DNA from: Bacteroidaceae bacterium
GTDB lineage: Bacteria > Bacteroidota > Bacteroidia > Bacteroidales > Bacteroidaceae
Direction of reading: 5' to 3'
Assembly: GCA_017451695.1 (NCBI GenBank)
Contig: JAFTNW010000006.1
Coordinates: forward strand, 1-64,000
Length of the DNA: 64,000 bases
Shown: positions 1-64,000 of the stretch, one piece after another
How the letters are laid out: the number at the start of each line of letters is the position of its first letter
Numbering within the stretch: the stretch's first letter is position 1
Notes under the pieces: model-generated
The model's database searches: none
The model's input: only the letters and a program-made list of their open reading frames with translations
What the model was told of the DNA's origin: nothing
Position numbers and translations under genes: made by a program

Positions 1-52
1 GTTAAGCCTGTAGCTAGCGTTCATCCTGAGCCAGGATCAAACTCTTCGTTGT
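1..52 (-). rRNA. rrs: 16S rRNA gene, 5' end only
   Basis: Read on the minus strand, positions 47 to 1 give the universal 16S start (GAAGAGTTTGATC, then CTGGCTCAGGATGAACGCTA), with the Bacteroidales-typical GCTAGCTACAGGCTTAAC following. The mature 5' end should lie about five bases before GAAGAG, near position 52. The rest of the gene lies beyond the left edge. The rRNA operon is divergent from dnaG. Confidence 0.95.
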
Positions 53-277
53 AAATGTTTATTTGTAATACTCATTGCTGAGTATCATTTGTCTTAAGTT
101 GATACCGGCCGGAATTAAAAGTACATCAAATTATTTTGACGGTTCGTTTTATTGTTCCTTACTTATACACTAATTTGTTCTAATTAGCACGTTGTACTGC
201 TTGTCTGTATGGAATGTTTTCAAGGATCATCGTGCTATCGAGAACGCGTTTACCGCGTTGCTTCCCGAAAGCGAGTG

Positions 278-308
278 CAAAGGTAAAGCAAATATTTGAA
301 CTAGCAAA
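278..308 (-). promoter_or_regulatory. rRNA operon promoter, Bacteroides type
   Basis: On the minus strand there is TTTG (308-305), a 19-base spacer, then TACCTTTG (285-278). This is an exact match to the -33 TTTG / -7 TAnnTTTG promoter known from Bacteroides. Transcription would begin near 272 and give a 16S leader of about 220 nt. The sequence upstream of the -33 box is strongly A/T-rich, as expected for a strong rRNA promoter. The 56-588 gap holds this promoter, the 16S leader and the dnaG promoter; I see no gene in it. Confidence 0.8.
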
Positions 309-512
309 CTTTTCCCAAGAAAAAATCGAGAAAAAAGCAAAATTTTTATTTTCCAACTTTTTCCGTGATTATTTTTACAACATTTTGAGCATTTTTGAAA
401 CATTTATGCCTAAATTCACAAATAAGCCGAAAAGAAAAAGAAAAATATTTTTTACCACTATACGCCAAAAGAGATAAAAAGCGGTTGAAAAATTTATCGG
501 CGCATCCGCTTT

Positions 513-540
513 TTTGTGAACACAACTTAATGTATCTTCG
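513..540 (+). promoter_or_regulatory. Probable dnaG promoter
   Basis: TATCTTCG (533-540) is a -7-like box of the TAnnTTCG form, with TTTG at 513-516 upstream. The 16-base spacer is shorter than the usual 19-21. A small hairpin (AGCC 557-560 with GGCT 568-571) lies early in the leader, before the ATG at 589. Confidence 0.45.
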
Positions 541-588
541 CAAAAAGAAAAAAAGCAGCCCCGTAAAGGCTCATATACCTTATTATAT

Positions 589-2607
589 ATGATAGACAGA
601 AACACCATAGAACAGATAATGGACACTGCCAAAGTTGAGGAGGTGGTGGGCGACTTTGTTGCTTTGCGCAAACGCGGTGTAAACATGATTGGATTGTGCC
701 CGTTTCACAACGAAAAGACACCGTCGTTCACCGTGTCGCCAGCAAAAAACCTATGGAAATGTTTCGGTTGCGGAAAGGGTGGCAAGCCCGTACACTTCAT
801 TATGGAGCACGAGCAATTGAGTTACTACGATGCCCTGCGATGGCTTGCCAGAAAATACAACATTGAGATAAAGGAGCGCGAGCTCACCAACGAAGAGAAA
901 GAGCAACAGAGCCTGCGCGAGAGCCTCTTTGTGATAAACCAATACGCGCAACAATTTTTCACCGCCACTCTGCAAGCAAGCGAGGAGGGGAAAGCTATTG
1001 GATTAAGTTACTTCAAGCACAGAGGGTTGCACGATGAAATAATTGAAAAGTTCGGGCTTGGGTATGCACCCGAGAAACGCGATGCACTTGCCACCGCTGC
1101 CACCCAAGCCGGCTATAATGCCGATCTCCTTGCAAAAACCGGAGTGTGCTACAAGGGCGAAGACGGAAAACTGAAAGACCGTTTCTGGGGACGCTGCATA
1201 TTCCCCGTACACACAATATCGGGCAAGGTGGTAGCTTTTGGCGGGCGCATATTGCAAAACAACCCCAAGGCGGCAAAGTATGTAAACTCGCCCGAGTCGG
1301 AGATATACCACAAGAGCGACCATCTGTACGGCCTCTATTTTGCCAAGCAGGCCATAATGCAGAAAGACCGTTGCATACTTGTAGAGGGCTATTTAGATGT
1401 TATATCGATGTACCAAGCCGGAATAAAAAATGTGGTGGCCTCATCGGGCACATCGCTCACCACCGGGCAGATAAAACTGATACACCGCTTTACAAACAAC
1501 GTAACACTGCTGTACGATGGCGACAATGCCGGAATAAAAGCGTCGTTGCGCGGAACAGATATGCTGCTCGAGGAGGGCATGAACATAAACGTGGTTCTGC
1601 TCCCCCAAGGCGAGGACCCCGACAGCTATGCACAAAGCCACACCACCGAAGAGGTTGAGGAGTACATCAATCGCAACAAAGTGGATTTCATACGATTCAA
1701 GACCAATCTGTTGCTCAATGAGGTGGGCGAGGACCCTGTGGCGCGCGCCAACCTTGTGGGCGACATAGTAAAGAGCATAGCAGTAATACCGAACGAGATT
1801 CTGCGCAGCGAATACATAAAAAAATGCAGCGAAATGCTCAAAGTGAGTGAGCAACTGCTGGTACGCGAAACAGCCAAGATAAGGATAAAGCACAACGAGG
1901 AGATGCAGAAACGACAAAACGGCACTGCGCAAGGCGAAGAGCAAGCCGCGGCAGCCGATGATGCACCGCAACCAGCACCCAGCGAGTTCAAGCAGAATAT
2001 CATAGACAGTTACAGCAACAACCCGCTGCACAACAAGGAGAAAGCAATAATACAATTCCTGTTGCGCAACGGCGACAAACTTGTTCAAGTACCCGAGAAC
2101 AAGAGTGCAAACACACCTGCGTTCACAGAGACCGTGATATCGCACCTCTATTACTCATTTAAGGACGATGGCATTGAACTTAGCCACCCCTTATATAAAC
2201 GCATCTTTGAAGAGGCGTCGCAACATGCCGCCGACATAAATTTCAACCCCGAGCGACACTTTCTTGCCCACCCCGACAGTGAAATATCGCGCCTTGCGGC
2301 CGACCTGTGTGGCGAGCGATACATACTGAGCAAGTTCTTCAGCGAACAGGCAAACGGTGGAGAGGAGCGCAACGAAATGGCCATACTCTTTGAGCAGACC
2401 ACGCGCCTGTCGATTGCATACAAACACAGCATAATAGACGAAATGCTGAAAGAGACCATGGCTGCGCTCAAAGACCCAGCAACCGCGGCCGATGCATCAA
2501 AAGCCATGGAGTTTATGGAAAAATTCAAGTTCCTGAAAGAGACACAGCAGGCCCTGAACAACCTGCTGCAATTCTACGGATTCGGCTCTGCCGCACTTAA
2601 TGTATAA
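589..2607 (+). CDS. dnaG: DNA primase DnaG
   Basis: Makes the RNA primers for replication at the fork, working with the DnaB helicase. The 672-residue product has the family order: an N-terminal CHC2 zinc finger (CPFH near residue 38, then CFGCGKGG near 58), the catalytic core with the Toprim fold (VEGYLD, and the acidic metal-binding segment LLYDGDNAG near residue 307), then a C-terminal helicase-binding region. A low-complexity Q/A/P-rich linker near residues 445-465 separates the core from the C-terminal part. The ATG at 589 follows a plausible promoter. The gene is monocistronic here: the next gene is convergent. Confidence 0.97.
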   Translation: MIDRNTIEQIMDTAKVEEVVGDFVALRKRGVNMIGLCPFHNEKTPSFTVSPAKNLWKCFGCGKGGKPVHFIMEHEQLSYYDALRWLARKYNIEIKERELTNEEKEQQSLRESLFVINQYAQQFFTATLQASEEGKAIGLSYFKHRGLHDEIIEKFGLGYAPEKRDALATAATQAGYNADLLAKTGVCYKGEDGKLKDRFWGRCIFPVHTISGKVVAFGGRILQNNPKAAKYVNSPESEIYHKSDHLYGLYFAKQAIMQKDRCILVEGYLDVISMYQAGIKNVVASSGTSLTTGQIKLIHRFTNNVTLLYDGDNAGIKASLRGTDMLLEEGMNINVVLLPQGEDPDSYAQSHTTEEVEEYINRNKVDFIRFKTNLLLNEVGEDPVARANLVGDIVKSIAVIPNEILRSEYIKKCSEMLKVSEQLLVRETAKIRIKHNEEMQKRQNGTAQGEEQAAAADDAPQPAPSEFKQNIIDSYSNNPLHNKEKAIIQFLLRNGDKLVQVPENKSANTPAFTETVISHLYYSFKDDGIELSHPLYKRIFEEASQHAADINFNPERHFLAHPDSEISRLAADLCGERYILSKFFSEQANGGEERNEMAILFEQTTRLSIAYKHSIIDEMLKETMAALKDPATAADASKAMEFMEKFKFLKETQQALNNLLQFYGFGSAALNV

Positions 2608-2619
2608 ACACAAGAAGGT

Positions 2620-3438
2620 TTACCTATCGCCATTATACTCCCTATAGGGTGTATCAAGGTCGAGATAATAGAAATTGTGCTGAAAGCGATTACCCTCTTT
2701 GGGTGGGGTCATATAATCGCCATACATCTGCGTGAGCAATCTGTCATAATCGGCAACACCAAGCAACGTACACCCCTCAAAGAGATAGGGTTTAGGAGTG
2801 CCGTACACCTCGCGCGGAACAATACTCCTGAGACCATCGTCAAAGCAAAGCACGTTCTTGCTTTTATAAAAATCATATTTGCGCAACAAATTATGTATGC
2901 TCTTTTGCAACCCCTCCACCGTGAACAGCTTGCGACAAAGCAAGGGAAGCCACGACGACGGGCCACGCCCGTGCCTGTAAGGGTCGCGATAGGTAAAATA
3001 GAGCAATTTACATAGGTGTTTATATTTGAAATAGTGCCAACGCTGTGCCATCTTACCATCGGGCACACCCGCAAGCGGAAAAACATCTATATACGCACCA
3101 CCCAAATAGCGCAAATGAGCGTGCTCAATGATTGTTGTGTGAGCATCCTGAATCTTTGCAAAAGGCTGAGGATAATCCTAGTCATTCTCGGAACAGATAA
3201 GTTCATACTGTTGAGGAAGCCACTCCTTGCAGTGAGCTATGAGTTTGTCATAATCATCCTGCGGCATACAGATATCCGCATCGTCGTCCCACGGAATAAA
3301 ACCCTTGTGACGCACAGCACCAAGCATGGTACCCGCAATGAGATAGTAACGCAAATTATGTTCGCGACACACCTTGTCCACCGCGGTAAGAATACCCAGC
3401 ATTTTGGTCTGCAATTGTTTAAGGTCGTAATCAGCCAT
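2620..3438 (-). pseudogene. LicD-family phosphotransferase, interrupted by in-frame TAG
   Basis: One continuous reading frame from ATG 3438 to 2620 encodes a LicD-type protein, broken only by TAG at 3180-3178. The N-terminal part has the family signature (AGTMLGAVRHKGFIPWDDD). After the stop the frame continues without a shift into DYPQPFAKIQDAHTT and YIDVFPLAGVPDG, which are also family landmarks. LicD enzymes move phosphocholine-like groups from CDP carriers to glycans, so AEP from CMP-AEP is the expected cargo here. It is the last gene of the AEP operon, 212 bases after pntC; that gap shows no clear promoter. A recent inactivating point mutation is most likely; sequencing error or rare read-through remain possible. 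The intact paralogue is at 7942-8871. Confidence 0.85.
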
Positions 3439-3650
3439 TATACTCAATCTTTTTATTTGCCCTTCTTTGCAATATCCTGCATATTGGTGGTATTCACCCA
3501 AATATCGTATCTATCTACAATATCACTCGCAAGGATGTATGGGAAGATATACTGCATATATCGCATACGCCCTGCTGCAGTGCAACAAACAATTTTATAG
3601 TTATTATACATATTCTTATGTATTTAGGTGTATGCGGTTACTATTAGCGG

Positions 3651-4370
3651 TTAAAGGTATTTTATTACATTCTCCTCGGCATATTGCAAATCGCGCTCGT
3701 CGTCAATCTCATACCATTTAACGCGAGGAGAATTGAGCACATATACAGGTGTGTGAGTGGCAGACATTTCGAGCAACATATACTCGTAGCCAAGCTTGGG
3801 CTTCTGCTCCACCACCTTCTCATATTCGGCACACATATTTTGATAAAATGCTCCCGACAATTTATGAATGCCCACGAGCTCACCTTTTGCATCTATCGCA
3901 CTCTTATCGGTGGAGCAACGTGTCAATGTACCCTGCGCATCATACTCCACATAATATTGGTCCTGAAATTTTGTAACCGGTGTTATGAGCATAATATCGG
4001 GGTGAGCATCGGCAATAAGTTCCGTAACGGCATTGCTGCTAAAGACAATATCAGACTCAAGAAGCAGAAAATCGCTATCCCCTATAGCCTGACGACAATT
4101 ATAGAGCGTGTACATACTGTTTGTCTCGGCGTAGCGGGGAGAATACACGCATTCTATCTGCGGATAGCGAGCACACAACTCCTCGTAACACTCTCTCTTG
4201 TAACCTGTACCGATGATTATGCGCTGAATACCGCAAGCCAACAAGGCCTCTATGGAGCGTATGACCATAGGCACGTCGCCCACCGGCACAAAACCCTTTG
4301 GCATAGTCTCGGTCATTTTGCCGAAGCGGGTACCAAGCCCTGCGGCCATTATCACAGCTGTTTTTACCAT
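3651..4370 (-). CDS. pntC: 2-aminoethylphosphonate cytidylyltransferase (PntC/LicC-like)
   Basis: A 239-residue sugar-nucleotidyltransferase-fold protein that begins MAAGLGTRFGK followed by MPKGFVPV, the CTP-binding loop and the lysine of LicC/PntC enzymes. Residues near 105 (LLLESDIVFS) match the metal-binding segment. Homologues activate phosphocholine or AEP with CTP. Because it lies two bases downstream of the complete AEP pathway (aepX-aepY-aepZ), CMP-AEP formation is the most likely role (inference from context). It is followed by a LicD gene that would use the activated group. Phosphocholine cytidylyltransferase is the main alternative, but no choline genes are visible. Confidence 0.82.
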   Translation of the reverse strand: MVKTAVIMAAGLGTRFGKMTETMPKGFVPVGDVPMVIRSIEALLACGIQRIIIGTGYKRECYEELCARYPQIECVYSPRYAETNSMYTLYNCRQAIGDSDFLLLESDIVFSSNAVTELIADAHPDIMLITPVTKFQDQYYVEYDAQGTLTRCSTDKSAIDAKGELVGIHKLSGAFYQNMCAEYEKVVEQKPKLGYEYMLLEMSATHTPVYVLNSPRVKWYEIDDERDLQYAEENVIKYL

Positions 4371-4372
4371 AA

Positions 4373-5485
4373 CTATAATTTTATATCGTAGAACTCCAAC
4401 GCCTCTTTAAGAACAACAAAGAAATTCTTTATATCCTCGGGGAAAATCTTTCCAAGAGAGCACAGACGGAAGGTATTTGTTGTGCTAATCTTGCCCGGGT
4501 ATATTGTGAAGCCTCGTTCATAACAATAGTCGTGTACCTTCTCAAAATCCCAATTGGGAGAATCGGGGTATTTCACCGATACCACAAGCCCCGACTCAAC
4601 CTCGCGCGCAATGATTGTCTCAAAGCCAAGCTCGCTGAGCCCCTCATGGATAGCATCGTACACAGCTCTGTGACGGGCAAATTTTGCAGCCTCACCCTCC
4701 TCGAAATACTCCTTCAAAGCCTGTATGGTTGCATATATTGTCTGCACAGGAGGGGTAAAGTGCATCTCGCCGGTTTTCTCAAAATACTCATACTGCAAAT
4801 AAAGATTGCAATAGTATGAGCGTGTGGGATAGTTCTTGGAGGCCTCTATAATATCCTTGCGACCAATGATAAACGAGAGGCCCGACATTGCCATGAGGCC
4901 CTTCTGAGCCGACGCCATGCAAAAATCTACATTATCCTCAACCACATCAAGAGGTATCATGCCGAGTGTCGATGTTGTATCGCTCACAAAAATTGCACCA
5001 TACTTGTGAGCAAGTGCACCAATCTCTCTAATGGGATTGAGCACACCTGTGCCTGTTTCGTGGTGGCAGCAATATACCACAGCAACATCGGGGTTGGCCT
5101 TTAATGTCTCCTCGATGGTTGCAAGGCAGGGAGGCTCATATATACTCGATTTAAGATTTATGTGTGGGAGACGATACATTTCACACACCTCCACGGCACG
5201 CGAATTATATGCGCCGTTGTTTACCACAAGAATCCTCTTGCCCTCGGGCAAAAGCGAGTTTATGCAAACATCAATGTTTATGGTTCCCGATCCACAAAAG
5301 AGCACCGATGTATATTTATCCTCGGGAGCGTGAACCACTTTCAAGAGGTCGGAACGCAAATTCTTCATAAGCCCGGCAAACTCCTTTTCGCGAGGGCATA
5401 TATCGGGTACCACTTGTGCCAACTTCACCGTGTCGGTGGTTGTTGCCGGCCCGGGGTTAAGCAAAACGTTTCTTTTTATATTCAT
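4373..5485 (-). CDS. aepZ: 2-aminoethylphosphonate-pyruvate transaminase
   Basis: A 370-residue class-V PLP aminotransferase. It has the family opening LLNPGPATTT, the nucleotide-like loop LFCGSGT, the PLP-binding aspartate segment VSDTTSTLG, and the PLP lysine in SAQKGLMAMSG. In biosynthesis it aminates phosphonoacetaldehyde to AEP (the PhnW reaction run in reverse). It lies between aepY (8 bases upstream) and pntC (2 bases downstream), so it is surely co-transcribed. Its stop codon is TAG, which shows TAG still acts as a stop in this operon. Confidence 0.92.
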   Translation of the reverse strand: MNIKRNVLLNPGPATTTDTVKLAQVVPDICPREKEFAGLMKNLRSDLLKVVHAPEDKYTSVLFCGSGTINIDVCINSLLPEGKRILVVNNGAYNSRAVEVCEMYRLPHINLKSSIYEPPCLATIEETLKANPDVAVVYCCHHETGTGVLNPIREIGALAHKYGAIFVSDTTSTLGMIPLDVVEDNVDFCMASAQKGLMAMSGLSFIIGRKDIIEASKNYPTRSYYCNLYLQYEYFEKTGEMHFTPPVQTIYATIQALKEYFEEGEAAKFARHRAVYDAIHEGLSELGFETIIAREVESGLVVSVKYPDSPNWDFEKVHDYCYERGFTIYPGKISTTNTFRLCSLGKIFPEDIKNFFVVLKEALEFYDIKL

Positions 5486-5493
5486 GAGAGTTG

Positions 5494-6618
5494 TTATTTT
5501 AGGAAGTTCATCAAAGCCTCTTTGTTCTGCACGGGAGTGGTTGTGGGCCTACCCAAGTCTTTGCGGTTGCCCTTCTTCACTTTTACCTCGAGGAAGATGG
5601 GGCCTGTAGCCGACTTCATGGTTTCGAGCACCTGCAAGAGAGCCTCCTTGCTATCTACACTGTAGGCCTCTTTATAACCCACAGCCCTTGCTATTGCAGG
5701 AAGGTCTATTTTAAGACCGACGGTAGGCTGCCCGCCAACAGAGTCGTGTGCACCGTTGTTGAACACCACGTGTACAAGGTTACGCGGTGCTTTGTTGGCA
5801 ACAATCGCCATTGACCCCATGTGCATAATGCTTGCACCATCGCCATCGAAACACCATATAGTGCGCGAGGGTTTCATAAGAGCTATTCCAAGAGCTATTT
5901 GCGAAGCATGGCCCATGGCTCCAACGGTAAGAAAATCGCGTTCGTGGCCCTCGTTCACACTCTCGCGATATTCAAAAAGTTCGCGGCTTATCATGCCTGT
6001 GGTGCCCACTATGGCATCTTGCTCACCGGCAGCAGCGGCAACTGTGCGTATAGCCTCCTCGCGTCTCATTGCAAGGTCATTTACCTCAACATTTTGAAGA
6101 GTATGAGATTCAAAAGTATCTTTTTCTATAACAAGTGCATACACCTCTTTGGTCGATTGCATGGCAGCAACGGCTTTCTCTATTTGCACGGCGGCTTTCT
6201 CCTCGTCCTTGCTAAGAACATCGAAATTAATACCCATTGTGTTCAAGAGACCTGTGGTTATCTTACCCTGCTTAACGTGTTGCGGCTCATCGTGTACTCC
6301 CGGGCGGCCTCGCCAACCAATCAACAGAAGCACAGGGATGTTATACACCTCTTTATCGGTTAATGAAGCAAGCGGGTTTATTATGTTACCCTCGCCCGAG
6401 TTCTGCATATAGACACACGCAATCTTGCCGGTTGCAAGATGGTAGCCCGCCGCAAGGCCCACAGCACCACCTTCGTTGGCAGCAATTATGTTATGCGAGG
6501 AATCTATATTATCAGAGATATACGCACAGATATTCTTCAATAGACTATCGGGCACACCTGCAAAAAAGTCTATACCCAGATAGCCTAATTTATCGATAAA
6601 AAATTTGGGAGTTATCAT
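5494..6618 (-). CDS. aepY: Phosphonopyruvate decarboxylase
   Basis: A 374-residue thiamine-diphosphate enzyme that drives the unfavourable PEP mutase step by decarboxylating phosphonopyruvate to phosphonoacetaldehyde. The N-terminal pyrimidine-binding part contains FFAGVPDSLLKN and the catalytic glutamate segment ANEGGAVGLAAGYH. The C-terminal part holds the ThDP-binding GDGASIMHMG...FNNGAHDS motif (GDG to N). Length and motifs fit the phosphonopyruvate decarboxylase family rather than sulfopyruvate or acetolactate enzymes. It starts seven bases after aepX. Confidence 0.93.
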   Translation of the reverse strand: MITPKFFIDKLGYLGIDFFAGVPDSLLKNICAYISDNIDSSHNIIAANEGGAVGLAAGYHLATGKIACVYMQNSGEGNIINPLASLTDKEVYNIPVLLLIGWRGRPGVHDEPQHVKQGKITTGLLNTMGINFDVLSKDEEKAAVQIEKAVAAMQSTKEVYALVIEKDTFESHTLQNVEVNDLAMRREEAIRTVAAAAGEQDAIVGTTGMISRELFEYRESVNEGHERDFLTVGAMGHASQIALGIALMKPSRTIWCFDGDGASIMHMGSMAIVANKAPRNLVHVVFNNGAHDSVGGQPTVGLKIDLPAIARAVGYKEAYSVDSKEALLQVLETMKSATGPIFLEVKVKKGNRKDLGRPTTTPVQNKEALMNFLK

Positions 6619-6625
6619 ACTACTG

Positions 6626-7936
6626 TTACTGTTTCTTTGTTCCGGGTATAAGGTTCAAAATCTGCTTGATAGGCATACAATACTGCTCGGCAGCCTCCAT
6701 ACTACGGCTGTGTGTGAGAATTGTTTCGGCACACTTAACCATTGCAGGATATGCCGAGCGCAACATATGGTTGGCATAGATAACAATATTTATACCCCAC
6801 TCGGCAAGTTCCTCCTCGGTAAATTGATTGTAGGTAGTGGGCACGGCCACAATAGGTGTGTGAGGATCTTTCTCCCTGAAACGACGGCAGAACTCTTTTA
6901 TATCCTCGCCACTCTTATCCTTTGAGTGAATCATTATACCATCGGTACCTGCAGCCACATAAGCATGGCAACGCTCAAGAGCATCATCAACAGGCTTGCC
7001 AGCGATGAGAGACTCGCAACGCGATATTATCATAAAGTCGCGTGTTATCTGCGCATCCTTGCCGGCCTTTATCTTGGTGCAGAAACCCTCAATGGTATCT
7101 TGTGTCTGAACAGCATCCGTGCCAAAAAGTGAATTTTGTTTAAGACCCACCTTATCTTCAATGATGATTGCAGATATTCCCAAGCGTTCCAATGTGCGCA
7201 CCGTGAAACCAAAGTGTTCAACCTTGCCACCCGTGTCGCCATCAAAAATAATCGGCTTTGTGGTAACCTCCAATGTATCGTTGAGGTCGTGCAGACGAGT
7301 AGTTAAATCTACAGCCTCGATGTCGGGCTTACCCTTGCTGGTTGAGTCGGTGAGCGATGAAGACCACATACCGTCAAATTCACGATGCTGACCGTTCACC
7401 TCCACGCTTGTACGCTCGGCAATAAGACCGGTGAGACCGTTGTGAGACTCCAAGATGCGCACCACGGGCTTTGCCGAAATTAATCGACGCAGCGACGAGA
7501 GGCGTGCCTGCGGAGTTGTTCCAAGCGATGCAAGCTCGTTCATCAACCCCGAGGATGTGATGCCGCGAGTATAAGGAATTTCTATAACCTCGCCACCAAG
7601 CTGCTCCATTACTTTGAACACCTCGTCGCGTATATATTTATCGGGGCCCTGCACCCAATCGTCGCCATGAATAATATAATCGGGCTTATACTTTAAAAGA
7701 TTGGGAACATAGCTCCACTCATCTTGTGGCACAATCTCGCTCACCCCTTTTATGTTCATGAGCACCTCTTTGCGCTGCTCGTATGTCAGATAGGGCAAAC
7801 GTTTGTGTGTTGCAATAGCCTTGTCGGTGAAAAGACCGATAACTACATCGCCATATTTAGCACCCTCATTAATAATGTTTGTGAGACCCGGGTGCATAAT
7901 GTCGGCAATCATGCCAAGATATACTTTCTTACTCAT
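6626..7936 (-). CDS. aepX: Phosphoenolpyruvate mutase with N-terminal nucleotidyltransferase-like domain
   Basis: It catalyses rearrangement of PEP to phosphonopyruvate, the entry step to C-P bond compounds. The 436 residues split into an N-terminal cytidylyltransferase-like domain (about 1-135) and a C-terminal PEP mutase/isocitrate-lyase-fold domain (about 150-430) with the signature EDKVGLKQNSLFG and DADTGG-like FDGDTGG. This fusion is known from Bacteroides AepX. Unusually, the N-terminal HxGH nucleotide-binding motif reads HPGL (codon CTC where a histidine CAC is expected), so that domain is probably not catalytic; the separate pntC could supply the activity. licD2 ends five bases upstream. 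Confidence 0.93.
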   Translation of the reverse strand: MSKKVYLGMIADIMHPGLTNIINEGAKYGDVVIGLFTDKAIATHKRLPYLTYEQRKEVLMNIKGVSEIVPQDEWSYVPNLLKYKPDYIIHGDDWVQGPDKYIRDEVFKVMEQLGGEVIEIPYTRGITSSGLMNELASLGTTPQARLSSLRRLISAKPVVRILESHNGLTGLIAERTSVEVNGQHREFDGMWSSSLTDSTSKGKPDIEAVDLTTRLHDLNDTLEVTTKPIIFDGDTGGKVEHFGFTVRTLERLGISAIIIEDKVGLKQNSLFGTDAVQTQDTIEGFCTKIKAGKDAQITRDFMIISRCESLIAGKPVDDALERCHAYVAAGTDGIMIHSKDKSGEDIKEFCRRFREKDPHTPIVAVPTTYNQFTEEELAEWGINIVIYANHMLRSAYPAMVKCAETILTHSRSMEAAEQYCMPIKQILNLIPGTKKQ

Positions 7937-7941
7937 ATCTT

Positions 7942-8871
7942 TTATTTTTTAAATATTTTTTCTTTTAATCTTTTAAATACCGACTTTTTGTAGTCGCGCT
8001 TTACAGAATCGAGCAACTCGGTGTAGCTGCGTTCGGTATCAAACACCACAAAACCGTGCATACTTGGAGCCTGAACGGGTGTCATGTAGTTGGAACCAAA
8101 GGTTTCGCGCAAAAAGGCATCATAATCGTAAGGGGCAGGCACCATGATATTTTCAAATGGCAACATCACAGTCTTATCAAAGATACTCTTATCCCACACT
8201 ATCTTCTCGCCAAGCGTAGTGAGCTCGGCCACCTTTGTATGGGGCATTCTGCCCAAAGCACGCATCTCCTCCTCGGCCTTCTCATATATCGACACCCAGC
8301 CATGCTTGCGCACCATATATTTTGCTTTTAGCTTGCGGAATACGAGCGACAAACGCCCCGACACGAGCAGATTACAGTTTTTGCTTTTCAAAAAACGGAA
8401 TATCTTTCTACTGCGCCTGAGGTGTTTATGCACCAATGTGCGGTCATCGGGAACTGCATCAAGGGGGAATATATCTATGAATATGCCCTGATTAAATGGT
8501 TCAAAAGCATCGGACGGGCGTATAGCCGTTGTATCACTGCGACGGAACTGCGCATGGCTACGATGATAATCAATATCGCTATATGCAGTTTGCAAAAAGT
8601 AGGGAGCCTCCAAACCCTCGTTACCAATCTTGCACATTCTATCATAATCCTCGCGCATCATGGCCACATCAACATCATCGTCCCACGGAATAAAGCCCTT
8701 GTGACGCACAGCACCAAGCAGAGTGCCACCCTCTACCCAACAACGCAGGTTGTGCAGCTTGCAATAGTCGAGGAATTTCTGCAAAAGGTCGAGCTCCACC
8801 GCCCACACCTTTTTCATTTCAGCACTCACACGATAGCCGTCTCTTACCTCTTCGTTTGTATTAAAATCCAT
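7942..8871 (-). CDS. LicD-family phosphotransferase (probable AEP transferase)
   Basis: A 309-residue LicD protein, intact, with the signature VEGGTLLGAVRHKGFIPWDD followed by DVAMMREDYDR, and later GIFIDIFPLDAVPDD. LicD proteins transfer phosphocholine from CDP-choline to teichoic acid or LPS sugars. Here the operon makes CMP-AEP, so decoration of a surface glycan with AEP is inferred. It is the first gene of the AEP operon, 5 bases before aepX. The basic, lysine-rich C-terminus (KRDYKKSVFKRLKEKIFKK) may hold it at the inner membrane. It is a clear paralogue of the broken gene at 2620-3438. Confidence 0.88.
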   Translation of the reverse strand: MDFNTNEEVRDGYRVSAEMKKVWAVELDLLQKFLDYCKLHNLRCWVEGGTLLGAVRHKGFIPWDDDVDVAMMREDYDRMCKIGNEGLEAPYFLQTAYSDIDYHRSHAQFRRSDTTAIRPSDAFEPFNQGIFIDIFPLDAVPDDRTLVHKHLRRSRKIFRFLKSKNCNLLVSGRLSLVFRKLKAKYMVRKHGWVSIYEKAEEEMRALGRMPHTKVAELTTLGEKIVWDKSIFDKTVMLPFENIMVPAPYDYDAFLRETFGSNYMTPVQAPSMHGFVVFDTERSYTELLDSVKRDYKKSVFKRLKEKIFKK

Positions 8872-8924
8872 TCTTTGTGCCTTATAAATGTTTGTGTTAC
8901 GGATTTGAAAATTTTCAATTGTAA

Positions 8925-8932
8925 CAAAGATA
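8925..8932 (-). promoter_or_regulatory. AEP operon promoter (-7 box)
   Basis: CAAAGATA on the plus strand is TATCTTTG on the minus strand, an exact TAnnTTTG -7 box about 54 bases before the licD2 ATG (8871). No good TTTG is seen at the -33 position. Transcription from here would cover licD2-aepXYZ-pntC and perhaps the broken licD. Confidence 0.6.
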
Positions 8933-9027
8933 CCTATTTTTTTTATAATTACACTATGGAATTGTAAAATTATCGGATTTTGAACATATTGCAGATAACA
9001 CTATGCTAATACAAAGATTATTTACCC

Positions 9028-9837
9028 CTATTTAAGCCCATATGGGGTAACAACCACTTTGCCACGCTTAGTCTCGCGACGAATGGCAGCATTGCGCTCC
9101 AAAGCCTCTTTGTTCACGTATGGACGCTTATGGTCCAGATGCAGCACTATTGCCGAGTAACGTATCTGCTTTGATCGTATGCCTTTATTAAAGAGACGCT
9201 CCCCCATCTCGCGGTCCTCGCCACCATACTGCATACGTTCGTCAAAGCCAGCCACCGAGAGAATATCGCTGCGCCAGCCACTGGAATTCATGCCGTTCCA
9301 CGTTGCCTTTGTGGGGGTAATAAAATTCATAAAGGCAGCCACCCACGGTTTATTAACAAGTTTAAGGCATTTTATGCTGCATTTAAGCCCTTGCTCCTTG
9401 AGCCACGACAATTTGAAAGCGCGAGCCGAGGTAATATCGTCATAAGAAATCTGTTCGCTTATGTTCATTGGCAGTTTAAAATATCCACCCGAGAGAATAT
9501 ATCCCTCGCGGGCGAAACGCGCGTGTGTTTCCACAAAATCGGGGCGGGCAACACAATCTTGGTCGGTAAAAATAAGATAATCGGCAGTGGCCAGACGCAG
9601 TGCCTCGTTTAGAATTTTTGTTTTACGAAAGCCGTCATCCTCGTGCCACACGTGTTTGATGGGCAGCACGTTACTGAAACGCTCTATGAGCAGACGTGTT
9701 TCCTCGCCCGAGCCATCGTCGGCAATAATTATTTCACTCGGTGCAACGGTCTGTTTTTCGTAGCTCCACAAGGTTTTTTCCAGCCAACGGGGATTGTTGT
9801 AGGTGGATACTATCACTCCTATGCTAAAATCTTTCAT
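9028..9837 (-). CDS. Family 2 glycosyltransferase
   Basis: A GT-A glycosyltransferase of about 269 residues. It shows the opening IGVIVSTYNNPRWLEKTL, a first acidic motif IIADDGSGE, the metal-binding DxD-like FTDQDC, and a C-terminal GGEDREMGERL segment as in galactosyltransferase C-terminal domains. It probably adds one sugar to a surface glycan; donor and acceptor cannot be read from sequence. I chose the ATG at 9837 (MKDFSIG) over a GTG at 9849. It lies 32 bases after another glycosyltransferase and upstream of the AEP operon, in the same direction, so it may act on the glycan that AEP decorates. Confidence 0.87.
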   Translation of the reverse strand: MKDFSIGVIVSTYNNPRWLEKTLWSYEKQTVAPSEIIIADDGSGEETRLLIERFSNVLPIKHVWHEDDGFRKTKILNEALRLATADYLIFTDQDCVARPDFVETHARFAREGYILSGGYFKLPMNISEQISYDDITSARAFKLSWLKEQGLKCSIKCLKLVNKPWVAAFMNFITPTKATWNGMNSSGWRSDILSVAGFDERMQYGGEDREMGERLFNKGIRSKQIRYSAIVLHLDHKRPYVNKEALERNAAIRRETKRGKVVVTPYGLK

Positions 9838-9869
9838 AAAACGAGCCACAAATAATTAATACATTCACA

Positions 9870-10880
9870 CTATTTTTTGCCGGCCAAGTATTCATCGGCT
9901 CGCCTCATGCTCTCCTTGAAATAGTAGCCGTCGGCAAGCCTCTTGCTCATAGCCTTTGCAGCCTCTCTTATCTTTGCATATTCATCGGGGGTGAGAGCAG
10001 CCAAACGCTCATTTATCTGCTGCAGAGAATCTACCACAAGCCCCACATTCTCTCCTTTCACAAAAGGAGCCATTGCAGCCTTGCTCCACACAATAACAGG
10101 AACGCCTGCACACAGATAGAACGATGTCTTATGCGGATTATTAATTTTCAGATATTCGCCCCATGCACCGGTGCACTCGTTCAATGAATCACCGTCCCAC
10201 ACAAGGCCAAAATCGGCTTTCACCGAGGCCACAAACTCATCGGAAGGCATAAAGCCGTGATAATGCAGATTCTCACAATCATTCTCGGCATTATTAAACC
10301 CATTGCCATAGAGGTCCATCACATAATTATTGGCACACCCCTTCATCTTATATAGAAACTCATTGCGCCAACGGCCAAGATTGCCGGCATACACCACGCA
10401 CCACGGGTTGTGTGGGGTTTTATATGAAGCGGGCTGCTTCTCGGACAGATAATCAAAAATTTGCAAACAATGCACACCACCCTTAAAGCCATGCTCCAAT
10501 ATATAGTCGCGCATCGTGGGGTTGTGAACAATTAGAAAATCGGTGAGCGACAAGCGTTTATTCTCTTGCACAGCGGTGAGTTTTTTGCGACGGAATGCAC
10601 CGAGGTCGTGCACTATGGTTACAACTCGAGCACCCTTCATGCGAGCGAAACGGCAAGCCATCTTGTAGAATTTTTTCATGGGATATTGCAACAGCAAGGT
10701 ATCATCCTTTTTCATGCGAAACAGTATGTTGCACACGGCAAAAACCCTTGTAAAGAAACGCCCCACTCCACTGCGGCCAAAGTCACAGCGAGCAAGATTC
10801 ATATACCCCTCCTGACGACAAATTTCGTCGATATCCTCCTTTGCCTTGTTAATAGACGGAAGCTGAATGTAATATTTCAT
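9870..10880 (-). CDS. Glycosyltransferase, galactofuranosyltransferase-like
   Basis: A 336-residue GT-B-type protein. The start at 10880 (MKYYIQLPSINKAKEDI) is preferred because the frame further upstream runs across the predicted promoter. Visible landmarks are VTIVHDLGAFR, IVHNPTMRDYI and YAGNLGRWRN, and the C-terminal donor-site region KTSFYLCAGVPVIVWSKAA. This pattern is typical of the beta-1,6-galactofuranosyltransferase/WbbI-like group in surface-polysaccharide loci; substrate is not determinable here. It starts a two-gene transcript with the GT2 at 9028. Confidence 0.78.
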   Translation of the reverse strand: MKYYIQLPSINKAKEDIDEICRQEGYMNLARCDFGRSGVGRFFTRVFAVCNILFRMKKDDTLLLQYPMKKFYKMACRFARMKGARVVTIVHDLGAFRRKKLTAVQENKRLSLTDFLIVHNPTMRDYILEHGFKGGVHCLQIFDYLSEKQPASYKTPHNPWCVVYAGNLGRWRNEFLYKMKGCANNYVMDLYGNGFNNAENDCENLHYHGFMPSDEFVASVKADFGLVWDGDSLNECTGAWGEYLKINNPHKTSFYLCAGVPVIVWSKAAMAPFVKGENVGLVVDSLQQINERLAALTPDEYAKIREAAKAMSKRLADGYYFKESMRRADEYLAGKK

Positions 10881-10956
10881 CGGTGTAAAACATTGTTTTT
10901 TCAAAAACAGCAGCACCCTCGCCGGTGCAACGATGCTATTATATATCAATTCAATA

Positions 10957-10964
10957 CAAAGATA
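10957..10964 (-). promoter_or_regulatory. Promoter (-7 box) for the two glycosyltransferases
   Basis: TATCTTTG on the minus strand (plus-strand CAAAGATA) matches TAnnTTTG, about 77 bases before the ATG at 10880. A TTTG at -33 is not clear. It lies inside the longer upstream reading frame, which supports the shorter protein start. Confidence 0.55.
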
Positions 10965-11023
10965 TACTTTTTTTTCAACAATACACCTGTTTTTGCAATA
11001 TTTACCATGCAAATGAGCATATA

Positions 11024-11056
11024 ACAAAAAAAATAGGATGCTCCTTTTACGGAGCA
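11024..11056 (-). terminator. Rho-independent terminator after folE
   Basis: On the minus strand, TGCTCC-GTAAAA-GGAGCA (11056-11039) forms a 6-bp stem followed by a U-rich run (11033-11026). It closes the six-gene operon ending in folE, just upstream of the next minus-strand promoter. Confidence 0.75.
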
Positions 11057-11093
11057 ACCTACCTTATATATAATAATATGTGCCTGAAAAGGC

Positions 11094-11666
11094 TCACCTG
11101 TTACGCAGCAGATTCATAAACTCCTCGCGTGTTTTAGCTTGATTGAAAGCACCACAAAAATCGGATGTGGTGGTAATTGAGTTCTGTTTTTTTATTCCGC
11201 GCATCTGCATGCATAGGTGTTGCGCCTCCACAACCACCATCACACCAAGCGGGTTCAAAGTATTCTGTATGCACTCTTTTATCTGCAAAGTAAGGCGTTC
11301 CTGCACCTGCAAACGGCGTGAGAAAGCATCTACCACACGGGCAATCTTGCTGAGCCCTGTGATATAGCCATTGGGGATATACGCCACATGCACCTTACCA
11401 AAGAAGGGGAGCATGTGATGCTCGCATAGCGAGTAGAAATCAATATCCTTTACTATCACCATCTGCTTGTAATCCTCCTTGAACATGGCACCGCGCAAAA
11501 TCTCCTCGGGGTTCTCCTTGTACCCCGCAGTAGCTTCGAGCACGGCACGCGCCACGCGGTCGGGGGTTTTCACAAGCCCCTCGCGGGCTGTATCCTCGCC
11601 TATTGCCACCAGCATATCGTGGCAACTGTTCATGAGCATCTCTTTTGCCTTTTCAGTATCTTGCAT
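11094..11666 (-). CDS. folE: GTP cyclohydrolase I
   Basis: Converts GTP to dihydroneopterin triphosphate, the first step to tetrahydrofolate (and, through related enzymes, queuosine). The 190-residue protein carries the zinc site [16 protein letters not shown] near residue 80 and the motif [23 protein letters not shown], and ends with the conserved [11 protein letters not shown] region. It starts seven bases after the SPOR gene and is the last gene of the operon. folK for the same pathway is at 22196. Confidence 0.97.
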
Positions 11667-11673
11667 ACTTTGT

Positions 11674-12108
11674 TTAATATGGTAGGTTTATCAAAGTCTT
11701 TCTCACAGAGATTTCCTTAAATTTCTTTGTGGCTTTCAGCTTATACATTACAGCCTCGGCCTCTTCGCGGGTACGATAATCGCCATACTGACAAGAGCGT
11801 ATGGGCGACTCGAATACCACATACACCTCGGCACCGGGAAAATTCTCCCTCATGAACTGTGCCCACTTATTGGCCTCGTCGCGTGCTGTACGGGAGTTGT
11901 TACCCGAATAGACCATTACACGATAGCCCTCGGCCTGTGTGGTTTTCACAGCCATGCGCCCCATTATGCTGTCGAGCCTTGCAGGCTGGTTAATGGTTAC
12001 GGTGCCCTTTCCAGGCTCTGCACGCCTCAGTTCCTGCACAATAGTGCTCTGCGCCCCCGCATAGAGGGCACAGAACATTATTGATATAAGCAATAATACT
12101 CGCTTCAT
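11674..12108 (-). CDS. Secreted SPOR-domain protein
   Basis: A 144-residue protein with a signal peptide ([20 protein letters not shown], cleavage likely after A-Q) and a C-terminal SPOR-like domain from about residue 60 ([18 protein letters not shown], then [15 protein letters not shown]). SPOR domains bind peptidoglycan stripped of stem peptides, often at division sites; its specific role is unknown. It overlaps the tpiA stop by one base and precedes folE. This tpiA-SPOR-folE order is one I recall from other Bacteroidales. Confidence 0.85.
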
Positions 12109-12866
12109 TATTTGAAAGCGTCGATTATACCTTTGAAATCGGCAACCTTGAGAGCAGCACCACCGATGAGACCGCCATCCACGTTGGGGTTGGCGAAGAG
12201 CTCTTTTGCATTGCTGGGTTTGCAGCTACCGCCATAGAGGATTGAAGTGTTCTCGGCTACCTCGTTGCCATACTTCTCGGCAATGGTAGAACGGATGTAT
12301 GCATGAATCTCCTCGGCCTGCTCGGGAGTGGCAGTGAGGCCTGTACCGATAGCCCAAACGGGCTCGTAAGCCAAGATGATTTTTGAGAAATCCTCGGCAG
12401 AGAGGTCGTAGAGCGAGCCTGCAAGCTGGCTGTAAACAACCTGATTCTGGATACCCTGCTCGCGCTCCTCTTTTACCTCACCGATACAGAAGATGGGGGT
12501 AAGACCGTTGGCAAGAGCAAGCTGCACTTTCTCTTTAAGAATCTCGGCTGTCTCGCCGTAATATGCACGACGCTCAGAGTGTCCAAGGATTACATACTTT
12601 GCACCTGTAGATGCCACCATAGATGCAGAAACCTCACCTGTGTATGCACCCGATACTTTGTCGGCGCAGTTCTCGGCACCCACACCAATGATTGATGAAT
12701 CCACGATGGGAGCCACCGATGCAAGGTGGATGAAGGGTGTGCAGATTACTACATCGCAGTTGGGTTTGTCGGCTGTCAAAGCCTCGTTGAGCTCTTTTGC
12801 AAGAGCAATGCCCTCTTGAAGATTCATGTTCATCTTCCAGTTACCGGCAACAATGTTCTTTCTCAT
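12108..12866 (-). CDS. tpiA: Triosephosphate isomerase
   Basis: Interconverts dihydroxyacetone phosphate and glyceraldehyde 3-phosphate. The 252-residue TIM barrel has all catalytic landmarks: the lysine in GNWKMN, the histidine in ILGHSERR, the glutamate in [11 protein letters not shown] with loop 6 following, and the phosphate-binding YGGSCKPSN and GGLIGGAAL. It is cytosolic and is co-transcribed with a DoxX gene upstream and a SPOR gene downstream. Confidence 0.98.
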
Positions 12867-12900
12867 TTTAATTAAATTTTAAGGGTTTATATAATTTATA

Positions 12901-14208
12901 TCACTCGTTTTCTTCATCATCCGATGGGAATGCAGCCTCGCTATCTCTTTTTTTGGGCGCCGCGAACATATCTATAAAAAGAATCAACGCCATAGGTATG
13001 GCAAACAACAGCAACCAGAAACGCCAACCGCGCATCACCTTTACATAATTGTCGAACACACCCTCCTGTAACAGCGACAACGAGTTGCCCGACATGGTAT
13101 CTACAGCGGGCACATCGGCTATATTCCATTTTTCCACAACCACGCCATCTTTCAGGAGCAACAATCCCGGATTGGCTCGTACTGCGGTTTTGAGCATATC
13201 ATTATCGGCCCAATAGGTGGGATATTCGGCACCGGTACGCTTGCGCCACAGCGCCAAAGCCTCCTCGCTCGACGATGTAGCGGCATAGAAAGGCAGGTGG
13301 TGTTCCGTGCAATAGTCGTATAGGTCGTTTATCTTATCGACACGGCTCTCATCGGCTCTCTCCACCGACTCAATCACAAGCAGCGCCACATAACCCGGGT
13401 CGGCAAGAATATCCTCGGCAATATCGTAGTCGGTGGCAAGGTCTATGAACGAGAAATTGCTTACTGCTGCCGGACGGGCCGGTGCAACAAGCCTGTTGCG
13501 ACTGCCTATATAACTCCATGTACTGTCGGGCAGGGCATCGGTGGCAAATTCGCGTTGCTCGCCACCCTTCTCGTACACCGCCACAGCCTCGTACTGCGAC
13601 GGCACATCCTCCACCGCCTCGCGTAAATTGGTACCTATTGCAAAAGGACGGAAATCTATAACCGGCAGATGCTGCAAGCTCATACCCTCCACAAGCACCG
13701 TGTAAATGAGAATAAAAATCACCGCCGCCCAGCGGCTGCTACGGCTTATGCAACGGCGATACAGCGAAGTGTTGAAACAGACCACAGCCGCCATGAGCAG
13801 GAGAAAAATATTCTTCACAAAAGTCTCTTGATTGGTCAGTTCCAGCGCATCGCCAAAGCAACCGCACACCGATACAGGATTCTCCAACCACAGATATAAC
13901 GAGAACGGGGTATAAAAAAGCATCGCTACGAATGTGAGCACCGCCACCGGCTTGCGATATATACCGGTGAGCAGAAAGAAACCCATGACGAACTCCACCC
14001 CCACAATGACAATGGCAAAAAAGAGCAGCCACGCATCGGAAAAGGTTGTTATATCAAACGCCACAGCATACTCCTTCAACTTGTAGAAAAAGCCCATGGG
14101 ATCGACAGCCTTTACAAAGCCCGATACCATAAACATAATTGCCAACAACACGCGACAAGCGTTTGTGAGCAACGTTGTGAGCAATATTTTCTTAGTTGGC
14201 GATACCAT
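12901..14208 (-). CDS. DoxX-family membrane protein with C-terminal soluble domain
   Basis: A 435-residue inner-membrane protein. The N-terminal third is DoxX-like, with about four membrane spans (for example LLAIMFMVSGFVKAVDPMGF and AIVIVGVEFVMGFFLLTGIY) and the motif VCGCFGDALELTNQETFVKN. A further span lies near residue 165. The middle and C-terminal part (about 185-390) looks like a periplasmic thioredoxin-fold domain without a CxxC pair, followed by a last membrane span and an acidic tail (SDDEENE). DoxX proteins are linked to redox or oxidative-stress roles; no precise reaction can be given. It overlaps the upstream DUF1599 gene by 17 bases. Confidence 0.8.
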   Translation of the reverse strand: MVSPTKKILLTTLLTNACRVLLAIMFMVSGFVKAVDPMGFFYKLKEYAVAFDITTFSDAWLLFFAIVIVGVEFVMGFFLLTGIYRKPVAVLTFVAMLFYTPFSLYLWLENPVSVCGCFGDALELTNQETFVKNIFLLLMAAVVCFNTSLYRRCISRSSRWAAVIFILIYTVLVEGMSLQHLPVIDFRPFAIGTNLREAVEDVPSQYEAVAVYEKGGEQREFATDALPDSTWSYIGSRNRLVAPARPAAVSNFSFIDLATDYDIAEDILADPGYVALLVIESVERADESRVDKINDLYDYCTEHHLPFYAATSSSEEALALWRKRTGAEYPTYWADNDMLKTAVRANPGLLLLKDGVVVEKWNIADVPAVDTMSGNSLSLLQEGVFDNYVKVMRGWRFWLLLFAIPMALILFIDMFAAPKKRDSEAAFPSDDEENE

Positions 14209-14737
14209 TCTTTATCAAGCCAAACACAGCATAGTTTATCATATCCATATAGTTGGCATCAACACCCTCGGACACCTGTGTAGCACCGTCGTGCTCCTCT
14301 ATCTGCTTTGTGCGCCAAATTTTGGTGAGGATAAGGTCGGTGTACGAAGTAGTGCGCATACCGCGCCACGCCTCGTTATAGTCGTGGTTCTTCTTTTTCA
14401 TGAGTTCGAGAGTGGTCTGTGCCTTCTTGTCGTAGAGGGCCATAGCCTCGTCGGGCGAGAGGTCGCAATGGTCGGCAAAACCGAGGTCGAGCTGCACAAG
14501 GGCTATTATTCCATAATTTACAATTCCTATAAGTTCAGAATTTATATCCTCACCCACAAGATTCTCTGCACCGGTTTCAAGAGTGCGTATACGCTTTGCC
14601 TTTATAAAAATCTGGTCGGTGAGCGACTGTGGGCGCATTATGCGCCACGACGCACCATAGTCATATAGTTTTTTACTGAACAGCTCGCGACAAACGGCGA
14701 GCACCTTTTCAAATTCCTTGTTTGTATCGTTTGCCAT
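14192..14737 (-). CDS. DUF1599 protein
   Basis: A 181-residue cytosolic protein made of two similar halves. Both contain a YGxxWRxMRPxSxTDxIxxK-type motif: YGASWRIMRPQSLTDQIFIK near residue 28, and YNEAWRGMRTTSYTDLILTK near 118. This internal repeat is the hallmark of DUF1599, a family thought to be linked to nucleotide modification; the biochemical function is not established. It is translationally coupled to the DoxX gene and is 18 bases after the GT2 gene. Confidence 0.85.
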   Translation of the reverse strand: MANDTNKEFEKVLAVCRELFSKKLYDYGASWRIMRPQSLTDQIFIKAKRIRTLETGAENLVGEDINSELIGIVNYGIIALVQLDLGFADHCDLSPDEAMALYDKKAQTTLELMKKKNHDYNEAWRGMRTTSYTDLILTKIWRTKQIEEHDGATQVSEGVDANYMDMINYAVFGLIKNGIAN

Positions 14738-14755
14738 TGTTTTTGTGTGTATCTT

Positions 14756-15496
14756 TTATTTGCACTTAGGATATTTTTTGAACCAGCTGCTCACCTTGAG
14801 CTTAACCACGCCGAAGAGCGCCTCGCTGAATATTCCGCCACTCATTTTGGAAGTGCCGAGCACACGGTTCACAAAAATCACAGGTATCTCCTTTATCTTG
14901 AAACCACACTTATGGGTGGTAAATTTCATCTCAATCTGGAAGGCGTAACCTTTGAAACGGATAGAGTCAAGATCTATGGTTTCGAGCACCTTGCGGCGAT
15001 AGCAGTTGAAACCCGCCGTTGTATCGTAAACAGGAAGGCCGGTTATTAAGCGCACATACTTGGATGCGAAATAGGACATAAGCACACGCCCCATGGGCCA
15101 ATTGACCACATTCACTCCCGTAACATAGCGGCTGCCGATTGAAAGGTCGTAACCATCCTTGGCGCAAGCCTCGTACAGCAGGGGAACATCGGCGGGGTTA
15201 TGAGAAAAATCGGCATCCATCTCAAAGATATATTCATACCCTTGCTGCAAAGCCCATTTGAAGCCCATGATATATGCAGTACCAAGCCCCAGCTTGCCCT
15301 CACGTTCAAGGATATGTACCCTACCCGCAAATTCCGTTTGCAACGCCTTCACAATGGCTGCGGTACCATCGGGCGACGCATCATCCACAACAAGCACATC
15401 GAATGAGTGTTCCAGCGCCATAAGCACACGAATCATCTTTTCGATATTCTCCTTCTCGTTATATGTAGGTATAATTATTACGCTATCACTTTTCAT
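14756..15496 (-). CDS. Polyprenol-phosphate mannosyltransferase-like GT2
   Basis: A 246-residue GT2 enzyme of the dolichol/polyprenol-phosphate mannose synthase type. Motifs: VIIIPTYNEKENIEKMIRVL at the start, VLVVDDASPDGTA, the metal-binding EMDADFSHNP, and the acceptor-side LSIGSRYVTGVNVVNWPMGR. It would load a sugar on a lipid carrier for later transfer outside the membrane, perhaps by a DUF2723-type enzyme such as the one at 48835 (inference). The start at 15496 (MKSDSVIIIPTY) is chosen because a promoter lies at 15548-15579. First gene of the operon running to folE. Confidence 0.87.
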   Translation of the reverse strand: MKSDSVIIIPTYNEKENIEKMIRVLMALEHSFDVLVVDDASPDGTAAIVKALQTEFAGRVHILEREGKLGLGTAYIMGFKWALQQGYEYIFEMDADFSHNPADVPLLYEACAKDGYDLSIGSRYVTGVNVVNWPMGRVLMSYFASKYVRLITGLPVYDTTAGFNCYRRKVLETIDLDSIRFKGYAFQIEMKFTTHKCGFKIKEIPVIFVNRVLGTSKMSGGIFSEALFGVVKLKVSSWFKKYPKCK

Positions 15497-15547
15497 AAAC
15501 ACGCATAAAACTAATGCATGCCATGCAAGGCATGCTCTATATGAGTA

Positions 15548-15579
15548 CAAAGATAGGACAATTCTCAAAGAATTTCAAA
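15548..15579 (-). promoter_or_regulatory. Promoter of the GT2-DUF1599-DoxX-tpiA-SPOR-folE operon
   Basis: On the minus strand: TTTG (15579-15576), 20-base spacer, TATCTTTG (15555-15548). This is a full match to the Bacteroides promoter. Transcription would begin near 15541, about 45 bases before the GT2 ATG at 15496. Confidence 0.8.
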
Positions 15580-15633
15580 ATTATTCTCTAAATATTATTA
15601 AATGCGCATGCACGCGACGAATAGTGCTGTTTT

Positions 15634-15667
15634 TTTGCCGTTAATTTGGTTTTTCTCACTATCTTCG
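15634..15667 (+). promoter_or_regulatory. miaB promoter
   Basis: TTTG (15634-15637), 22-base spacer, TATCTTCG (15660-15667). The -7 box is the TAnnTTCG form seen several times in this window. It is divergent from the GT2 operon promoter and places the transcription start downstream of the TTG at 15646, favouring the GTG start at 15694. Confidence 0.6.
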
Positions 15668-15693
15668 CACAGAAATTTCAAATCGCAACACAA

Positions 15694-17022
15694 GTGGAAA
15701 AGAACAAAAAACTATTTATAGAAACATACGGTTGCCAGATGAATGTTGCCGACAGCGAAGTTATAGGCTCCATACTGAAAGTGGCCGAATACGAGGTTAC
15801 CGACAACATTGCAGATGCCGACCTCATACTGCTGAACACCTGCTCTATACGCGACAATGCCGAGCAGAAGATTTACAGCCGGCTCGACCAGCTGAATGCC
15901 ATGCGCCGTGGCAAGAATACCCTCATAGGCGTTGTGGGGTGCATGGCCGAACGCGTAAAGGAGGAACTTATTGAGAAATACAAAGTAAACATTGTTGCCG
16001 GCCCCGACGCCTATCTGTCGCTCCCGCAACTCATTGCCGAAGCCGAGATGGGGCACCCGGCCATGAACATCGAGCTATCCACCACCGAAACATACCGCGA
16101 CATTATCCCCATGCGTATATGCAGCGGCAATGTATCGGGGTATATATCAATCATGCGCGGTTGCAACAACTTCTGCCACTACTGCGTAGTGCCCTACACC
16201 AGAGGGCGAGAGAGAAGCCGCGACATACAGAGCATCCTTGCCGAGGTGGACGACCTTGTAGCAAAAGGTTTCAAGGAGATTATACTGCTGGGGCAGAATG
16301 TGAACTCATACAACTTTGAGAACAGCGACGGCACACACATAACCTTCCCCCAACTATTGCGCACAGTGGCACGCCACGCACCGGCCACACGCATACGCTT
16401 TACCACGTCGCACCCCAAAGATATGAGCGACGACACACTGCGAGTGATAGCCGAAGAACCCAACGTATGCCGCAGCATACACCTGCCCGTACAGAGCGGC
16501 AGCAACACAATGCTCAAAGCCATGAACCGCAAATATACCCGCGAATGGTATCTCGACCGCATTGAGGCAATACGCACCATAGTACCCGATTGCGGCCTTT
16601 CCACCGATATTATTGCCGGATTCTGCGGGGAGACCGAGGAGGACCACCAAGCCACCCTGTCGCTCATGCGCCACTGCTCATACGACGCTGCATTTATGTT
16701 CAAATACTCGGAACGCCCCGGCACATTTGCCAGCCGACACATGAAAGACGACATAGAGGATAAAGAGAAAGTGCGCCGCCTGAACGAGATTATCGCCCTG
16801 CAACAAGAGTGCTCGGCCGCCAACAACAAAAAATGCATAGGGCAAACATACGAAGTACTCATTGAGGGAATCTCCAAACGCTCACGTGAGCAGTTCTTTG
16901 GCCGCACCGAACAAAACCGCACCGCAGTATTCGACCGCAAAGGGCACAAGATAGGCGATTTTGTAAAAGTAAAGATTTATGACTCCACAGCAGCTACCCT
17001 GCTTGGCGAAATAGTTGAATAA
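15694..17022 (+). CDS. miaB: tRNA-2-methylthio-N6-dimethylallyladenosine synthase MiaB
   Basis: A radical-SAM methylthiotransferase that modifies A37 of tRNAs reading UNN codons. The N-terminal domain supplies the three cysteines for the auxiliary cluster (ETYGCQMN, LNTCSIRDNAEQK, VVGCMAER). The radical-SAM CxxxCxxC motif is RGCNNFCHYC, followed by the family's VPYTRGRERSR, and a TRAM domain lies at the C-terminus. I place the start at GTG 15694 (VEKNKKLFIETYG) because the predicted transcription start lies just upstream; TTG 15646 is the alternative. It is a single-gene transcript with a strong terminator. Confidence 0.95.
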   Translation: MEKNKKLFIETYGCQMNVADSEVIGSILKVAEYEVTDNIADADLILLNTCSIRDNAEQKIYSRLDQLNAMRRGKNTLIGVVGCMAERVKEELIEKYKVNIVAGPDAYLSLPQLIAEAEMGHPAMNIELSTTETYRDIIPMRICSGNVSGYISIMRGCNNFCHYCVVPYTRGRERSRDIQSILAEVDDLVAKGFKEIILLGQNVNSYNFENSDGTHITFPQLLRTVARHAPATRIRFTTSHPKDMSDDTLRVIAEEPNVCRSIHLPVQSGSNTMLKAMNRKYTREWYLDRIEAIRTIVPDCGLSTDIIAGFCGETEEDHQATLSLMRHCSYDAAFMFKYSERPGTFASRHMKDDIEDKEKVRRLNEIIALQQECSAANNKKCIGQTYEVLIEGISKRSREQFFGRTEQNRTAVFDRKGHKIGDFVKVKIYDSTAATLLGEIVE

Positions 17023-17041
17023 CGAATATACCACAAAAAGT

Positions 17042-17072
17042 AAAAAAGTCTCGGTTAAACCGAGACTTTTTT
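17042..17072. terminator. Bidirectional terminator between miaB and pspC
   Basis: A perfect 14-bp inverted repeat, AAAAAGTCTCGGTT and its complement around a single A, with A-runs on the left and T-runs on the right. It can terminate both miaB (plus) and the PspC gene (minus). Confidence 0.85.
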
Positions 17073-17115
17073 ACTTTTTACCTAATCTTTCGTTCATGCG
17101 ATCGGTATAACTCCT

Positions 17116-17304
17116 TCATTTACCCTCAACAGGCAAAATAAGAGCAAGGATTGCATAAACAACTGCACCAAGTACAATTCCGGTAAAGAAGGTAATCACA
17201 GCATAAAGAATGCGAACCAACTTAGCATCGAGACCGAACTCTTTTGCAAGACCGCCGCAAACACCTGAAATCACCTTGTCGTTAGAACGAACCAATTTTC
17301 CCAT
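17116..17304 (-). CDS. PspC-domain membrane protein
   Basis: A 62-residue protein that is essentially one PspC domain: KLVRSNDKVISGVCGGLAKEFGLDAKLVRILYAV followed by one long hydrophobic span (TFFTGIVLGAVVYAILALILP). PspC-like proteins are small inner-membrane proteins linked to envelope-stress responses in other bacteria. No phage-shock neighbours are seen, so its role here is unknown. It has its own promoter (17361-17368) and shares the terminator with miaB. Confidence 0.88.
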   Translation of the reverse strand: MGKLVRSNDKVISGVCGGLAKEFGLDAKLVRILYAVITFFTGIVLGAVVYAILALILPVEGK

Positions 17305-17360
17305 AGTAATCTGTTTTATGTTTGTTATTAAAAATGCAGGAATCCCTGCGAAAACGTGCG

Positions 17361-17368
17361 CAAAAGTA
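17361..17368 (-). promoter_or_regulatory. pspC promoter (-7 box)
   Basis: Minus-strand TACTTTTG matches TAnnTTTG, about 57 bases before the ATG at 17304. No clear -33 TTTG is present. Confidence 0.5.
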
Positions 17369-17463
17369 CAAATTATAGATGTTTTTATATGTTAAAAAAT
17401 GTAATTTTATCAATTATTTTGGGAAAACTTCAAAAAAAGAGAGCTTTTTCGCCCTAAATAGTA

Positions 17464-17471
17464 TATTTTTG
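17464..17471 (+). promoter_or_regulatory. Promoter (-7 box) of the methyltransferase-ftsX-uppP-truB-queA-folK operon
   Basis: TATTTTTG matches TAnnTTTG and lies about 52 bases before the ATG at 17523. It lies inside the longer upstream reading frame, so it also argues for the shorter start. Confidence 0.5.
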
Positions 17472-17522
17472 TACCGAGTTTGGGTAAGTTATATTCTTTC
17501 CCAACCGCGAAACAGAAAAACA

Positions 17523-18422
17523 ATGAATATAATTACCCACAATGAATGCCCGCTATGCAAAAGCAGGGCGATTGAGAAACAGCACTCCTGCAAGGACCAC
17601 TTTGCAACAGGAGAGTTGTTCGACATATTCCAATGCAAGGATTGCGGGTTTGTATTCACACAGAATATCCCCGACGAAAAGGATATTGCACCCTATTACA
17701 GCTCGCCCACCTACATTTCGCACAGCGACACAAGCAAGGGGCTTGTAAACAAACTTTACCACATTGTACGCAACATCATGTTGCGTCGCAAAGTATCGCT
17801 TGTAAAAAAACTCACCGTGCTGCAAAACGGACGCATTGTGGACTATGGCGCAGGAACAGGCTATTTTGCACGCGCCATGCACAAAAAAGGCTGGGAGGTT
17901 ACCGCCATCGAGAAGAGCGAACAGGCACGCCGATTCTCAAAAGAGAAATTCGGATTCGAGATGTTGCCCGAGGAGGCCTTAAAGAGCATTGAAAACAGCT
18001 CGGTGGATGTAATTACGCTGTGGCATGTGATGGAACACATACAGCAGATTGACACATTCTGGGAGGAGATGGGGCGCATATTGGAGGATACCGGCATTGC
18101 CATAATAGCAGTACCCAACTGCAAATCCTACGATGCCGACAATTATGGCGAGCATTGGGCTGCATACGATGTACCGCGCCACCTGTGGCATTTTTCGCCA
18201 AGCACCATAATGAAACTTGGCGAGAAACATGGTTTCATACTTGAAAGGCAATACCCCATGCTGTTCGACGGGTTCTACATATCGCTTTTGAGCGAACGCA
18301 ACAAAGGGAGCCGCCTGCAACTGCTCCGCGGTTTTTGGAATGGTTTTTTGGGGCTGTGTGCCACACTCGACAAGTGCAGCGCAAGCAGTTCTATTATATA
18401 TGTATTCAGAAAAAGAAGATGA
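17523..18422 (+). CDS. Class I SAM-dependent methyltransferase with zinc-ribbon N-terminus
   Basis: A 299-residue methyltransferase. It starts with a four-cysteine ribbon (CPLC near residue 9, CKDCGF near 38), then a Rossmann-type SAM-binding core: VDYGAGTGYFARAMHKKGW is motif I and VITLWHVMEHI is motif IV. This domain order is common among methyltransferases acting on sugars or small metabolites in Bacteroidetes, but the substrate is unknown. Start 17523 follows the promoter at 17464. Its stop overlaps the ftsX ATG (ATGA), so it heads the ftsX-uppP-truB-queA-folK transcript. Confidence 0.85.
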   Translation: MNIITHNECPLCKSRAIEKQHSCKDHFATGELFDIFQCKDCGFVFTQNIPDEKDIAPYYSSPTYISHSDTSKGLVNKLYHIVRNIMLRRKVSLVKKLTVLQNGRIVDYGAGTGYFARAMHKKGWEVTAIEKSEQARRFSKEKFGFEMLPEEALKSIENSSVDVITLWHVMEHIQQIDTFWEEMGRILEDTGIAIIAVPNCKSYDADNYGEHWAAYDVPRHLWHFSPSTIMKLGEKHGFILERQYPMLFDGFYISLLSERNKGSRLQLLRGFWNGFLGLCATLDKCSASSSIIYVFRKRR

Positions 18423-19285
18423 GTAAAGGAAAATCAATGTTCAAGGTACAGACAATAAGTGTTTATATAAGTACCACGCTTGTGTTGTTGCTGCTTGGAG
18501 TGATGGGGTTGCTCTTTGTTACCGCCGACTCGCTCGCAAAGCATGTACGCCGCAACCTTGCACTTACCGTGGTAATGAAAAGCGATGCAAGCGAAGCCGA
18601 TATTCAAAAATTCCAAAAACAGATTGACAAAAAGGATTATGTGCTGGCAAGCAGATATATATCGCGTGACGAGGTGCTGAAAGAGCAGACAAAGGAGCTT
18701 GGCACCGACCCCGTGGAGTTCCTCGGCTACAACCCCTACGATTCATCCATTGAAATAACCCTTAAAAACGAATTTGCCAACAGCGAGAGCATCGCATCTA
18801 TAGAGAAGGAGCTGCTTAAAAACAGCATGGTGGGCAGCATCATTTACCAACGAGAACTAATAGACTCCATAAACAACAATATACGCAAGATAAGCATTGT
18901 TCTTATGATATTCCTTGCAATGCTCACAATAATATCGTGGTCGCTCATCGGCAATCTGGTACGCCTGTCGATATACTCAAAAAGATTCCTCATGCACACG
19001 ATGAAACTTGTTGGAGCAACATGGGGATTCATACGCCGCCCGTTCATAGTGCAGAACATGAAGATTGGTCTCTTTTCGGCCATACTTGCCAACTGCCTGC
19101 TTGCCGCGGGGCTCTACCTTGTGTGGAAACACGAACCCGGCATTGCCACCATACTCCCCACAACCCACCTTGTTACGGTAGCTGCGGGAATAACCCTTTT
19201 CGGAATAATAATATGCGTGCTATGCGCATACCTATCGGTAAACCGATTCTTGCGCATGCGTAGCAACGACCTCTACTTCATATAA
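18419..19285 (+). CDS. ftsX: Cell-division protein FtsX
   Basis: The ABC-type membrane partner of FtsE, which controls peptidoglycan hydrolases at the septum. The 289-residue protein has the FtsX layout: first span near residues 17-37 (VYISTTLVLLLLGVMGLLFV), a periplasmic domain to about 160, then three spans with the conserved segment RRPFIVQNMKIGLFSAILANCLLA. The ATG at 18419 overlaps the upstream methyltransferase stop; the longer frame upstream is not used. ftsE is not adjacent, which is usual in Bacteroidetes. Confidence 0.93.
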   Translation: MSKGKSMFKVQTISVYISTTLVLLLLGVMGLLFVTADSLAKHVRRNLALTVVMKSDASEADIQKFQKQIDKKDYVLASRYISRDEVLKEQTKELGTDPVEFLGYNPYDSSIEITLKNEFANSESIASIEKELLKNSMVGSIIYQRELIDSINNNIRKISIVLMIFLAMLTIISWSLIGNLVRLSIYSKRFLMHTMKLVGATWGFIRRPFIVQNMKIGLFSAILANCLLAAGLYLVWKHEPGIATILPTTHLVTVAAGITLFGIIICVLCAYLSVNRFLRMRSNDLYFI

Positions 19286-19294
19286 AAGACAACG

Positions 19295-19537
19295 ATGGAT
19301 AAAAGAAATTTTGCATTTACAAAAACAAACTACATACTGCTATTGGCAGGTGTACTTGTCATAATCCTTGGGTTCATACTTATGTGCGGCCCCTCAACCA
19401 CCGAGGCACACTTTGAGCCCGACATTTTCAGTGTCAGAAGAATAAAGGTGGCCCCCACCGTTTGTTTCTTCGGCTTCCTGTTTGTGATATATTCCATAGT
19501 TTACAGGAGCAAGGGCGAGAAGAGAGATAAAGAATAA
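19295..19537 (+). CDS. DUF3098 two-span membrane protein
   Basis: An 80-residue protein with two membrane spans (NYILLLAGVLVIILGFILM and VCFFGFLFVIYSIVY) joined by a short loop that contains FEPDIFSVRRIKVAP. This matches DUF3098, a Bacteroidetes family that commonly sits between ftsX and uppP. Its function is unknown; the conserved location suggests an envelope role. It lies 9 bases after ftsX. Confidence 0.85.
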   Translation: MDKRNFAFTKTNYILLLAGVLVIILGFILMCGPSTTEAHFEPDIFSVRRIKVAPTVCFFGFLFVIYSIVYRSKGEKRDKE

Positions 19538-19558
19538 CCTACATACACTATTTATCAA

Positions 19559-20407
19559 ATGACAACATTCGAAACAATTATCATTGCCATTGTAGAGGGC
19601 CTCACAGAGTTTCTCCCTGTCTCCTCCACCGGGCACATGATTATAACACAAAACATTTTGGGAGTGGAAAGCACCGAATTTGTAAAAGCGTTCACATTCA
19701 TCATACAGTTTGGCGCCATTCTATCGGTAGTTGTGCTCTATTGGAAACGATTTTTCAAGCTCAACCACACCCCCGCACCCGAGGGAGCCGGCGCCATGAG
19801 AAAATTCCTGCATAAGTACGACTTTTATTGGAAACTGTTCGTGGCATTCATACCTGCCGCCGTGCTTGGCCTGCTGCTCAACGACTTTATCGACGAAATG
19901 CTCGAAAGCGTTACCGTAGTAGCCGTAACACTTATTATAGGTGGCGTGTTCATGCTCTTTTGCGACAAGATATTCAACAAGGGAAGTGAAAAGACCGAGC
20001 TTACCGAGAAGCGCGCATTCTGGATTGGTATGTTCCAATGCATCTCAATGATTCCCGGTGTGTCGCGCTCAATGGCAACCATCGTGGGCGGCATGGCACA
20101 GAAGCTCACCCGCAAGGCGGCAGCCGAGTTCTCGTTCTTCCTTGCAGTGCCCACCATGTTTGCAGCCACCATCTTCAAAATCTTAAAAATAGTCATGGAG
20201 CCCGACGGCATGGCTATAATAAAAGAGAACATCGGCACCCTGTTCATAGGCAATGCCGTGGCATTTATTGTAGCATTGTTTGCAATAAAATTCTTCATAA
20301 GCTTTGTAACAAAGTATGGTTTCAAGGCTTTTGGCTGGTACAGGATAATTGTAGGCGGCATAATCCTTGCGATGATGCTTGCCGGACATAATATGACTAT
20401 CGCATAA
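19559..20407 (+). CDS. uppP: Undecaprenyl-diphosphatase
   Basis: Removes a phosphate from undecaprenyl diphosphate so the lipid carrier can be reused for peptidoglycan and glycan synthesis; it also gives bacitracin resistance. The 282-residue polytopic protein has the BacA/UppP motifs [15 protein letters not shown] near residue 14 and the second-motif serine segment [13 protein letters not shown]. Its stop overlaps the truB ATG by one base. Confidence 0.96.
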
Positions 20408-21099
20408 TGGACTTTGTAGCAGGAGAGGTGCTTGCAATATACAAGCCTTACACATGGACATCTTTTCAGATTGTGAACAAGGTGCGTTACCATTTGAGCC
20501 GTCAATTTGGTGTAAAAAGGTTCAAGGTGGGGCATGCCGGGACATTGGACCCGCTTGCAACCGGCGTGTTGCTTGTATGCACAGGCAAGGCAACCAAGCG
20601 CATCGAGGAGCTGCAAAGCCACACAAAAGAGTACATTGCCGACATAATGCTGGGAGCCACCACCCCATCGTTCGACATGGAGCACCCGGTGAATGCCACA
20701 TATCCCGTGGAGCACATAACCGAGGATATGGTAAAAGAGACTTTGCAACGCTTCGTGGGCAACATAGCACAGCGCCCGCCGCTCTTTTCGGCATGCAAGG
20801 TGGATGGCAAGCGAGCATACGACCTTGCCCGCAAAGGCAGCGACATGGAACTTGCCCCAAAGCAGGTGCAGATTGACGAGATAGAACTGCTCGAATGTAA
20901 TCTGCCCCAAATAAAAATCCGCGTGGTGTGTGGCAAGGGCACATACATACGCTCGCTTGCACGTGACATTGGCGAGGCCCTTGAAAGTGGAGCATATTTA
21001 ACAGGATTAACCCGCACCAGAGTGGGAGAGCACAGGGTGGAAAATTGCATAAACCCCGACGAATTCCCCGAATGGTTAGAAAAACATATAGCACTATGA
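20407..21099 (+). CDS. truB: tRNA pseudouridine-55 synthase
   Basis: Forms pseudouridine 55 in the T-loop of tRNAs. The catalytic aspartate lies in [18 protein letters not shown] near residue 48. The motif I region [15 protein letters not shown] and the [13 protein letters not shown] segment are also present. The 230-residue length is the short form of the family. It overlaps uppP at the 5' end and queA at the 3' end. Confidence 0.96.
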
Positions 21100-22196
21100 G
21101 TATGATTGACGAAAATTTTTACATCAGCTCGCAGCACATGAAGCTGTCGCAGTTCAAGTACAAACTACCCGAGGAGCGCATAGCCCTCTACCCCATGCTC
21201 TGCCGCGACGAGTCGCGCCTCATGGTACTGCACAAAAAGACCGGAGAGATAGAGCACCGCACGTTCAAGGAGATTATCCATTATTTCGATGAAAAGGACG
21301 TTTTTGTACTAAACGACAGCAAGGTATTCCCCGCACGCCTTTATGGCAACAAAGAGAAAACCAACGCACAGATCGAGGTGTTCCTGCTACGCGAACTGAA
21401 CGAGGAGTTCCGCTTGTGGGACGTACTTGTTGACCCTGCACGCAAAATACGTATAGGCAACAAACTATACTTTGGCGAGGACAACTCAATGGTTGCCGAG
21501 GTTATAGACAATACCACCTCGCGCGGCCGCACCCTGCGTTTCCTCTACGACGGCCCCCACGACGAGTTCAAGAAGGCACTCCACTCGCTTGGCGTAGCCC
21601 CCCTCCCCGACGATTTCAAACGCCTGCGCAAGGAGGAGCCCGAGGATTTGCAGAATTTCCAGACCTATTTCGCAAAGAAAGAGGGCTCGGTAACAGCCTC
21701 ATTTGCAGGCTTGCACTTTACCCGTGAGCTCATGAAGAGAATGGAGATTAAGGGCATTGACACCGCATATGTAACCATGCATACAGGGCTTGGCTGCTTC
21801 CGCGAGATTGACGTGGAAGACCTCACAAAGCACAAGATGGATAGCGACCTCATAAACGTTGATACAGAGGCTGTGAACATAATAAACAAAGCAAAAGCCG
21901 AAGGCCGCAGAATATGCGCCGTGGGAACATCGGTACAGCGTGTATTGGAGACAGCCACCCTCACAGGAGGCATGCTCAAGGAGTACGATGGCTGGACAAG
22001 CAAATTCATCTTCCCCGAGTATGAGTTCCAGGTTGCCAACTGCATGATTGCCAATTTCTATGCCCCCTATTCGACAATGCTCATGCTCACATCGGCATTC
22101 GGAGGATACGACAATGTGAAGAATGCATACGAGGTTGCGCTGAAAGAGGGTTACCGATTCGGCCTCTATGGCGATGCCATGCTCATCATCGATTAA
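21096..22196 (+). CDS. queA: S-adenosylmethionine:tRNA ribosyltransferase-isomerase
   Basis: Transfers ribosyl from SAM to 7-aminomethyl-deazaguanine in tRNA to form epoxyqueuosine; queG at 52824 then completes queuosine. The 366-residue product has the family hallmarks [29 protein letters not shown], and a C-terminal [21 protein letters not shown]. The ATG at 21096 overlaps the truB stop; the longer frame upstream within truB is not used. Confidence 0.95.
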
Positions 22197-22669
22197 TGGA
22201 CAAGAAAACAGTATATCTTGGGCTGGGAACAAACACCGGCAACAAGCAAGAAAACATGAGGCGAGCGATAGAGAACCTATCGCTCGCTCTTGGCTCACCC
22301 ATAGCCTGCTCCACGTTCATGGAGAGCGAGCCGTGGGGCTTTGAGAGCGACAACACCTTTCTTAACTGTGTGATTGCATTCAGCACCTCCATGCCGCCGC
22401 TTGCCCTGCTCGATACAACGGAGCAGATAGAGCGCAGCATGGGCCGCACAAGCAAAAGCCTCAACGGGCAATACAGCGACCGCATAATAGACATAGACAT
22501 ACTCTTCTATGGCGACGAGATAATTGACTGCGAGCGACTCACAGTGCCACACCCTCTGCTGCACAAGCGCTCATTTGTACTAGCACCCATGTGCCAGATA
22601 GCATCGCACCACATCCATCCACTCTTAGGCCTTACCATGGAGCAGTTGCTTGCTGCACAGGAGAATTGA
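22196..22669 (+). CDS. folK: 2-amino-4-hydroxy-6-hydroxymethyldihydropteridine pyrophosphokinase
   Basis: Adds pyrophosphate to hydroxymethyl-dihydropterin in folate synthesis. The 157-residue protein has VYLGLGTNTGNKQENMRRAI at the start, the pterin-site segment ESEPWGFESDNTFLNCV, and the metal-binding motif SDRIIDIDILFYGD. It overlaps the queA stop by one base and is the last gene of the operon starting at 17523. Confidence 0.95.
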   Translation: MDKKTVYLGLGTNTGNKQENMRRAIENLSLALGSPIACSTFMESEPWGFESDNTFLNCVIAFSTSMPPLALLDTTEQIERSMGRTSKSLNGQYSDRIIDIDILFYGDEIIDCERLTVPHPLLHKRSFVLAPMCQIASHHIHPLLGLTMEQLLAAQEN

Positions 22670-22736
22670 ACGCTTTTTAACACAGACACAGCAAAAATAT
22701 CGGGCCGAAACTATACCATTTTACACAAAAAGTATA

Positions 22737-22744
22737 TACCTTTG
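22737..22744 (+). promoter_or_regulatory. metK promoter (-7 box)
   Basis: TACCTTTG matches TAnnTTTG exactly. It is followed by a GAGCC/GGCTC hairpin (22763-22778) and the SAM-II-like aptamer. No clear -33 TTTG is visible. Confidence 0.55.
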
Positions 22745-22777
22745 TGCCATCAATAAAAAATAGAGCCGCAAAAGGCT

Positions 22778-22830
22778 CATGTGGAAAGATTTGGATGCTT
22801 GCAACCACGGTAAAAAATGCTAAAATACCT
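22778..22830 (+). promoter_or_regulatory. SAM-II-type riboswitch in the metK leader
   Basis: The leader contains GTGG, then GATTTGGATGCTTGCAA, then CCACGGTAAAAAATGCTAAA. This has the order of the SAM-II pseudoknot: P1 (GTGG with CCAC), the GAUUU and CUUGCAA segments, the UAAAAAA run and the GCUAAA 3' tail that folds back. It is known from alpha-proteobacteria and Bacteroidetes in front of methionine or SAM genes. SAM binding would be expected to block the ribosome site of metK, about 105 bases downstream. A CCTCG/CGAGG hairpin lies directly after it. Called by eye; no covariance model was run. Confidence 0.7.
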
Positions 22831-22934
22831 CGTTCCCCGAGGAATACACGGCACTCTGCCACATTGCAATATCCCATTCTTTCACTATTACAAAAAGAAT
22901 TATTAACCGCCCCACAGGGCACAAAACTATTATT

Positions 22935-24227
22935 ATGGGATATTTATTCACTTCCGAATCAGTTTCAGAGGGGCACCCCGACAAGGTTGCCGACCAGATT
23001 TCAGACGCTGTCCTCGACGAACTCCTTGCCTTTGACCCGCAGTCTAAGGTTGCTTGCGAAACACTTGTAACCACCGGGCAGGTAGTAATTGCCGGTGAGG
23101 TAAAATCATCGGCCTACGTCGATTTGCAGGACATTGCCCGCCGCGTAATAAACCGCATAGGCTATACAAAAAGCGAATATATGTTCGATGGCAATTCATG
23201 TGGCATATTCTCGGCCATACATGAGCAGAGTGCCGACATTAACCGCGGCGTTGAGCGCGAGGTTCCCATGGACCAGGGCGCTGGCGACCAGGGAATGATG
23301 TTCGGATACGCAACAAACGAGACCGAAAGCTATATGCCCGTGTCGCTCGACCTCTCGCACCTCATTTTGCGCGAGCTTGCCGACATTCGTCGCGAGGGCA
23401 AAGAGATGACCTATCTGCGCCCCGACTCAAAGAGCCAGGTAACCATTGAATACAACGACGACAACAAACCCGTGCGCATAGACACCATCGTGGTATCTAC
23501 CCAGCACGATGACTTTATACAACCCACCGACGACAGCGCAGCCGCACAGAGCGCTGCCGACGAGGCACAGGTTGCCAAGATACACGACGATGTGGTGAAC
23601 ATTCTAATCCCGCGCGTAAAGGCAAGAATAACATCGGAGAAGGTGCTCGCCCTCTTTAACGACGAGATAAAATACCATGTAAACCCCACAGGTAAGTTCG
23701 TTATCGGCGGCCCTCACGGCGATACAGGCCTCACAGGCCGTAAAATCATCGTAGATACATACGGTGGCAAGGGCGCACATGGTGGTGGCGCATTCAGCGG
23801 TAAAGACCCCAGCAAGGTGGACCGCAGCGCAGCCTACGCAGCACGCCACATAGCCAAGAACCTTGTGGCAGCAGGCGTAGCCGACGAGGCTCTCATACAG
23901 TTGTCATACGCAATCGGTATCGCACAGCCCGTGAGCGTGTTTGTAAATACATACGGCACAGCAAAGGTAAAAATGAGCGATGGCGAGATTGCAAAGAAAG
24001 TGCAGCAACTGTTCGACCTGCGCCCCAAAGCCATTGAGGAGCGCCTTAAACTGCGCAACCCCATTTACAGCGAAACAGCAGCATACGGCCACGTGGGCCG
24101 CACACCGCAAACGGTAACAAAGACCTTTGAGTCGCGCTACCTGGACAAAAAGAGCATCACCGTGGAGTTGTTCACATGGGAGAAGCTCGACTATGTAGAA
24201 AATATAAAAGAGGCCTTTGCATTGTAA
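22935..24227 (+). CDS. metK: S-adenosylmethionine synthetase
   Basis: Makes SAM from methionine and ATP. The 430-residue protein has the family opening [20 protein letters not shown], the methionine-binding signature [12 protein letters not shown], the P-loop-like [19 protein letters not shown], and the DxxGGK segment [12 protein letters not shown]. It has its own leader with a SAM-II-like riboswitch. SAM supply ties it to miaB, queA and the mtnN-luxS pair in this window. Confidence 0.98.
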
Positions 24228-24236
24228 AAGGGTAAG

Positions 24237-24896
24237 ATGCTTAAATTCAGCGACTTTATAAACAGATTAAGGCACAACAGGGGGTTTGGCGTTCAATCCC
24301 CCTCTGCCTTTTTCTTCGTTACCCAGGTGCTGAAAGAGAGACTCCCCTACTACGCATACAAAGATATTGACAGAATCGCACAGGAAAGCGGCGTGCATAG
24401 CAAAAAAAAGTGCCGCAGGCTGTTCAGAATAGCAAACTATCTGCACCCCAAAAGCATTATTGCAATAGGTGAAGAGGCAGCGACACCGCTTTGCGCAATC
24501 GCAGCTGCGGTATCGACGGCCAAGATAACATTCATCACAAGCAAGGCCGCAACAGCGAGTGTTGCCGAGGAACACTTGGCAAGCAGGGTGAACAAGCGGC
24601 TCTGTGGTGATGCCCGGGAGCTATTGCAAGAGCACCTTAAAGAGAACACTACCTTGCAACTGCTCTTTATAGGCAAGGATTGCGATATTACAAGCACACT
24701 GCAAACAGCCCTGCAACACACCGATGAACACACCGCCATAATAGCAGACGGCATACACCAATCCTCCCTGCGATTGAGGCAGTGGCAAGAGGCGGTAAAC
24801 AGCCCCCGCACAATAGTTACATACGACCTTTACAGCATGGGGCTGCTCCTCTTCGACAATAAAAAGCAGAAACAACACTACACGCTGTTAATGTAA
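24237..24896 (+). CDS. Methyltransferase-like protein
   Basis: A 219-residue protein that starts with a conserved RLRHNRGFGVQSPSAFFFV segment seen at the N-terminus of Bacteroidetes O-methyltransferase-like proteins. The middle reads like a Rossmann fold (KSIIAIGEEAATPLCAIAAA, then KITFITSKAATASVAEEHLA), but the glycine-rich SAM motif is weak, so activity is uncertain. It lies nine bases after metK, so co-expression with SAM synthesis is likely. Function unknown. Confidence 0.65.
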   Translation: MLKFSDFINRLRHNRGFGVQSPSAFFFVTQVLKERLPYYAYKDIDRIAQESGVHSKKKCRRLFRIANYLHPKSIIAIGEEAATPLCAIAAAVSTAKITFITSKAATASVAEEHLASRVNKRLCGDARELLQEHLKENTTLQLLFIGKDCDITSTLQTALQHTDEHTAIIADGIHQSSLRLRQWQEAVNSPRTIVTYDLYSMGLLLFDNKKQKQHYTLLM

Positions 24897-24908
24897 CAAA
24901 AGCAATAT

Positions 24909-25445
24909 ATGAAAAAAGCAACTATATACACCGGCTGTGGCGACGACGGCACAACATCGCTCATGCATGGAACACGCGTACCAAAGGACCATCCGCGCGT
25001 GGAGGCATACGGCACAATAGACGAGCTTAACGCCTGCATAGGACTGCTGTGCGCCTGCCTTCCCGCAGAGCAACACCCCACCATGCAACGCATAGAAAAC
25101 AATCTGCTCACCATAGGTTGCGCCCTTGCCGATGAAACGGACAGCACCCCCACCATTGCCGAAGAGGATATAACAACGCTGGAAGAAGAGATAGACAAGC
25201 TTGAAGCTTCCATGCCCCCAATGCACAAATTCATACTGCCTGCAACCAACGATGCAGCCGCCCGCGCCAACCTGTGCCGTACCGTATGCCGCCGTGCCGA
25301 ACGTCGCTTGGTAACCCTGCAACGCGAGTGCCCCACAGCACCCTGCACGGCAACATACATAAACCGCCTGTCGGACTACCTGTTTCTGCTCCAACGACAA
25401 CTCGCAGAGGGTGTAGAAAAAAAGTGGGAAAAGCCTTGTATGTAA
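24909..25445 (+). CDS. ATP:cob(I)alamin adenosyltransferase, PduO type
   Basis: Makes adenosylcobalamin, the cofactor of enzymes such as methylmalonyl-CoA mutase, which Bacteroidales use for propionate. The 178-residue protein has the ATP-binding TGCGDDGTTSLMHGTRVPKD start, VEAYGTIDELNACIGL, and the C-terminal CRRAERRLVTL and INRLSDYLFLLQRQLA helices that define the PduO/EutT family fold. It lies 12 bases after the methyltransferase-like gene, in the metK transcript. Confidence 0.93.
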   Translation: MKKATIYTGCGDDGTTSLMHGTRVPKDHPRVEAYGTIDELNACIGLLCACLPAEQHPTMQRIENNLLTIGCALADETDSTPTIAEEDITTLEEEIDKLEASMPPMHKFILPATNDAAARANLCRTVCRRAERRLVTLQRECPTAPCTATYINRLSDYLFLLQRQLAEGVEKKWEKPCM

Positions 25446-25465
25446 ATAAAATTAGACTACTTTTG
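25435..25465 (+). promoter_or_regulatory. Promoter of the DUF2795 gene
   Basis: CTTG (25435-25438), 19-base spacer, TACTTTTG (25458-25465), 40 bases before the ATG at 25506. The -7 box is an exact TAnnTTTG match. Confidence 0.65.
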
Positions 25466-25505
25466 CACCCATTATATTAAAAACCATTTTATACTATCTT
25501 ATACT

Positions 25506-25727
25506 ATGTATTGGACATTAGAATTAGCATCAAAATTGGAGGATGCACCCTGGCCCGCAACAAAAGACGAACTCATTGACTATGCTGTACGCTCGGGAGC
25601 GCCATTGGAAGTGATAGAGAACTTGCAGGAGATTGAAGACGAGGGCGATGTATATGAGAGCATCGAGGACATTTGGCCCGATTACCCCAGCAAGGAGGAC
25701 TTCTTCTTCGACGAAGAGGAATATTAA
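25506..25727 (+). CDS. DUF2795 small acidic protein
   Basis: A 73-residue, very acidic protein (MYWTLELASKLEDAPWPATK at the start, ending FFFDEEEY). This sequence is highly conserved across Bacteroidales as DUF2795; the family is otherwise uncharacterised, and no catalytic or DNA-binding motif is visible. It has its own promoter. Its 3' end (25704-25727) is present a second time at 27361-27384, on the far side of an AT-rich two-gene islet, which suggests an insertion at this gene end. Confidence 0.9.
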   Translation: MYWTLELASKLEDAPWPATKDELIDYAVRSGAPLEVIENLQEIEDEGDVYESIEDIWPDYPSKEDFFFDEEEY

Positions 25728-25728
25728 A
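25704..25728 (+). repeat. Left copy of the DUF2795 3'-end repeat
   Basis: These 25 bases encode FFDEEEY plus the stop codon. They match 27361-27385 at 23 of 25 positions. Both differences are A/G changes at the third base of glutamate codons, so both copies encode the same peptide end. Confidence 0.8.
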
Positions 25729-25758
25729 TTTTCGCAAGCAAGTAATTTGCATAATTGG

Positions 25759-25793
25759 CGGTGCGACAAAATATTGTCGCACCGCTGTTTTTT
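25759..25793 (+). terminator. Terminator after the DUF2795 gene
   Basis: CGGTGCGACAA (25759-25769) pairs with TTGTCGCACCG (25774-25784) around AATA, followed by a T-run (25788-25793). An 11-bp perfect stem with a U-tract, a classic intrinsic terminator. Confidence 0.85.
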
Positions 25794-25840
25794 ATCTGCT
25801 ATTAAAAACGAAAAAGAAGAGGTGAATATTTGCTGCATTT

Positions 25841-25872
25841 ATTGACAAATGAATTTTGAGATATTATATTTG
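25841..25872 (+). promoter_or_regulatory. Promoter of the secreted immunity-like gene
   Basis: ATTG (25841-25844), 20-base spacer, TATATTTG (25865-25872), about 90 bases before the ATG at 25961. Confidence 0.6.
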
Positions 25873-25960
25873 CAGTTATAGCTACTGAAATGTCAGCAGT
25901 GTGGAAAGTGTTATTTCTGTCGCTTTACGACTACTTTTAGGTACAATCAATAACAATATC

Positions 25961-26653
25961 ATGAAACGCATTTTTTCAACATTATTGCTGTTTGCTGTGC
26001 TCGTTACGACAGCATCGGCACAATATTTCCCAGTGGATACAGCGCGACTGAACAGTGCTTATAGAGCTATTGTCAGAGGCCCCAACACTCTTGAAAAACA
26101 GCAGGATTTTCTTGCCGCCTTTCCTACCACATATATGGAGTTCTATTATACATATCAATATATTGAAGGAAATAATTACGACCTTGCAATGACGCGGATG
26201 GTGAACGCGCATTTAACTGTTTTAAAAGACAGTCTATATCTTATAAGCGATTCACTTTATTGTAATAAACTTGTGAATTTGGCGGTGGGAATGAATGATA
26301 CAGGCGAAATAACATCACATCTTCAAGAAATCATACATATGGCAATGTTAAAGCATGAAAAGACGATGATGTTTGCCGTAATGCGTCTATTCAAAGCTTA
26401 TCAACTTCAATTTTGGTCGTTCTATTGGTCGAGTGTAGCATATAGCGAAAGTTGGACAGAGCACTTCGTAAAACTATATAGCAGATATTTTGAAGATTAT
26501 CCCGATGTTGTGCGTACAATGGCAATTGCCTTCGATTATTATAATGGCGGTGTCTGTTACCCCGACGAATTTCCTCATTTGCAAGAAAAGAGATATAAGC
26601 AAGAGGGTTATAAATACAAATTCGACGATTACCGTTATCGAGTAAGGGACTAA
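25961..26653 (+). CDS. Secreted helical protein, possible immunity protein
   Basis: A 230-residue protein with a clear signal peptide (MKRIFSTLLLFAVLVTTASA, then QYF), so it is periplasmic. The mature part is predicted to be mostly helical and shows the order FLAAFPTTYMEFYYTYQYIEG, CNKLVNLAVGMNDTG, HLQEII, and QFWSFYWSS. I recall this F-x-AFP-T-x-x-EF / KLxNLAV / LQ / SFW pattern from small proteins encoded beside toxins in Bacteroidetes, where they act as immunity proteins; that assignment is unverified. It lies 63 bases before a DUF5675-type gene, in AT-richer DNA than its surroundings. The start at 25961 is chosen for the signal peptide. Confidence 0.6.
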   Translation: MKRIFSTLLLFAVLVTTASAQYFPVDTARLNSAYRAIVRGPNTLEKQQDFLAAFPTTYMEFYYTYQYIEGNNYDLAMTRMVNAHLTVLKDSLYLISDSLYCNKLVNLAVGMNDTGEITSHLQEIIHMAMLKHEKTMMFAVMRLFKAYQLQFWSFYWSSVAYSESWTEHFVKLYSRYFEDYPDVVRTMAIAFDYYNGGVCYPDEFPHLQEKRYKQEGYKYKFDDYRYRVRD

Positions 26654-26695
26654 TCATTGTGTTAATTCTGCAACCTTAAAATTTATACTGGATAT

Positions 26696-26703
26696 TACTT
26701 TTG
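26696..26703 (+). promoter_or_regulatory. Promoter (-7 box) of the DUF5675-type gene
   Basis: TACTTTTG matches TAnnTTTG and lies only 14 bases before the ATG at 26717, so the mRNA would have a very short leader. It allows the two islet genes to be expressed separately. Confidence 0.5.
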
Positions 26704-26716
26704 TCGAAAAAAAGTA

Positions 26717-27250
26717 ATGAGTCCAAAAAGATTATCTATTTTCGACATTGCAACAATGTACGAAGGTGAACAAGATTCTGCAACAGCAGTTCCCGGAGCA
26801 CGTGTGAAGATATCCACTAACCGCATATACTATGGTAATAAATCCACTCTAAGTGAATTTGTCGCCACAGCATATGACAGAAACGGAAAATCTATAAAAT
26901 CCATGAATGGTTATTTTCTTGAACCTGCAGTTGATTATGATTCGGCAAGAATCGAAGGATCTAAAAAAGCAATATTAGGTGGGAAGTACCGAATTGTTCC
27001 CAAACAGTATGAAACTCAAAGATTTCAGTGGTATTTAAAAGGTGTGGATGGCAGGACAGGAATAGCAATACATAAAGGAACTAATGGTACGGATTCTAAA
27101 GGTTGTCTTATACCTGGCACAAGTTATTCTTATGATAGTGATAATAATGAATACAAAGTATGGAAATCGGGAGCGAAACTAGAGGAATTGACAAAATTCT
27201 TTAATAAATATGGAGATTGTGGTATAGAGATTAACATTACTCCTTTATAA
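26717..27250 (+). CDS. DUF5675-type protein, possible envelope-targeting effector
   Basis: A 177-residue protein without a signal peptide or membrane span. Residues 62-95 (NGYFLEPAV, then KKAILGGKYRIVPK) and 114-134 (TGIAIHKG, then DSKGCLIPG) match the layout of DUF5675. H119 and C130 in IHKG...GC resemble the His/Cys of L,D-transpeptidase-like domains, so action on peptidoglycan is conceivable but not shown. The base composition is more AT-rich than neighbours and codon use differs, as expected of transferred DNA. It is paired with a periplasmic immunity-like protein. Alternatives: a phage-derived or housekeeping DUF5675 protein. No T6SS gene or T9SS sorting domain accompanies it here. Confidence 0.6.
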   Translation: MSPKRLSIFDIATMYEGEQDSATAVPGARVKISTNRIYYGNKSTLSEFVATAYDRNGKSIKSMNGYFLEPAVDYDSARIEGSKKAILGGKYRIVPKQYETQRFQWYLKGVDGRTGIAIHKGTNGTDSKGCLIPGTSYSYDSDNNEYKVWKSGAKLEELTKFFNKYGDCGIEINITPL

Positions 27251-27267
27251 TGCTTTGTAAAAATTTG

Positions 27268-27305
27268 TTTATGGCCTTTTACAGCCAAATATGTATCTCT
27301 CAAAT
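27268..27305 (+). repeat. Imperfect direct repeat, copy A
   Basis: TTTATGGCCTTTTACAGCC and the following bases match copy B at 27455-27492 at roughly 30 of 35 positions, sharing TTTATGGC, TTTTAC, GCCAAAT and GTATCTCT. It lies between the DUF5675-type gene and the displaced DUF2795 end. Confidence 0.65.
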
Positions 27306-27360
27306 ACGTTTTTATTTAAGCGTCAGTCTTATTTATCAACATATTATATCATTTTTACTA

Positions 27361-27385
27361 TTCTTCGACGAGGAGGAGTATTAAA
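27361..27385 (+). repeat. Displaced second copy of the DUF2795 3' end
   Basis: In-frame TTC TTC GAC GAG GAG GAG TAT TAA, encoding FFDEEEY and a stop, exactly as the last codons of the DUF2795 gene 1.66 kb upstream. There is no similarity further 5', so it is not a full gene copy. It probably marks the original end of the DUF2795 gene before the islet arrived. Confidence 0.8.
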
Positions 27386-27408
27386 AACAACAGACAAGTT
27401 AAACAACT

Positions 27409-27457
27409 AAATACCAACGGTATAAGCAAAACTTTTTGCTTATACCGTTGGTATTTT
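27409..27457 (+). terminator. Long perfect hairpin, probable original DUF2795 terminator
   Basis: ATACCAACGGTATAAGCAAAA pairs with its exact complement around a short CT loop, a stem of over 20 bp ending in a T-run. It lies 25 bases after the displaced DUF2795 stop codon, matching the spacing of a terminator to its gene. The stretch 27251-27773 has no gene: it holds the two repeats, the displaced gene end, this hairpin and the next promoter. Confidence 0.7.
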
Positions 27458-27492
27458 ATGGCGTTTTACCGCCAAATTCGTATCTCTAAAAT
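27455..27492 (+). repeat. Imperfect direct repeat, copy B
   Basis: TTTATGGCGTTTTACCGCC and the following bases match copy A at 27268-27305. In this copy GGCG and CGCC can pair as a small hairpin, while the matching positions in copy A do not pair fully. Confidence 0.6.
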
Positions 27493-27705
27493 CAGCGGTT
27501 TATAATTTCAAAAATTAGTATGTAATCCCAATTACAGAGGTTATGAAAATCCTTGGAAAAGTTAGGATTTTACCACATAGCAGGGTTATTTGAAAGCGGG
27601 CTATCACAACTTGCTCGCACCATCACAGCGCTGTTGAGTTTTTTTACAATACTTTCACCATAACACACATCGTTTGTTATCGTTCCAACAATTATAAATA
27701 ACATA

Positions 27706-27739
27706 ATTGTTTATTTTTAATTAAATTAGTTTATATTTG
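27706..27739 (+). promoter_or_regulatory. Promoter of the GH20-GH33 gene
   Basis: ATTG (27706-27709), 22-base spacer, TATATTTG (27732-27739), about 40 bases before the ATG at 27774. The -7 box is an exact match. Confidence 0.6.
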
Positions 27740-27773
27740 CACGTATATTACGCAAATTATGTACTAACTATAA

Positions 27774-30700
27774 ATGATTATGAGAAAATTCCTTTCAGCA
27801 ACATTGATTGCTTTGATGGCATTACTGCCATCTATGGTGCAGGCAAAGGTTACACACCTGTTGCCCAAGCCACATTCAGTAACCATGGGTGAAGGAGCAG
27901 CATTTGCGCTTGGGCGCAAGGTTACCATAACCGATGAAACCGGTTGCGTGGCACTGCAAAAATTCTTCACAGAAAACAATTGTACCATTGGCGATGGTGG
28001 TGCAACAGTTAAAGTAACCATTGTTGAAAGCATCCAGGGTGCTCACGACTACACCCTCGAAGGTTTTGACAACGAGGCATACACCCTCACTGTTACAGCC
28101 GATGCTATTGAGATTACAGCCGTAAAACCCGTGGGTGTTATCCGTGCTGCACAAACACTTGCACAGCTTGCCGAGGGATATGAAAACACCGCTGCCGTTG
28201 AGGCCGTTACTATAAAGGATTGGGCCGCATTCAAACTGCGTGGCTATATGCACGATGTGGGCCGTTCGTTCATTGAGGTGGAGACACTGAAAAAGCATAT
28301 CGACCTGTTGTCGCGCTTCAAGGTAAACTGTTTCCATTGGCATTTTACCGAGAACCAGGCATGGCGTTTTGAGGTAGAGGGCTACCCAGCACTCACATCA
28401 GCCGAGTCTATGACACGCTTTGCAGGCAAATACTATACACAGGAGGAGTGCAAGGAGGTTGCCACATATGCCAAGGAGCGCGGTGTGATAATAATCCCCG
28501 AGATTGATATGCCCGGCCACAGCCAAGCCTTTGTACGCGCAATGGGTTATGACATGCAGACCGACGAGGGCGTGGAGGTACTCAAGAACGTCCTCACCCA
28601 GGTGGCATCGATATTCCCCGATGCTCCCTACATACACATCGGTGCCGACGAGAAAAGTATAACATATCCCAACTTCCTCTCAATAATGACCGACCACATT
28701 CACGGCTTGGGCAAGAAGGTGGTTGTGTGGAACCCCATCAGCGGTGTAAATGTGAGCAACACCGATACCGACATGACACAGATGTGGAGCAGCAGCGGCA
28801 ACAAGATTACAGGCCGCCCCAACATCGACTGCCGTTACAACTATACCAACCACTTCGACGTATTTGCCGACGTTGTAGGTATCTACCGCAGCAACATATA
28901 TTACGTGGAGCAAGGTAACACCGAGGTAGCCGGCACCATTTCGGCATATTGGAACGACCGCAAGACACCCACCGAGACCGATATTGTAAAGCAGAACAAT
29001 ATGTATGCCAACGTAATAGCAAGTGCCGAGCGTGCTTGGTGCGGCGGGGGCAAGCAGTATATTGAAACCGGCGGTACAATGCTGCCCAACAGCGGCGATG
29101 AATATGAGGAGTTTGCCGATTGGGAGCGCCGTTTCCTATTCCACAAGGCCAACTCGCTCAAAGGCGAGCCCATCCCCTATGTAAAGCAGACCAATGTCCG
29201 CTGGCGCATAACCGACGCCTTCCCCAATGGCGGTAACGCCTCTACCGTATTCCCGCCCGAAGAAGCCGGTATAAGCGCAAGCACCGCGCTGCTCGACGAG
29301 AGTTACGAATACAACGGTGCAACATACTACACCGGCATGGCCACCGGAGCCGGCATATATCTGCGCCACACATGGGGAAACAACACAATACCCACATATT
29401 ATGGCAGCACCAACCACAGCAACAGCACCGCATACGCATGGACATACGTTTATAGCGAGAATGGTGGCAAGGTTGGAGCAAACATAGAGTTCCAAAACTA
29501 TGGTCGTAGCGAGGTGGACACTGCACCCAACAACGACAATTGGGACCGCAAAGGCTCCAACATATGGATTAACGGTGAGCGCGTAACACCCCCCACTTGG
29601 ACAAACGCAGGCAAGAGCATTAGCCACGAAGTAGATTTGGGCAACGAAAACTTTACAGCTCGCGAGCCCATAGAAGTAACACTGAATGCAGGGTGGAACA
29701 AGGTATTCATCAAACTGCCTTATGTAAGTGCCGGCGGAGTGCGCCTGAACAAATGGATGTTCACCTGCGTGTTTACCGACCTTGAGACAGGCGAAGCAGC
29801 CGACCTGATCTACTCACCCAACAAATGCATGGATGAGACAACCGAGCTTGTTGCAGCCAAGGTAAGCGAGATAAAGCGCGACCGCGGAGCCTATATAGGC
29901 ACAAACGTGGGCCAATGGCCTGCGAGTGCGGCGGCAACAATCGATACCAAGATTGCCGAGATTGAAGCTACATACTCTACAACAATGACCGAGGATGAGC
30001 GCACAGCACAGATAACAGCACTCAATGAGGCATGGAACACATTCACCGCTTCGCTCACCGCAAGCAACATGAACCAACCCATAGCAAGTACCGACGAAAA
30101 GGCCACATACTACCGCATGTGTACACCATTGCGTGGCAACCGCTACCCCACATCGTATGGCGCAGGCAATGCCATTGTAGGTGAGACCACCACAACCAAT
30201 GCCAATGTGTGGAAATTCGTTACCCGCACCGACGGTACATTTGATATTATAAATGCAAAGGACAACACATACATCTCGCCCGCAAGCAGCAACAATACCG
30301 CGCTGAACAGCGTTGCCACACAACCCTCGGCCGGCTGGACAATAAAACCTGCCGACGAAACAGGCTACGTTATAATCACCAGCGGCAATGTGCAGTTCAA
30401 TCAAACCAACAACAGCACACTCGGATTCAAGGTGTATAACTGGGGTAGCGGCACAAACACAAGCGACACCGGTTGCAAATATCAGTTTGTCGATGTTACC
30501 GCAACATATTCGCCCGACGATGCAGTGGGCGAAGCTACCACAAATGCCGATAACATAAACATCTACGGATTGCAGAAATACTTCGGCCTTGTGAAGGATG
30601 GAGCATACTACACCTGTAATTTCCCAGCAAGCACAAGCCAGGAGAATGGCAACTCCACAGCCAACATGCTAGACAATGTAAACACAACATTCTTCCATAG

Positions 30701-33700
30701 CGGCTACGACGGCACCCGTGGCGATGGCACAGCTCACTATCTGCAAGCCGACCTTGGCAAGAAGGTCAAGGAGTTCCGTTTCTACTTCAAGAAACGCAGC
30801 CAGAACAACAACAACCGCCCCACAAACATTGTGATTGCGGGCTCTAACGATGGCTCCGATTTTACAACCATAAAAACCGTAAGCAGCGGATTCCCAACCA
30901 ATGCCAATGTTGCCGACTACTACTCGGACAAGATTGCATGCACAGGCTACCGCTACATCCGATTCACAATAAAACAGACCAATACCGATACAAGCAGCAG
31001 CAACCCCTTCTTCACCTTCTCAGAGTTCTACATACTCCCCAACAACAACAAGGTGGAAGAGACCTTTACCGCTGTGAAGGATTGGCGTGCGGCAAGCGAA
31101 AAGACCGTTGAGCTGGCAAATGCCATTAACGAGGCATACGATTTTAACAACGCCCTCACAAACGGTGTACCTGCCGACGGCGGCGAGTACACGCTATACA
31201 GCGATACATACCAAAACGGAGCATATGTAAACCGCTACCTATATAACAACAACGGTACACTTGCCCTCTCTACCACAACCGACGAGAGCAACGACGCATA
31301 CATATGGGTGGCTACTGAGACTGCCGAAGGACAATTTACATTTGCCAACAAAGCCGGTAAGTATCTTGCCCACAAAGCTATAGCCAACGAGGCTTATAAC
31401 TTCACCGTGGGTACCACCAATACCTACCACATGGGTGTAACACTATACTCCATTGGTGCAAGCCGCTACTTTGTTGTGAAGAACGATGGTACATCATTCG
31501 ACCAATCGACAACCACATACAACCAAACAAATGGACAATGGTGTACCGATTTTGTATTCGTGCCCACCAACCTATTCGAAGGCTACAACAGCCTTACCAT
31601 TGAAAGCAACGCACCCATGGCAGGCGGTGTGTTTACATGGAACGATATAGAGATTGACGATGCACCCATATATGTAAATGATGGAGAAGCCGTTGCAAAC
31701 AGCACACTTGCTCTTAAAGAGTGCGACCCCGCATATAAGTTCGTAGGTTTCTACAGCGATGCCAACTATACCACATTGCTTGGAACAACACACGAAATAA
31801 GCGAGATTACAGCCAATACCACAATCTATGCAAAATTTGCACTCGACATATTCTCGACCTCATTGGATGAAGCTGTTCCCGTGCAGATTTACAACAACCG
31901 CAGCAAGAACTACGACATACGCCTTAACACAGCCGACAGCTACAGCGGACACACAGTGAACAGCGCTGCAAGCACATACGGTGAGGGCGAGGTGTGGTAC
32001 CTTGTGGGTAACGAAAGCTCGTTCAAGCTATACAACCGTGTGGCAGGCGAAACACTTGCTGTGAAACTTGCAGGCACAAGTAGTGGTTCGGCAGCTACCA
32101 TGGTGGCAGCAGCAAGCGCCACCAATCTATGCATCACACAGCAGAGCAACGGCAGCTATGGCATATCGCCTGTGGGCACAACAGGCCAGAGCTTTAACAT
32201 GCACGGTGGCGACGGACACGACATCAAGCTATATGCCACAAGCGACGGCGGCAGCACATGGTGCTTCAGAAAGCTCAACAGCAAGCCTTTGAACGTAAAC
32301 TACACCACATCGTTTGACGGCGGTTACGAGAACAACACCCGCATTGGCAGCCTTGCCATTAACATAAATGGCGCAACAAGCAACATCAACCTCACACAGC
32401 AGACCGTGCTCGATGCACAGGAACTCTATCTCCCCGTGGGTGCCACATACAGCATGGCAGCAGGCACACTCTACCGCGGTTGGAAGATTGAGTTCAACGG
32501 CGAGCAGTCTATCCCCGAGCAGATTGTACCCGAGAATGGTGCAGATGTATCGGTAACAGTGGCAGTGGACGAGGATAACAAATACCAATACATCTACTAC
32601 TCGAACGATGCAAACGGCAAGCCATATCGCATCCCCGCCATCGCAACAGCACCCAATGGTACAGTATTTGCGATTTCGGACAACCGCCCATGCGGTAGCG
32701 ATATTGGTTACGGCGAAGTGGACATCAAGTGCCGTATATCTAATGACAACGGCGAAACATGGGGCGAAGAGTTCTTTATTGCAAACGGCGATGGTGGCAG
32801 CACCAACGTAATGAAAACCGGCTATGGCGATGCAGCCATTGTAGCCGACCGCGAGCAGAACAAACTGCTGGTAATGATGGTGTGTGGCCGCACAGTATGC
32901 TGGAATGGCCGCTGGCACCCCGACTCAACAGCAACATCGAGCAATATCAACCGCGTTGCCCGCGTATATGCTACATACAACGAAGAGACAAGCGAGTGGG
33001 AGTGGACAGAGCCCGTAGAGGTTACAAACAGCATCTACTCTAAGTTCCTCAAAAACGGAGTACCCACGGTATCGTCATTGTTCATAGGTTCGGGCCGTAT
33101 ATGCCAGAGCAGCAAGGTGAAGGTGGGCGACTACTACCGCATCTACTGCTCGGTGTGGACACGCGACAACGGAAACCGCGTAATCTACTCCGACGACTTT
33201 GGTGGCAGCTGGAATGTACTTGGTGGCGTAGATGCCCGCCCTGCAACCGGTGGCGATGAGCCCAAGATTGAGGAGCTTGCCGACGGAACAATCGTACTCA
33301 GCAGCCGTAAATCGGCAGGCCGTTACTTCAACATATTCAAGTTTACCAACTTGGAGACTGCCGAAGGCTCATGGGGCAGCGTAGCATCGAGCAACGATGT
33401 AAGCAACGGATTGAGCTATGGTGCAAACAGCACCAACGGCGAGATTATGCGCATCAAGGCCGTGCGCAAGAGCGACAACACCGTATGCGATGTGATGTTG
33501 CAGTCGGTACCCTGCGGCAACGGCCGTCGCGACGTTGGAATCTTCTACAAAGAGATGGTTTATGGCGAGAACGATGTAAATGTTTACACCCCCACCACCT
33601 TCTCGCAAGGATGGACAAAGGGACTTGCCGTTACCGACAAGGAGTCGGCCTACTCAACCATGACATTGCAGAAGGATAACCGCATAGGTTTCTTCTACGA

Positions 33701-33929
33701 GGAGGTGCCCAACGGCTACTGCATGGTATATGTACCACTCACATTGGAGGAGATAACAAACGACGAGTACTCTGTATATGTGGACCCTACAACCGGCGTT
33801 GATGCAGTAATAGCCGACAAGACCTATGAAGATGCATCTATATACGACCTTTCGGGGCGCAAGGTAAACAACATTACCCAAAGCGGTATATATATAATAG
33901 GTGAAAAGAAGGTTATCATAAGTAAATAA
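27774..33929 (+). CDS. GH20 hexosaminidase-GH33 sialidase fusion, T9SS cargo
   Basis: A 2051-residue secreted enzyme with a signal peptide (about 1-24). Order of parts: GH20 accessory region (25-145), GH20 barrel (about 148-460) with the catalytic pair D292-E293 in HIGADE, a beta-rich region, a FIVAR-like helical piece (about 690-770), a lectin-like region, an F5/8-type-C-like domain (about 940-1090), a further beta region, a GH33 sialidase (about 1618-1995) with YRIPAI and Asp boxes SNDNGETW and SDDFGGSW, and a C-terminal T9SS sorting domain (IYDLSGRKVNNI to the end). It should remove terminal sialic acid and N-acetylhexosamines from host glycans at the cell surface. The start could be M1 or M3. 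It is followed by a terminator, then a fucosidase gene with its own promoter. Confidence 0.9.
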   Translation: MIMRKFLSATLIALMALLPSMVQAKVTHLLPKPHSVTMGEGAAFALGRKVTITDETGCVALQKFFTENNCTIGDGGATVKVTIVESIQGAHDYTLEGFDNEAYTLTVTADAIEITAVKPVGVIRAAQTLAQLAEGYENTAAVEAVTIKDWAAFKLRGYMHDVGRSFIEVETLKKHIDLLSRFKVNCFHWHFTENQAWRFEVEGYPALTSAESMTRFAGKYYTQEECKEVATYAKERGVIIIPEIDMPGHSQAFVRAMGYDMQTDEGVEVLKNVLTQVASIFPDAPYIHIGADEKSITYPNFLSIMTDHIHGLGKKVVVWNPISGVNVSNTDTDMTQMWSSSGNKITGRPNIDCRYNYTNHFDVFADVVGIYRSNIYYVEQGNTEVAGTISAYWNDRKTPTETDIVKQNNMYANVIASAERAWCGGGKQYIETGGTMLPNSGDEYEEFADWERRFLFHKANSLKGEPIPYVKQTNVRWRITDAFPNGGNASTVFPPEEAGISASTALLDESYEYNGATYYTGMATGAGIYLRHTWGNNTIPTYYGSTNHSNSTAYAWTYVYSENGGKVGANIEFQNYGRSEVDTAPNNDNWDRKGSNIWINGERVTPPTWTNAGKSISHEVDLGNENFTAREPIEVTLNAGWNKVFIKLPYVSAGGVRLNKWMFTCVFTDLETGEAADLIYSPNKCMDETTELVAAKVSEIKRDRGAYIGTNVGQWPASAAATIDTKIAEIEATYSTTMTEDERTAQITALNEAWNTFTASLTASNMNQPIASTDEKATYYRMCTPLRGNRYPTSYGAGNAIVGETTTTNANVWKFVTRTDGTFDIINAKDNTYISPASSNNTALNSVATQPSAGWTIKPADETGYVIITSGNVQFNQTNNSTLGFKVYNWGSGTNTSDTGCKYQFVDVTATYSPDDAVGEATTNADNINIYGLQKYFGLVKDGAYYTCNFPASTSQENGNSTANMLDNVNTTFFHSGYDGTRGDGTAHYLQADLGKKVKEFRFYFKKRSQNNNNRPTNIVIAGSNDGSDFTTIKTVSSGFPTNANVADYYSDKIACTGYRYIRFTIKQTNTDTSSSNPFFTFSEFYILPNNNKVEETFTAVKDWRAASEKTVELANAINEAYDFNNALTNGVPADGGEYTLYSDTYQNGAYVNRYLYNNNGTLALSTTTDESNDAYIWVATETAEGQFTFANKAGKYLAHKAIANEAYNFTVGTTNTYHMGVTLYSIGASRYFVVKNDGTSFDQSTTTYNQTNGQWCTDFVFVPTNLFEGYNSLTIESNAPMAGGVFTWNDIEIDDAPIYVNDGEAVANSTLALKECDPAYKFVGFYSDANYTTLLGTTHEISEITANTTIYAKFALDIFSTSLDEAVPVQIYNNRSKNYDIRLNTADSYSGHTVNSAASTYGEGEVWYLVGNESSFKLYNRVAGETLAVKLAGTSSGSAATMVAAASATNLCITQQSNGSYGISPVGTTGQSFNMHGGDGHDIKLYATSDGGSTWCFRKLNSKPLNVNYTTSFDGGYENNTRIGSLAININGATSNINLTQQTVLDAQELYLPVGATYSMAAGTLYRGWKIEFNGEQSIPEQIVPENGADVSVTVAVDEDNKYQYIYYSNDANGKPYRIPAIATAPNGTVFAISDNRPCGSDIGYGEVDIKCRISNDNGETWGEEFFIANGDGGSTNVMKTGYGDAAIVADREQNKLLVMMVCGRTVCWNGRWHPDSTATSSNINRVARVYATYNEETSEWEWTEPVEVTNSIYSKFLKNGVPTVSSLFIGSGRICQSSKVKVGDYYRIYCSVWTRDNGNRVIYSDDFGGSWNVLGGVDARPATGGDEPKIEELADGTIVLSSRKSAGRYFNIFKFTNLETAEGSWGSVASSNDVSNGLSYGANSTNGEIMRIKAVRKSDNTVCDVMLQSVPCGNGRRDVGIFYKEMVYGENDVNVYTPTTFSQGWTKGLAVTDKESAYSTMTLQKDNRIGFFYEEVPNGYCMVYVPLTLEEITNDEYSVYVDPTTGVDAVIADKTYEDASIYDLSGRKVNNITQSGIYIIGEKKVIISK

Positions 33930-33947
33930 TCTTTTTAGGAAATAAAC

Positions 33948-34000
33948 AAAGTGGGATATTCCCGGCGCAGAATTGCACCCGGGAATATTCCACTTTGCAT
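33948..34000 (+). terminator. Terminator after the GH20-GH33 gene
   Basis: AAAGTGGGATATTCCCGG (33948-33965) pairs with CCGGGAATATTCCACTTT (33979-33996) with one G-U pair, followed by a T-rich stretch. The remaining part of the 33930-34246 gap is AT-rich leader with the next promoter; no gene seen. Confidence 0.75.
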
Positions 34001-34129
34001 TTTGATAGCAATTGAGCTTTTTTAAGAACATTTTTTAACCAAAAACAGCATTTTACGTAATAATCATTAAAAACAGCTGCAAAAGGCGACAAAAGGAATA
34101 AATTGTAAAATTTAATTAAAATCTTTATA

Positions 34130-34137
34130 TATATTTG
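34130..34137 (+). promoter_or_regulatory. Promoter (-7 box) of the fucosidase-adhesin pair
   Basis: TATATTTG is identical to the -7 box of the GH20-GH33 gene. It gives a leader of about 100 bases before the ATG at 34247. The -33 element is weak. Confidence 0.5.
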
Positions 34138-34246
34138 CGCAATGTAGGGAGTATGGGCTAATAAAATTCAAATATTTTATGCAATCACATATTCATCCAT
34201 TTTAATTAATATAAAACCGAAAATACTAACCATTAATGTAATATTT

Positions 34247-35773
34247 ATGAAATCAAAATTTTTACCCTTGCTATTCGGGCTTGGTTTTGCAGCGATGCCG
34301 CTGAGCAACTACGCACAAGCCGAATTCCAAGTTGTTGAGGCCGCTCCTGCGAACCCCGACAACGAACCCCATCCCGTGCATCCCGTGCCACACGAGCGCC
34401 AAGTTCTGTGGAACGAAACCGAGTTCTATGCCTTCTTCCATTATGGTATAAATACATACACAAACAAAGAGTGGGGCTATGGCGACGAGAATCCCAACCT
34501 CTTTGCCCCCACAGCCGTGCCCAACCCCAAACAGTGGCTCGAGGCAGCCAAGAGCGCAGGCATGAAGGGCGGTATTGCCGTTGTTAAACACCACGACGGA
34601 TTCTGCTTGTGGCCCACAGCCACCACAACACACAACGTAACAGCATCGAGCAACGCCAATGCACAGGCAACAAATATCCCCAAAGATTTTGCCGCAGCAG
34701 CAAAGGAACTCGACATGAAATATGGTTTCTACGTATCGCCGTGGGACCGCAACAGCGGCTACTATGGCGACGGCACAAACAACTATGTAGAGAAGCTCTT
34801 TATTCCCCAATGTAAAGAGCTCGCAGCATATGGCAGCGACCAATTTGAAATGTGGTTCGACGGTGCAAACGGTGGCGACGGCTTCTACGGTGGCGCACAA
34901 CAACACCGCAAAATCGATGCAAGCACATACTACGACATACCCAACCTGCGCTATGAGGTTCACCAAATGTGCCCCAACTGCGTAATGTGGGGTGTGGGCG
35001 ACGAGGCGCGCTGGATAGGCAACGAGGCAGGCTGGGCCGGTGAAACCAACTGGCAGACACAGAACCGTGGTCGCGGTGCCGGTGACAATACCGAAGGTGC
35101 CGAGAACGGTTGGATATGGCTTCCGGGTGAGAGCGATGCCAAGGCCACAACAAAAGGATGGTTCTGGCACGAGGGAGAGGGCATTCACTCGGCAGAGCGT
35201 CTTTTCCAGATGTACTTGGAGACTGTTGGCCGCAACGCCACACTTATTCTTAACTTGCCCCCCGACAAGAGTGGTTCACTGCCCGCAGCCACCGTTAACC
35301 GCATGAAGGAGCTCGGCAATATGTTAAGTTCACGCTTTGCAACCGACCTTGCAAAAACCGCCACCGTAACAGTATCGAGCACTCGCACAGCAGGCGAAAA
35401 GCGCAACTATGAGGCAACCAACATCAACGACGATGACAAGACCACATATTGGGCAGCACCCGATGGCACAAACAGCGCAACCATTACTTTTGAGTGGAAC
35501 GAGGCTCAAACCATACGCTACGTATCCATGATGGAGTACATAAGGCTGGGACAGCGCGTTAAGAGCTTTACCATAGAGACATCCGAGGACGGTGCCACAT
35601 GGACCAAGCGTGGCGGCGACATCAAATGCACCACCATTGGTTACAAGCGTATAATCCCCTTGAACGGCAGCACAAGCAACAGCTACGGCGACGGCTATAG
35701 CGCAAAATATCTGCGCATAACCATCAACGACAGCAAGGCCTGCCCCACATTGCACACAGTAAGCATCTTCTAA
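34247..35773 (+). CDS. GH29 alpha-L-fucosidase
   Basis: A 508-residue exported enzyme with a signal peptide (ends near NYAQA). The GH29 barrel (about 40-345) includes ETEFYAFFHYGINTYTNKEWG, the substrate-histidine segment VVKHHDGFCLWP, and the nucleophile D205 in FEMWFDGANGGDG. A C-terminal F5/8-type-C-like carbohydrate-binding domain (about 355-508) ends the protein. It would remove terminal fucose from mucin-type glycans. Unlike the flanking cargoes it has no T9SS sorting domain, so it should stay periplasmic or be released otherwise. It is 13 bases upstream of the next gene and surely co-transcribed. Confidence 0.92.
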   Translation: MKSKFLPLLFGLGFAAMPLSNYAQAEFQVVEAAPANPDNEPHPVHPVPHERQVLWNETEFYAFFHYGINTYTNKEWGYGDENPNLFAPTAVPNPKQWLEAAKSAGMKGGIAVVKHHDGFCLWPTATTTHNVTASSNANAQATNIPKDFAAAAKELDMKYGFYVSPWDRNSGYYGDGTNNYVEKLFIPQCKELAAYGSDQFEMWFDGANGGDGFYGGAQQHRKIDASTYYDIPNLRYEVHQMCPNCVMWGVGDEARWIGNEAGWAGETNWQTQNRGRGAGDNTEGAENGWIWLPGESDAKATTKGWFWHEGEGIHSAERLFQMYLETVGRNATLILNLPPDKSGSLPAATVNRMKELGNMLSSRFATDLAKTATVTVSSTRTAGEKRNYEATNINDDDKTTYWAAPDGTNSATITFEWNEAQTIRYVSMMEYIRLGQRVKSFTIETSEDGATWTKRGGDIKCTTIGYKRIIPLNGSTSNSYGDGYSAKYLRITINDSKACPTLHTVSIF

Positions 35774-35786
35774 AAACCGAAACACC

Positions 35787-38700
35787 ATGAAAAAAAATAA
35801 ATATATATCGTTCTTGGCTGCTATGGTATTGCCCTTTGCAGCTATGGCACAGAGCATAACATTCGACACCGACGAGGCCGAATATAAAGCCATTGGTGTT
35901 TACGACACATGGGAGAAATCTCCCTTCCGCACAGGAGAACTGACAGGCCGCACTGCGGTAGTAACAAACCATCTGAACCAAGTAGATGACCTGCTGGGCG
36001 AAGCAGCCAATGCCACAGGCAAGATGCTTGCTGTGCAACGCTCACGCTTCGGCAGTAACACATTCGGTGTGCGCATAGACCTCAACGAGCCCATTGACTT
36101 GACACCTGCAGCAAAGTATGTGCATGCTCTTATTCACAAACCCGTGGCAGGCCGTGTGATGCTTGTGGGACTTGGCAAGCGCAATGACCGCCCCGAGCAG
36201 CCACAGACCGTTGAGCAATTCTGGGAGCTGGCATCGGTGGACTTTGTTGCCAACAAATGGCAGGATGCCGTATTCACCATAAAGGGTGCAGGCAACATAA
36301 GCATATACAGTCTTGTATTTGTGGTGGATTGCGAATCGCCCCACAATCTGACAGAAGATTTTATTGCATACGTCGATGAGATAGAGGTAAACAACAGCCC
36401 CGTACAACGTATTGTTTATACCGACTATGCTCTGAATTTTGAAAAAAATGCACAGAGCACACACGGCTCACGCTGGATTAAGAGCATTGCATTCAACGGC
36501 TCGGCCGATGGCAACAAGAGCATTACCCTTAACACAGCAAGCAACAAGCAGATGTACTACGACATGACAGAGGGTGCTATGTTCACAGCCAAAGCAGGCG
36601 AAACCATCACCCCCACATTTACAATGAATGGTAACTGGATGAACGGTTATGTTTATCTTGACCGCGGCAACGATGGTCGCTTCCACGCAACACTGAACGA
36701 CGACCTCACAATCCCCGAGGGCTCCGATGTTATGACATATTCATTCTACTCCGGCAGCAGCAATGACAGCAACGGTGTTAATAGTAATGGCGATGCATTA
36801 ACAGGCTCCGCACGCAATGTACTCAACCCACCGACCTTCAAAATACCCACCGACCTTCAAAACGGCATCTACCGTATGCGTTACAAGATTGACTGGAACA
36901 GCATTGATCCGGGCGGCAATACCCTTGCGGGCAACACCATTGCCAGCAATGGCGGTGCCATCGTTGATGTACGCCTGAATATACACGGCGAAACAACTAC
37001 AATCACGGCACACCAACGTAACTGCGAGCTAATATCGGCAGAGACGGGCGAAGGACTTGGCGGAACCGTGGTACCTTATGGCAAGGGATACAAGATAAAG
37101 GTTGTCCCCTCGGGTGGCTTTGCATACCGCGGTGTAACCGTTGTTCACGGCTACAACATTGTGATTGATGCCAACCAGGATTACGCAATTACCAGCGAGC
37201 AGTATGTGCATGGTACAAAGCAATACTCTATCGACTATATTCCCGCAGCTATGTTCGATGAAAACGACGAATATACAATCCCCGCAGAGTATATCGACGG
37301 CGAGGTACACGTTATTGCCGATGTAATTTCGGGTTACAGCGTAAGATACAACCACCTACTCAATGGCGAGGTGGCAAACACCGAGGTACTCATAACCACC
37401 AATGGCACATACCCCGCACCCACACAACCATGGGGTATCACTTTGAGTGGGGTGCCCACAGGCTCCGTTACCGAAAACTGTGTTAAGGATATTACAGCAA
37501 CCTTTGATAGCAGCGTGCTCCCTTTTTCGGCAGCAAGCAGCTACGGCGAAATAGATAGCTGGTACTACATGACACTTAATGGCAAGTACCTCTTCTACGA
37601 GCAGGGTGCAACATCCATACCCCTAAACAAGCAGGCCGTGGATACATCCAACAAGGATGCATACACATTTGCCTTTGTAGGCAACCCCTACAGCGGCTAC
37701 CAGATTGTAAACCGCGCTGCAGGTGAGGGATACATCCTATCATCTTCAACCACCATGCTTGGTGAAACAGGTGCCAACACCTACCCTGTGATGACTGCAA
37801 CACCCGTACCCGATGGTAACAACATCTATTGGAACCCCAGCAGCAGCACACACGCAACAGGCGGATTCTACTTGGAGCAGAAAGGCCACAGCAGCAACAA
37901 ATTGAACAACCGTGAAAATAAGATGGCCTATTGGACAGCAGGCTATGGAGCAGGCTCAACACTCACCGTTACCCTGAGAGAGACTGGTAAATTGGGTGAA
38001 ATCGCCGACCTTATCGATGAAATAGACACAAAAGGCATACAACCCGGTACCGACCCCGGTTACTATACAGAGGCTACATACGCCACACTTGCACAGGCCA
38101 TTGAAAATGCAAACGGGCTTAGCAACGAAAGCAGCGACAGCGAGGTTGAAGATGCCAAAACCGCTATAAACGACGCGCTTGGAGCACTTGCAACCGCCCA
38201 ACCCGTAAAAGGCAACTACTACATTATAAAAAGCGCCTACCCTAACTGGAGCACAGGCGACAAGGCCATGTATAGCAACGGAACAAATACCATGTGGAAG
38301 GATGCCGACTACACCGATAAATCCTTCTATTGGCTTCTCGAGGATATCGTAAACGGCAAATACATCTTCAAGAACGCAAGCGACTCCAAGTATATGAACG
38401 GACAATCCATGAGCGATACCAAACCCTCAACAGGTGCCACACTCACATGGTTGGACGTAGCGGGCCAATACAACATTATATCGAATAATGTAACAATGCA
38501 CACCGAGGGACACAGCAGCGGTGCAGGCGAGAGTGGCCGCATCGTATCGTGGGGCGGTGGCGCAAACGGTTGCTCTGCTTGGTATCTGCTCACAGCCGAT
38601 GAGCCCACAGCAAGCGGCACTGTAAATGTAACATACACATATACAAACAACGGCAACACTTGGAGCACCGAGCAAAAGACACTGAATGTAAACACCCCAT

Positions 38701-39443
38701 ACACAGCTGCAACAGCAGCCTATGGTGCCGATGCTTCGGGCACAGCCGGCTACGGCCTTGTTCGCAACACACAAAATGCAATTAACATCTACTGCACATT
38801 GAATGGTGAACTGCCCTTTGAATTTGAGGAGGATTGGAACGACGAAGGCAAGTGGTATTACATCACACTCGATACTCGCAACAACTACTACCTGAAACAC
38901 ACAGAGGGCCAAACAGGAATGCCTTTGAACCAAAAGACTCTGCCCGCAGACGAGAGCGAGCTTGATTATTATACATTTGCATTCATAGGCAACCCCTATC
39001 TTGGTTACAAGATTGTGAACTACGCCGCGGGTGAGGGTATGATTCTCTCATCGTCCACCACCATGAGTGGCAGCAACGGCGGCAGCACACGCCCCGTAAT
39101 GATGGACGAGAACTCATTGCCCGCAGACCATAACACCTATTGGGTTCCAACAAGCAGCACATATGCCACAGGCGGTTTCTACTTGGAACAGATGGGTTAC
39201 AGCAACAACAAGATGAACCTGCGCGACGGCTACCTTGCATATTGGTCCACAGGCAAGGACATGGGCTCTACATTCATAGCAACAGAGCGCATTATGGAGG
39301 GTACAGCTACCGGCATAGACGAAATCGTTACCGATGCCGACAGACAGCAAGATGGAATATACGACCTTGGCGGTCGCCGCATAAAGGAGATAACCACAAA
39401 GGGTATCTACATTATAAACGGCGAAAAGGTTATAGTTGAGTAA
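35787..39443 (+). CDS. Large non-catalytic T9SS cargo, probable glycan-binding protein
   Basis: A 1218-residue secreted protein, signal peptide 1-21, ending in a T9SS sorting domain (IYDLGGRRIKEITTKGIYII). No glycosidase motif was found. An N-terminal beta-sandwich-like region (about 22-200) is followed by a region with YVYLDRGNDGRFHATLNDD. Two copies of one module lie at about 590-730 and 1021-1165, each with WYYxTL, YTFAFxGNPYxGYxIVN, AAGEGxILSSSTTM and ATGGFYLEQ. Between them is a FIVAR-like helical piece (about 745-805) and a beta-trefoil-like region. FIVAR and lectin-like modules and the fucosidase partner suggest binding of host glycans; this is inference. Confidence 0.75.
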   Translation: MKKNKYISFLAAMVLPFAAMAQSITFDTDEAEYKAIGVYDTWEKSPFRTGELTGRTAVVTNHLNQVDDLLGEAANATGKMLAVQRSRFGSNTFGVRIDLNEPIDLTPAAKYVHALIHKPVAGRVMLVGLGKRNDRPEQPQTVEQFWELASVDFVANKWQDAVFTIKGAGNISIYSLVFVVDCESPHNLTEDFIAYVDEIEVNNSPVQRIVYTDYALNFEKNAQSTHGSRWIKSIAFNGSADGNKSITLNTASNKQMYYDMTEGAMFTAKAGETITPTFTMNGNWMNGYVYLDRGNDGRFHATLNDDLTIPEGSDVMTYSFYSGSSNDSNGVNSNGDALTGSARNVLNPPTFKIPTDLQNGIYRMRYKIDWNSIDPGGNTLAGNTIASNGGAIVDVRLNIHGETTTITAHQRNCELISAETGEGLGGTVVPYGKGYKIKVVPSGGFAYRGVTVVHGYNIVIDANQDYAITSEQYVHGTKQYSIDYIPAAMFDENDEYTIPAEYIDGEVHVIADVISGYSVRYNHLLNGEVANTEVLITTNGTYPAPTQPWGITLSGVPTGSVTENCVKDITATFDSSVLPFSAASSYGEIDSWYYMTLNGKYLFYEQGATSIPLNKQAVDTSNKDAYTFAFVGNPYSGYQIVNRAAGEGYILSSSTTMLGETGANTYPVMTATPVPDGNNIYWNPSSSTHATGGFYLEQKGHSSNKLNNRENKMAYWTAGYGAGSTLTVTLRETGKLGEIADLIDEIDTKGIQPGTDPGYYTEATYATLAQAIENANGLSNESSDSEVEDAKTAINDALGALATAQPVKGNYYIIKSAYPNWSTGDKAMYSNGTNTMWKDADYTDKSFYWLLEDIVNGKYIFKNASDSKYMNGQSMSDTKPSTGATLTWLDVAGQYNIISNNVTMHTEGHSSGAGESGRIVSWGGGANGCSAWYLLTADEPTASGTVNVTYTYTNNGNTWSTEQKTLNVNTPYTAATAAYGADASGTAGYGLVRNTQNAINIYCTLNGELPFEFEEDWNDEGKWYYITLDTRNNYYLKHTEGQTGMPLNQKTLPADESELDYYTFAFIGNPYLGYKIVNYAAGEGMILSSSTTMSGSNGGSTRPVMMDENSLPADHNTYWVPTSSTYATGGFYLEQMGYSNNKMNLRDGYLAYWSTGKDMGSTFIATERIMEGTATGIDEIVTDADRQQDGIYDLGGRRIKEITTKGIYIINGEKVIVE

Positions 39444-39462
39444 CAACAGGAATATACATTTC

Positions 39463-39508
39463 AAATAGAATCGGCAAGCAACCGCGGTTGCGTGCCGATT
39501 CTATTTTT
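39463..39508 (+). terminator. Terminator after the glycan-foraging cluster
   Basis: AAATAGAATCGGCA (39463-39476) pairs perfectly with TGCCGATTCTATTT, with a second inner GCAACC/GGTTGC stem, followed by T residues. It separates the cargo genes from the T9SS genes. Confidence 0.85.
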
Positions 39509-39581
39509 CAGCAGAGGCCGCTATTTTCGCATTTTTGACATAGAAATGTAGGTTATTTCATTTTTTTTACGAAATTTGCGA

Positions 39582-39589
39582 TAACTTTG
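39582..39589 (+). promoter_or_regulatory. Promoter (-7 box) of the T9SS operon
   Basis: TAACTTTG matches TAnnTTTG, about 75 bases before the porP ATG at 39664. No clear -33 box. Confidence 0.5.
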
Positions 39590-39663
39590 CATAAGTATCG
39601 GTTATTGTGGATAAAAATACCCGCACTATATACGATAAGCCGATATTGCACGTTAAAAAAGAG

Positions 39664-40605
39664 ATGAAGAAATTACTCATACTTTTAATCATTATCGCAG
39701 GAGCGTTTGCCGAGGCACGCGCCCAATACGACGTGCATTTTACCCACTATTGGAACATGCTCAACTTTTACAACCCCGCGGCAGCAGGTGCCACAGGCAA
39801 GTTGTGGGGATACATTGCATACAGCAACCAGATGACAGGGTTCGAGAATAACCCCAAGAGCATGCTCATAAACGTGGACTCCCCCATACCCTTTGTGCGC
39901 GGCGACCACTCGCTTGGCATAGGTGCACTGAACGATGCCATCGGCCTTTTCACAAACCAGCACCTCTATTTCAACTATGCCTATGGTTTCAAACTGTTTG
40001 GCGGGCGCATGGCTGCAGGTGCACAGCTTGGTATTCTCAACTGCAAATTCGACAAAAAGAAGATAGAGTTCGGCGGCGACAGCAACGACCCCGCCTTCCC
40101 CTCGGGAGCAGCCGACGGAAACAAGTTCGATGTGGGCTTAGGTGTGCTGTACCAACACAAGCACTTTTATGTGGGATTGGCAGGTTTTCACCTGAATTCG
40201 CCACTCATTCTGCTGGGCGAAACAAACGAAATACAGATAGACCCCTACTATAATTTTACAGCCGGAGGCAATATTCCGATAAAAAATACGTTAATAACGA
40301 TACAGCCCTATATTCAGGTGATGACCGACCTCGTCTCTTGGCGTGCCGACATAACCGCAAAAGGCACATACAAATACAACGAGAAAGAGTATTTTGGGGG
40401 AATAACATACAGCTACGACACATCTGTGGCACTGTTTTTGGGAATTGAGTTTCTTAATGTTACCGCAAGCTACGCCTACGAACTTTACACATCGGGCGTG
40501 GGAGCCAAAAACGGAAACCACGATGTTTTCATCGGCTACAAACTGAACCTGGACATATTTAAGAAAGGAAAAAATAAACATAATAGTATAAGAATATTGA
40601 AATGA
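39664..40605 (+). CDS. porP: PorP/SprF-family T9SS outer-membrane protein
   Basis: A 313-residue protein with a signal peptide (MKKLLILLIIIAGAFAEARA) followed by QYDVHFTHYWNMLNFYNPAAAG, the family hallmark. The rest is a predicted outer-membrane beta-barrel with alternating strands (VGLAGFHLNSPLI, YNFTAGGNIPI). PorP/SprF proteins help anchor or secrete T9SS cargo and lie next to gldK, as here. The start at 39664 is chosen for the signal peptide; its stop overlaps the gldK start. Confidence 0.93.
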   Translation: MKKLLILLIIIAGAFAEARAQYDVHFTHYWNMLNFYNPAAAGATGKLWGYIAYSNQMTGFENNPKSMLINVDSPIPFVRGDHSLGIGALNDAIGLFTNQHLYFNYAYGFKLFGGRMAAGAQLGILNCKFDKKKIEFGGDSNDPAFPSGAADGNKFDVGLGVLYQHKHFYVGLAGFHLNSPLILLGETNEIQIDPYYNFTAGGNIPIKNTLITIQPYIQVMTDLVSWRADITAKGTYKYNEKEYFGGITYSYDTSVALFLGIEFLNVTASYAYELYTSGVGAKNGNHDVFIGYKLNLDIFKKGKNKHNSIRILK

Positions 40606-42032
40606 TGAAAAAGATAATTTTTCTGCCAATGATTCTTTTGGCACTCGTTGCAGTGTCGTGCCTTAGCCCCCGCAGCTATGGCAATGCCAACGGAGGAGAA
40701 GTTACAGGAGTGAGCGCAGTGGGCGTAAACGAGCCCACGCCCTATGGTATGGTGCTTGTGAAACGCGGCTCGATAAAAGTGGGGGAGGAAAAGGCCGACT
40801 CTCTATGGGGAATGACTGCGCCTGTAAAGGATATCTCGGTTGATGCGTTCTGGATGGACGAGACTGAAGTTTCTAATGCAAAGTACCGCCAATTTGTATA
40901 TTGGGTACGCGACTCCATTATCCGCGAACGCCTTGCCGACCCAGCATATGGGGGCGACGAGACCTATAAGATAACAGAGGACGAGTATGGCGAGCCCATC
41001 GAGCCCTATCTGAACTGGAAAAAGCCCATCCCCTGGCAAAGACCTACCGAGGACGAGCAACGTGCAATAGAGAGCGTTTATATCACCAACCCCATTACAG
41101 GTGAGAAAATGCTTGATGCATCGCAGATGAACTATCGTTACAGCATCTACGACTACACACAGGCCGCTCTGCGCAAGAACCGCTTGAACCCCGAGGAGCG
41201 CAACCGCAACACCGACATCCCCACCGACTACGATGCCGAGGTTATGATATCAAAGGATACCGCATACATTGACGACGACGGTCTGATTGTACGCGAGACA
41301 ATCACACGCCCCCTCACAAGCCAATTCGATTTCTTGCACACATACATTGTAAATATATATCCCGACACCACTTGCTGGGTGAACGATTTCCCCAACGCAA
41401 ACAACGAGATGTATCTTAACCTCTACTTCAGCCACCCCAACTACAACAACCACCCTGTTGTGGGAGTGAGCTGGGAACAGGCTAATGCATTCTGTGCATG
41501 GCGCACCGAGTATCTGTTGCGTGGCTTGGGCGGACAGGCAAAATGGATACAGAGATACCGCCTGCCCTCCGAGGCAGAGTGGGAGTTTGCTGCACGCGGC
41601 AGAGAGGGAACAAAATTCCCATGGGAGAGCGACGACACCAAGAGCGACGAGGGTTGCTACTACGCAAACTACAAGCCCGAGGAGGGTAACTACACCAAGG
41701 ACGGCAGCCTCATCACATCGCGTTGCGGAATATTCTCGGCAAACTCAAACGGCCTTTACGACATGGCCGGCAACGTAGCCGAGTGGACATCCACAGTATA
41801 TACCGAGGCCGGCGTGTTGCAAATGAGCGACATGAACCCCGACCTGCAATACAAGGCTGCAAAAGAGGACCCCTACAGCATGAAGAAAAAGACCGTGCGC
41901 GGAGGTTCGTGGAAAGACGCTGTACGTTTTATACAAGGCGCAACACGCAACTATGAGTACCAGAACGAATCTCGTTCATACATAGGATTCCGTTGCGTGC
42001 GCAGCTATGCCGGCACCGATAGAAGAAGATAA
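40602..42032 (+). CDS. gldK: T9SS ring lipoprotein GldK/PorK
   Basis: A 476-residue lipoprotein: signal peptide with lipobox VAVSC (C20). Most of the protein is a formylglycine-generating-enzyme-like (sulfatase-modifying factor) fold: VDAFWMDETEVSNAKYRQFV, VVGVSWEQANAFCAWR, RLPSEAEWEFAARG, YDMAGNVAEWTS and a C-terminal SYIGFRCVRS. In T9SS it forms the periplasmic ring with GldN under the outer membrane. Translationally coupled to porP; gldL follows 32 bases later. Confidence 0.96.
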   Translation: MMKKIIFLPMILLALVAVSCLSPRSYGNANGGEVTGVSAVGVNEPTPYGMVLVKRGSIKVGEEKADSLWGMTAPVKDISVDAFWMDETEVSNAKYRQFVYWVRDSIIRERLADPAYGGDETYKITEDEYGEPIEPYLNWKKPIPWQRPTEDEQRAIESVYITNPITGEKMLDASQMNYRYSIYDYTQAALRKNRLNPEERNRNTDIPTDYDAEVMISKDTAYIDDDGLIVRETITRPLTSQFDFLHTYIVNIYPDTTCWVNDFPNANNEMYLNLYFSHPNYNNHPVVGVSWEQANAFCAWRTEYLLRGLGGQAKWIQRYRLPSEAEWEFAARGREGTKFPWESDDTKSDEGCYYANYKPEEGNYTKDGSLITSRCGIFSANSNGLYDMAGNVAEWTSTVYTEAGVLQMSDMNPDLQYKAAKEDPYSMKKKTVRGGSWKDAVRFIQGATRNYEYQNESRSYIGFRCVRSYAGTDRRR

Positions 42033-42064
42033 CAAGCAACACATATATAGATTATTATAAAGCT

Positions 42065-42799
42065 ATGGGCAAATATAAAAACGCAATAAGACGAATCCAG
42101 GCTTTTATGGATTCGGCAAGAGGAAAAACAGTTCTAAACTATCTTTATAGCTGGGGTGCCGCTATCGTCATCCTGGGAACATTGTTCAAACTCACTCACA
42201 TATCGGGTGCAAACCTCATGCTCTTTGTGGGTATGGGTACCGAGGTTATAGTATTCTTCTTCTCGGCATTCGAGCGCCCCTACGATGTGGCCATAGACGA
42301 AAAGAAAGAGGAAGAGGCCGAGGAAAAGCTCTCTATTACAGGTACAGGGTTGCAAGGCGGCACCATTGTCATTAACGGCACAATAGGCGGCGGTTCTGTT
42401 GCACCCGCAGATGGTGTTACTACCATAAACAATGCACCCGCAGCATCATACGGCGGCGGTGCAGTAACCGGCAATCCCGAACTTATGCCGCAGATGGACG
42501 AGGTTACAGAGGAGTACATAGAGAAGGTACGCACACTGAACGAGGCAATCATGCACATAACCGAGCAGGCCGATGCGCTTGGTCGCAACATGGAGGAGAT
42601 GGAAACCCTTGGCCGCAACCTCACAGGCATAAACGCTCTCTACGAAACACAATTGCGCAGTGCCGGTAATCAGGTGAGCGCCATAGACCAGGTAAACGAG
42701 CAGACCAAGAAGATGGCTGCACAGATTGAAGAGCTCAATGCCATGTATGCCCGCATGATTCAGGCAATGACTACTAATATGAACAAGCCTCAAATTTAA
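42065..42799 (+). CDS. gldL: T9SS motor protein GldL/PorL
   Basis: A 244-residue inner-membrane protein. Two adjacent membrane spans near residues 24-75 (LYSWGAAIVILGTLFKLTHI and LMLFVGMGTEVIVFFFSAF) are followed by a cytoplasmic coiled-coil tail. GldL and GldM form the proton-driven rotary motor that powers T9SS secretion and gliding. The conserved glutamate in the second span (GTEVIVF) is visible and is the expected proton-path residue. It is 11 bases upstream of gldM. Confidence 0.95.
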   Translation: MGKYKNAIRRIQAFMDSARGKTVLNYLYSWGAAIVILGTLFKLTHISGANLMLFVGMGTEVIVFFFSAFERPYDVAIDEKKEEEAEEKLSITGTGLQGGTIVINGTIGGGSVAPADGVTTINNAPAASYGGGAVTGNPELMPQMDEVTEEYIEKVRTLNEAIMHITEQADALGRNMEEMETLGRNLTGINALYETQLRSAGNQVSAIDQVNEQTKKMAAQIEELNAMYARMIQAMTTNMNKPQI

Positions 42800-42810
42800 G
42801 AGAACACACA

Positions 42811-44388
42811 ATGAAGGTAAAGAAACAGAGAGTCTCACCGCGCCAGAAGATGATTAACCTCATGTACGTTCTTCTGATGGCGATGCTTGCACTGAACGTC
42901 TCTTCGGACGTGCTCAACGGCTTTACATTGGTCGATGAGAGCTTGTCAAAGAGTTCTGTCAATGCAGGCAAGCAGAACGAGGCGTTATACCGAGATTTTG
43001 AGGACTTCATGGCGCAGAACCCCGAAAAGGTGCGCGAGTGGTACAACCGCGCAACATATGTAAAGCAGATGTCCGACTCGCTATACAACCTTGCGGATAG
43101 ACTGAAAATAAAAATAGCCAAAAAGGCTGACGGAGCAGATGGCGATTACAACAACCTTGTAAACCGCGAGGATTTGGAGGCTGCAACATCGGTAATGCTC
43201 GCCCCCGGTACCGGACAGGGACAAAGACTCTACGATGCCATAACAGAGTACCGCGAAGAGATACTCACCATGGTAACCGATTCGGTACAACGCGAACTGA
43301 TAAAGAGCAGCTTCAGCACCGAGGTTCCCCGTCGCGATATATCACTGCTCAAAAATTGGCAGGAGTATCACTTTGAGAGCATGCCCGCAATAGCCGCCAT
43401 CACACTGCTCACAAAATTGCAGAACGATGTAAGATATGCCGAGGGCGAGGTGCTCCACACTTTGGCAAGAAACATCGACGTGGGCGACGTGCGTGTAAAC
43501 CAGATTCGTTCATTGGTAATCCCCACATCGCGCAACGTGGTACGTGGCAGTGAATTCTCGGCACAGATTATTCTTGCCGCAGTCGATTCCACACAACGCC
43601 CGCAGATATTCATCGATGACAAACTGCTTGAAACCACAAATGGTGAATACAGCAAGGTGTGCAATGCCGTGGGCGACTATACACTCAACGGTTACATGCT
43701 TGTGAACGATGGAGCCGGCGCACAGACACGCTACGACTTTTCACAGAAATATACCGTTGTGGAACCCACCGCAACAGTTAGTGCATCGCTCATGAATGTG
43801 CTGTATGCAGGCTTTGAGAACCCTGTGAGCATATCTGTTCCCGGTGTGGCTGCGAACAAGATTAGCGCAAGCATAGCAAAAGGAAAAGGCTCGCTGAAAA
43901 GCGATGGCAAGGGCGGCTACATTGTAACCCCCACGCAGGTGGGCGAAGATATAGTGATTGGTGTAAACGCCACAAACGAGGAGGGCCGCAGCCAAAGCAT
44001 GGGACAATACAGTTTCCGTGTGCGCCAGCTACCCAACCCCACCCCATTTATAGAGTACAAGGACAAGGATGGCAATACCCAGCGCTATCGTGGCGGAACA
44101 GCATTCAGCAAACAATCGCTCATGAGCACCGATGGCATTGTCGCAGCCATCGATGACGGCTTGCTGAACATAGGTTTCAGGGTGCTCTCATTTGAAACCG
44201 TATTCTATGACAATATGGGCAACGCCATCCCGCTCATGTCGCAAGGAGCAAGCTTTACTCCGCGCCAAAAAGATATGTTCCGCAGCCTTGGCCGCGGCAA
44301 ACGATTCTACATATCACATGTAAAGGCAATAGGCCCCGATAATGTAGAACGCCTGCTACCCACATCACTCGAAGTAATAATAAACTAA
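42811..44388 (+). CDS. gldM: T9SS motor protein GldM/PorM
   Basis: A 525-residue protein with one N-terminal membrane span (KMINLMYVLLMAMLALNVSS) and a long periplasmic part of stacked domains that transmits motor rotation from GldL to the GldK/GldN ring. Family landmarks include NVSSDVLNGFTLVDESL at the start and the C-terminal IGFRVLSFETVFYDNMGN region. It fits the four-domain PorM length. gldN follows 42 bases later. Confidence 0.95.
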   Translation: MKVKKQRVSPRQKMINLMYVLLMAMLALNVSSDVLNGFTLVDESLSKSSVNAGKQNEALYRDFEDFMAQNPEKVREWYNRATYVKQMSDSLYNLADRLKIKIAKKADGADGDYNNLVNREDLEAATSVMLAPGTGQGQRLYDAITEYREEILTMVTDSVQRELIKSSFSTEVPRRDISLLKNWQEYHFESMPAIAAITLLTKLQNDVRYAEGEVLHTLARNIDVGDVRVNQIRSLVIPTSRNVVRGSEFSAQIILAAVDSTQRPQIFIDDKLLETTNGEYSKVCNAVGDYTLNGYMLVNDGAGAQTRYDFSQKYTVVEPTATVSASLMNVLYAGFENPVSISVPGVAANKISASIAKGKGSLKSDGKGGYIVTPTQVGEDIVIGVNATNEEGRSQSMGQYSFRVRQLPNPTPFIEYKDKDGNTQRYRGGTAFSKQSLMSTDGIVAAIDDGLLNIGFRVLSFETVFYDNMGNAIPLMSQGASFTPRQKDMFRSLGRGKRFYISHVKAIGPDNVERLLPTSLEVIIN

Positions 44389-44430
44389 CAGCAGAACACC
44401 TGCCACAAACAAGGATAAAAGATAAAAGTT

Positions 44431-45510
44431 ATGAAATACGTCAGCAAATTAGTTGTTATCATAGCAGTATCCCTTATGGGACAGTATGCGGTTGCACAAC
44501 CACCTGCCCGCCTCAAAGAGAAGACAAAGAAAGAGCAGAAGGCAGCAACAGCCGTAACTGTGAACATGACAGAGAGAGCCAAGCTCCAATACCCCACAAA
44601 CGCTGTTCCACAAGAGGTAGTGTGGAAACGCGACATTTACCGTTCACTCGACCTCAAAAACGAGAAGAACGCATCGCTCTACTACCCCGTGGAGCCCATG
44701 GGCAAGAGTGTAAACCTCTTCACATATGTATTCCGCCTTATTCTCGACGGCACAATAACAGCCTACAAATACAATATCGACGGAAATGAATCGTTTGACG
44801 AAGAGAATAAGATTGCGCCCAAAGACCTGCTCGACGACTACCGTATATACTACGAGGAGAAAGATGGCGAGCTTGTAGTGAGCAAGAGCGATGTTCCCAG
44901 CAACGAGGTATTGAGCTACTACATAAAAGAGAGCAACTACTACGACCAGCGCACAGCCACATACAACACACGCGTAACAGCTATATGCCCTGTGTTGCAT
45001 CGCACTGCCGACGAATTCACAACCGAAATCGTGAAATATCCCATGTTCTGGCTCAACTACGAGGAGATTGCCAACATTCTTGCACAGCAAACATTGGTAA
45101 CAAGCAGTTACAACAACGTATCGTCAATGACTATAAACGACTACTTTATAAAAAACTGCTACGATGGCGAGATATACAAGACTGTGAACCTAAGAAACCT
45201 TGCCCTGAACCAATATTGCAAGGACAGCACAGCTGTTAAGAAGGAGCAGGCAAACATAGAGAAACAACTTGCCGATTTCCGCACCAACTTGTGGAACGCA
45301 CCCAAGCCTGCAGTAACACCAGCCGACAGCACAGCCGTGGCCAACGACTCTGTTGCTGTCGATAAAACAGAAAAGACCGAGAAGAAGGGGCTCTTCCGCA
45401 GCACAAAGAAGAAAAAAGATGACGACAAGAAAGAGACCGTGAAAAAGAAACGAAGCGGCAAAAGCAGTGCCGGTGGGGCAAGAGTATCGGTAAGACGTAC
45501 AAGAAGATAA
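44431..45510 (+). CDS. gldN: T9SS ring protein GldN/PorN
   Basis: A 359-residue periplasmic protein with signal peptide (ending near YAVAQ). It partners with GldK in the outer-membrane-associated ring. Family segments: VVWKRDIYRSLDLKNEKNASLYYPVEP and CPVLHRTADEF, and WLNYEEIANILAQQ. The last 45 residues or so are unusually rich in lysine and arginine (KKGLFRSTKKKKDDDKKETV, then RVSVRRTRR), a basic tail that looks disordered. It closes the porP-gldKLMN operon. Confidence 0.93.
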   Translation: MKYVSKLVVIIAVSLMGQYAVAQPPARLKEKTKKEQKAATAVTVNMTERAKLQYPTNAVPQEVVWKRDIYRSLDLKNEKNASLYYPVEPMGKSVNLFTYVFRLILDGTITAYKYNIDGNESFDEENKIAPKDLLDDYRIYYEEKDGELVVSKSDVPSNEVLSYYIKESNYYDQRTATYNTRVTAICPVLHRTADEFTTEIVKYPMFWLNYEEIANILAQQTLVTSSYNNVSSMTINDYFIKNCYDGEIYKTVNLRNLALNQYCKDSTAVKKEQANIEKQLADFRTNLWNAPKPAVTPADSTAVANDSVAVDKTEKTEKKGLFRSTKKKKDDDKKETVKKKRSGKSSAGGARVSVRRTRR

Positions 45511-45520
45511 TAAAGCCAAC

Positions 45521-45564
45521 ATACAAACAGAGAGGATGGAAATTTCCATCCTCTCTGTTTGTAT
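45521..45564. terminator. 44-base perfect palindrome after gldN
   Basis: ATACAAACAGAGAGGATGGAAA is followed directly by its exact reverse complement, giving a 20-bp or longer stem. It lies 10 bases after gldN. The T-tract after it is poor, so it may act as an mRNA 3'-end stabiliser as much as an intrinsic terminator. Confidence 0.6.
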
Positions 45565-45695
45565 AAAGAAAAAGGCCAAAATTTGCATTTTAACTATTTT
45601 TACACTTATTTTGTAGCCAACAACAGAATCTACATGGTTATCCACATAACCAAATGAGATATAAAAAGATTTATATTAACATTAAATTTTGAAAT

Positions 45696-46316
45696 ATGAA
45701 AAAGATTTTTGGTATTGCAATCACATTGTGTTTGTTGGCATCTGCTCCCGCATTTGCACAGTTCAACTGGGGTATTAAGGCAGGTATGAACCTTGCAAGC
45801 AAGCCCAGCTCGCTCGACGATATAAAGAGCGAAGGAAAAACAGGTTTCTTTGTAGGCCCCACAGCAAAAATAATGCTCCCCATAGTGGGCTTGGGCATCG
45901 AGGGTAACATCCTCTATTCACAAAGCAGTTCAGAGCTCGAAGGCGAGGATATCACACGCCGCAGCATTGAGATACCTATCTACTTGCGTTACGAGTTCTC
46001 TCTCCCCATTGTAAACAAATTCTTGGAGCCTTTTGCTGCAGTAGGCCCCCAATTCGGCTGGGCGTTAGGTAACAACGATGAAAAATGGCAGAATGCCGCA
46101 GGCGACATTGCCGAGTGGGAATACAAAAAGAGCAACCTCAGCCTTAACGTAGGTGTTGGTGCCACAGTACTCAACCATGTTCAGTTGCACATCAACTACA
46201 ATATTGCCCTTGGCAACACCGGCGAGTGGAAAGAAGGTACCACAGGCGCAGCATGGGACTATATCAAGGGTTCAAAGGTAAACACCTGGCAGGTATCGGC
46301 TGCATATATCTTCTAA
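45696..46316 (+). CDS. Outer-membrane beta-barrel protein, PorT-like
   Basis: A 206-residue protein with signal peptide (MKKIFGIAITLCLLASAPAFA) and a predicted eight-stranded outer-membrane barrel (GIKAGMNLASK, TGFFVGPTAKI, LGIEGNILYSQ, IEIPIYLRYEF, and a final aromatic VSAAYIF). This is the outer-membrane beta-barrel/PorT-like group common in Bacteroidetes. PorT itself is required for T9SS, but this short protein may be any small barrel; the neighbouring T9SS operon makes a link possible, not shown. Own transcription unit. Confidence 0.8.
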   Translation: MKKIFGIAITLCLLASAPAFAQFNWGIKAGMNLASKPSSLDDIKSEGKTGFFVGPTAKIMLPIVGLGIEGNILYSQSSSELEGEDITRRSIEIPIYLRYEFSLPIVNKFLEPFAAVGPQFGWALGNNDEKWQNAAGDIAEWEYKKSNLSLNVGVGATVLNHVQLHINYNIALGNTGEWKEGTTGAAWDYIKGSKVNTWQVSAAYIF

Positions 46317-46332
46317 TTGCAGATATTATTTG

Positions 46333-46380
46333 ATAATAAAAATTCATAGGCAGCGCGTGTTGTCTATGAATTTTTATTAT
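46333..46380 (+). terminator. Terminator after the outer-membrane barrel gene
   Basis: ATAATAAAAATTCATAG pairs perfectly with CTATGAATTTTTATTAT around a 14-base loop. It is AT-rich, but the stem is 17 bp. Confidence 0.7.
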
Positions 46381-46399
46381 ATACGGGTGCCATCATCAT

Positions 46400-46430
46400 T
46401 TTGCATATTCACCCCTTTTTTCTACCTTCG
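46400..46430 (+). promoter_or_regulatory. priA promoter
   Basis: TTTG (46400-46403), 19-base spacer, TACCTTCG (46423-46430), 14 bases before the ATG at 46444. The -7 box is of the TAnnTTCG form. Confidence 0.6.
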
Positions 46431-46443
46431 CGATTGAAAAATC

Positions 46444-48690
46444 ATGGCAAAGTTCGCAGATGTAATATTACCACTACCCCTCCCCACAAGCTACACATAC
46501 AGCGTGCCGCAAAAATGGGAGGAGAGCGTGCAGGCAGGGTGTCGCGTAAGCGTTCCACTCGGCCCAAAGAAGCATTACACTGCAATAATAACAGCCACCC
46601 ACGACAATGAACCCACCGACTGCAAGGTGCGCGCTATTGAAGAGTTGCTCGACGAAACCCCCATAATACTGCCCACACAGCTGAAATTATGGGAGTGGAT
46701 AGCACGCTACTACCTTTGCAGCATGGGCGATATTTACAAGGCTGCGATACCGCAAGGACTGAAAGGAGAGTTCAAGCCCCGCACCGAACAGCGCACAAGG
46801 CTCACCAAGCATTGCCGCGACGAAAAGGCAGTTGCCCTTGTTCTTCAATCCCTCTCGCGCGCACCACGACAAAAAAGGCTGCTGAACACCTATCTGCAGA
46901 TGTCGCAGTTCCACAGCGGGCAATGCATAGAGGTAGCCAAGCACAAACTGCTGGAACAGGCCGATGTGCAGCCCAATATATACAAGGAGCTCGCCGACAA
47001 AGGTTTCCTTGAAAGCTACGAGGTGGAGATTGGGCGATTGGATACAAGCGCCGAACCCGTGGTGCCACAAAACAGCCTCAACGAGGCGCAAAAGAGGGCA
47101 TTTGAGGAGATTAACGAGTGTTTTACACAGAAAAACGTAACCTTGCTGCATGGTGTAACCTCGGCTGGAAAAACCGAGATATACATACATCTGATTACCG
47201 AGGCGCTGAAACGCGGTGAACAGGTACTATATATGCTACCCGAGATTGCCCTCACCAAGCAGATTGTGGAACGCCTGAAAAGAGTATTCGGCAACCGCAT
47301 CGGGCTATACCACTCCAAATTCTCCGATGCAGAAAGGGTGGAAATATGGAAAAAACAGATGAGCGATACCCCCTACGATGTTATCTTGGGCGTGCGTTCA
47401 TCGGTCTTTTTACCATTCAAAAAGCTGGGGTTGGTTATCGTTGACGAGGAGCACGAAACAAGCTACAAGCAACAGGAACCCGCACCCCGATACAATGCCC
47501 GCAATGCTGCAATGGTGCTTGCCTCGTTCTATGGAGCAAAAACCCTGCTTGGTACCGCTACTCCATCTATTGAGAGCTATTACAATGCCACCACAGGGAA
47601 ATATGGGCTTGTGAGCCTCACAACACGCCACCGCGCCGTGCAACTGCCACAGATTGAGGTAGTTGATATAAAGGACATGAAACATCGCAAGCGCATGACA
47701 GGCCCGTTCAGCGACCCGCTTACCGATGCCATGAGTGCAGCCCTTAAAGAGGGCAAACAGATAATACTGTTCCAGAACCGTCGCGGATACGCACCGCTGT
47801 TGGAGTGCCGCACCTGTGGATGGGTACCCAAATGCAAACACTGCGATGTGAGCCTCACGCTGCACAAGAATGCCGACAAACTGACATGCCACTATTGCGG
47901 CTACACCATACCCGCACCCAAATATTGCCCCAACTGCGAGGAGAACAATTTTGTAAACCTCGGCTACGGAACAGAGAAGATTGAAGACGACCTGCAAAAC
48001 CTGTTCCCCCATGCACGCATTGCCCGCATGGACCTCGACACCACCCGCACCCGCACCGCGTATGAAAATATAATCACAGCCTTCCAAGAGGGCAAAACCG
48101 ATATTCTCATAGGCACACAAATGGTTTCCAAAGGATTGGATTTCGACAATGTGGCTGTGGTGGGCATAATAAATGCCGACAGCCTGCTCAACTACCCCGA
48201 TTTCAGAGCAACGGAACGTGCCTTCCAACTGATGTCCCAGGTAGCAGGGCGTGCAGGGCGAAAAAACGGACAAGGCAAGGTGTTCCTGCAAACCAAAATC
48301 CCCGATGCGCCTGTTATCCCACACATAGTGGACAATAACTACACACAATTCTATAACACCCAACTGAGCGAGCGCATGATGTTCCATTATCCTCCTTTTT
48401 ATCGATTGGTTTACATCTATATAAAACACCGCGAGATAGAGGTGTTGGAGGAGTTTTCGGAACTCATGGGGCAGCATCTGCGCAAGATTTTTGAAAATCG
48501 TATTTTGGGCCCCGACCTGCCACCCGTTGCGCGGGTCAAGCAATTATACATACGAAAAATAGTGTTGAAAATAGAGAGCGGACTCTCGCAATACAAGATA
48601 AACGAAACCTTGCTGGCAATACAGCAATCCTTTACACAGAACACCCGCTACCGTTCAATAAACATGTACTACGACATAGACCCGCTTTAA
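46444..48690 (+). CDS. priA: Primosomal replication-restart helicase PriA
   Basis: A 3'-5' DNA helicase that reloads the replisome at stalled forks. The 748-residue protein has the N-terminal 3'-DNA-binding domain (MAKFADVILPLPLPTSYTY), then the helicase core: Walker A GVTSAGKTEIYIHL, Walker B VDEEHETSYKQQ, GTATPSIES, and QMVSKGLDFDN. The zinc-binding insert is complete (CRTCGWVPKCKHC, CHYCG, CPNC). It is transcribed alone from a near-leaderless promoter. Confidence 0.96.
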   Translation: MAKFADVILPLPLPTSYTYSVPQKWEESVQAGCRVSVPLGPKKHYTAIITATHDNEPTDCKVRAIEELLDETPIILPTQLKLWEWIARYYLCSMGDIYKAAIPQGLKGEFKPRTEQRTRLTKHCRDEKAVALVLQSLSRAPRQKRLLNTYLQMSQFHSGQCIEVAKHKLLEQADVQPNIYKELADKGFLESYEVEIGRLDTSAEPVVPQNSLNEAQKRAFEEINECFTQKNVTLLHGVTSAGKTEIYIHLITEALKRGEQVLYMLPEIALTKQIVERLKRVFGNRIGLYHSKFSDAERVEIWKKQMSDTPYDVILGVRSSVFLPFKKLGLVIVDEEHETSYKQQEPAPRYNARNAAMVLASFYGAKTLLGTATPSIESYYNATTGKYGLVSLTTRHRAVQLPQIEVVDIKDMKHRKRMTGPFSDPLTDAMSAALKEGKQIILFQNRRGYAPLLECRTCGWVPKCKHCDVSLTLHKNADKLTCHYCGYTIPAPKYCPNCEENNFVNLGYGTEKIEDDLQNLFPHARIARMDLDTTRTRTAYENIITAFQEGKTDILIGTQMVSKGLDFDNVAVVGIINADSLLNYPDFRATERAFQLMSQVAGRAGRKNGQGKVFLQTKIPDAPVIPHIVDNNYTQFYNTQLSERMMFHYPPFYRLVYIYIKHREIEVLEEFSELMGQHLRKIFENRILGPDLPPVARVKQLYIRKIVLKIESGLSQYKINETLLAIQQSFTQNTRYRSINMYYDIDPL

Positions 48691-48730
48691 CAGTGTTTAT
48701 ATGTTTTTCGCGGTTTTTCGTATATAATAT

Positions 48731-48762
48731 TTTGTTCATATCCCGCCATTTAGGTAACTTTG
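48731..48762 (+). promoter_or_regulatory. Promoter of the DUF2723-nodB-queG operon
   Basis: TTTG (48731-48734), 20-base spacer, TAACTTTG (48755-48762), a full Bacteroides-type promoter about 70 bases before the ATG at 48835. Confidence 0.8.
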
Positions 48763-48834
48763 CAACATTTTAGGGGAACAGCGCTCCCCCAATTTTGTGC
48801 ATTACACAAGAGAAATACGAATAATATATTATAG

Positions 48835-51800
48835 ATGAAACGATTCAAAACCGTAAACAACACCCTCGGTTGGCTCATTTTTATCATTGCAGCAGCTACA
48901 TACTGCCTCACAGTGGAGCCTACCACAAGTTTTTGGGATTGCCCCGAGTTTATACTCTCGGGCTATAAATTGGAGGTGGGACACCCACCCGGCGCCCCCT
49001 TCTTCATGCTTACAGCAAACTTTTTCTCACTCTTTGCCGAGCCGCAGAACGTAGCCCTCATGGTAAACTACATGAGTGCTGTTTTAAGTGCAGGCGGTAT
49101 TCTGTTCCTCTTTTGGAGCATCACACACCTCACACGCAAACTCATTGCAGGCAACAGCAAGGATATTTCCACATCGCAACTTATCACAATAATGGGAGCC
49201 GGCATTGTGGGCTCGCTTGCATACACTTGGAGCGACACATATTGGTTCAGCGCCGTGGAAGGAGAGGTGTACGGCTATTCATCGCTCTTTACAGCCGTGG
49301 TATTCTGGCTCATACTCAAATGGGAGGAGCATGCCGACGAACCCCGCAGCGACCGTTGGCTGGTGCTCATAGCCTACCTCACAGGCCTCTCCATCGGAGT
49401 GCACCTTCTGAACCTGCTTTGTATCCCCGCCATTGTGCTTGTGGCATACTACAAACGCACACCAAATGCCAACCTTAAAGGTTCAATGCTGGCACTCCTT
49501 GCATCGGCAGCACTTGTTGCCATAGTGCTATACGGCATTGTGCCCGGCGTTGTAAAAGTAGGCGGCTGGTTCGAGCTGCTCTTTGTAAACACCATGGGGT
49601 TGCCATTTAACACAGGCCTCATAACATATATAGTTCTCCTGTGTGCCGCACTTATATGGGGACTCATAGAGAGCGAAAAGGGCAAGAGCCGCAAGAAACT
49701 TGCCATTGCATTTGTGGCATCGGTAGGATTGCTTGGTATCCCCTTCTACGGATATGGAGTATTAAGCGTTATCATGGGTATAGCGGTGCTTGTTGCACTT
49801 TTCTTTGCTGCCATTTATCGCAAGGGAGAAAAATACATTATGAACCTGCGCATGTTCAACACATCGTTGCTATGCATGCTGGTTATCATGATTGGATACT
49901 CCTCGTATGCGCTAATCGTGGTGCGCTCGGCAGCAAACACCCCCATGGACCAGAACTCGCCCGAGGATATCTTCACACTCGGTGCATACCTGGGCCGCGA
50001 GCAGTATGGCAAACGCCCGCTCCTCTATGGCCAGGCATATAGTTCGGAGCTTGAACGCGAGCCCAAAGGACAATATTTAGTGGCAAAGACAACGACAGGC
50101 GCCCCCAAATATGCTCCCAAGGAGAAAAGCAACCCCGACGAAAAAGACTCTTACGAGATAGTGGGATATGACAAGGATTATATCTTTGCCACAAACATGC
50201 TGTTCCCCCGCATGCACAGCATGGAACACGGCAGCTACGGCCCCAATAAGATAAATCTATACGCACAATGGTGCGGTGGCGAAATCAAGGGACACAACGT
50301 GCGCTACAAGACATCGTGGGGCGAAACCATGAATGTGATGATGCCCACACAGTTCGAGAATCTCCAATTCTTCATAAACTACCAGCTGAACCACATGTAT
50401 TGGAGATATTTCCTGTGGAACTTTGTAGGAAGACAGAACGACCTGCAAAGCCACGGTGAATTCGAAAAAGGCAATTGGATTACCGGAATCTCGTTTATCG
50501 ACAACATATTGGTGGGCAACCAGGATACATTGCCGTCGGTACTTAAAGAGAACAAGGGACGCAACGTATTCTATGCCCTGCCACTAATACTCGGTATAAT
50601 GGGAATGGTGTGGCAGGCACGCCGTGGCAAAGAGGGCTCGCAGCAGTTCCTCATAGTATTCATGCTCTTCTTTATGACCGGTATTGCCATTGTGCTATAC
50701 CTGAACCAGACACCTCTGCAACCGCGTGAGCGCGACTATGCCTATGCCGGCTCGTTCTACGCATTTGCAATATGGATAGGCATGGGTGTTGCCGCAATAA
50801 CCGAATGGATAAGAAAGAAGAACACCGCCATAAGCACCGCCGTAGCCATTGCATGCATGCTTGTACCCGTTCAAATGGTATCGCAAACATGGGACGACCA
50901 CGACCGAAGCGGCCGTTACGCTTGCCGCGACTTTGGCCAGAACTACCTTGCATCTATCCCCGAGGAGGGCAACCCCATAATATTCACCTGCGGCGACAAC
51001 GACACATTCCCCTTGTGGTACACGCAGGAGGTGGAGGGAGTGCGCACCGATGCACGCGTTTGCAACCTGTCGTACCTGCAAACCGATTGGTACATCGACC
51101 AGATGCGCCGCCCCGCATACGACTCGCCGTCAATCCCCATAAAATGGGATAGAATAGACTATGCGGGCACAGCCAACGATGACATAGAGATAAGACCCGA
51201 GGTAAGGGAATACATAGAATCGGTTTACGCCGAGAACCCCGAGGGCGCAAAAAGACGCTTTGGCGAGAACCCCTTCGAGGTGAAGAACATAATGAAAAAC
51301 TGGGTATGCTCGCGCAACGAAAAGTTGCACTACATCCCCACCGATACGCTATACATTGAGATTGACCCCGAGGCTGTAATACGTTCGGGCATGATAATAC
51401 CGGCAGAGTATGCCGACTCCATGCCACGATACATGAAAATATCGCTTGCAGGAAAAAGATCCATCACCCGTTCGGACCTCATGTTGCTCGAGATGCTCTC
51501 GCAGTGCAATTGGGAACGCCCCTTGTATATGTCCATGACAGTGGGTGAGGAGAACTATTTGAGTTGCCTTAAAGACTTCTTTGTGCACGAAGGACTTGCA
51601 TACCGCATCACACCATTCAATTGGGTGGAGCTTGGTTACAGCAGAGGCAAATCGATAGTTATAGATACGGAGAAGTTCTATAACAATGTGATGAACCGTT
51701 TCAAGTTCGGCGGGCTCAAGGAGAACCCCGACTACTATTCCGACGAGACCATCAGCCGCATGATATACACCCACAGACGAGTGATAAGCTCACTCGCCAG

Positions 51801-52188
51801 CGAGCTATACAACGAGGGAAGCAACGAAAAGGCATTGAACCTGCTCAACCTGATGGAAGAGGAACTGCCCGCAAGCATTGTACCCCACACCGCCATGGCT
51901 GACGGCATAGATATCGGCCGCCTATACATAGCTTTGGGCGAATACAACAAAGGAATCGAAATATTAGGCAAGCTTATAGAGGAGCAGTTCGAATATATCA
52001 ATTGGTACAGCAGCATGAGCGACAGACACTTTACTGCAACAATACAAGAGAGCTATATGGCAATAGAGTTGGCCAAACTCACCATTGACGAACTTAAAAA
52101 AGGCAATGAGACATGCAAAGCCGCCGCAGCCGACTACAATAAAGAACTATCTGCATTGTTCGAAGTGTGGAAGCAACGCATCGATTAA
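48835..52188 (+). CDS. DUF2723 membrane protein, O-mannosyltransferase-like
   Basis: A 1117-residue protein. The N-terminal half is a multi-span membrane region that opens with the DUF2723 signature LTVEPTTSFWDCPEFILSGY, KLEVGHPPGAPFF and YTWSDTYWFSAVEGEVYGYS. That family is related to GT-C protein O-mannosyltransferases that use lipid-linked sugars. The C-terminal half (from about residue 690) is soluble and probably periplasmic, with FTCGDNDTFPLWY and a final helical repeat region. A polyprenol-phosphate-sugar donor could come from the GT2 at 14756 (inference). It heads a transcript with a deacetylase and queG. Confidence 0.85.
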   Translation: MKRFKTVNNTLGWLIFIIAAATYCLTVEPTTSFWDCPEFILSGYKLEVGHPPGAPFFMLTANFFSLFAEPQNVALMVNYMSAVLSAGGILFLFWSITHLTRKLIAGNSKDISTSQLITIMGAGIVGSLAYTWSDTYWFSAVEGEVYGYSSLFTAVVFWLILKWEEHADEPRSDRWLVLIAYLTGLSIGVHLLNLLCIPAIVLVAYYKRTPNANLKGSMLALLASAALVAIVLYGIVPGVVKVGGWFELLFVNTMGLPFNTGLITYIVLLCAALIWGLIESEKGKSRKKLAIAFVASVGLLGIPFYGYGVLSVIMGIAVLVALFFAAIYRKGEKYIMNLRMFNTSLLCMLVIMIGYSSYALIVVRSAANTPMDQNSPEDIFTLGAYLGREQYGKRPLLYGQAYSSELEREPKGQYLVAKTTTGAPKYAPKEKSNPDEKDSYEIVGYDKDYIFATNMLFPRMHSMEHGSYGPNKINLYAQWCGGEIKGHNVRYKTSWGETMNVMMPTQFENLQFFINYQLNHMYWRYFLWNFVGRQNDLQSHGEFEKGNWITGISFIDNILVGNQDTLPSVLKENKGRNVFYALPLILGIMGMVWQARRGKEGSQQFLIVFMLFFMTGIAIVLYLNQTPLQPRERDYAYAGSFYAFAIWIGMGVAAITEWIRKKNTAISTAVAIACMLVPVQMVSQTWDDHDRSGRYACRDFGQNYLASIPEEGNPIIFTCGDNDTFPLWYTQEVEGVRTDARVCNLSYLQTDWYIDQMRRPAYDSPSIPIKWDRIDYAGTANDDIEIRPEVREYIESVYAENPEGAKRRFGENPFEVKNIMKNWVCSRNEKLHYIPTDTLYIEIDPEAVIRSGMIIPAEYADSMPRYMKISLAGKRSITRSDLMLLEMLSQCNWERPLYMSMTVGEENYLSCLKDFFVHEGLAYRITPFNWVELGYSRGKSIVIDTEKFYNNVMNRFKFGGLKENPDYYSDETISRMIYTHRRVISSLASELYNEGSNEKALNLLNLMEEELPASIVPHTAMADGIDIGRLYIALGEYNKGIEILGKLIEEQFEYINWYSSMSDRHFTATIQESYMAIELAKLTIDELKKGNETCKAAAADYNKELSALFEVWKQRID

Positions 52189-52212
52189 TTACTAAACAGA
52201 GGAAAAACACAT

Positions 52213-52824
52213 ATGTTCATAGAACAGGTACCCGATTTCTTCCGCAACCTTTACCCAAAGGCATTGTGGAGGATGAACCCCGATGAAAAGGCCGTTTATT
52301 TGACATTTGACGACGGGCCAATACCTGTCATCACCCCATGGGTGGTGGAGTTGCTCGAGCGAAACAACATAAAGGCAACCTTCTTTATGGTGGGCGACAA
52401 TGTGCATAAATTCCCCGAGGAGTATATGCAGGTGGTGGAGGGTGGCCACCGCTTGGGAAACCACACCTTCAACCATCTTAAAGGGCTTTTTACAAGCACA
52501 AAGAGATATATTGAAAATGTGGACCAGGCCGACGCCTTTATTCACAGCAACCTATTTCGCCCGCCGCATGGTTTGTTGCGCACACAGCAATACAACGAAT
52601 TGAGCAAAAGATATCAATTTGTAATGTGGGACCTTGTTACACGCGATTACAGTATCCACATGTATGGCGAGGATGTTCTAGCTAACGTGAAACGATACAC
52701 CCGCAACGGCTCCATAATAACCTTTCACGACTCGTTGCGTTCCGAGAGCAATCTGCGATATGCCTTGCCCCGCGCAATAGATTGGTTGCTTGAACAGGGC
52801 TACACCTTCAAGATTTTCGAGTAA
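52213..52824 (+). CDS. Polysaccharide deacetylase (NodB-like, CE4)
   Basis: A 203-residue CE4 deacetylase. Motif 1 is YLTFDDGPIP near residue 31 with the catalytic and metal aspartates, motif 2 is GHRLGNHTFNH with both metal histidines, and motif 3 is RPPHGLLR. Such enzymes remove N- or O-acetyl groups from peptidoglycan or surface polysaccharide; which one cannot be told. No signal peptide is evident, so a cytosolic or inner-membrane-facing acceptor is likely. It is 24 bases after the DUF2723 gene and overlaps queG by one base. Confidence 0.92.
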   Translation: MFIEQVPDFFRNLYPKALWRMNPDEKAVYLTFDDGPIPVITPWVVELLERNNIKATFFMVGDNVHKFPEEYMQVVEGGHRLGNHTFNHLKGLFTSTKRYIENVDQADAFIHSNLFRPPHGLLRTQQYNELSKRYQFVMWDLVTRDYSIHMYGEDVLANVKRYTRNGSIITFHDSLRSESNLRYALPRAIDWLLEQGYTFKIFE

Positions 52825-53747
52825 TGACACCGCACGAATTATCAAGCTACATAAAAGCCGAGGCCAAACGCCTCGGCTTTGCCGTATGTGGCATAGCCAA
52901 AGCCGACACCGTGCCACAGGAGGAGATGGCAAGGTTCACAGAATGGGTGAACGGCGGCAACCACGGCACAATGAGTTACTTAGAACGCAACTGCGACAAA
53001 CGAGAAAACCCCACCCTGCTTGTACCCGGCTGCAAGAGCATTGTATCGGTGGCCATGAGCTATGCACAGCCTGCAACACCAAGGAACCGCCTGCACCTGT
53101 CGCGATATGCCCAAGGGAGGGATTATCACAAGGTTGTCAAAGAGAGATTGCACGCCTTGCTTAAAAGCATAAACGAAGCCACAGGCGCAAGCGGGCGCGC
53201 CTTCTGCGACTCGGCACCCGTGCTCGAGCACTATTGGGCCGAACAGGCGGGAATAGGACGTGTGGGCATCAACCGCCAGCTTATAATACCGGGACTTGGT
53301 ACATTCTTTTTTCTTGGCGAACTATTCATAGACCAAGAGGCCGAGGCCGACACACCCATCGGGCATAACCCATGCATAAACTGCAACCGCTGCATCATAA
53401 ACTGCCCGACGAAAGCCCTCACAAAAACAGGATTCGACGCACGCAAATGCCTTTCGTACCTTACAATAGAGCATCGCGGCGACTTACCCGAAAACATCGG
53501 TGAAAAGATGGGAAATTGTTTCTATGGCTGCGACAGATGCAACGCCTCGTGCCCACATAACGGACACAATGAACACGAAACCGCCAAGGAACTGCTGCCA
53601 AGCGAGGAACTCGCCGCCATGAGCGACGAGGAGTGGTTTGCACTGAACGAAGATAGATATAACAGGCTGTTCAAGGAGAGTGCCGTGGAACGAGCAGGTT
53701 ACACTCAACTTATGAGAAACATCAACGAGATAAAAAAGCTTCGTTGA
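52824..53747 (+). CDS. queG: Epoxyqueuosine reductase
   Basis: Performs the last step of queuosine synthesis, reducing epoxyqueuosine in tRNA with cobalamin and two 4Fe-4S clusters. The 307-residue protein has CGIAKA near the start, the cobalamin-domain RVGINRQLIIPGLGTFFFLGEL, and two ferredoxin cysteine sets, CINCNRCIINCP and CYGCDRCNASCP. It partners with queA at 21096, and its cobalamin need fits the nearby adenosyltransferase gene in this genome. It converges with dacB, 6 bases apart. Confidence 0.95.
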   Translation: MTPHELSSYIKAEAKRLGFAVCGIAKADTVPQEEMARFTEWVNGGNHGTMSYLERNCDKRENPTLLVPGCKSIVSVAMSYAQPATPRNRLHLSRYAQGRDYHKVVKERLHALLKSINEATGASGRAFCDSAPVLEHYWAEQAGIGRVGINRQLIIPGLGTFFFLGELFIDQEAEADTPIGHNPCINCNRCIINCPTKALTKTGFDARKCLSYLTIEHRGDLPENIGEKMGNCFYGCDRCNASCPHNGHNEHETAKELLPSEELAAMSDEEWFALNEDRYNRLFKESAVERAGYTQLMRNINEIKKLR

Positions 53748-53753
53748 GCCACC

Positions 53754-55109
53754 CTATTTACACATGACATCGCACACCTTGTCCTGCCACACACGCACCG
53801 GACGGGCCTTAGGCGAGCCCTCATTCAGAATCACAAACGCCAAGGTGTGCCCATCGGCAGCCTGCGCATAACCGGCAAGGGTGCATACACCGGTAACCGT
53901 ACCCGTTTTTGCAAAAACCCTTTTATATGCAGCAGTACCCTTCGTGCGATTTTTCAGCGTGCCGCTGATACCCGATTGCGGCAAGCCACGCATGAGAGCA
54001 TCGTACAGATGCTTATGCGAATAGGCATATTTCAGCACCTGCATAATTATATCGGCCGACACAAGAGTATATGGCGAAAGCCCCGAGCCATCACAAATAT
54101 CGTAGCGCAACGGCATATCGAGCGTATAACCCAAAAAGCCTTTGATAATATCAGGGCCCATGGACTGCCGCACAGGAAAGCGCCCGTAAAGCGCACCCAA
54201 GTGGTAGGATAGAGCCTCGGCACAGAGATTATTGCTCTCCATAAGAGCCTCGGCCACAACATCGCCCACCGCCCTGCGCACTACCGCCAAGGTGTCGCAC
54301 TCATGTGGCGCCCCACCATTGGCAATATTTTTCACCGATATTCCGCGAGCCGCAAGTTGCTCGGCTGCAACGGCCATGAAATAATCCTGCGAAGGGTACA
54401 TATTCATCTTCTCGCTCTTGGCCGCCGAGCAATCGCCACGCAGACGAATTACATTGGTGCCACCGAGCCAATCGCGCAAAATGGTAAACTTCTCGCCCGT
54501 TCCACCCCTGCTCACAGCCTCATTCTCAACAGAATAAAACCCCGATGGCGGAAAGCACTCCACCACAGGAGCCACACTACGTTCAGCCGGCTTTGCCTTT
54601 ACCTCTACACAGCCGCCACACAACATAAGCGGCGATATATATGGCTGAAACTCCCAAGGTGTATCGTCCCAAGCCCAACCGGGCCCCCAATGGATAGAAT
54701 CCATAAAAGAACAATCGGCATACAGGGTGTCCACCACTGCATCGGAGGGAACATGTTGCAACATGGCACAAAGTTCCTCAAAAGAGAACAGCGGGTCTAT
54801 CGCACCCTTGAAATAGAGCGAATTGCCACTGCGCAACAGATAGGTATCTATTGTATAATCAATGCCAAGACGCTCAACTGCTGCCACCGAGGTTATTATT
54901 TTAAGAACCGAAGCGGGACGAGTGAGTTTGTGGGCACGATGGGCAAAGAGCAGCGAATCGGCAGTGAGGTCATACACCACAAGCGATGCATCGCTGTATG
55001 TGAGCAGCTCATCAGAGAGCAGAGCGCGGTAATCCTTCTTTGCAGGCTGTGCCATCGCCATTGCCATCACAAGAAAACCGCAAATAAAAAGAGAATATAT
55101 CCTGTTCAT
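53754..55109 (-). CDS. dacB: D-alanyl-D-alanine carboxypeptidase/endopeptidase PBP4
   Basis: Trims and opens peptidoglycan peptide cross-links. The 451-residue periplasmic protein has a signal peptide (ending near MAMAQ) and all class-C PBP motifs: the SxxK serine in RPASVLKIITS, SNN in MESNNLCAEAL, and KTG in FAKTGTVTGVCTLAGYA. The inserted domain between SxxK and SxN is typical of the S13 peptidase family. Transcribed alone on the minus strand; no clear terminator separates it from queG. Confidence 0.94.
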   Translation of the reverse strand: MNRIYSLFICGFLVMAMAMAQPAKKDYRALLSDELLTYSDASLVVYDLTADSLLFAHRAHKLTRPASVLKIITSVAAVERLGIDYTIDTYLLRSGNSLYFKGAIDPLFSFEELCAMLQHVPSDAVVDTLYADCSFMDSIHWGPGWAWDDTPWEFQPYISPLMLCGGCVEVKAKPAERSVAPVVECFPPSGFYSVENEAVSRGGTGEKFTILRDWLGGTNVIRLRGDCSAAKSEKMNMYPSQDYFMAVAAEQLAARGISVKNIANGGAPHECDTLAVVRRAVGDVVAEALMESNNLCAEALSYHLGALYGRFPVRQSMGPDIIKGFLGYTLDMPLRYDICDGSGLSPYTLVSADIIMQVLKYAYSHKHLYDALMRGLPQSGISGTLKNRTKGTAAYKRVFAKTGTVTGVCTLAGYAQAADGHTLAFVILNEGSPKARPVRVWQDKVCDVMCK

Positions 55110-55230
55110 CGTGTTGCTTTATAAACCAATTGCATAAAATCCGTGTAAAACTACTCATTATTTACCAAATTAGAGGGGTATGCGCCCATTTTTATTTGAA
55201 ACAACACAATAATATTAAGCAATAATTTTA

Positions 55231-55238
55231 TAATTTTG
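55231..55238 (+). promoter_or_regulatory. nadB promoter (-7 box)
   Basis: TAATTTTG matches TAnnTTTG about 97 bases before the ATG at 55335. The leader to the start codon shows no recognisable riboswitch. Confidence 0.45.
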
Positions 55239-55334
55239 CAACCATACAGCATAAATAACAATTGCGGGGCTCGATGCACGCCTTTGAGCTTCTTAACCCA
55301 CAGCCACACCAACCCTGCATAAATAAACGAATAT

Positions 55335-56903
55335 ATGATTAAGAGATTCGATTTTTTGGTTATCGGTTCCGGTATTGCCGGAATGAGCTATGCACTTAAA
55401 GTTGCCGAAAAGGGCAAAGTGGCAATAATATGCAAAACAACGCTTGAAGACGCAAACACCTACTTTGCACAAGGAGGTGTGGCATCGGTTACCAACCTTG
55501 CAGTGGATAACTTTGAAAAGCACATCGAGGACACCATGATTGCGGGCGATTGGATCAGCGACCGCGATGCTGTGGAGAAGGTGGTGCGCGAAGCACCCTC
55601 GCAGATTCAGGAACTGATAAATTGGGGCGTTAGTTTCGACAAGAATGAGAATGGCGAGTTCGACCTGCACCGCGAGGGAGGGCACTCGGAGTTCCGAATT
55701 CTGCACCATGCCGACAACACCGGTGCCGAGATACAGGAGTCGCTCATAAAAGCCGTGCGCAAGCACCCTAACATAACCATCCTCGATAACCATTTTGCCA
55801 TTGAGATACTTACACAGCACCACTTGGGCGTTACCGTTACCCGCCAGACACCCGACATAGAGTGTTATGGTGCATACGTGTTGGATATAGCCACAAACCA
55901 AGTACACACATTCCTGAGCAAGGTTACACTGATGGCAACAGGCGGCTGCGGTGCGGTGTATAAGACCACCACCAACCCACTTGTGGCAACAGGCGACGGT
56001 ATCGCAATGGTATATCGCGCAAAAGGCACGGTAAAGGACATGGAGTTCGTACAGTTCCACCCCACCGCCCTCTACAACCCCGGCGACCGCCCCTCGTTCC
56101 TCATAACAGAGGCCATGCGTGGATATGGCGGCATTCTGCGCACCATAGACGGCAAGGAGTTCATGCAAAAGTACGACCCGCGCCTCTCGCTTGCACCGCG
56201 CGACATAGTTGCACGCGCCATAGACAACGAAATGAAAACACGCGGCGACGACCATGTATATCTCGATGTTACACACAAAGACCCCGAAGAGACAAAACGC
56301 CACTTCCCCAACATATACGAAAAATGCCTCTCTTTGGGTATAGATATAACAAAGGACTATATACCCGTGGCACCCGCAGCCCACTATCTGTGCGGTGGCA
56401 TAAAGGTAGATTTGAACGCGGCATCAAGCATACATCGCCTTTATGCCGTGGGCGAGTGCTCCTGCACAGGCCTGCATGGCGGAAACCGCCTTGCCAGCAA
56501 CTCACTGATAGAGGCAGTTGTATATGCCGATGCTGCGGCAAAGCACTCCACACAACATATACACGAGTATAGTTTCAATGAGAATATCCCGCAATGGAAC
56601 GACGAGGGCACTAAAATGAACGAGGAGATGGTGCTTATTTCGCAAGATGTGAAGGAGGTGGGGCAGATTATGAGTACCTACGTGGGCATTGTGCGCAGCG
56701 ACCTGCGACTGAAACGCGCCTGGAACCGCCTCGACCTACTTTACGAAGAGACCGAGGAGCTGTTCAAGCAGAGCGTTGTGAGCCGCGAGCTATGCGAGCT
56801 GCGCAACATAATAAACGTGGGTTATCTTATTATGCGCCAAGCAATAGAGCGCAAAGAGAGCCGAGGCCTGCACTATAACATAGACCATCCGAAGAAAAAT
56901 TGA
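55335..56903 (+). CDS. nadB: L-aspartate oxidase
   Basis: Oxidises aspartate to iminoaspartate in the first step of de novo NAD synthesis. The 522-residue flavoprotein opens with the FAD-binding FLVIGSGIAGMSYALKVA and has the succinate-dehydrogenase-like motifs QGGVASV, REGGHSEFRILHHADNTG, EFVQFHPTAL and PAAHYLCGGIKVD. The C-terminal helical domain (SDLRLKRAWNRLDLLYEE) is complete. nadA and nadC are not adjacent. Confidence 0.96.
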   Translation: MIKRFDFLVIGSGIAGMSYALKVAEKGKVAIICKTTLEDANTYFAQGGVASVTNLAVDNFEKHIEDTMIAGDWISDRDAVEKVVREAPSQIQELINWGVSFDKNENGEFDLHREGGHSEFRILHHADNTGAEIQESLIKAVRKHPNITILDNHFAIEILTQHHLGVTVTRQTPDIECYGAYVLDIATNQVHTFLSKVTLMATGGCGAVYKTTTNPLVATGDGIAMVYRAKGTVKDMEFVQFHPTALYNPGDRPSFLITEAMRGYGGILRTIDGKEFMQKYDPRLSLAPRDIVARAIDNEMKTRGDDHVYLDVTHKDPEETKRHFPNIYEKCLSLGIDITKDYIPVAPAAHYLCGGIKVDLNAASSIHRLYAVGECSCTGLHGGNRLASNSLIEAVVYADAAAKHSTQHIHEYSFNENIPQWNDEGTKMNEEMVLISQDVKEVGQIMSTYVGIVRSDLRLKRAWNRLDLLYEETEELFKQSVVSRELCELRNIINVGYLIMRQAIERKESRGLHYNIDHPKKN

Positions 56904-56945
56904 AATAATGAAGGACAACTCACGCGGGGTTGTCCTTCATTATTT
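56904..56945. terminator. Bidirectional terminator between nadB and the Sel1 gene
   Basis: AATAATGAAGGACAAC pairs perfectly with GTTGTCCTTCATTATT around a GC-rich loop; A/T-rich arms on both sides allow it to serve both convergent genes. Confidence 0.8.
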
Positions 56946-56948
56946 ATA

Positions 56949-57872
56949 TTACAGTTTCTGCAAAGCCTTCTGCGCAGCCTCGTAGCCCTGTTCCGCTGCG
57001 AGGCGATACCACTTGACAGCCTCCGTTTCATCCATAGGAACACCTACACCCAAGCTGTAGCATATTCCCAAATTATATTGGGCGGCAGGATGGCCCTGTT
57101 CGGCGGCAAGACGGTACCATCGGGCAGCCTCGACACCATCTTCTTCCACACCATCGCCCAAATAATAGCTATCGCCCAACTCATTCTGGGCATCGGCGTT
57201 ACCCTGCTCGGCGGCAAGGCGGTACCATTTGACAGCCTCGGCATAATCTATTTCCACACCATCACCATAATTATAGCAATCGCCAAGCATACGTTGTGCA
57301 CGGTGGTCGCCCTTTTGGGCAGCCTTGCGTATCCTTTGAAGCATTCTCACACTATCGATAAATGCATCATCGTCGGCACCATCGTATATGCCAAGCCAAT
57401 ATATGGCATCGCTGTGCCCTTGCTCGGCAGCAAGGCGGTAATATCGAGTAGCCTCATCTTCATCCTCGGGAACACCCTCGCCAAAGTAATAGCAGTCGGC
57501 CAGGCTGTATTGCGCATCGACATTACCCTGCTCGGCCGACCTGCTGAACCACTTGAAAGCCTCGGCATAATCTTTATCCACGCCTAAACCCATATAATAA
57601 CAATCGGCAAGATTGTATTGCGCGGCAGGCTCGCCAAGCTCGGCAGCCTTGCGATACCACTGCACAGCCTCCTTCTCGGTTCTCGGGTTATCTACATCGG
57701 TACAAAAGCAGCAGTTACCCATTCGCAACATAGCCTTTGCACTGCCCAGCTCCACAGCCTTGAGGTACCACTGCACAGCCTCCTCTATTCTATCGCCATC
57801 AATGGCATTGTCGCCCATTTGCACATACTCCTCGGGCGATAAATCGGGCGGTATTACAATATCGTTTCCCAT
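56949..57872 (-). CDS. Sel1-like repeat protein
   Basis: A 307-residue protein made of about seven Sel1-like (TPR-related) repeats, each near 36 residues, with units such as EAVQWYRKAAELGEPAAQYN and WYRLAAEQGNADAQNELGDS and YYLGDGVEED loops. It has no signal peptide. Such solenoids bind proteins; the partner is unknown. It lies seven bases after luxS in the mtnN-luxS operon. The central repeat (ADDDAFIDSVRMLQRIRKAA) is the most divergent. Confidence 0.9.
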   Translation of the reverse strand: MGNDIVIPPDLSPEEYVQMGDNAIDGDRIEEAVQWYLKAVELGSAKAMLRMGNCCFCTDVDNPRTEKEAVQWYRKAAELGEPAAQYNLADCYYMGLGVDKDYAEAFKWFSRSAEQGNVDAQYSLADCYYFGEGVPEDEDEATRYYRLAAEQGHSDAIYWLGIYDGADDDAFIDSVRMLQRIRKAAQKGDHRAQRMLGDCYNYGDGVEIDYAEAVKWYRLAAEQGNADAQNELGDSYYLGDGVEEDGVEAARWYRLAAEQGHPAAQYNLGICYSLGVGVPMDETEAVKWYRLAAEQGYEAAQKALQKL

Positions 57873-57879
57873 AGTAACA

Positions 57880-58365
57880 TCATACAGGATAATTCAAATT
57901 CTCTTCTGTGGCACAGCAAAGCACTTCGGTGAGGTATTTACGCGCCTCCCAACGAGCCTCGGGCAGGTTCATTAGAAGGTAATTGCCGCAGTCGCGTGCC
58001 GATGCACCGGGCACCTCACCCTCGTATTCAGCCACAAACTCAAAAACCTCCTTCACAAGCTGCAGTATTTCAACCGACGAAACATCACCCTTTACTATAA
58101 GATAGTTGCCTGTGAGGCATCCCATTGGGCCCCAATAGATAATGCGGCTGCCCCACTCCTTGTGGTTGCGAAGAAAGGTTGCTGCAAGATGCTCTATTGT
58201 GTGTATTGCGCTGGGGCTGAGCACAGGCTCGCGGTTGGGCTCTTTCATTCTTACATCGAAGGTTGTTACAACCTCGCCGCCCACGTTATCTTGACGCGAA
58301 ACGTATATGCCTCTTTTCAGGCGTATGTGGTCTATTGTAAAACTCGGAATCTTTCTCATAATCAT
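57880..58365 (-). CDS. luxS: S-ribosylhomocysteine lyase LuxS
   Basis: Splits S-ribosylhomocysteine into homocysteine and DPD, the precursor of autoinducer-2. The 161-residue metalloenzyme has the iron-binding HTIEHLAATFLRNH motif, the cysteine segment GPMGCLTGNYLI, and the late metal-ligand region PGASARDCGNYL. It is translationally coupled to mtnN (overlap of four bases, ATGA), so the two steps of SAH recycling are made together. M3 (58359) is an alternative start. Confidence 0.96.
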   Translation of the reverse strand: MIMRKIPSFTIDHIRLKRGIYVSRQDNVGGEVVTTFDVRMKEPNREPVLSPSAIHTIEHLAATFLRNHKEWGSRIIYWGPMGCLTGNYLIVKGDVSSVEILQLVKEVFEFVAEYEGEVPGASARDCGNYLLMNLPEARWEARKYLTEVLCCATEENLNYPV

Positions 58366-59057
58366 AATTTTGAAAGGAACATACGGGTGATACCGAACGA
58401 ACGGTCGGCCATCTCGCCCCAGAAATTCTCGTACTGCTCTATATGTTTATCCACGCCCGGGGTATCGCTGATTATTCTGAAACTGACAAACGGCACGCCG
58501 TATATGTGGCACACCTGTGCTATTGCTGCCGACTCCATATCAACAGCCAGACCGGTGGGGAAATTGGCCTTAATTTCACCTAACTCATCGCGATTGGTAA
58601 TAAATTTATCACCCGTGCAGATGAGCCCCGCATGAATTTTTGTACTATTGCCTGTGGCGCCGTTAAGCGATACAGCACACTGCCACAGAGACTCTGACGC
58701 CGGGAACACCGCGGGCATTCCCTGAATCTGGCCATAATCGCACCCCATTCCGCACCACACATCATGATACACTATCGAGGAGCTCACCACCACATCCATA
58801 ACACCAAGGCTCTCGTCTATGCCACCGGCCACACCTGTACTCACCACCGCATCGGGCGAGAATGTGCGCACAAGCTCGGCTGTGCCCACGGCTGCATTCA
58901 CTTTACCTATACCGCAACGATGCAAAATAATCTCATTTGCCCCCAACATGCCAACGAGATACGAAAAACCACTCTCATCACGCTCTTGGGCATCGGCAAG
59001 CAGAGCAGCCAACTGCTCAAATTCCGATTGCATCGCCGTTAAAACTCCGATTCTCAT
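58362..59057 (-). CDS. mtnN: 5'-methylthioadenosine/S-adenosylhomocysteine nucleosidase
   Basis: Cleaves adenine from SAH and MTA, feeding LuxS. The 231-residue protein has MRIGVLTAMQSEFEQLAALL at the start, LHRCGIGKVNAAVGTAELV, VSTGVAGGIDESLGVMDVVV, and the catalytic VDMESAAIAQVCHIYGVPF and FRIISDTPG. The start at 59057 is chosen because the family begins with MRIG and a promoter lies just upstream at 59092. First gene of the mtnN-luxS-Sel1 operon. Confidence 0.95.
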   Translation of the reverse strand: MRIGVLTAMQSEFEQLAALLADAQERDESGFSYLVGMLGANEIILHRCGIGKVNAAVGTAELVRTFSPDAVVSTGVAGGIDESLGVMDVVVSSSIVYHDVWCGMGCDYGQIQGMPAVFPASESLWQCAVSLNGATGNSTKIHAGLICTGDKFITNRDELGEIKANFPTGLAVDMESAAIAQVCHIYGVPFVSFRIISDTPGVDKHIEQYENFWGEMADRSFGITRMFLSKL

Positions 59058-59091
59058 ATTTCCATTTTTAATTTCACAACATTTTACAATG

Positions 59092-59123
59092 CGAAGATAG
59101 TGCAAGCAAGCAATATTTGCAAT
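59092..59123 (-). promoter_or_regulatory. Promoter of the mtnN-luxS-Sel1 operon
   Basis: On the minus strand: ATTG (59123-59120), 20-base spacer, TATCTTCG (59099-59092), about 35 bases before the ATG at 59057. Another TAnnTTCG-type -7 box. Confidence 0.55.
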
Positions 59124-59215
59124 GCAAAAAACAGCCCTTTTTACTTTATATTAAATATTGTTTTTCTGTTAATAAATATACCCGTTTTTATGGTGCAAAA
59201 TCGCACAAAAAAAGT

Positions 59216-59223
59216 TATCTTCG
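59216..59223 (+). promoter_or_regulatory. purH promoter (-7 box)
   Basis: TATCTTCG, again the TAnnTTCG form, 25 bases before the ATG at 59249 and 82 before the ATG at 59306. Confidence 0.45.
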
Positions 59224-59305
59224 CGTAAAATTCGGGGAGCATTTGCCAATGAGCAAACAACCCATTGATAATCAAACAGAAACATCACAACAAAACTTGA
59301 TAGAC

Positions 59306-60829
59306 ATGTCAACAAAGAGAATTAAATCGGCATTGGTGTCTGTTTTTCACAAAGACGGACTCGACGAGATTATAAAACTCCTGCACGCCGAGGGGGTACA
59401 GTTAATCTCAACAGGTGGTACACAGCAGTTCATTGAGTCGCTTGGCATTCCCTGCACAGCGGTAGAGAGCCTCACCGGCTATCCCTCTATTCTGGGCGGC
59501 AGAGTAAAGACACTGCACCCCAAAGTGTTTGGCGGAATACTCGGCCGCAGAGATAACGAAAAAGACCAGGCACAGATGCAGGAGTACGAGATTCCTGCAA
59601 TAGACCTTGTTATTGTCGATCTCTATCCCTTTGAGCAGACTGTGGCTTCGGGCGCACCCGAGGCCGATATCATCGAGAAGATTGATATAGGTGGTATCTC
59701 GCTCATTCGCGGTGCAGCAAAGAATTTCAACGATGTTGTCATTGTTGCCAGCAAAGCACAATACAAGCCCCTGCTCGATATTTTGCAGAGCAAAGGTGCA
59801 GAGACGACATTGGAGGAGCGTCGCTTCTTTGCACGCGAGGCATTCGCTGTATCATCGTCATACGATTCGGCTATCTTCAACTACTTCGACAAAGAGGATA
59901 AGAGCGCGTTCCGCTGTGCAATGGATAGCCCCATGTCGCTCCGCTATGGTGAGAACCCCCACCAGAAGGGCGCATTCTACGGCAACTTCAACAAGATGTT
60001 CAACCAGATACACGGCAAGGAGATATCATACAACAACCTCCTCGACATCAGCGCAGCCGTAGAACTTATCAACGACTTTGCAGGCGAAACAACCTTCGCC
60101 ATCCTCAAGCACAACAACGCATGCGGCCTTGCATCGCGCTCCACACTGCTCGAGGCTTGGGAAGCAGCCCTCGCAGGCGACCCTGTATCGGCATTTGGCG
60201 GTGTACTCATTGCAAACAAAGCCATCGACAAGGCAACAGCCGAGAAAATTAACGAAATTTTCTTCGAGGTAATCATTGCCCCCGACTACGACATGGAGGC
60301 TTTGGAGATTCTCACACAGAAGAAGAACCGAATAATCCTTGTTCAGAAGGAGACCGCACTCCCTTCGCAGACCTACCGCAGCGTGCTGGGTGGCGTGCTT
60401 GTGCAGGACCGCGACGAGAAGATTGAGACACCCGAGGATTTGAAAACCGTTTCACAGAAGGCTCCCACAAGCGAGGAGATAGAGGACATGCTCTTTGCCA
60501 ACAAGATTGTAAAGCACAGCAAGAGCAACGCCATCGTACTTGCCAAGAACAAGCAACTCATTGCAAGCGGTGTGGGACAGACCTCTCGCGTAGATTCACT
60601 GCGCCACGCCATTGAGAAGGCCGGAAACTTCGGGTTCTCATTGCAGGGCAGCGTAATGGCGAGTGATGCATTCTTCCCCTTCCCCGACTGTGTGCAGATT
60701 GCACACGAGGCTGGCGTTACTGCGGTAATTCATCCGGGCGGCTCTATCCGCGACAAGGAGTCGGTTGATTACTGCGATGCAAACGGCGTTTCCATGGTAA
60801 CCACAGGATTCCGCCATTTCAAACACTAA
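59306..60829 (+). CDS. purH: Bifunctional purine biosynthesis protein PurH
   Basis: Catalyses the last two steps of IMP synthesis: AICAR formylation and IMP cyclisation. The IMP cyclohydrolase half begins MSTKRIKSALVSVFHKDGLD, with STGGTQQFIESLG and GGRVKTLHPKVFGG; the transformylase half has LRYGENPHQKGAFYG, LKHNNACGLAS and SDAFFPFPDCVQIAHEAG, ending GFRHFKH. The start at 59306 gives the usual length (507 residues). An ATG at 59249 would add 19 residues (MSKQPIDNQTETSQQ...), which the promoter position also allows. It is 18 bases before mreB and may be co-transcribed with it. Confidence 0.95.
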   Translation: MSTKRIKSALVSVFHKDGLDEIIKLLHAEGVQLISTGGTQQFIESLGIPCTAVESLTGYPSILGGRVKTLHPKVFGGILGRRDNEKDQAQMQEYEIPAIDLVIVDLYPFEQTVASGAPEADIIEKIDIGGISLIRGAAKNFNDVVIVASKAQYKPLLDILQSKGAETTLEERRFFAREAFAVSSSYDSAIFNYFDKEDKSAFRCAMDSPMSLRYGENPHQKGAFYGNFNKMFNQIHGKEISYNNLLDISAAVELINDFAGETTFAILKHNNACGLASRSTLLEAWEAALAGDPVSAFGGVLIANKAIDKATAEKINEIFFEVIIAPDYDMEALEILTQKKNRIILVQKETALPSQTYRSVLGGVLVQDRDEKIETPEDLKTVSQKAPTSEEIEDMLFANKIVKHSKSNAIVLAKNKQLIASGVGQTSRVDSLRHAIEKAGNFGFSLQGSVMASDAFFPFPDCVQIAHEAGVTAVIHPGGSIRDKESVDYCDANGVSMVTTGFRHFKH

Positions 60830-60847
60830 TTAAATTCAGAAAAAGAG

Positions 60848-61864
60848 ATGGGATTTTTTTCATTCACACAAGATGTAGCAATTGACCTTGGCACCGCCAA
60901 CACCATCATATCCTACAACGGGAAGATTGTTGTTGACGAGCCATCGGTAGTTGCAATAGACAGCTCAAAGAAGATGATAGCTGTTGGAGAGCGTGCAAAG
61001 CAGATGCACGAAAAAGTAAACCCCAATATTCAAACAATACGTCCATTGCGCGACGGTGTTATTGCAGACTTCTATGCCTGCGAGATGATGATGCGCGGCC
61101 TCATTGAGAAGGTAAACATGGGCAATAAGTTGTTCACCCCCTCGCTGCGCATGGTTATCGGCGTGCCATACGGCTCTACCGAGGTTGAGCTCCGCGCCGT
61201 ACGCGACTCTGCCGAGCACGCAGGTGGCCGCGATGTATATCTCATCTACGAGCCTATGGCATCGGCATTGGGTATAGGCTTGGACGTGCAAGCCCCCGAG
61301 GGTAACATGGTTGTCGATATAGGTGGTGGTTCAACCGAGATTGCAGTTATCTCGCTTGGTGGTATTGTATCAAACGGTTCGTTGCGCACAGCGGGCGACG
61401 ACTTTACCGCCGACATTCAAGAGTACATGAGCCGCCAGCACAACGTGCGCGTGAGTGAGCGCATGGCAGAGCGCATCAAGATACATGTAGGCTCGGCACT
61501 TACCGACCTTGGCGACGAAGCACCCCAGGACTACATTGTTCATGGTCCTAACCGCATCACAGCCATGCCAATCGAGGTACCTGTGTGCTACCAGGAGATT
61601 GCGCACTGCATTGACAAATCAATCATAAAGATTGAGAACGCCATCATCAGTGCATTGGAGACAACACCCCCCGAGCTCTATGCCGACATTGTACACAACG
61701 GTATATACTTAGCCGGTGGCGGTGCCCTGTTACGCGGCCTCGACAAGCGTTTGGAGAACAAGATAAACATTCCCTTCCACATTGCGGAGAACCCCCTCTA
61801 CTGCGTGGCAAAGGGAACAGCGCTTGCACTAAACGACCTCGAATATCCATTCCTAATGCGATAA
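60848..61864 (+). CDS. mreB: Rod-shape-determining protein MreB
   Basis: The bacterial actin that guides peptidoglycan synthesis along the cell side wall. The 338-residue protein has the actin-fold phosphate loops VAIDLGTANTIISYNG and MVVDIGGGSTEIAVISLGG, the adenosine motif YLAGGGALLRGLD, and EPMASALGIGLDV. It begins the mreB-mreC-mreD-PBP2 cluster that builds the elongation machine. Confidence 0.97.
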   Translation: MGFFSFTQDVAIDLGTANTIISYNGKIVVDEPSVVAIDSSKKMIAVGERAKQMHEKVNPNIQTIRPLRDGVIADFYACEMMMRGLIEKVNMGNKLFTPSLRMVIGVPYGSTEVELRAVRDSAEHAGGRDVYLIYEPMASALGIGLDVQAPEGNMVVDIGGGSTEIAVISLGGIVSNGSLRTAGDDFTADIQEYMSRQHNVRVSERMAERIKIHVGSALTDLGDEAPQDYIVHGPNRITAMPIEVPVCYQEIAHCIDKSIIKIENAIISALETTPPELYADIVHNGIYLAGGGALLRGLDKRLENKINIPFHIAENPLYCVAKGTALALNDLEYPFLMR

Positions 61865-61876
61865 ACCAACGAGGCT

Positions 61877-62716
61877 GTGCAGACACTGTTAAACTTCTTC
61901 ATTAAGCATAATCACTGGTTCCTCTTCATGCTATTGGAGGGAATCGGGATTATGCTTATTGTGCAGTTTAACAACTACCAGAATGCCAAAATGTTTACAT
62001 CGGCCAACAGCGTGGCCGGTAACATATATGCCGCCATCACCGATGTAAGCAGCTATTTCGGCCTGAAAAGCGAGAACGACGCGTTGCTGCAATACAATAA
62101 AGAGCTAAACCAACGGATAGCCCTGCTGCAAGCAGAGCTTATGCAGCACAAAGACAGCGCAATGGTGGCAGCCCTGCCGGGCAAGGCAAAAGGATTCTTT
62201 TACAACTGCGCCACCGTGGTAAACAACTCCATTAATGCCGTGGACAACTATATCACAATAGACAAGGGAACGGCAGATGGTGTAGATGCCGAAATGGGAG
62301 TATTCTGCAACGAAGGCATCGTGGGTATCATATACACGGCATCGGAGCACTATTCGGTTGTTATTCCGCTGCTCAACAGCAAAAGCAGCATAAGCTGCCG
62401 TGTAAAGGGCAGCGACAACTTCTGCACACTGCAATGGAACGGCAGCGACACACGTTACTCGTTCCTGGTTGATTTGCCGCGATACACACAATTCGAAAAG
62501 GGCGACACCGTGGTAACAAGCGGTTTCTCATCTATTTTCCCGGGGGATATTCCGGTGGGTACCATAGAGAAAACCGAGGAGTCGGCCGATGGAATGTTTG
62601 CACAGGCACAGGTGAGATTGTTCACCAATTTCGCCACTTTGAAAAAAGTTTATATAGTGGGAAACGAAGGGCGCAAGGAGCAGCAGGAACTTGAAAGGAG
62701 CATAATCAAAAAATGA
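61877..62716 (+). CDS. mreC: Rod-shape-determining protein MreC
   Basis: A 279-residue bitopic protein that links MreB to the periplasmic synthases. One N-terminal span (WFLFMLLEGIGIMLIVQF), a coiled-coil region near residues 62-90 (ENDALLQYNKELNQRIALLQ), then the MreC beta domains with KGTADGVDAEMGVFCNEGIVG and VVTSGFSSIFPGDIPVGTI. The start is a GTG at 61877. It overlaps mreD by four bases. Confidence 0.93.
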   Translation: MQTLLNFFIKHNHWFLFMLLEGIGIMLIVQFNNYQNAKMFTSANSVAGNIYAAITDVSSYFGLKSENDALLQYNKELNQRIALLQAELMQHKDSAMVAALPGKAKGFFYNCATVVNNSINAVDNYITIDKGTADGVDAEMGVFCNEGIVGIIYTASEHYSVVIPLLNSKSSISCRVKGSDNFCTLQWNGSDTRYSFLVDLPRYTQFEKGDTVVTSGFSSIFPGDIPVGTIEKTEESADGMFAQAQVRLFTNFATLKKVYIVGNEGRKEQQELERSIIKK

Positions 62717-63216
62717 CAAGCAACACACTCATACGCATACGCAACTTTGTGATATTGGCATTTATCCAAGTGCTCATATTCAGCCAGGTACATCTGTTTG
62801 GCTATGCCACTGCGCACATATATCTCATCTTTCTGCTCAAATTACCACGCTTCACCTCGCGCAACGAACAGCTGATATGGGCATTCCTCTTTGGCCTTGT
62901 GGTAGATATCTTCTGCAACACACCCGGTATAAACGCCTGTGCTGCCACTGCCATGTCCTTTGCACGCAATTACATACTCGAATCATTTACCCAAAAGGGG
63001 GTTGCCGACGATTTCATCCCCGGCATACACACCATAAACCTCGGAGGGTATGCAATGTATGCCACGCTATGTCTGCTGCTATTCTACAGCGTGCTCTTTA
63101 TTCTGGAGCTGTTTACCATACGCTACCCGCTGACACTGCTTGCAAGCATTGTCGCAAGCACACTGCTCACTCTGCTATTTACACTTGTCATAGAGTGTTT
63201 CACCCGCAAAAGATAG
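62713..63216 (+). CDS. mreD: Rod-shape-determining protein MreD
   Basis: A 167-residue inner-membrane protein with about five spans (VILAFIQVLIFSQVHLFGYA, ATLCLLLFYSVLFILELF and others) and a segment FGLVVDIFCNTPGINACAAT typical of MreD. It supports RodA/PBP2 with MreC. Translationally coupled to mreC; the stop is TAG, and the PBP2 gene follows four bases later. Confidence 0.9.
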   Translation: MTSNTLIRIRNFVILAFIQVLIFSQVHLFGYATAHIYLIFLLKLPRFTSRNEQLIWAFLFGLVVDIFCNTPGINACAATAMSFARNYILESFTQKGVADDFIPGIHTINLGGYAMYATLCLLLFYSVLFILELFTIRYPLTLLASIVASTLLTLLFTLVIECFTRKR

Positions 63217-63220
63217 AGCA

Positions 63221-64000
63221 ATGAACATACACGAATACGACAAGCGCAAATATATTCTCGGCGGGGCAGTTCTATTGGTGCTTATCACATACATAGTGCA
63301 GCTGTTCAGCCTGCAAATTCTGAACGACCAATACAAATCAAAGGCCGACAGCAACGCATTCTACAAAAAGACACTCTACCCCACCCGCGGACTCATATAC
63401 GACCGCAACGGCAAGTTGCTTGTATATAACCGCCCGGCATACGACATCACATTTGTTCCACGCGAGGTAAAGAAACATGGGCTCGACACACTTGAACTAT
63501 GCCGTGCGCTAAATATCACACGCGAGGATTTCGACAGCTACATGAAGAAGGCACGCAAAAGGCGGGGCTACTCCTCGTACACCGAGCAGGAGTTCATGAC
63601 ACAGCTCTCAACCGAAGAGTTCGCACAATTTCAAGAGAAGCTGTTCCGTTTCCGCGGATTCTATGCCCGTAAGCGCTCCATAAGACAATATGAGTATGAT
63701 GCGGGTGGTGTGCTCTTTGGCGACATAGGCGAGGTATCACAGAAAAAGATAGACAAAGATCCATACTACAAGCGTGGCGACTACATAGGCACGCAGGGGC
63801 TTGAGGCCTCATACGAGGTGCAGCTACGCGGGCACAAGGGTACCGAGATGCTGTTGCGCGATGCCCACGGCCGCATACAAGGAAAATACCGCGACGGAGC
63901 ACTCGACACGCTGCCCGTGCGAGGAAAAGACCTCACATTGGGACTCGACATAGAACTGCAACGCTTGGGAGAGCGTTTGATGAAGAACAAGATTGGCAGC
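63221..64000 (+). CDS. mrdA: Penicillin-binding protein 2, 5' part (runs off the right edge)
   Basis: An open frame from ATG 63221 to the window end (260 codons). It encodes a short cytoplasmic start MNIHEYDKRKY, one membrane span (ILGGAVLLVLITYIVQLFSLQIL), then the PBP2 pedestal: TRGLIYDRNGKLLVYNRPAYDI, GDIGEVSQKKIDKDPYYKRG and YIGTQGLEASYEVQLRGHKG. The transpeptidase domain lies beyond the edge. It follows mreD by four bases and would form the elongasome synthase with RodA. Confidence 0.93.
   Translation, partial: MNIHEYDKRKYILGGAVLLVLITYIVQLFSLQILNDQYKSKADSNAFYKKTLYPTRGLIYDRNGKLLVYNRPAYDITFVPREVKKHGLDTLELCRALNITREDFDSYMKKARKRRGYSSYTEQEFMTQLSTEEFAQFQEKLFRFRGFYARKRSIRQYEYDAGGVLFGDIGEVSQKKIDKDPYYKRGDYIGTQGLEASYEVQLRGHKGTEMLLRDAHGRIQGKYRDGALDTLPVRGKDLTLGLDIELQRLGERLMKNKIGS

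What the first reader, a model, noticed from the sequence alone, without database searches (positions are those of the whole stretch)
35787..39443. 1218-residue T9SS protein with a duplicated, unrecognised module
Two copies of a roughly 140-residue module (about residues 590-730 and 1021-1165) share WYYxTL, GNPYxGYxIVN, AAGEGxILSSSTTM and ATGGFYLEQ. I do not recognise the module as a named family. Its place with a fucosidase and FIVAR pieces suggests a new glycan-binding module, perhaps for fucosylated mucin.
Basis: partly seen in the sequence, partly recalled or inferred. Interest (0 to 1): 0.5.

Follow-up and report, generated by a model that had tools for sequence, protein, structure and literature searches.

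The report
Lectin-bearing partner of a bacterial fucosidase
The repeated, unnamed module is a distant cousin of the sugar-binding domain of ricin, and it sits on a secreted protein whose other end is found, in every case examined, right next to one type of fucose-cutting enzyme in gut bacteria.

Summary
In detail: ORF 35787-39443 (+, 1218 aa) carries two copies of a ~142-residue module, 84 of 160 aligned columns identical, far above shuffles. The module is not a new fold. An AlphaFold2 model (pLDDT 94.1) is a beta-trefoil of the ricin-B/lectin kind (Z 15.8 over 127 residues), although no Pfam model finds the window copies. A third, more divergent beta-trefoil (806-945) lies between them. The module recurs in ruminant-hindgut Bacteroidaceae, on sialidases, hexosaminidase-sialidases and proteins like this one. 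A glycan-binding role is therefore likely; "fucosylated mucin" is not shown.

The stronger result lies at the N-terminus. Residues 22-205 ("N1") are predicted to be a jelly-roll CBM-like domain with no Pfam family. N1 genes lie directly downstream of a GH29+F5/8C fucosidase gene in 50 of 50 loci read. In 201 genomes the link is reciprocal: all 61 N1 genes have this GH29, all 61 GH29 genes scoring at least 428 bits have N1, and none of the lower-scoring GH29 genes does. The trefoils are an optional add-on. The protein most likely acts as a non-catalytic glycan-binding partner of an alpha-1,3/4-fucosidase, probably exported by the T9SS encoded next door.

The parts
35787..39443 (+). 1218-aa multidomain secreted protein (the finding); ATG 13 bases after the stop of the GH29 gene
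35787..35849 (+). Sec-type signal peptide, residues 1-21 (read by eye)
   Evidence: sequence; no signal-peptide predictor was available
35850..36401 (+). N1 domain, residues 22-205: predicted jelly-roll CBM-like domain, no Pfam family, always beside GH29
   Evidence: model (pLDDT mostly 45-85 here); fold match Z 14.2 to 8qx6; conservation; linkage
36432..37001 (+). GEVED-like domain, residues 216-405
   Evidence: PF20009 17.3 bits in P0001, below its 24.4 cut-off; 25.2 bits, above it, in the relative P0008
37002..37331 (+). N3 region, residues 406-515, beta-rich, conserved in many N1 proteins
37326..37556 (+). linker domain before trefoil 1, residues 514-590
   Evidence: pLDDT under 50 in the model
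37560..37985 (+). beta-trefoil module M1, residues 592-733
37989..38195 (+). FIVAR-like region, residues 735-803
   Evidence: PF07554 16.0 bits, below cut-off, on 760-801
38202..38621 (+). third, divergent beta-trefoil (Rc), residues 806-945
   Evidence: PF14200 in 11 of 12 homologues, best 2.1e-6, own copy 0.023; profile matches solved trefoils
38616..38849 (+). linker domain before trefoil 2, residues 944-1021
38853..39281 (+). beta-trefoil module M2, residues 1023-1165
39291..39440 (+). C-terminal tail, residues 1169-1218, conserved GIYDLxGRR...GIYIxNGKKVxVK; probable T9SS sorting signal
   Evidence: alignment; own tail not matched by TIGR04183 or Por_Secre_tail
34247..35773 (+). partner gene: GH29 fucosidase catalytic domain (res. 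63-361) plus F5/8 type C domain (res. 374-495), no C-terminal sorting tail
   Evidence: PF01120 104.2 bits, PF00754 47.3 bits; nearest solved structures include alpha-1,3/4-fucosidases; tails
27774..33929 (+). upstream GH20 - PF14200 trefoil - F5/8C - sialidase fusion, 2051 aa
   Evidence: same gene order in L032 and L033
39607..45510 (+). T9SS core genes PorP/SprF, GldK, GldL, GldM, GldN directly downstream
   Evidence: all five above their curated cut-offs

Best explanation
The 1218-aa protein is a non-catalytic, multivalent glycan-binding partner of the GH29 alpha-1,3/4-fucosidase encoded just upstream. Its N-terminal jelly-roll domain N1 is the conserved functional core of the partnership. 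The GEVED-like and linker domains are a stalk. The three beta-trefoils (M1, Rc, M2) are lectin-type modules added in this lineage to give avidity for host-type glycans such as LacNAc-, H- or Lewis-type chains on mucin or N-glycans. It is probably exported by the T9SS encoded next door, so that it concentrates substrate at the cell surface for the fucosidase and the neighbouring hexosaminidase-sialidase. Shown computationally: gene order, reciprocal linkage, duplication and homology. Predicted: the trefoil and jelly-roll folds. Inferred: glycan binding, ligand, export and partnership at the protein level.
For: M1 model pLDDT 94.1, pTM 0.89. Foldseek hits are trefoils, HA33 lectin at 2.1e-5; VIA Z 15.8, rmsd 2.5 over 127 to 1ups_A 289-420 and Z 15.3 to the ricin-B-like lectin MPL. 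PF14200 touches 4 of 17 module sequences, best 8e-4. Module relatives lie on GH33-like and GH20+sialidase proteins. N1 model matches a laminarin-binding CBM (8qx6, Z 14.2, 143 aligned, 21% identity), then CBM22, CBM4, CBM11, CBM30. GH29 directly upstream of N1 in 50 of 50 (19 ORFs in loci found by the trefoil, 21 ORFs in 20 hand-picked regions, 10 from other families). Reciprocity: 61 of 61 N1 and 61 of 61 GH29 at or above 428 bits in 201 genomes. No catalytic Pfam or NCBIfam domain in the protein. T9SS core adjacent. Precedent: MG1, two ricin-type trefoils joined by three helices, binds asialo long complex N-glycans and terminal alpha1,2-Fuc on an array (PMC10076258, section 9 read in full).
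Against: The trefoil fold also occurs in non-lectins among the same hits: fascin, IL-18, FGF mutants, a protease inhibitor. The sugar-binding residues of ricin-type lectins were not shown to be kept, and M1 lacks the literal QxW motif (it has YTF). MG1 showed no binding by ITC to the soluble glycans tested (PMC10076258). The own tail is not recognised as a T9SS signal. The minimal partners L079, L087 and L105 have no such tail, so surface export is not general. The N1 model is only moderately confident. EndoHS, Foldseek's top hit to the N-terminal model, aligns with rmsd of 12-20 A over many domains.
Confidence: 0.58

Rival explanations
1. N1 proteins are subunits, chaperones or anchors of the fucosidase: N1 binds the GH29 or its F5/8C domain rather than a sugar, and the rest of the protein is a replaceable delivery part.
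For: Linkage is reciprocal and independent of the trefoils; of the 31 N1 genes not found through the trefoil only L080 and L106 carry it. N1 alone (313-326 aa) is enough in L079 and L105. GH29 ORFs end at F5/8C with no sorting tail (0 of 52 ORFs, L081 split in two) while many partners have one. N1 is strongly conserved, mean column identity 56% in 25 diverse rows.
Against: The fold matches of N1 are CBMs, not protein-docking domains. No complex was predicted here. Distant tandem N1-like domains lie beside SusC/SusD-type genes and a CBM48 hit, without GH29 being seen there by our profile.
Confidence: 0.22
2. A mosaic surface adhesin or stalk protein of the fibrillar-adhesin kind (jelly roll, GEVED, repeats) that sticks cells to mucus; the fucosidase neighbour is merely co-regulated.
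For: N1 is followed by a GEVED-like domain, as ligand-binding NR2 is in CshA-type adhesins (passages of PMC10952558); Epf adhesin is among the Foldseek hits to the N-terminal model.
Against: Mere co-regulation does not explain 61-to-61 reciprocity in the family and the same pairing in other families. Minimal partners without stalk or tail exist (L079, L105).
Confidence: 0.12
3. N1 has an unrecognised enzymatic activity needed before or after defucosylation.
For: Jelly-roll folds also serve enzymes (HpiC1, 5wpp, is among the matches, Z 10.4; that it is a Stig cyclase is recalled); N1 has many invariant polar residues.
Against: No match to an enzyme family in Pfam or NCBIfam; the best structural match is a binding module.
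Confidence: 0.06

Closest known systems
Ricin-type beta-trefoil lectin domains (Pfam PF14200 RicinB_lectin_2; solved: MPL 4ion, HA33 5b2h)
   Same: predicted three-fold trefoil over the whole module (Z about 15); part of the family keeps a QLW-like repeat end
   Different: 6-17% sequence identity in the fold alignments; window copies score below any Pfam model; YTF instead of QxW in M1; conserved N-x-R and YW in the third repeat
MG1, a mucin-panned carbohydrate-binding protein of human gut metagenome (PMC10076258)
   Same: described as two ricin-type trefoils joined by a three-helix domain, like M1-FIVAR-Rc here; similar proteins from Prevotella-like organisms; no Pfam or dbCAN hit
Laminarin-binding CBM X584 (PDB 8qx6) and CBM22/CBM4/CBM11 jelly rolls
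   Same: predicted fold of N1 (Z 14.2, 143 aligned, 21% identity)
   Different: no detectable sequence-profile match; obligate GH29 neighbour
GH29 alpha-1,3/4-fucosidases with F5/8C domains (8ayr, 5k9h, 3ues)
   Same: partner gene P0003 is clearly of this kind
   Different: this subgroup has an N1 gene behind it; lower-scoring GH29 genes (384 bits or less) of the same family do not
CshA-type fibrillar adhesins (NR2 followed by GEVED, PMC10952558)
   Same: ligand-binding-like domain followed by a GEVED-like domain, then repeats
   Different: N1 not matched to NR2; host bacteria and probable export route differ; fucosidase neighbour

Membership tests
Ricin-type beta-trefoil (R-type lectin / PF14200) | beta-trefoil fold across the domain | tested here: met
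   AF2 model pLDDT 94.1 and trefoil matches throughout; predicted, not solved
Ricin-type beta-trefoil (R-type lectin / PF14200) | score above Pfam's curated cut-off | tested here: not met
   0 families for M1; relatives touch it weakly, 24.8 bits against 25.6 for P0007
Ricin-type beta-trefoil (R-type lectin / PF14200) | QxW motif in the repeats | tested here: inconclusive
   M1 has YTF at 627-629; in 47 aligned rows Q at that first column in 19 and W at the third in 39; motif definition recalled
Ricin-type beta-trefoil (R-type lectin / PF14200) | binds sugar | not testable with these tools
   needs glycan array or calorimetry
T9SS substrate | C-terminal sorting domain (TIGR04183 / PF18962) | tested here: inconclusive
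   own tail no match; 2 of 14 similar tails reach TIGR04183, best E 0.01; Pfam none
T9SS substrate | T9SS machinery in the genome | tested here: met
   PorP, GldK, GldL, GldM, GldN above cut-offs
GEVED domain (PF20009) | score above cut-off | tested here: not met
   17.3 against 24.4 bits in P0001; relative P0008 25.2, so GEVED-like only
FIVAR domain (PF07554) | score above cut-off | tested here: not met
   16.0 against 29.2 bits
GH29 fucosidase (partner gene P0003) | PF01120 above cut-off | tested here: met
   104.2 against 25.2 bits; solved alpha-1,3/4-fucosidase 3ues at 2.4e-65
Jelly-roll CBM (for N1) | beta-sandwich jelly-roll fold | tested here: met
   Z 14.2 to 8qx6, 11-12.5 to CBM22/CBM4 modules; prediction of moderate confidence
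Jelly-roll CBM (for N1) | sequence membership in a named CBM family | tested here: inconclusive
   no Pfam hit on N1 and no PDB profile hit; CAZy/dbCAN not available

The most novel reading that the evidence does not exclude
N1 defines an unnamed family of obligate partner subunits of one GH29 alpha-1,3/4-fucosidase subgroup. The partner both aims the enzyme at fucosylated host glycans and carries the tail-less, already folded fucosidase out through the T9SS in a piggyback complex, with lineage-specific lectin modules such as the trefoils bolted on as aiming parts.
Probability: 0.15. Interest if true: 0.75.

Novelty: new variant of a known kind. Interest (0 to 1): 0.5.

Why it matters
The trefoil is a divergent lectin-type module that Pfam misses although it is spread through gut Bacteroidaceae on host-glycan enzymes, so sialidase and fucosidase proteins of this group are under-annotated. 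The larger point is the fixed pairing of a fucosidase subgroup with an undescribed CBM-like protein. If the pair works as a unit, activity measured on the enzyme alone may miss half of the system, and fucose release from mucus or N-glycans by these bacteria has an untested second component. It also gives a simple experimental handle: two adjacent genes.

Tried and rejected
Rejected: a module of unknown fold (model and fold matches show a trefoil). Rejected: chance repeat. Rejected: viral spread, as far as tested (searches found no relative in viral contigs). Sequence search of the PDB with the module profile gave only two weak desuccinylase hits at E 0.06. N1 profiles gave no real PDB hit. Profile comparison of the module with the two other trefoil groups was weak (probability 17.7 and 1.8), while those two matched each other (87.0), so common descent of M1/M2 with Rc is not shown. 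The promoter scan found fewer sites than shuffles and covers sigma-70 sites only, so it says nothing here. The sialidase part of P0002 is named from NCBIfam NF052328, far below that model's own cut-off. In VIA lists a CshA NR2 structure was not seen among the rows shown; that excludes nothing.

Literature searches that found no description of a GH29 partner of this kind: (library of open PMC papers only; listings seen, and passages of two papers). Papers: PMC10076258 section 9 whole and passages; PMC12961652 passages; PMC10952558 passages; PMC8136628 passages; all others listing only.

Counting choices. The regions were hand-picked from the list, leaning to distant N1 genes and away from contig ends, before their content was seen. 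The 19 N1 ORFs of L032-L058 came from a trefoil search and are not an unbiased sample. In one search one pair (G067) lay 504 bases apart, outside the 400-base rule of the script, and is counted as paired by me; one lower-scoring GH29 row (G011, 261.9 bits) is the 5' half of a split gene whose 3' half is paired. The statement that lower-scoring GH29 genes lack N1 rests on the remaining 80 rows. N1 hits were taken at E 1e-8 and GH29 at 1e-60.
Full report
Observation. The ORF at 35787-39443 (+) encodes 1218 residues. The two regions align with score 415 and 84 identities in 160 columns, against a shuffled mean of 36 and maximum of 76. In the genome that holds the window (2.29 Mb, 51 contigs, 89% complete) the module occurs only in these two copies. 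A tree of 44 module rows groups the four first copies of this protein and its three closest relatives (96/89), and all eight first and second copies together (98/85), so the duplication happened inside this protein lineage.

What the module is. A 17-member family alignment of the module finds no credible solved structure by sequence, and Pfam gives nothing for M1 but touches RicinB_lectin_2 (PF14200) in 4 of 17 relatives, best 8e-4. The AlphaFold2 model from 47 rows has pLDDT 94.1 and pTM 0.89. Foldseek lists 73 matches at E 0.001 or better; the 50 shown are trefoil proteins, led by HA33 and a designed trefoil (that all listed proteins are trefoils is partly recalled). VIA-align gives Z 15.8 (rmsd 2.5, 127 aligned) to the C-terminal part of a GlcNAc-alpha-1,4-Gal endo-beta-galactosidase, 15.7 to an exo-beta-1,3-galactanase, 15.3 to the ricin-B-like lectin MPL. 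The same lists hold trefoils that are not lectins (fascin, IL-18, FGF variants), so the fold makes sugar binding likely, not certain. Among the most conserved residues in the family are several in the third repeat: N708, R710, W717, G724, S725 and D at the column of G722; whether they form a sugar site is inference.

A third trefoil. Residues 806-945 between the copies match PF14200 in 11 of 12 homologues (best 2.1e-6, own copy 0.023) and a profile of them finds solved trefoils, among them an agglutinin at 0.005 over 37-137. The protein thus reads: signal peptide, N1, GEVED-like, N3, linker, trefoil, FIVAR-like, trefoil, linker, trefoil, tail. The middle order (trefoil, helical FIVAR-like region, trefoil) is that described for MG1, a protein panned from human gut metagenome on mucin which bound asialo long complex N-glycans and terminal alpha1,2-fucose on an array but no soluble glycan by calorimetry (PMC10076258). 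I could not obtain its sequence, so this is a likeness of layout.

Where the module occurs. 112 of 399 genomes of the same family have it at E 0.001 or better, the window's own included. In named contigs 36 loci were found; by their titles nearly all are ruminant hindgut metagenome assemblies of Bacteroidaceae/Bacteroidales, with one Alloprevotella, one Prevotella and one Muribaculaceae record. By segment search it is attached to GH20+sialidase fusions (L033, L043, L059, L063), to sialidases without GH20 (L038, L039, L065; L046 also carries a sialidase segment and a short GH20_P2 match), to N1 proteins, and to proteins with no recognised enzyme. The sialidase name rests on BNR repeats (PF13088 above cut-off in P0006, P0007, P0010) and a sub-cut-off NCBIfam match.

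The N-terminal half. Residues 22-590 were modelled from 21 rows (pLDDT 73.8). Residues 22-205 (N1) match jelly-roll binding modules: Z 14.2 (143 aligned, 21% identity) to the laminarin-binding CBM X584, 12.5 to the xylanase Xyn10B, about 11 to CBM4 and CBM22 modules. N1 has no Pfam family. Among 25 diverse rows 22 columns are invariant. Residues 216-405 are GEVED-like: below cut-off here, above it in P0008.

The fucosidase link. In all 19 N1 ORFs of the trefoil loci the gene directly upstream is a GH29 with an F5/8C domain. In 20 further regions chosen by hand among distant N1 hits all 21 N1 ORFs have it (L081's GH29 is split), and in 10 regions from other families of the order all 10 have it: 50 of 50. 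Of the 31 N1 genes not found through the trefoil only L080 and L106 carry the trefoil. The converse was tested in 201 genomes of the family: 61 GH29 genes score 428 bits or more against the window's GH29 and all 61 have N1 downstream (60 within 400 bases, one at 504); the next GH29 scores 384 bits and none of the 80 lower rows has N1 (81 rows, one being half of a split gene already counted); all 61 N1 genes are accounted for. N1 was absent from the other 394 genomes of a phylum sample by single-sequence search. An order sample with the profile hit 23 of 393; the strong hits are the GH29 pairs, while weaker ones include tandem N1-like domains with a Por_Secre_tail above cut-off in 4 of 4 scanned, with a TonB-dependent receptor beside L111 and SusD beside L112. 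N1 therefore belongs with the fucosidase, and the trefoils look like later additions.

Export. PorP, GldK, GldL, GldM and GldN lie directly downstream. The tail of the protein has the pattern GIYDLxGRR...GIYIxNGKKV shared with many neighbours, but sorting-domain models do not recognise it. None of 52 GH29 ORFs has such a tail; apart from the split L081 they end at or within one residue of the F5/8C domain. Several minimal partners (L079, L087, L105) have none either. Where the fucosidase ends up is thus open, and a piggyback route is only a possibility.

Mechanism and verdict. Best supported: a non-catalytic glycan-binding partner of a GH29 alpha-1,3/4-type fucosidase (nearest solved relatives 8ayr, 5k9h, then 4zrx and 3ues), made multivalent in this lineage by three trefoils, probably at the cell surface, next to a hexosaminidase-sialidase. 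Shown: repeat, homology, gene linkage. Predicted: folds. Inferred: ligand, partnership, location. I found no description of the N1-GH29 pair in the searches named under Tried and rejected; that library is partial.

Noticed in passing
window 27774-33929: GH20 hexosaminidase, PF14200 trefoil, F5/8C and sialidase-like domains fused in one 2051-aa protein; in the homologue L033 a copy of the trefoil module stands at residues 961-1106.
   Followed up: partly
L032:11288-11722: In this relative the second module is 72% identical to the window's first module, while the other second modules are 54-56%; this hints at gene conversion between the copies.
   Followed up: no
L067:1481-3832 and 2-1372: Muribaculaceae proteins with shorter (~115 aa) relatives of the module joined to dockerin type I and, in one, an FGE-sulfatase domain.
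   Followed up: no
L111:3883-5202, L112:3717-5024, L113:3049-4980, L114:3111-5057: Distant tandem N1-like domains with a recognised T9SS tail; a TonB-dependent receptor follows in L111, a SusD gene precedes in L112, and L113 also has a CBM48 hit.
   Followed up: partly
L043:3283-8856 and 8939-14512: The same 1858-aa hexosaminidase-sialidase gene appears as an inverted pair in one contig; possibly an assembly palindrome.
   Followed up: no
L081:5166-6894: The GH29 gene is split over two frames (frameshift or assembly error) while its N1 partner is open.
   Followed up: no
G000 contig C34, L068:2559-6702: The window's genome has a second GH29-N1 pair (N1 protein 868 aa, no trefoil module); of three GH29 genes in the genome two have N1.
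   Followed up: partly
window 48835-52188: 1117-aa ORF after PriA with no NCBIfam match.
   Followed up: no
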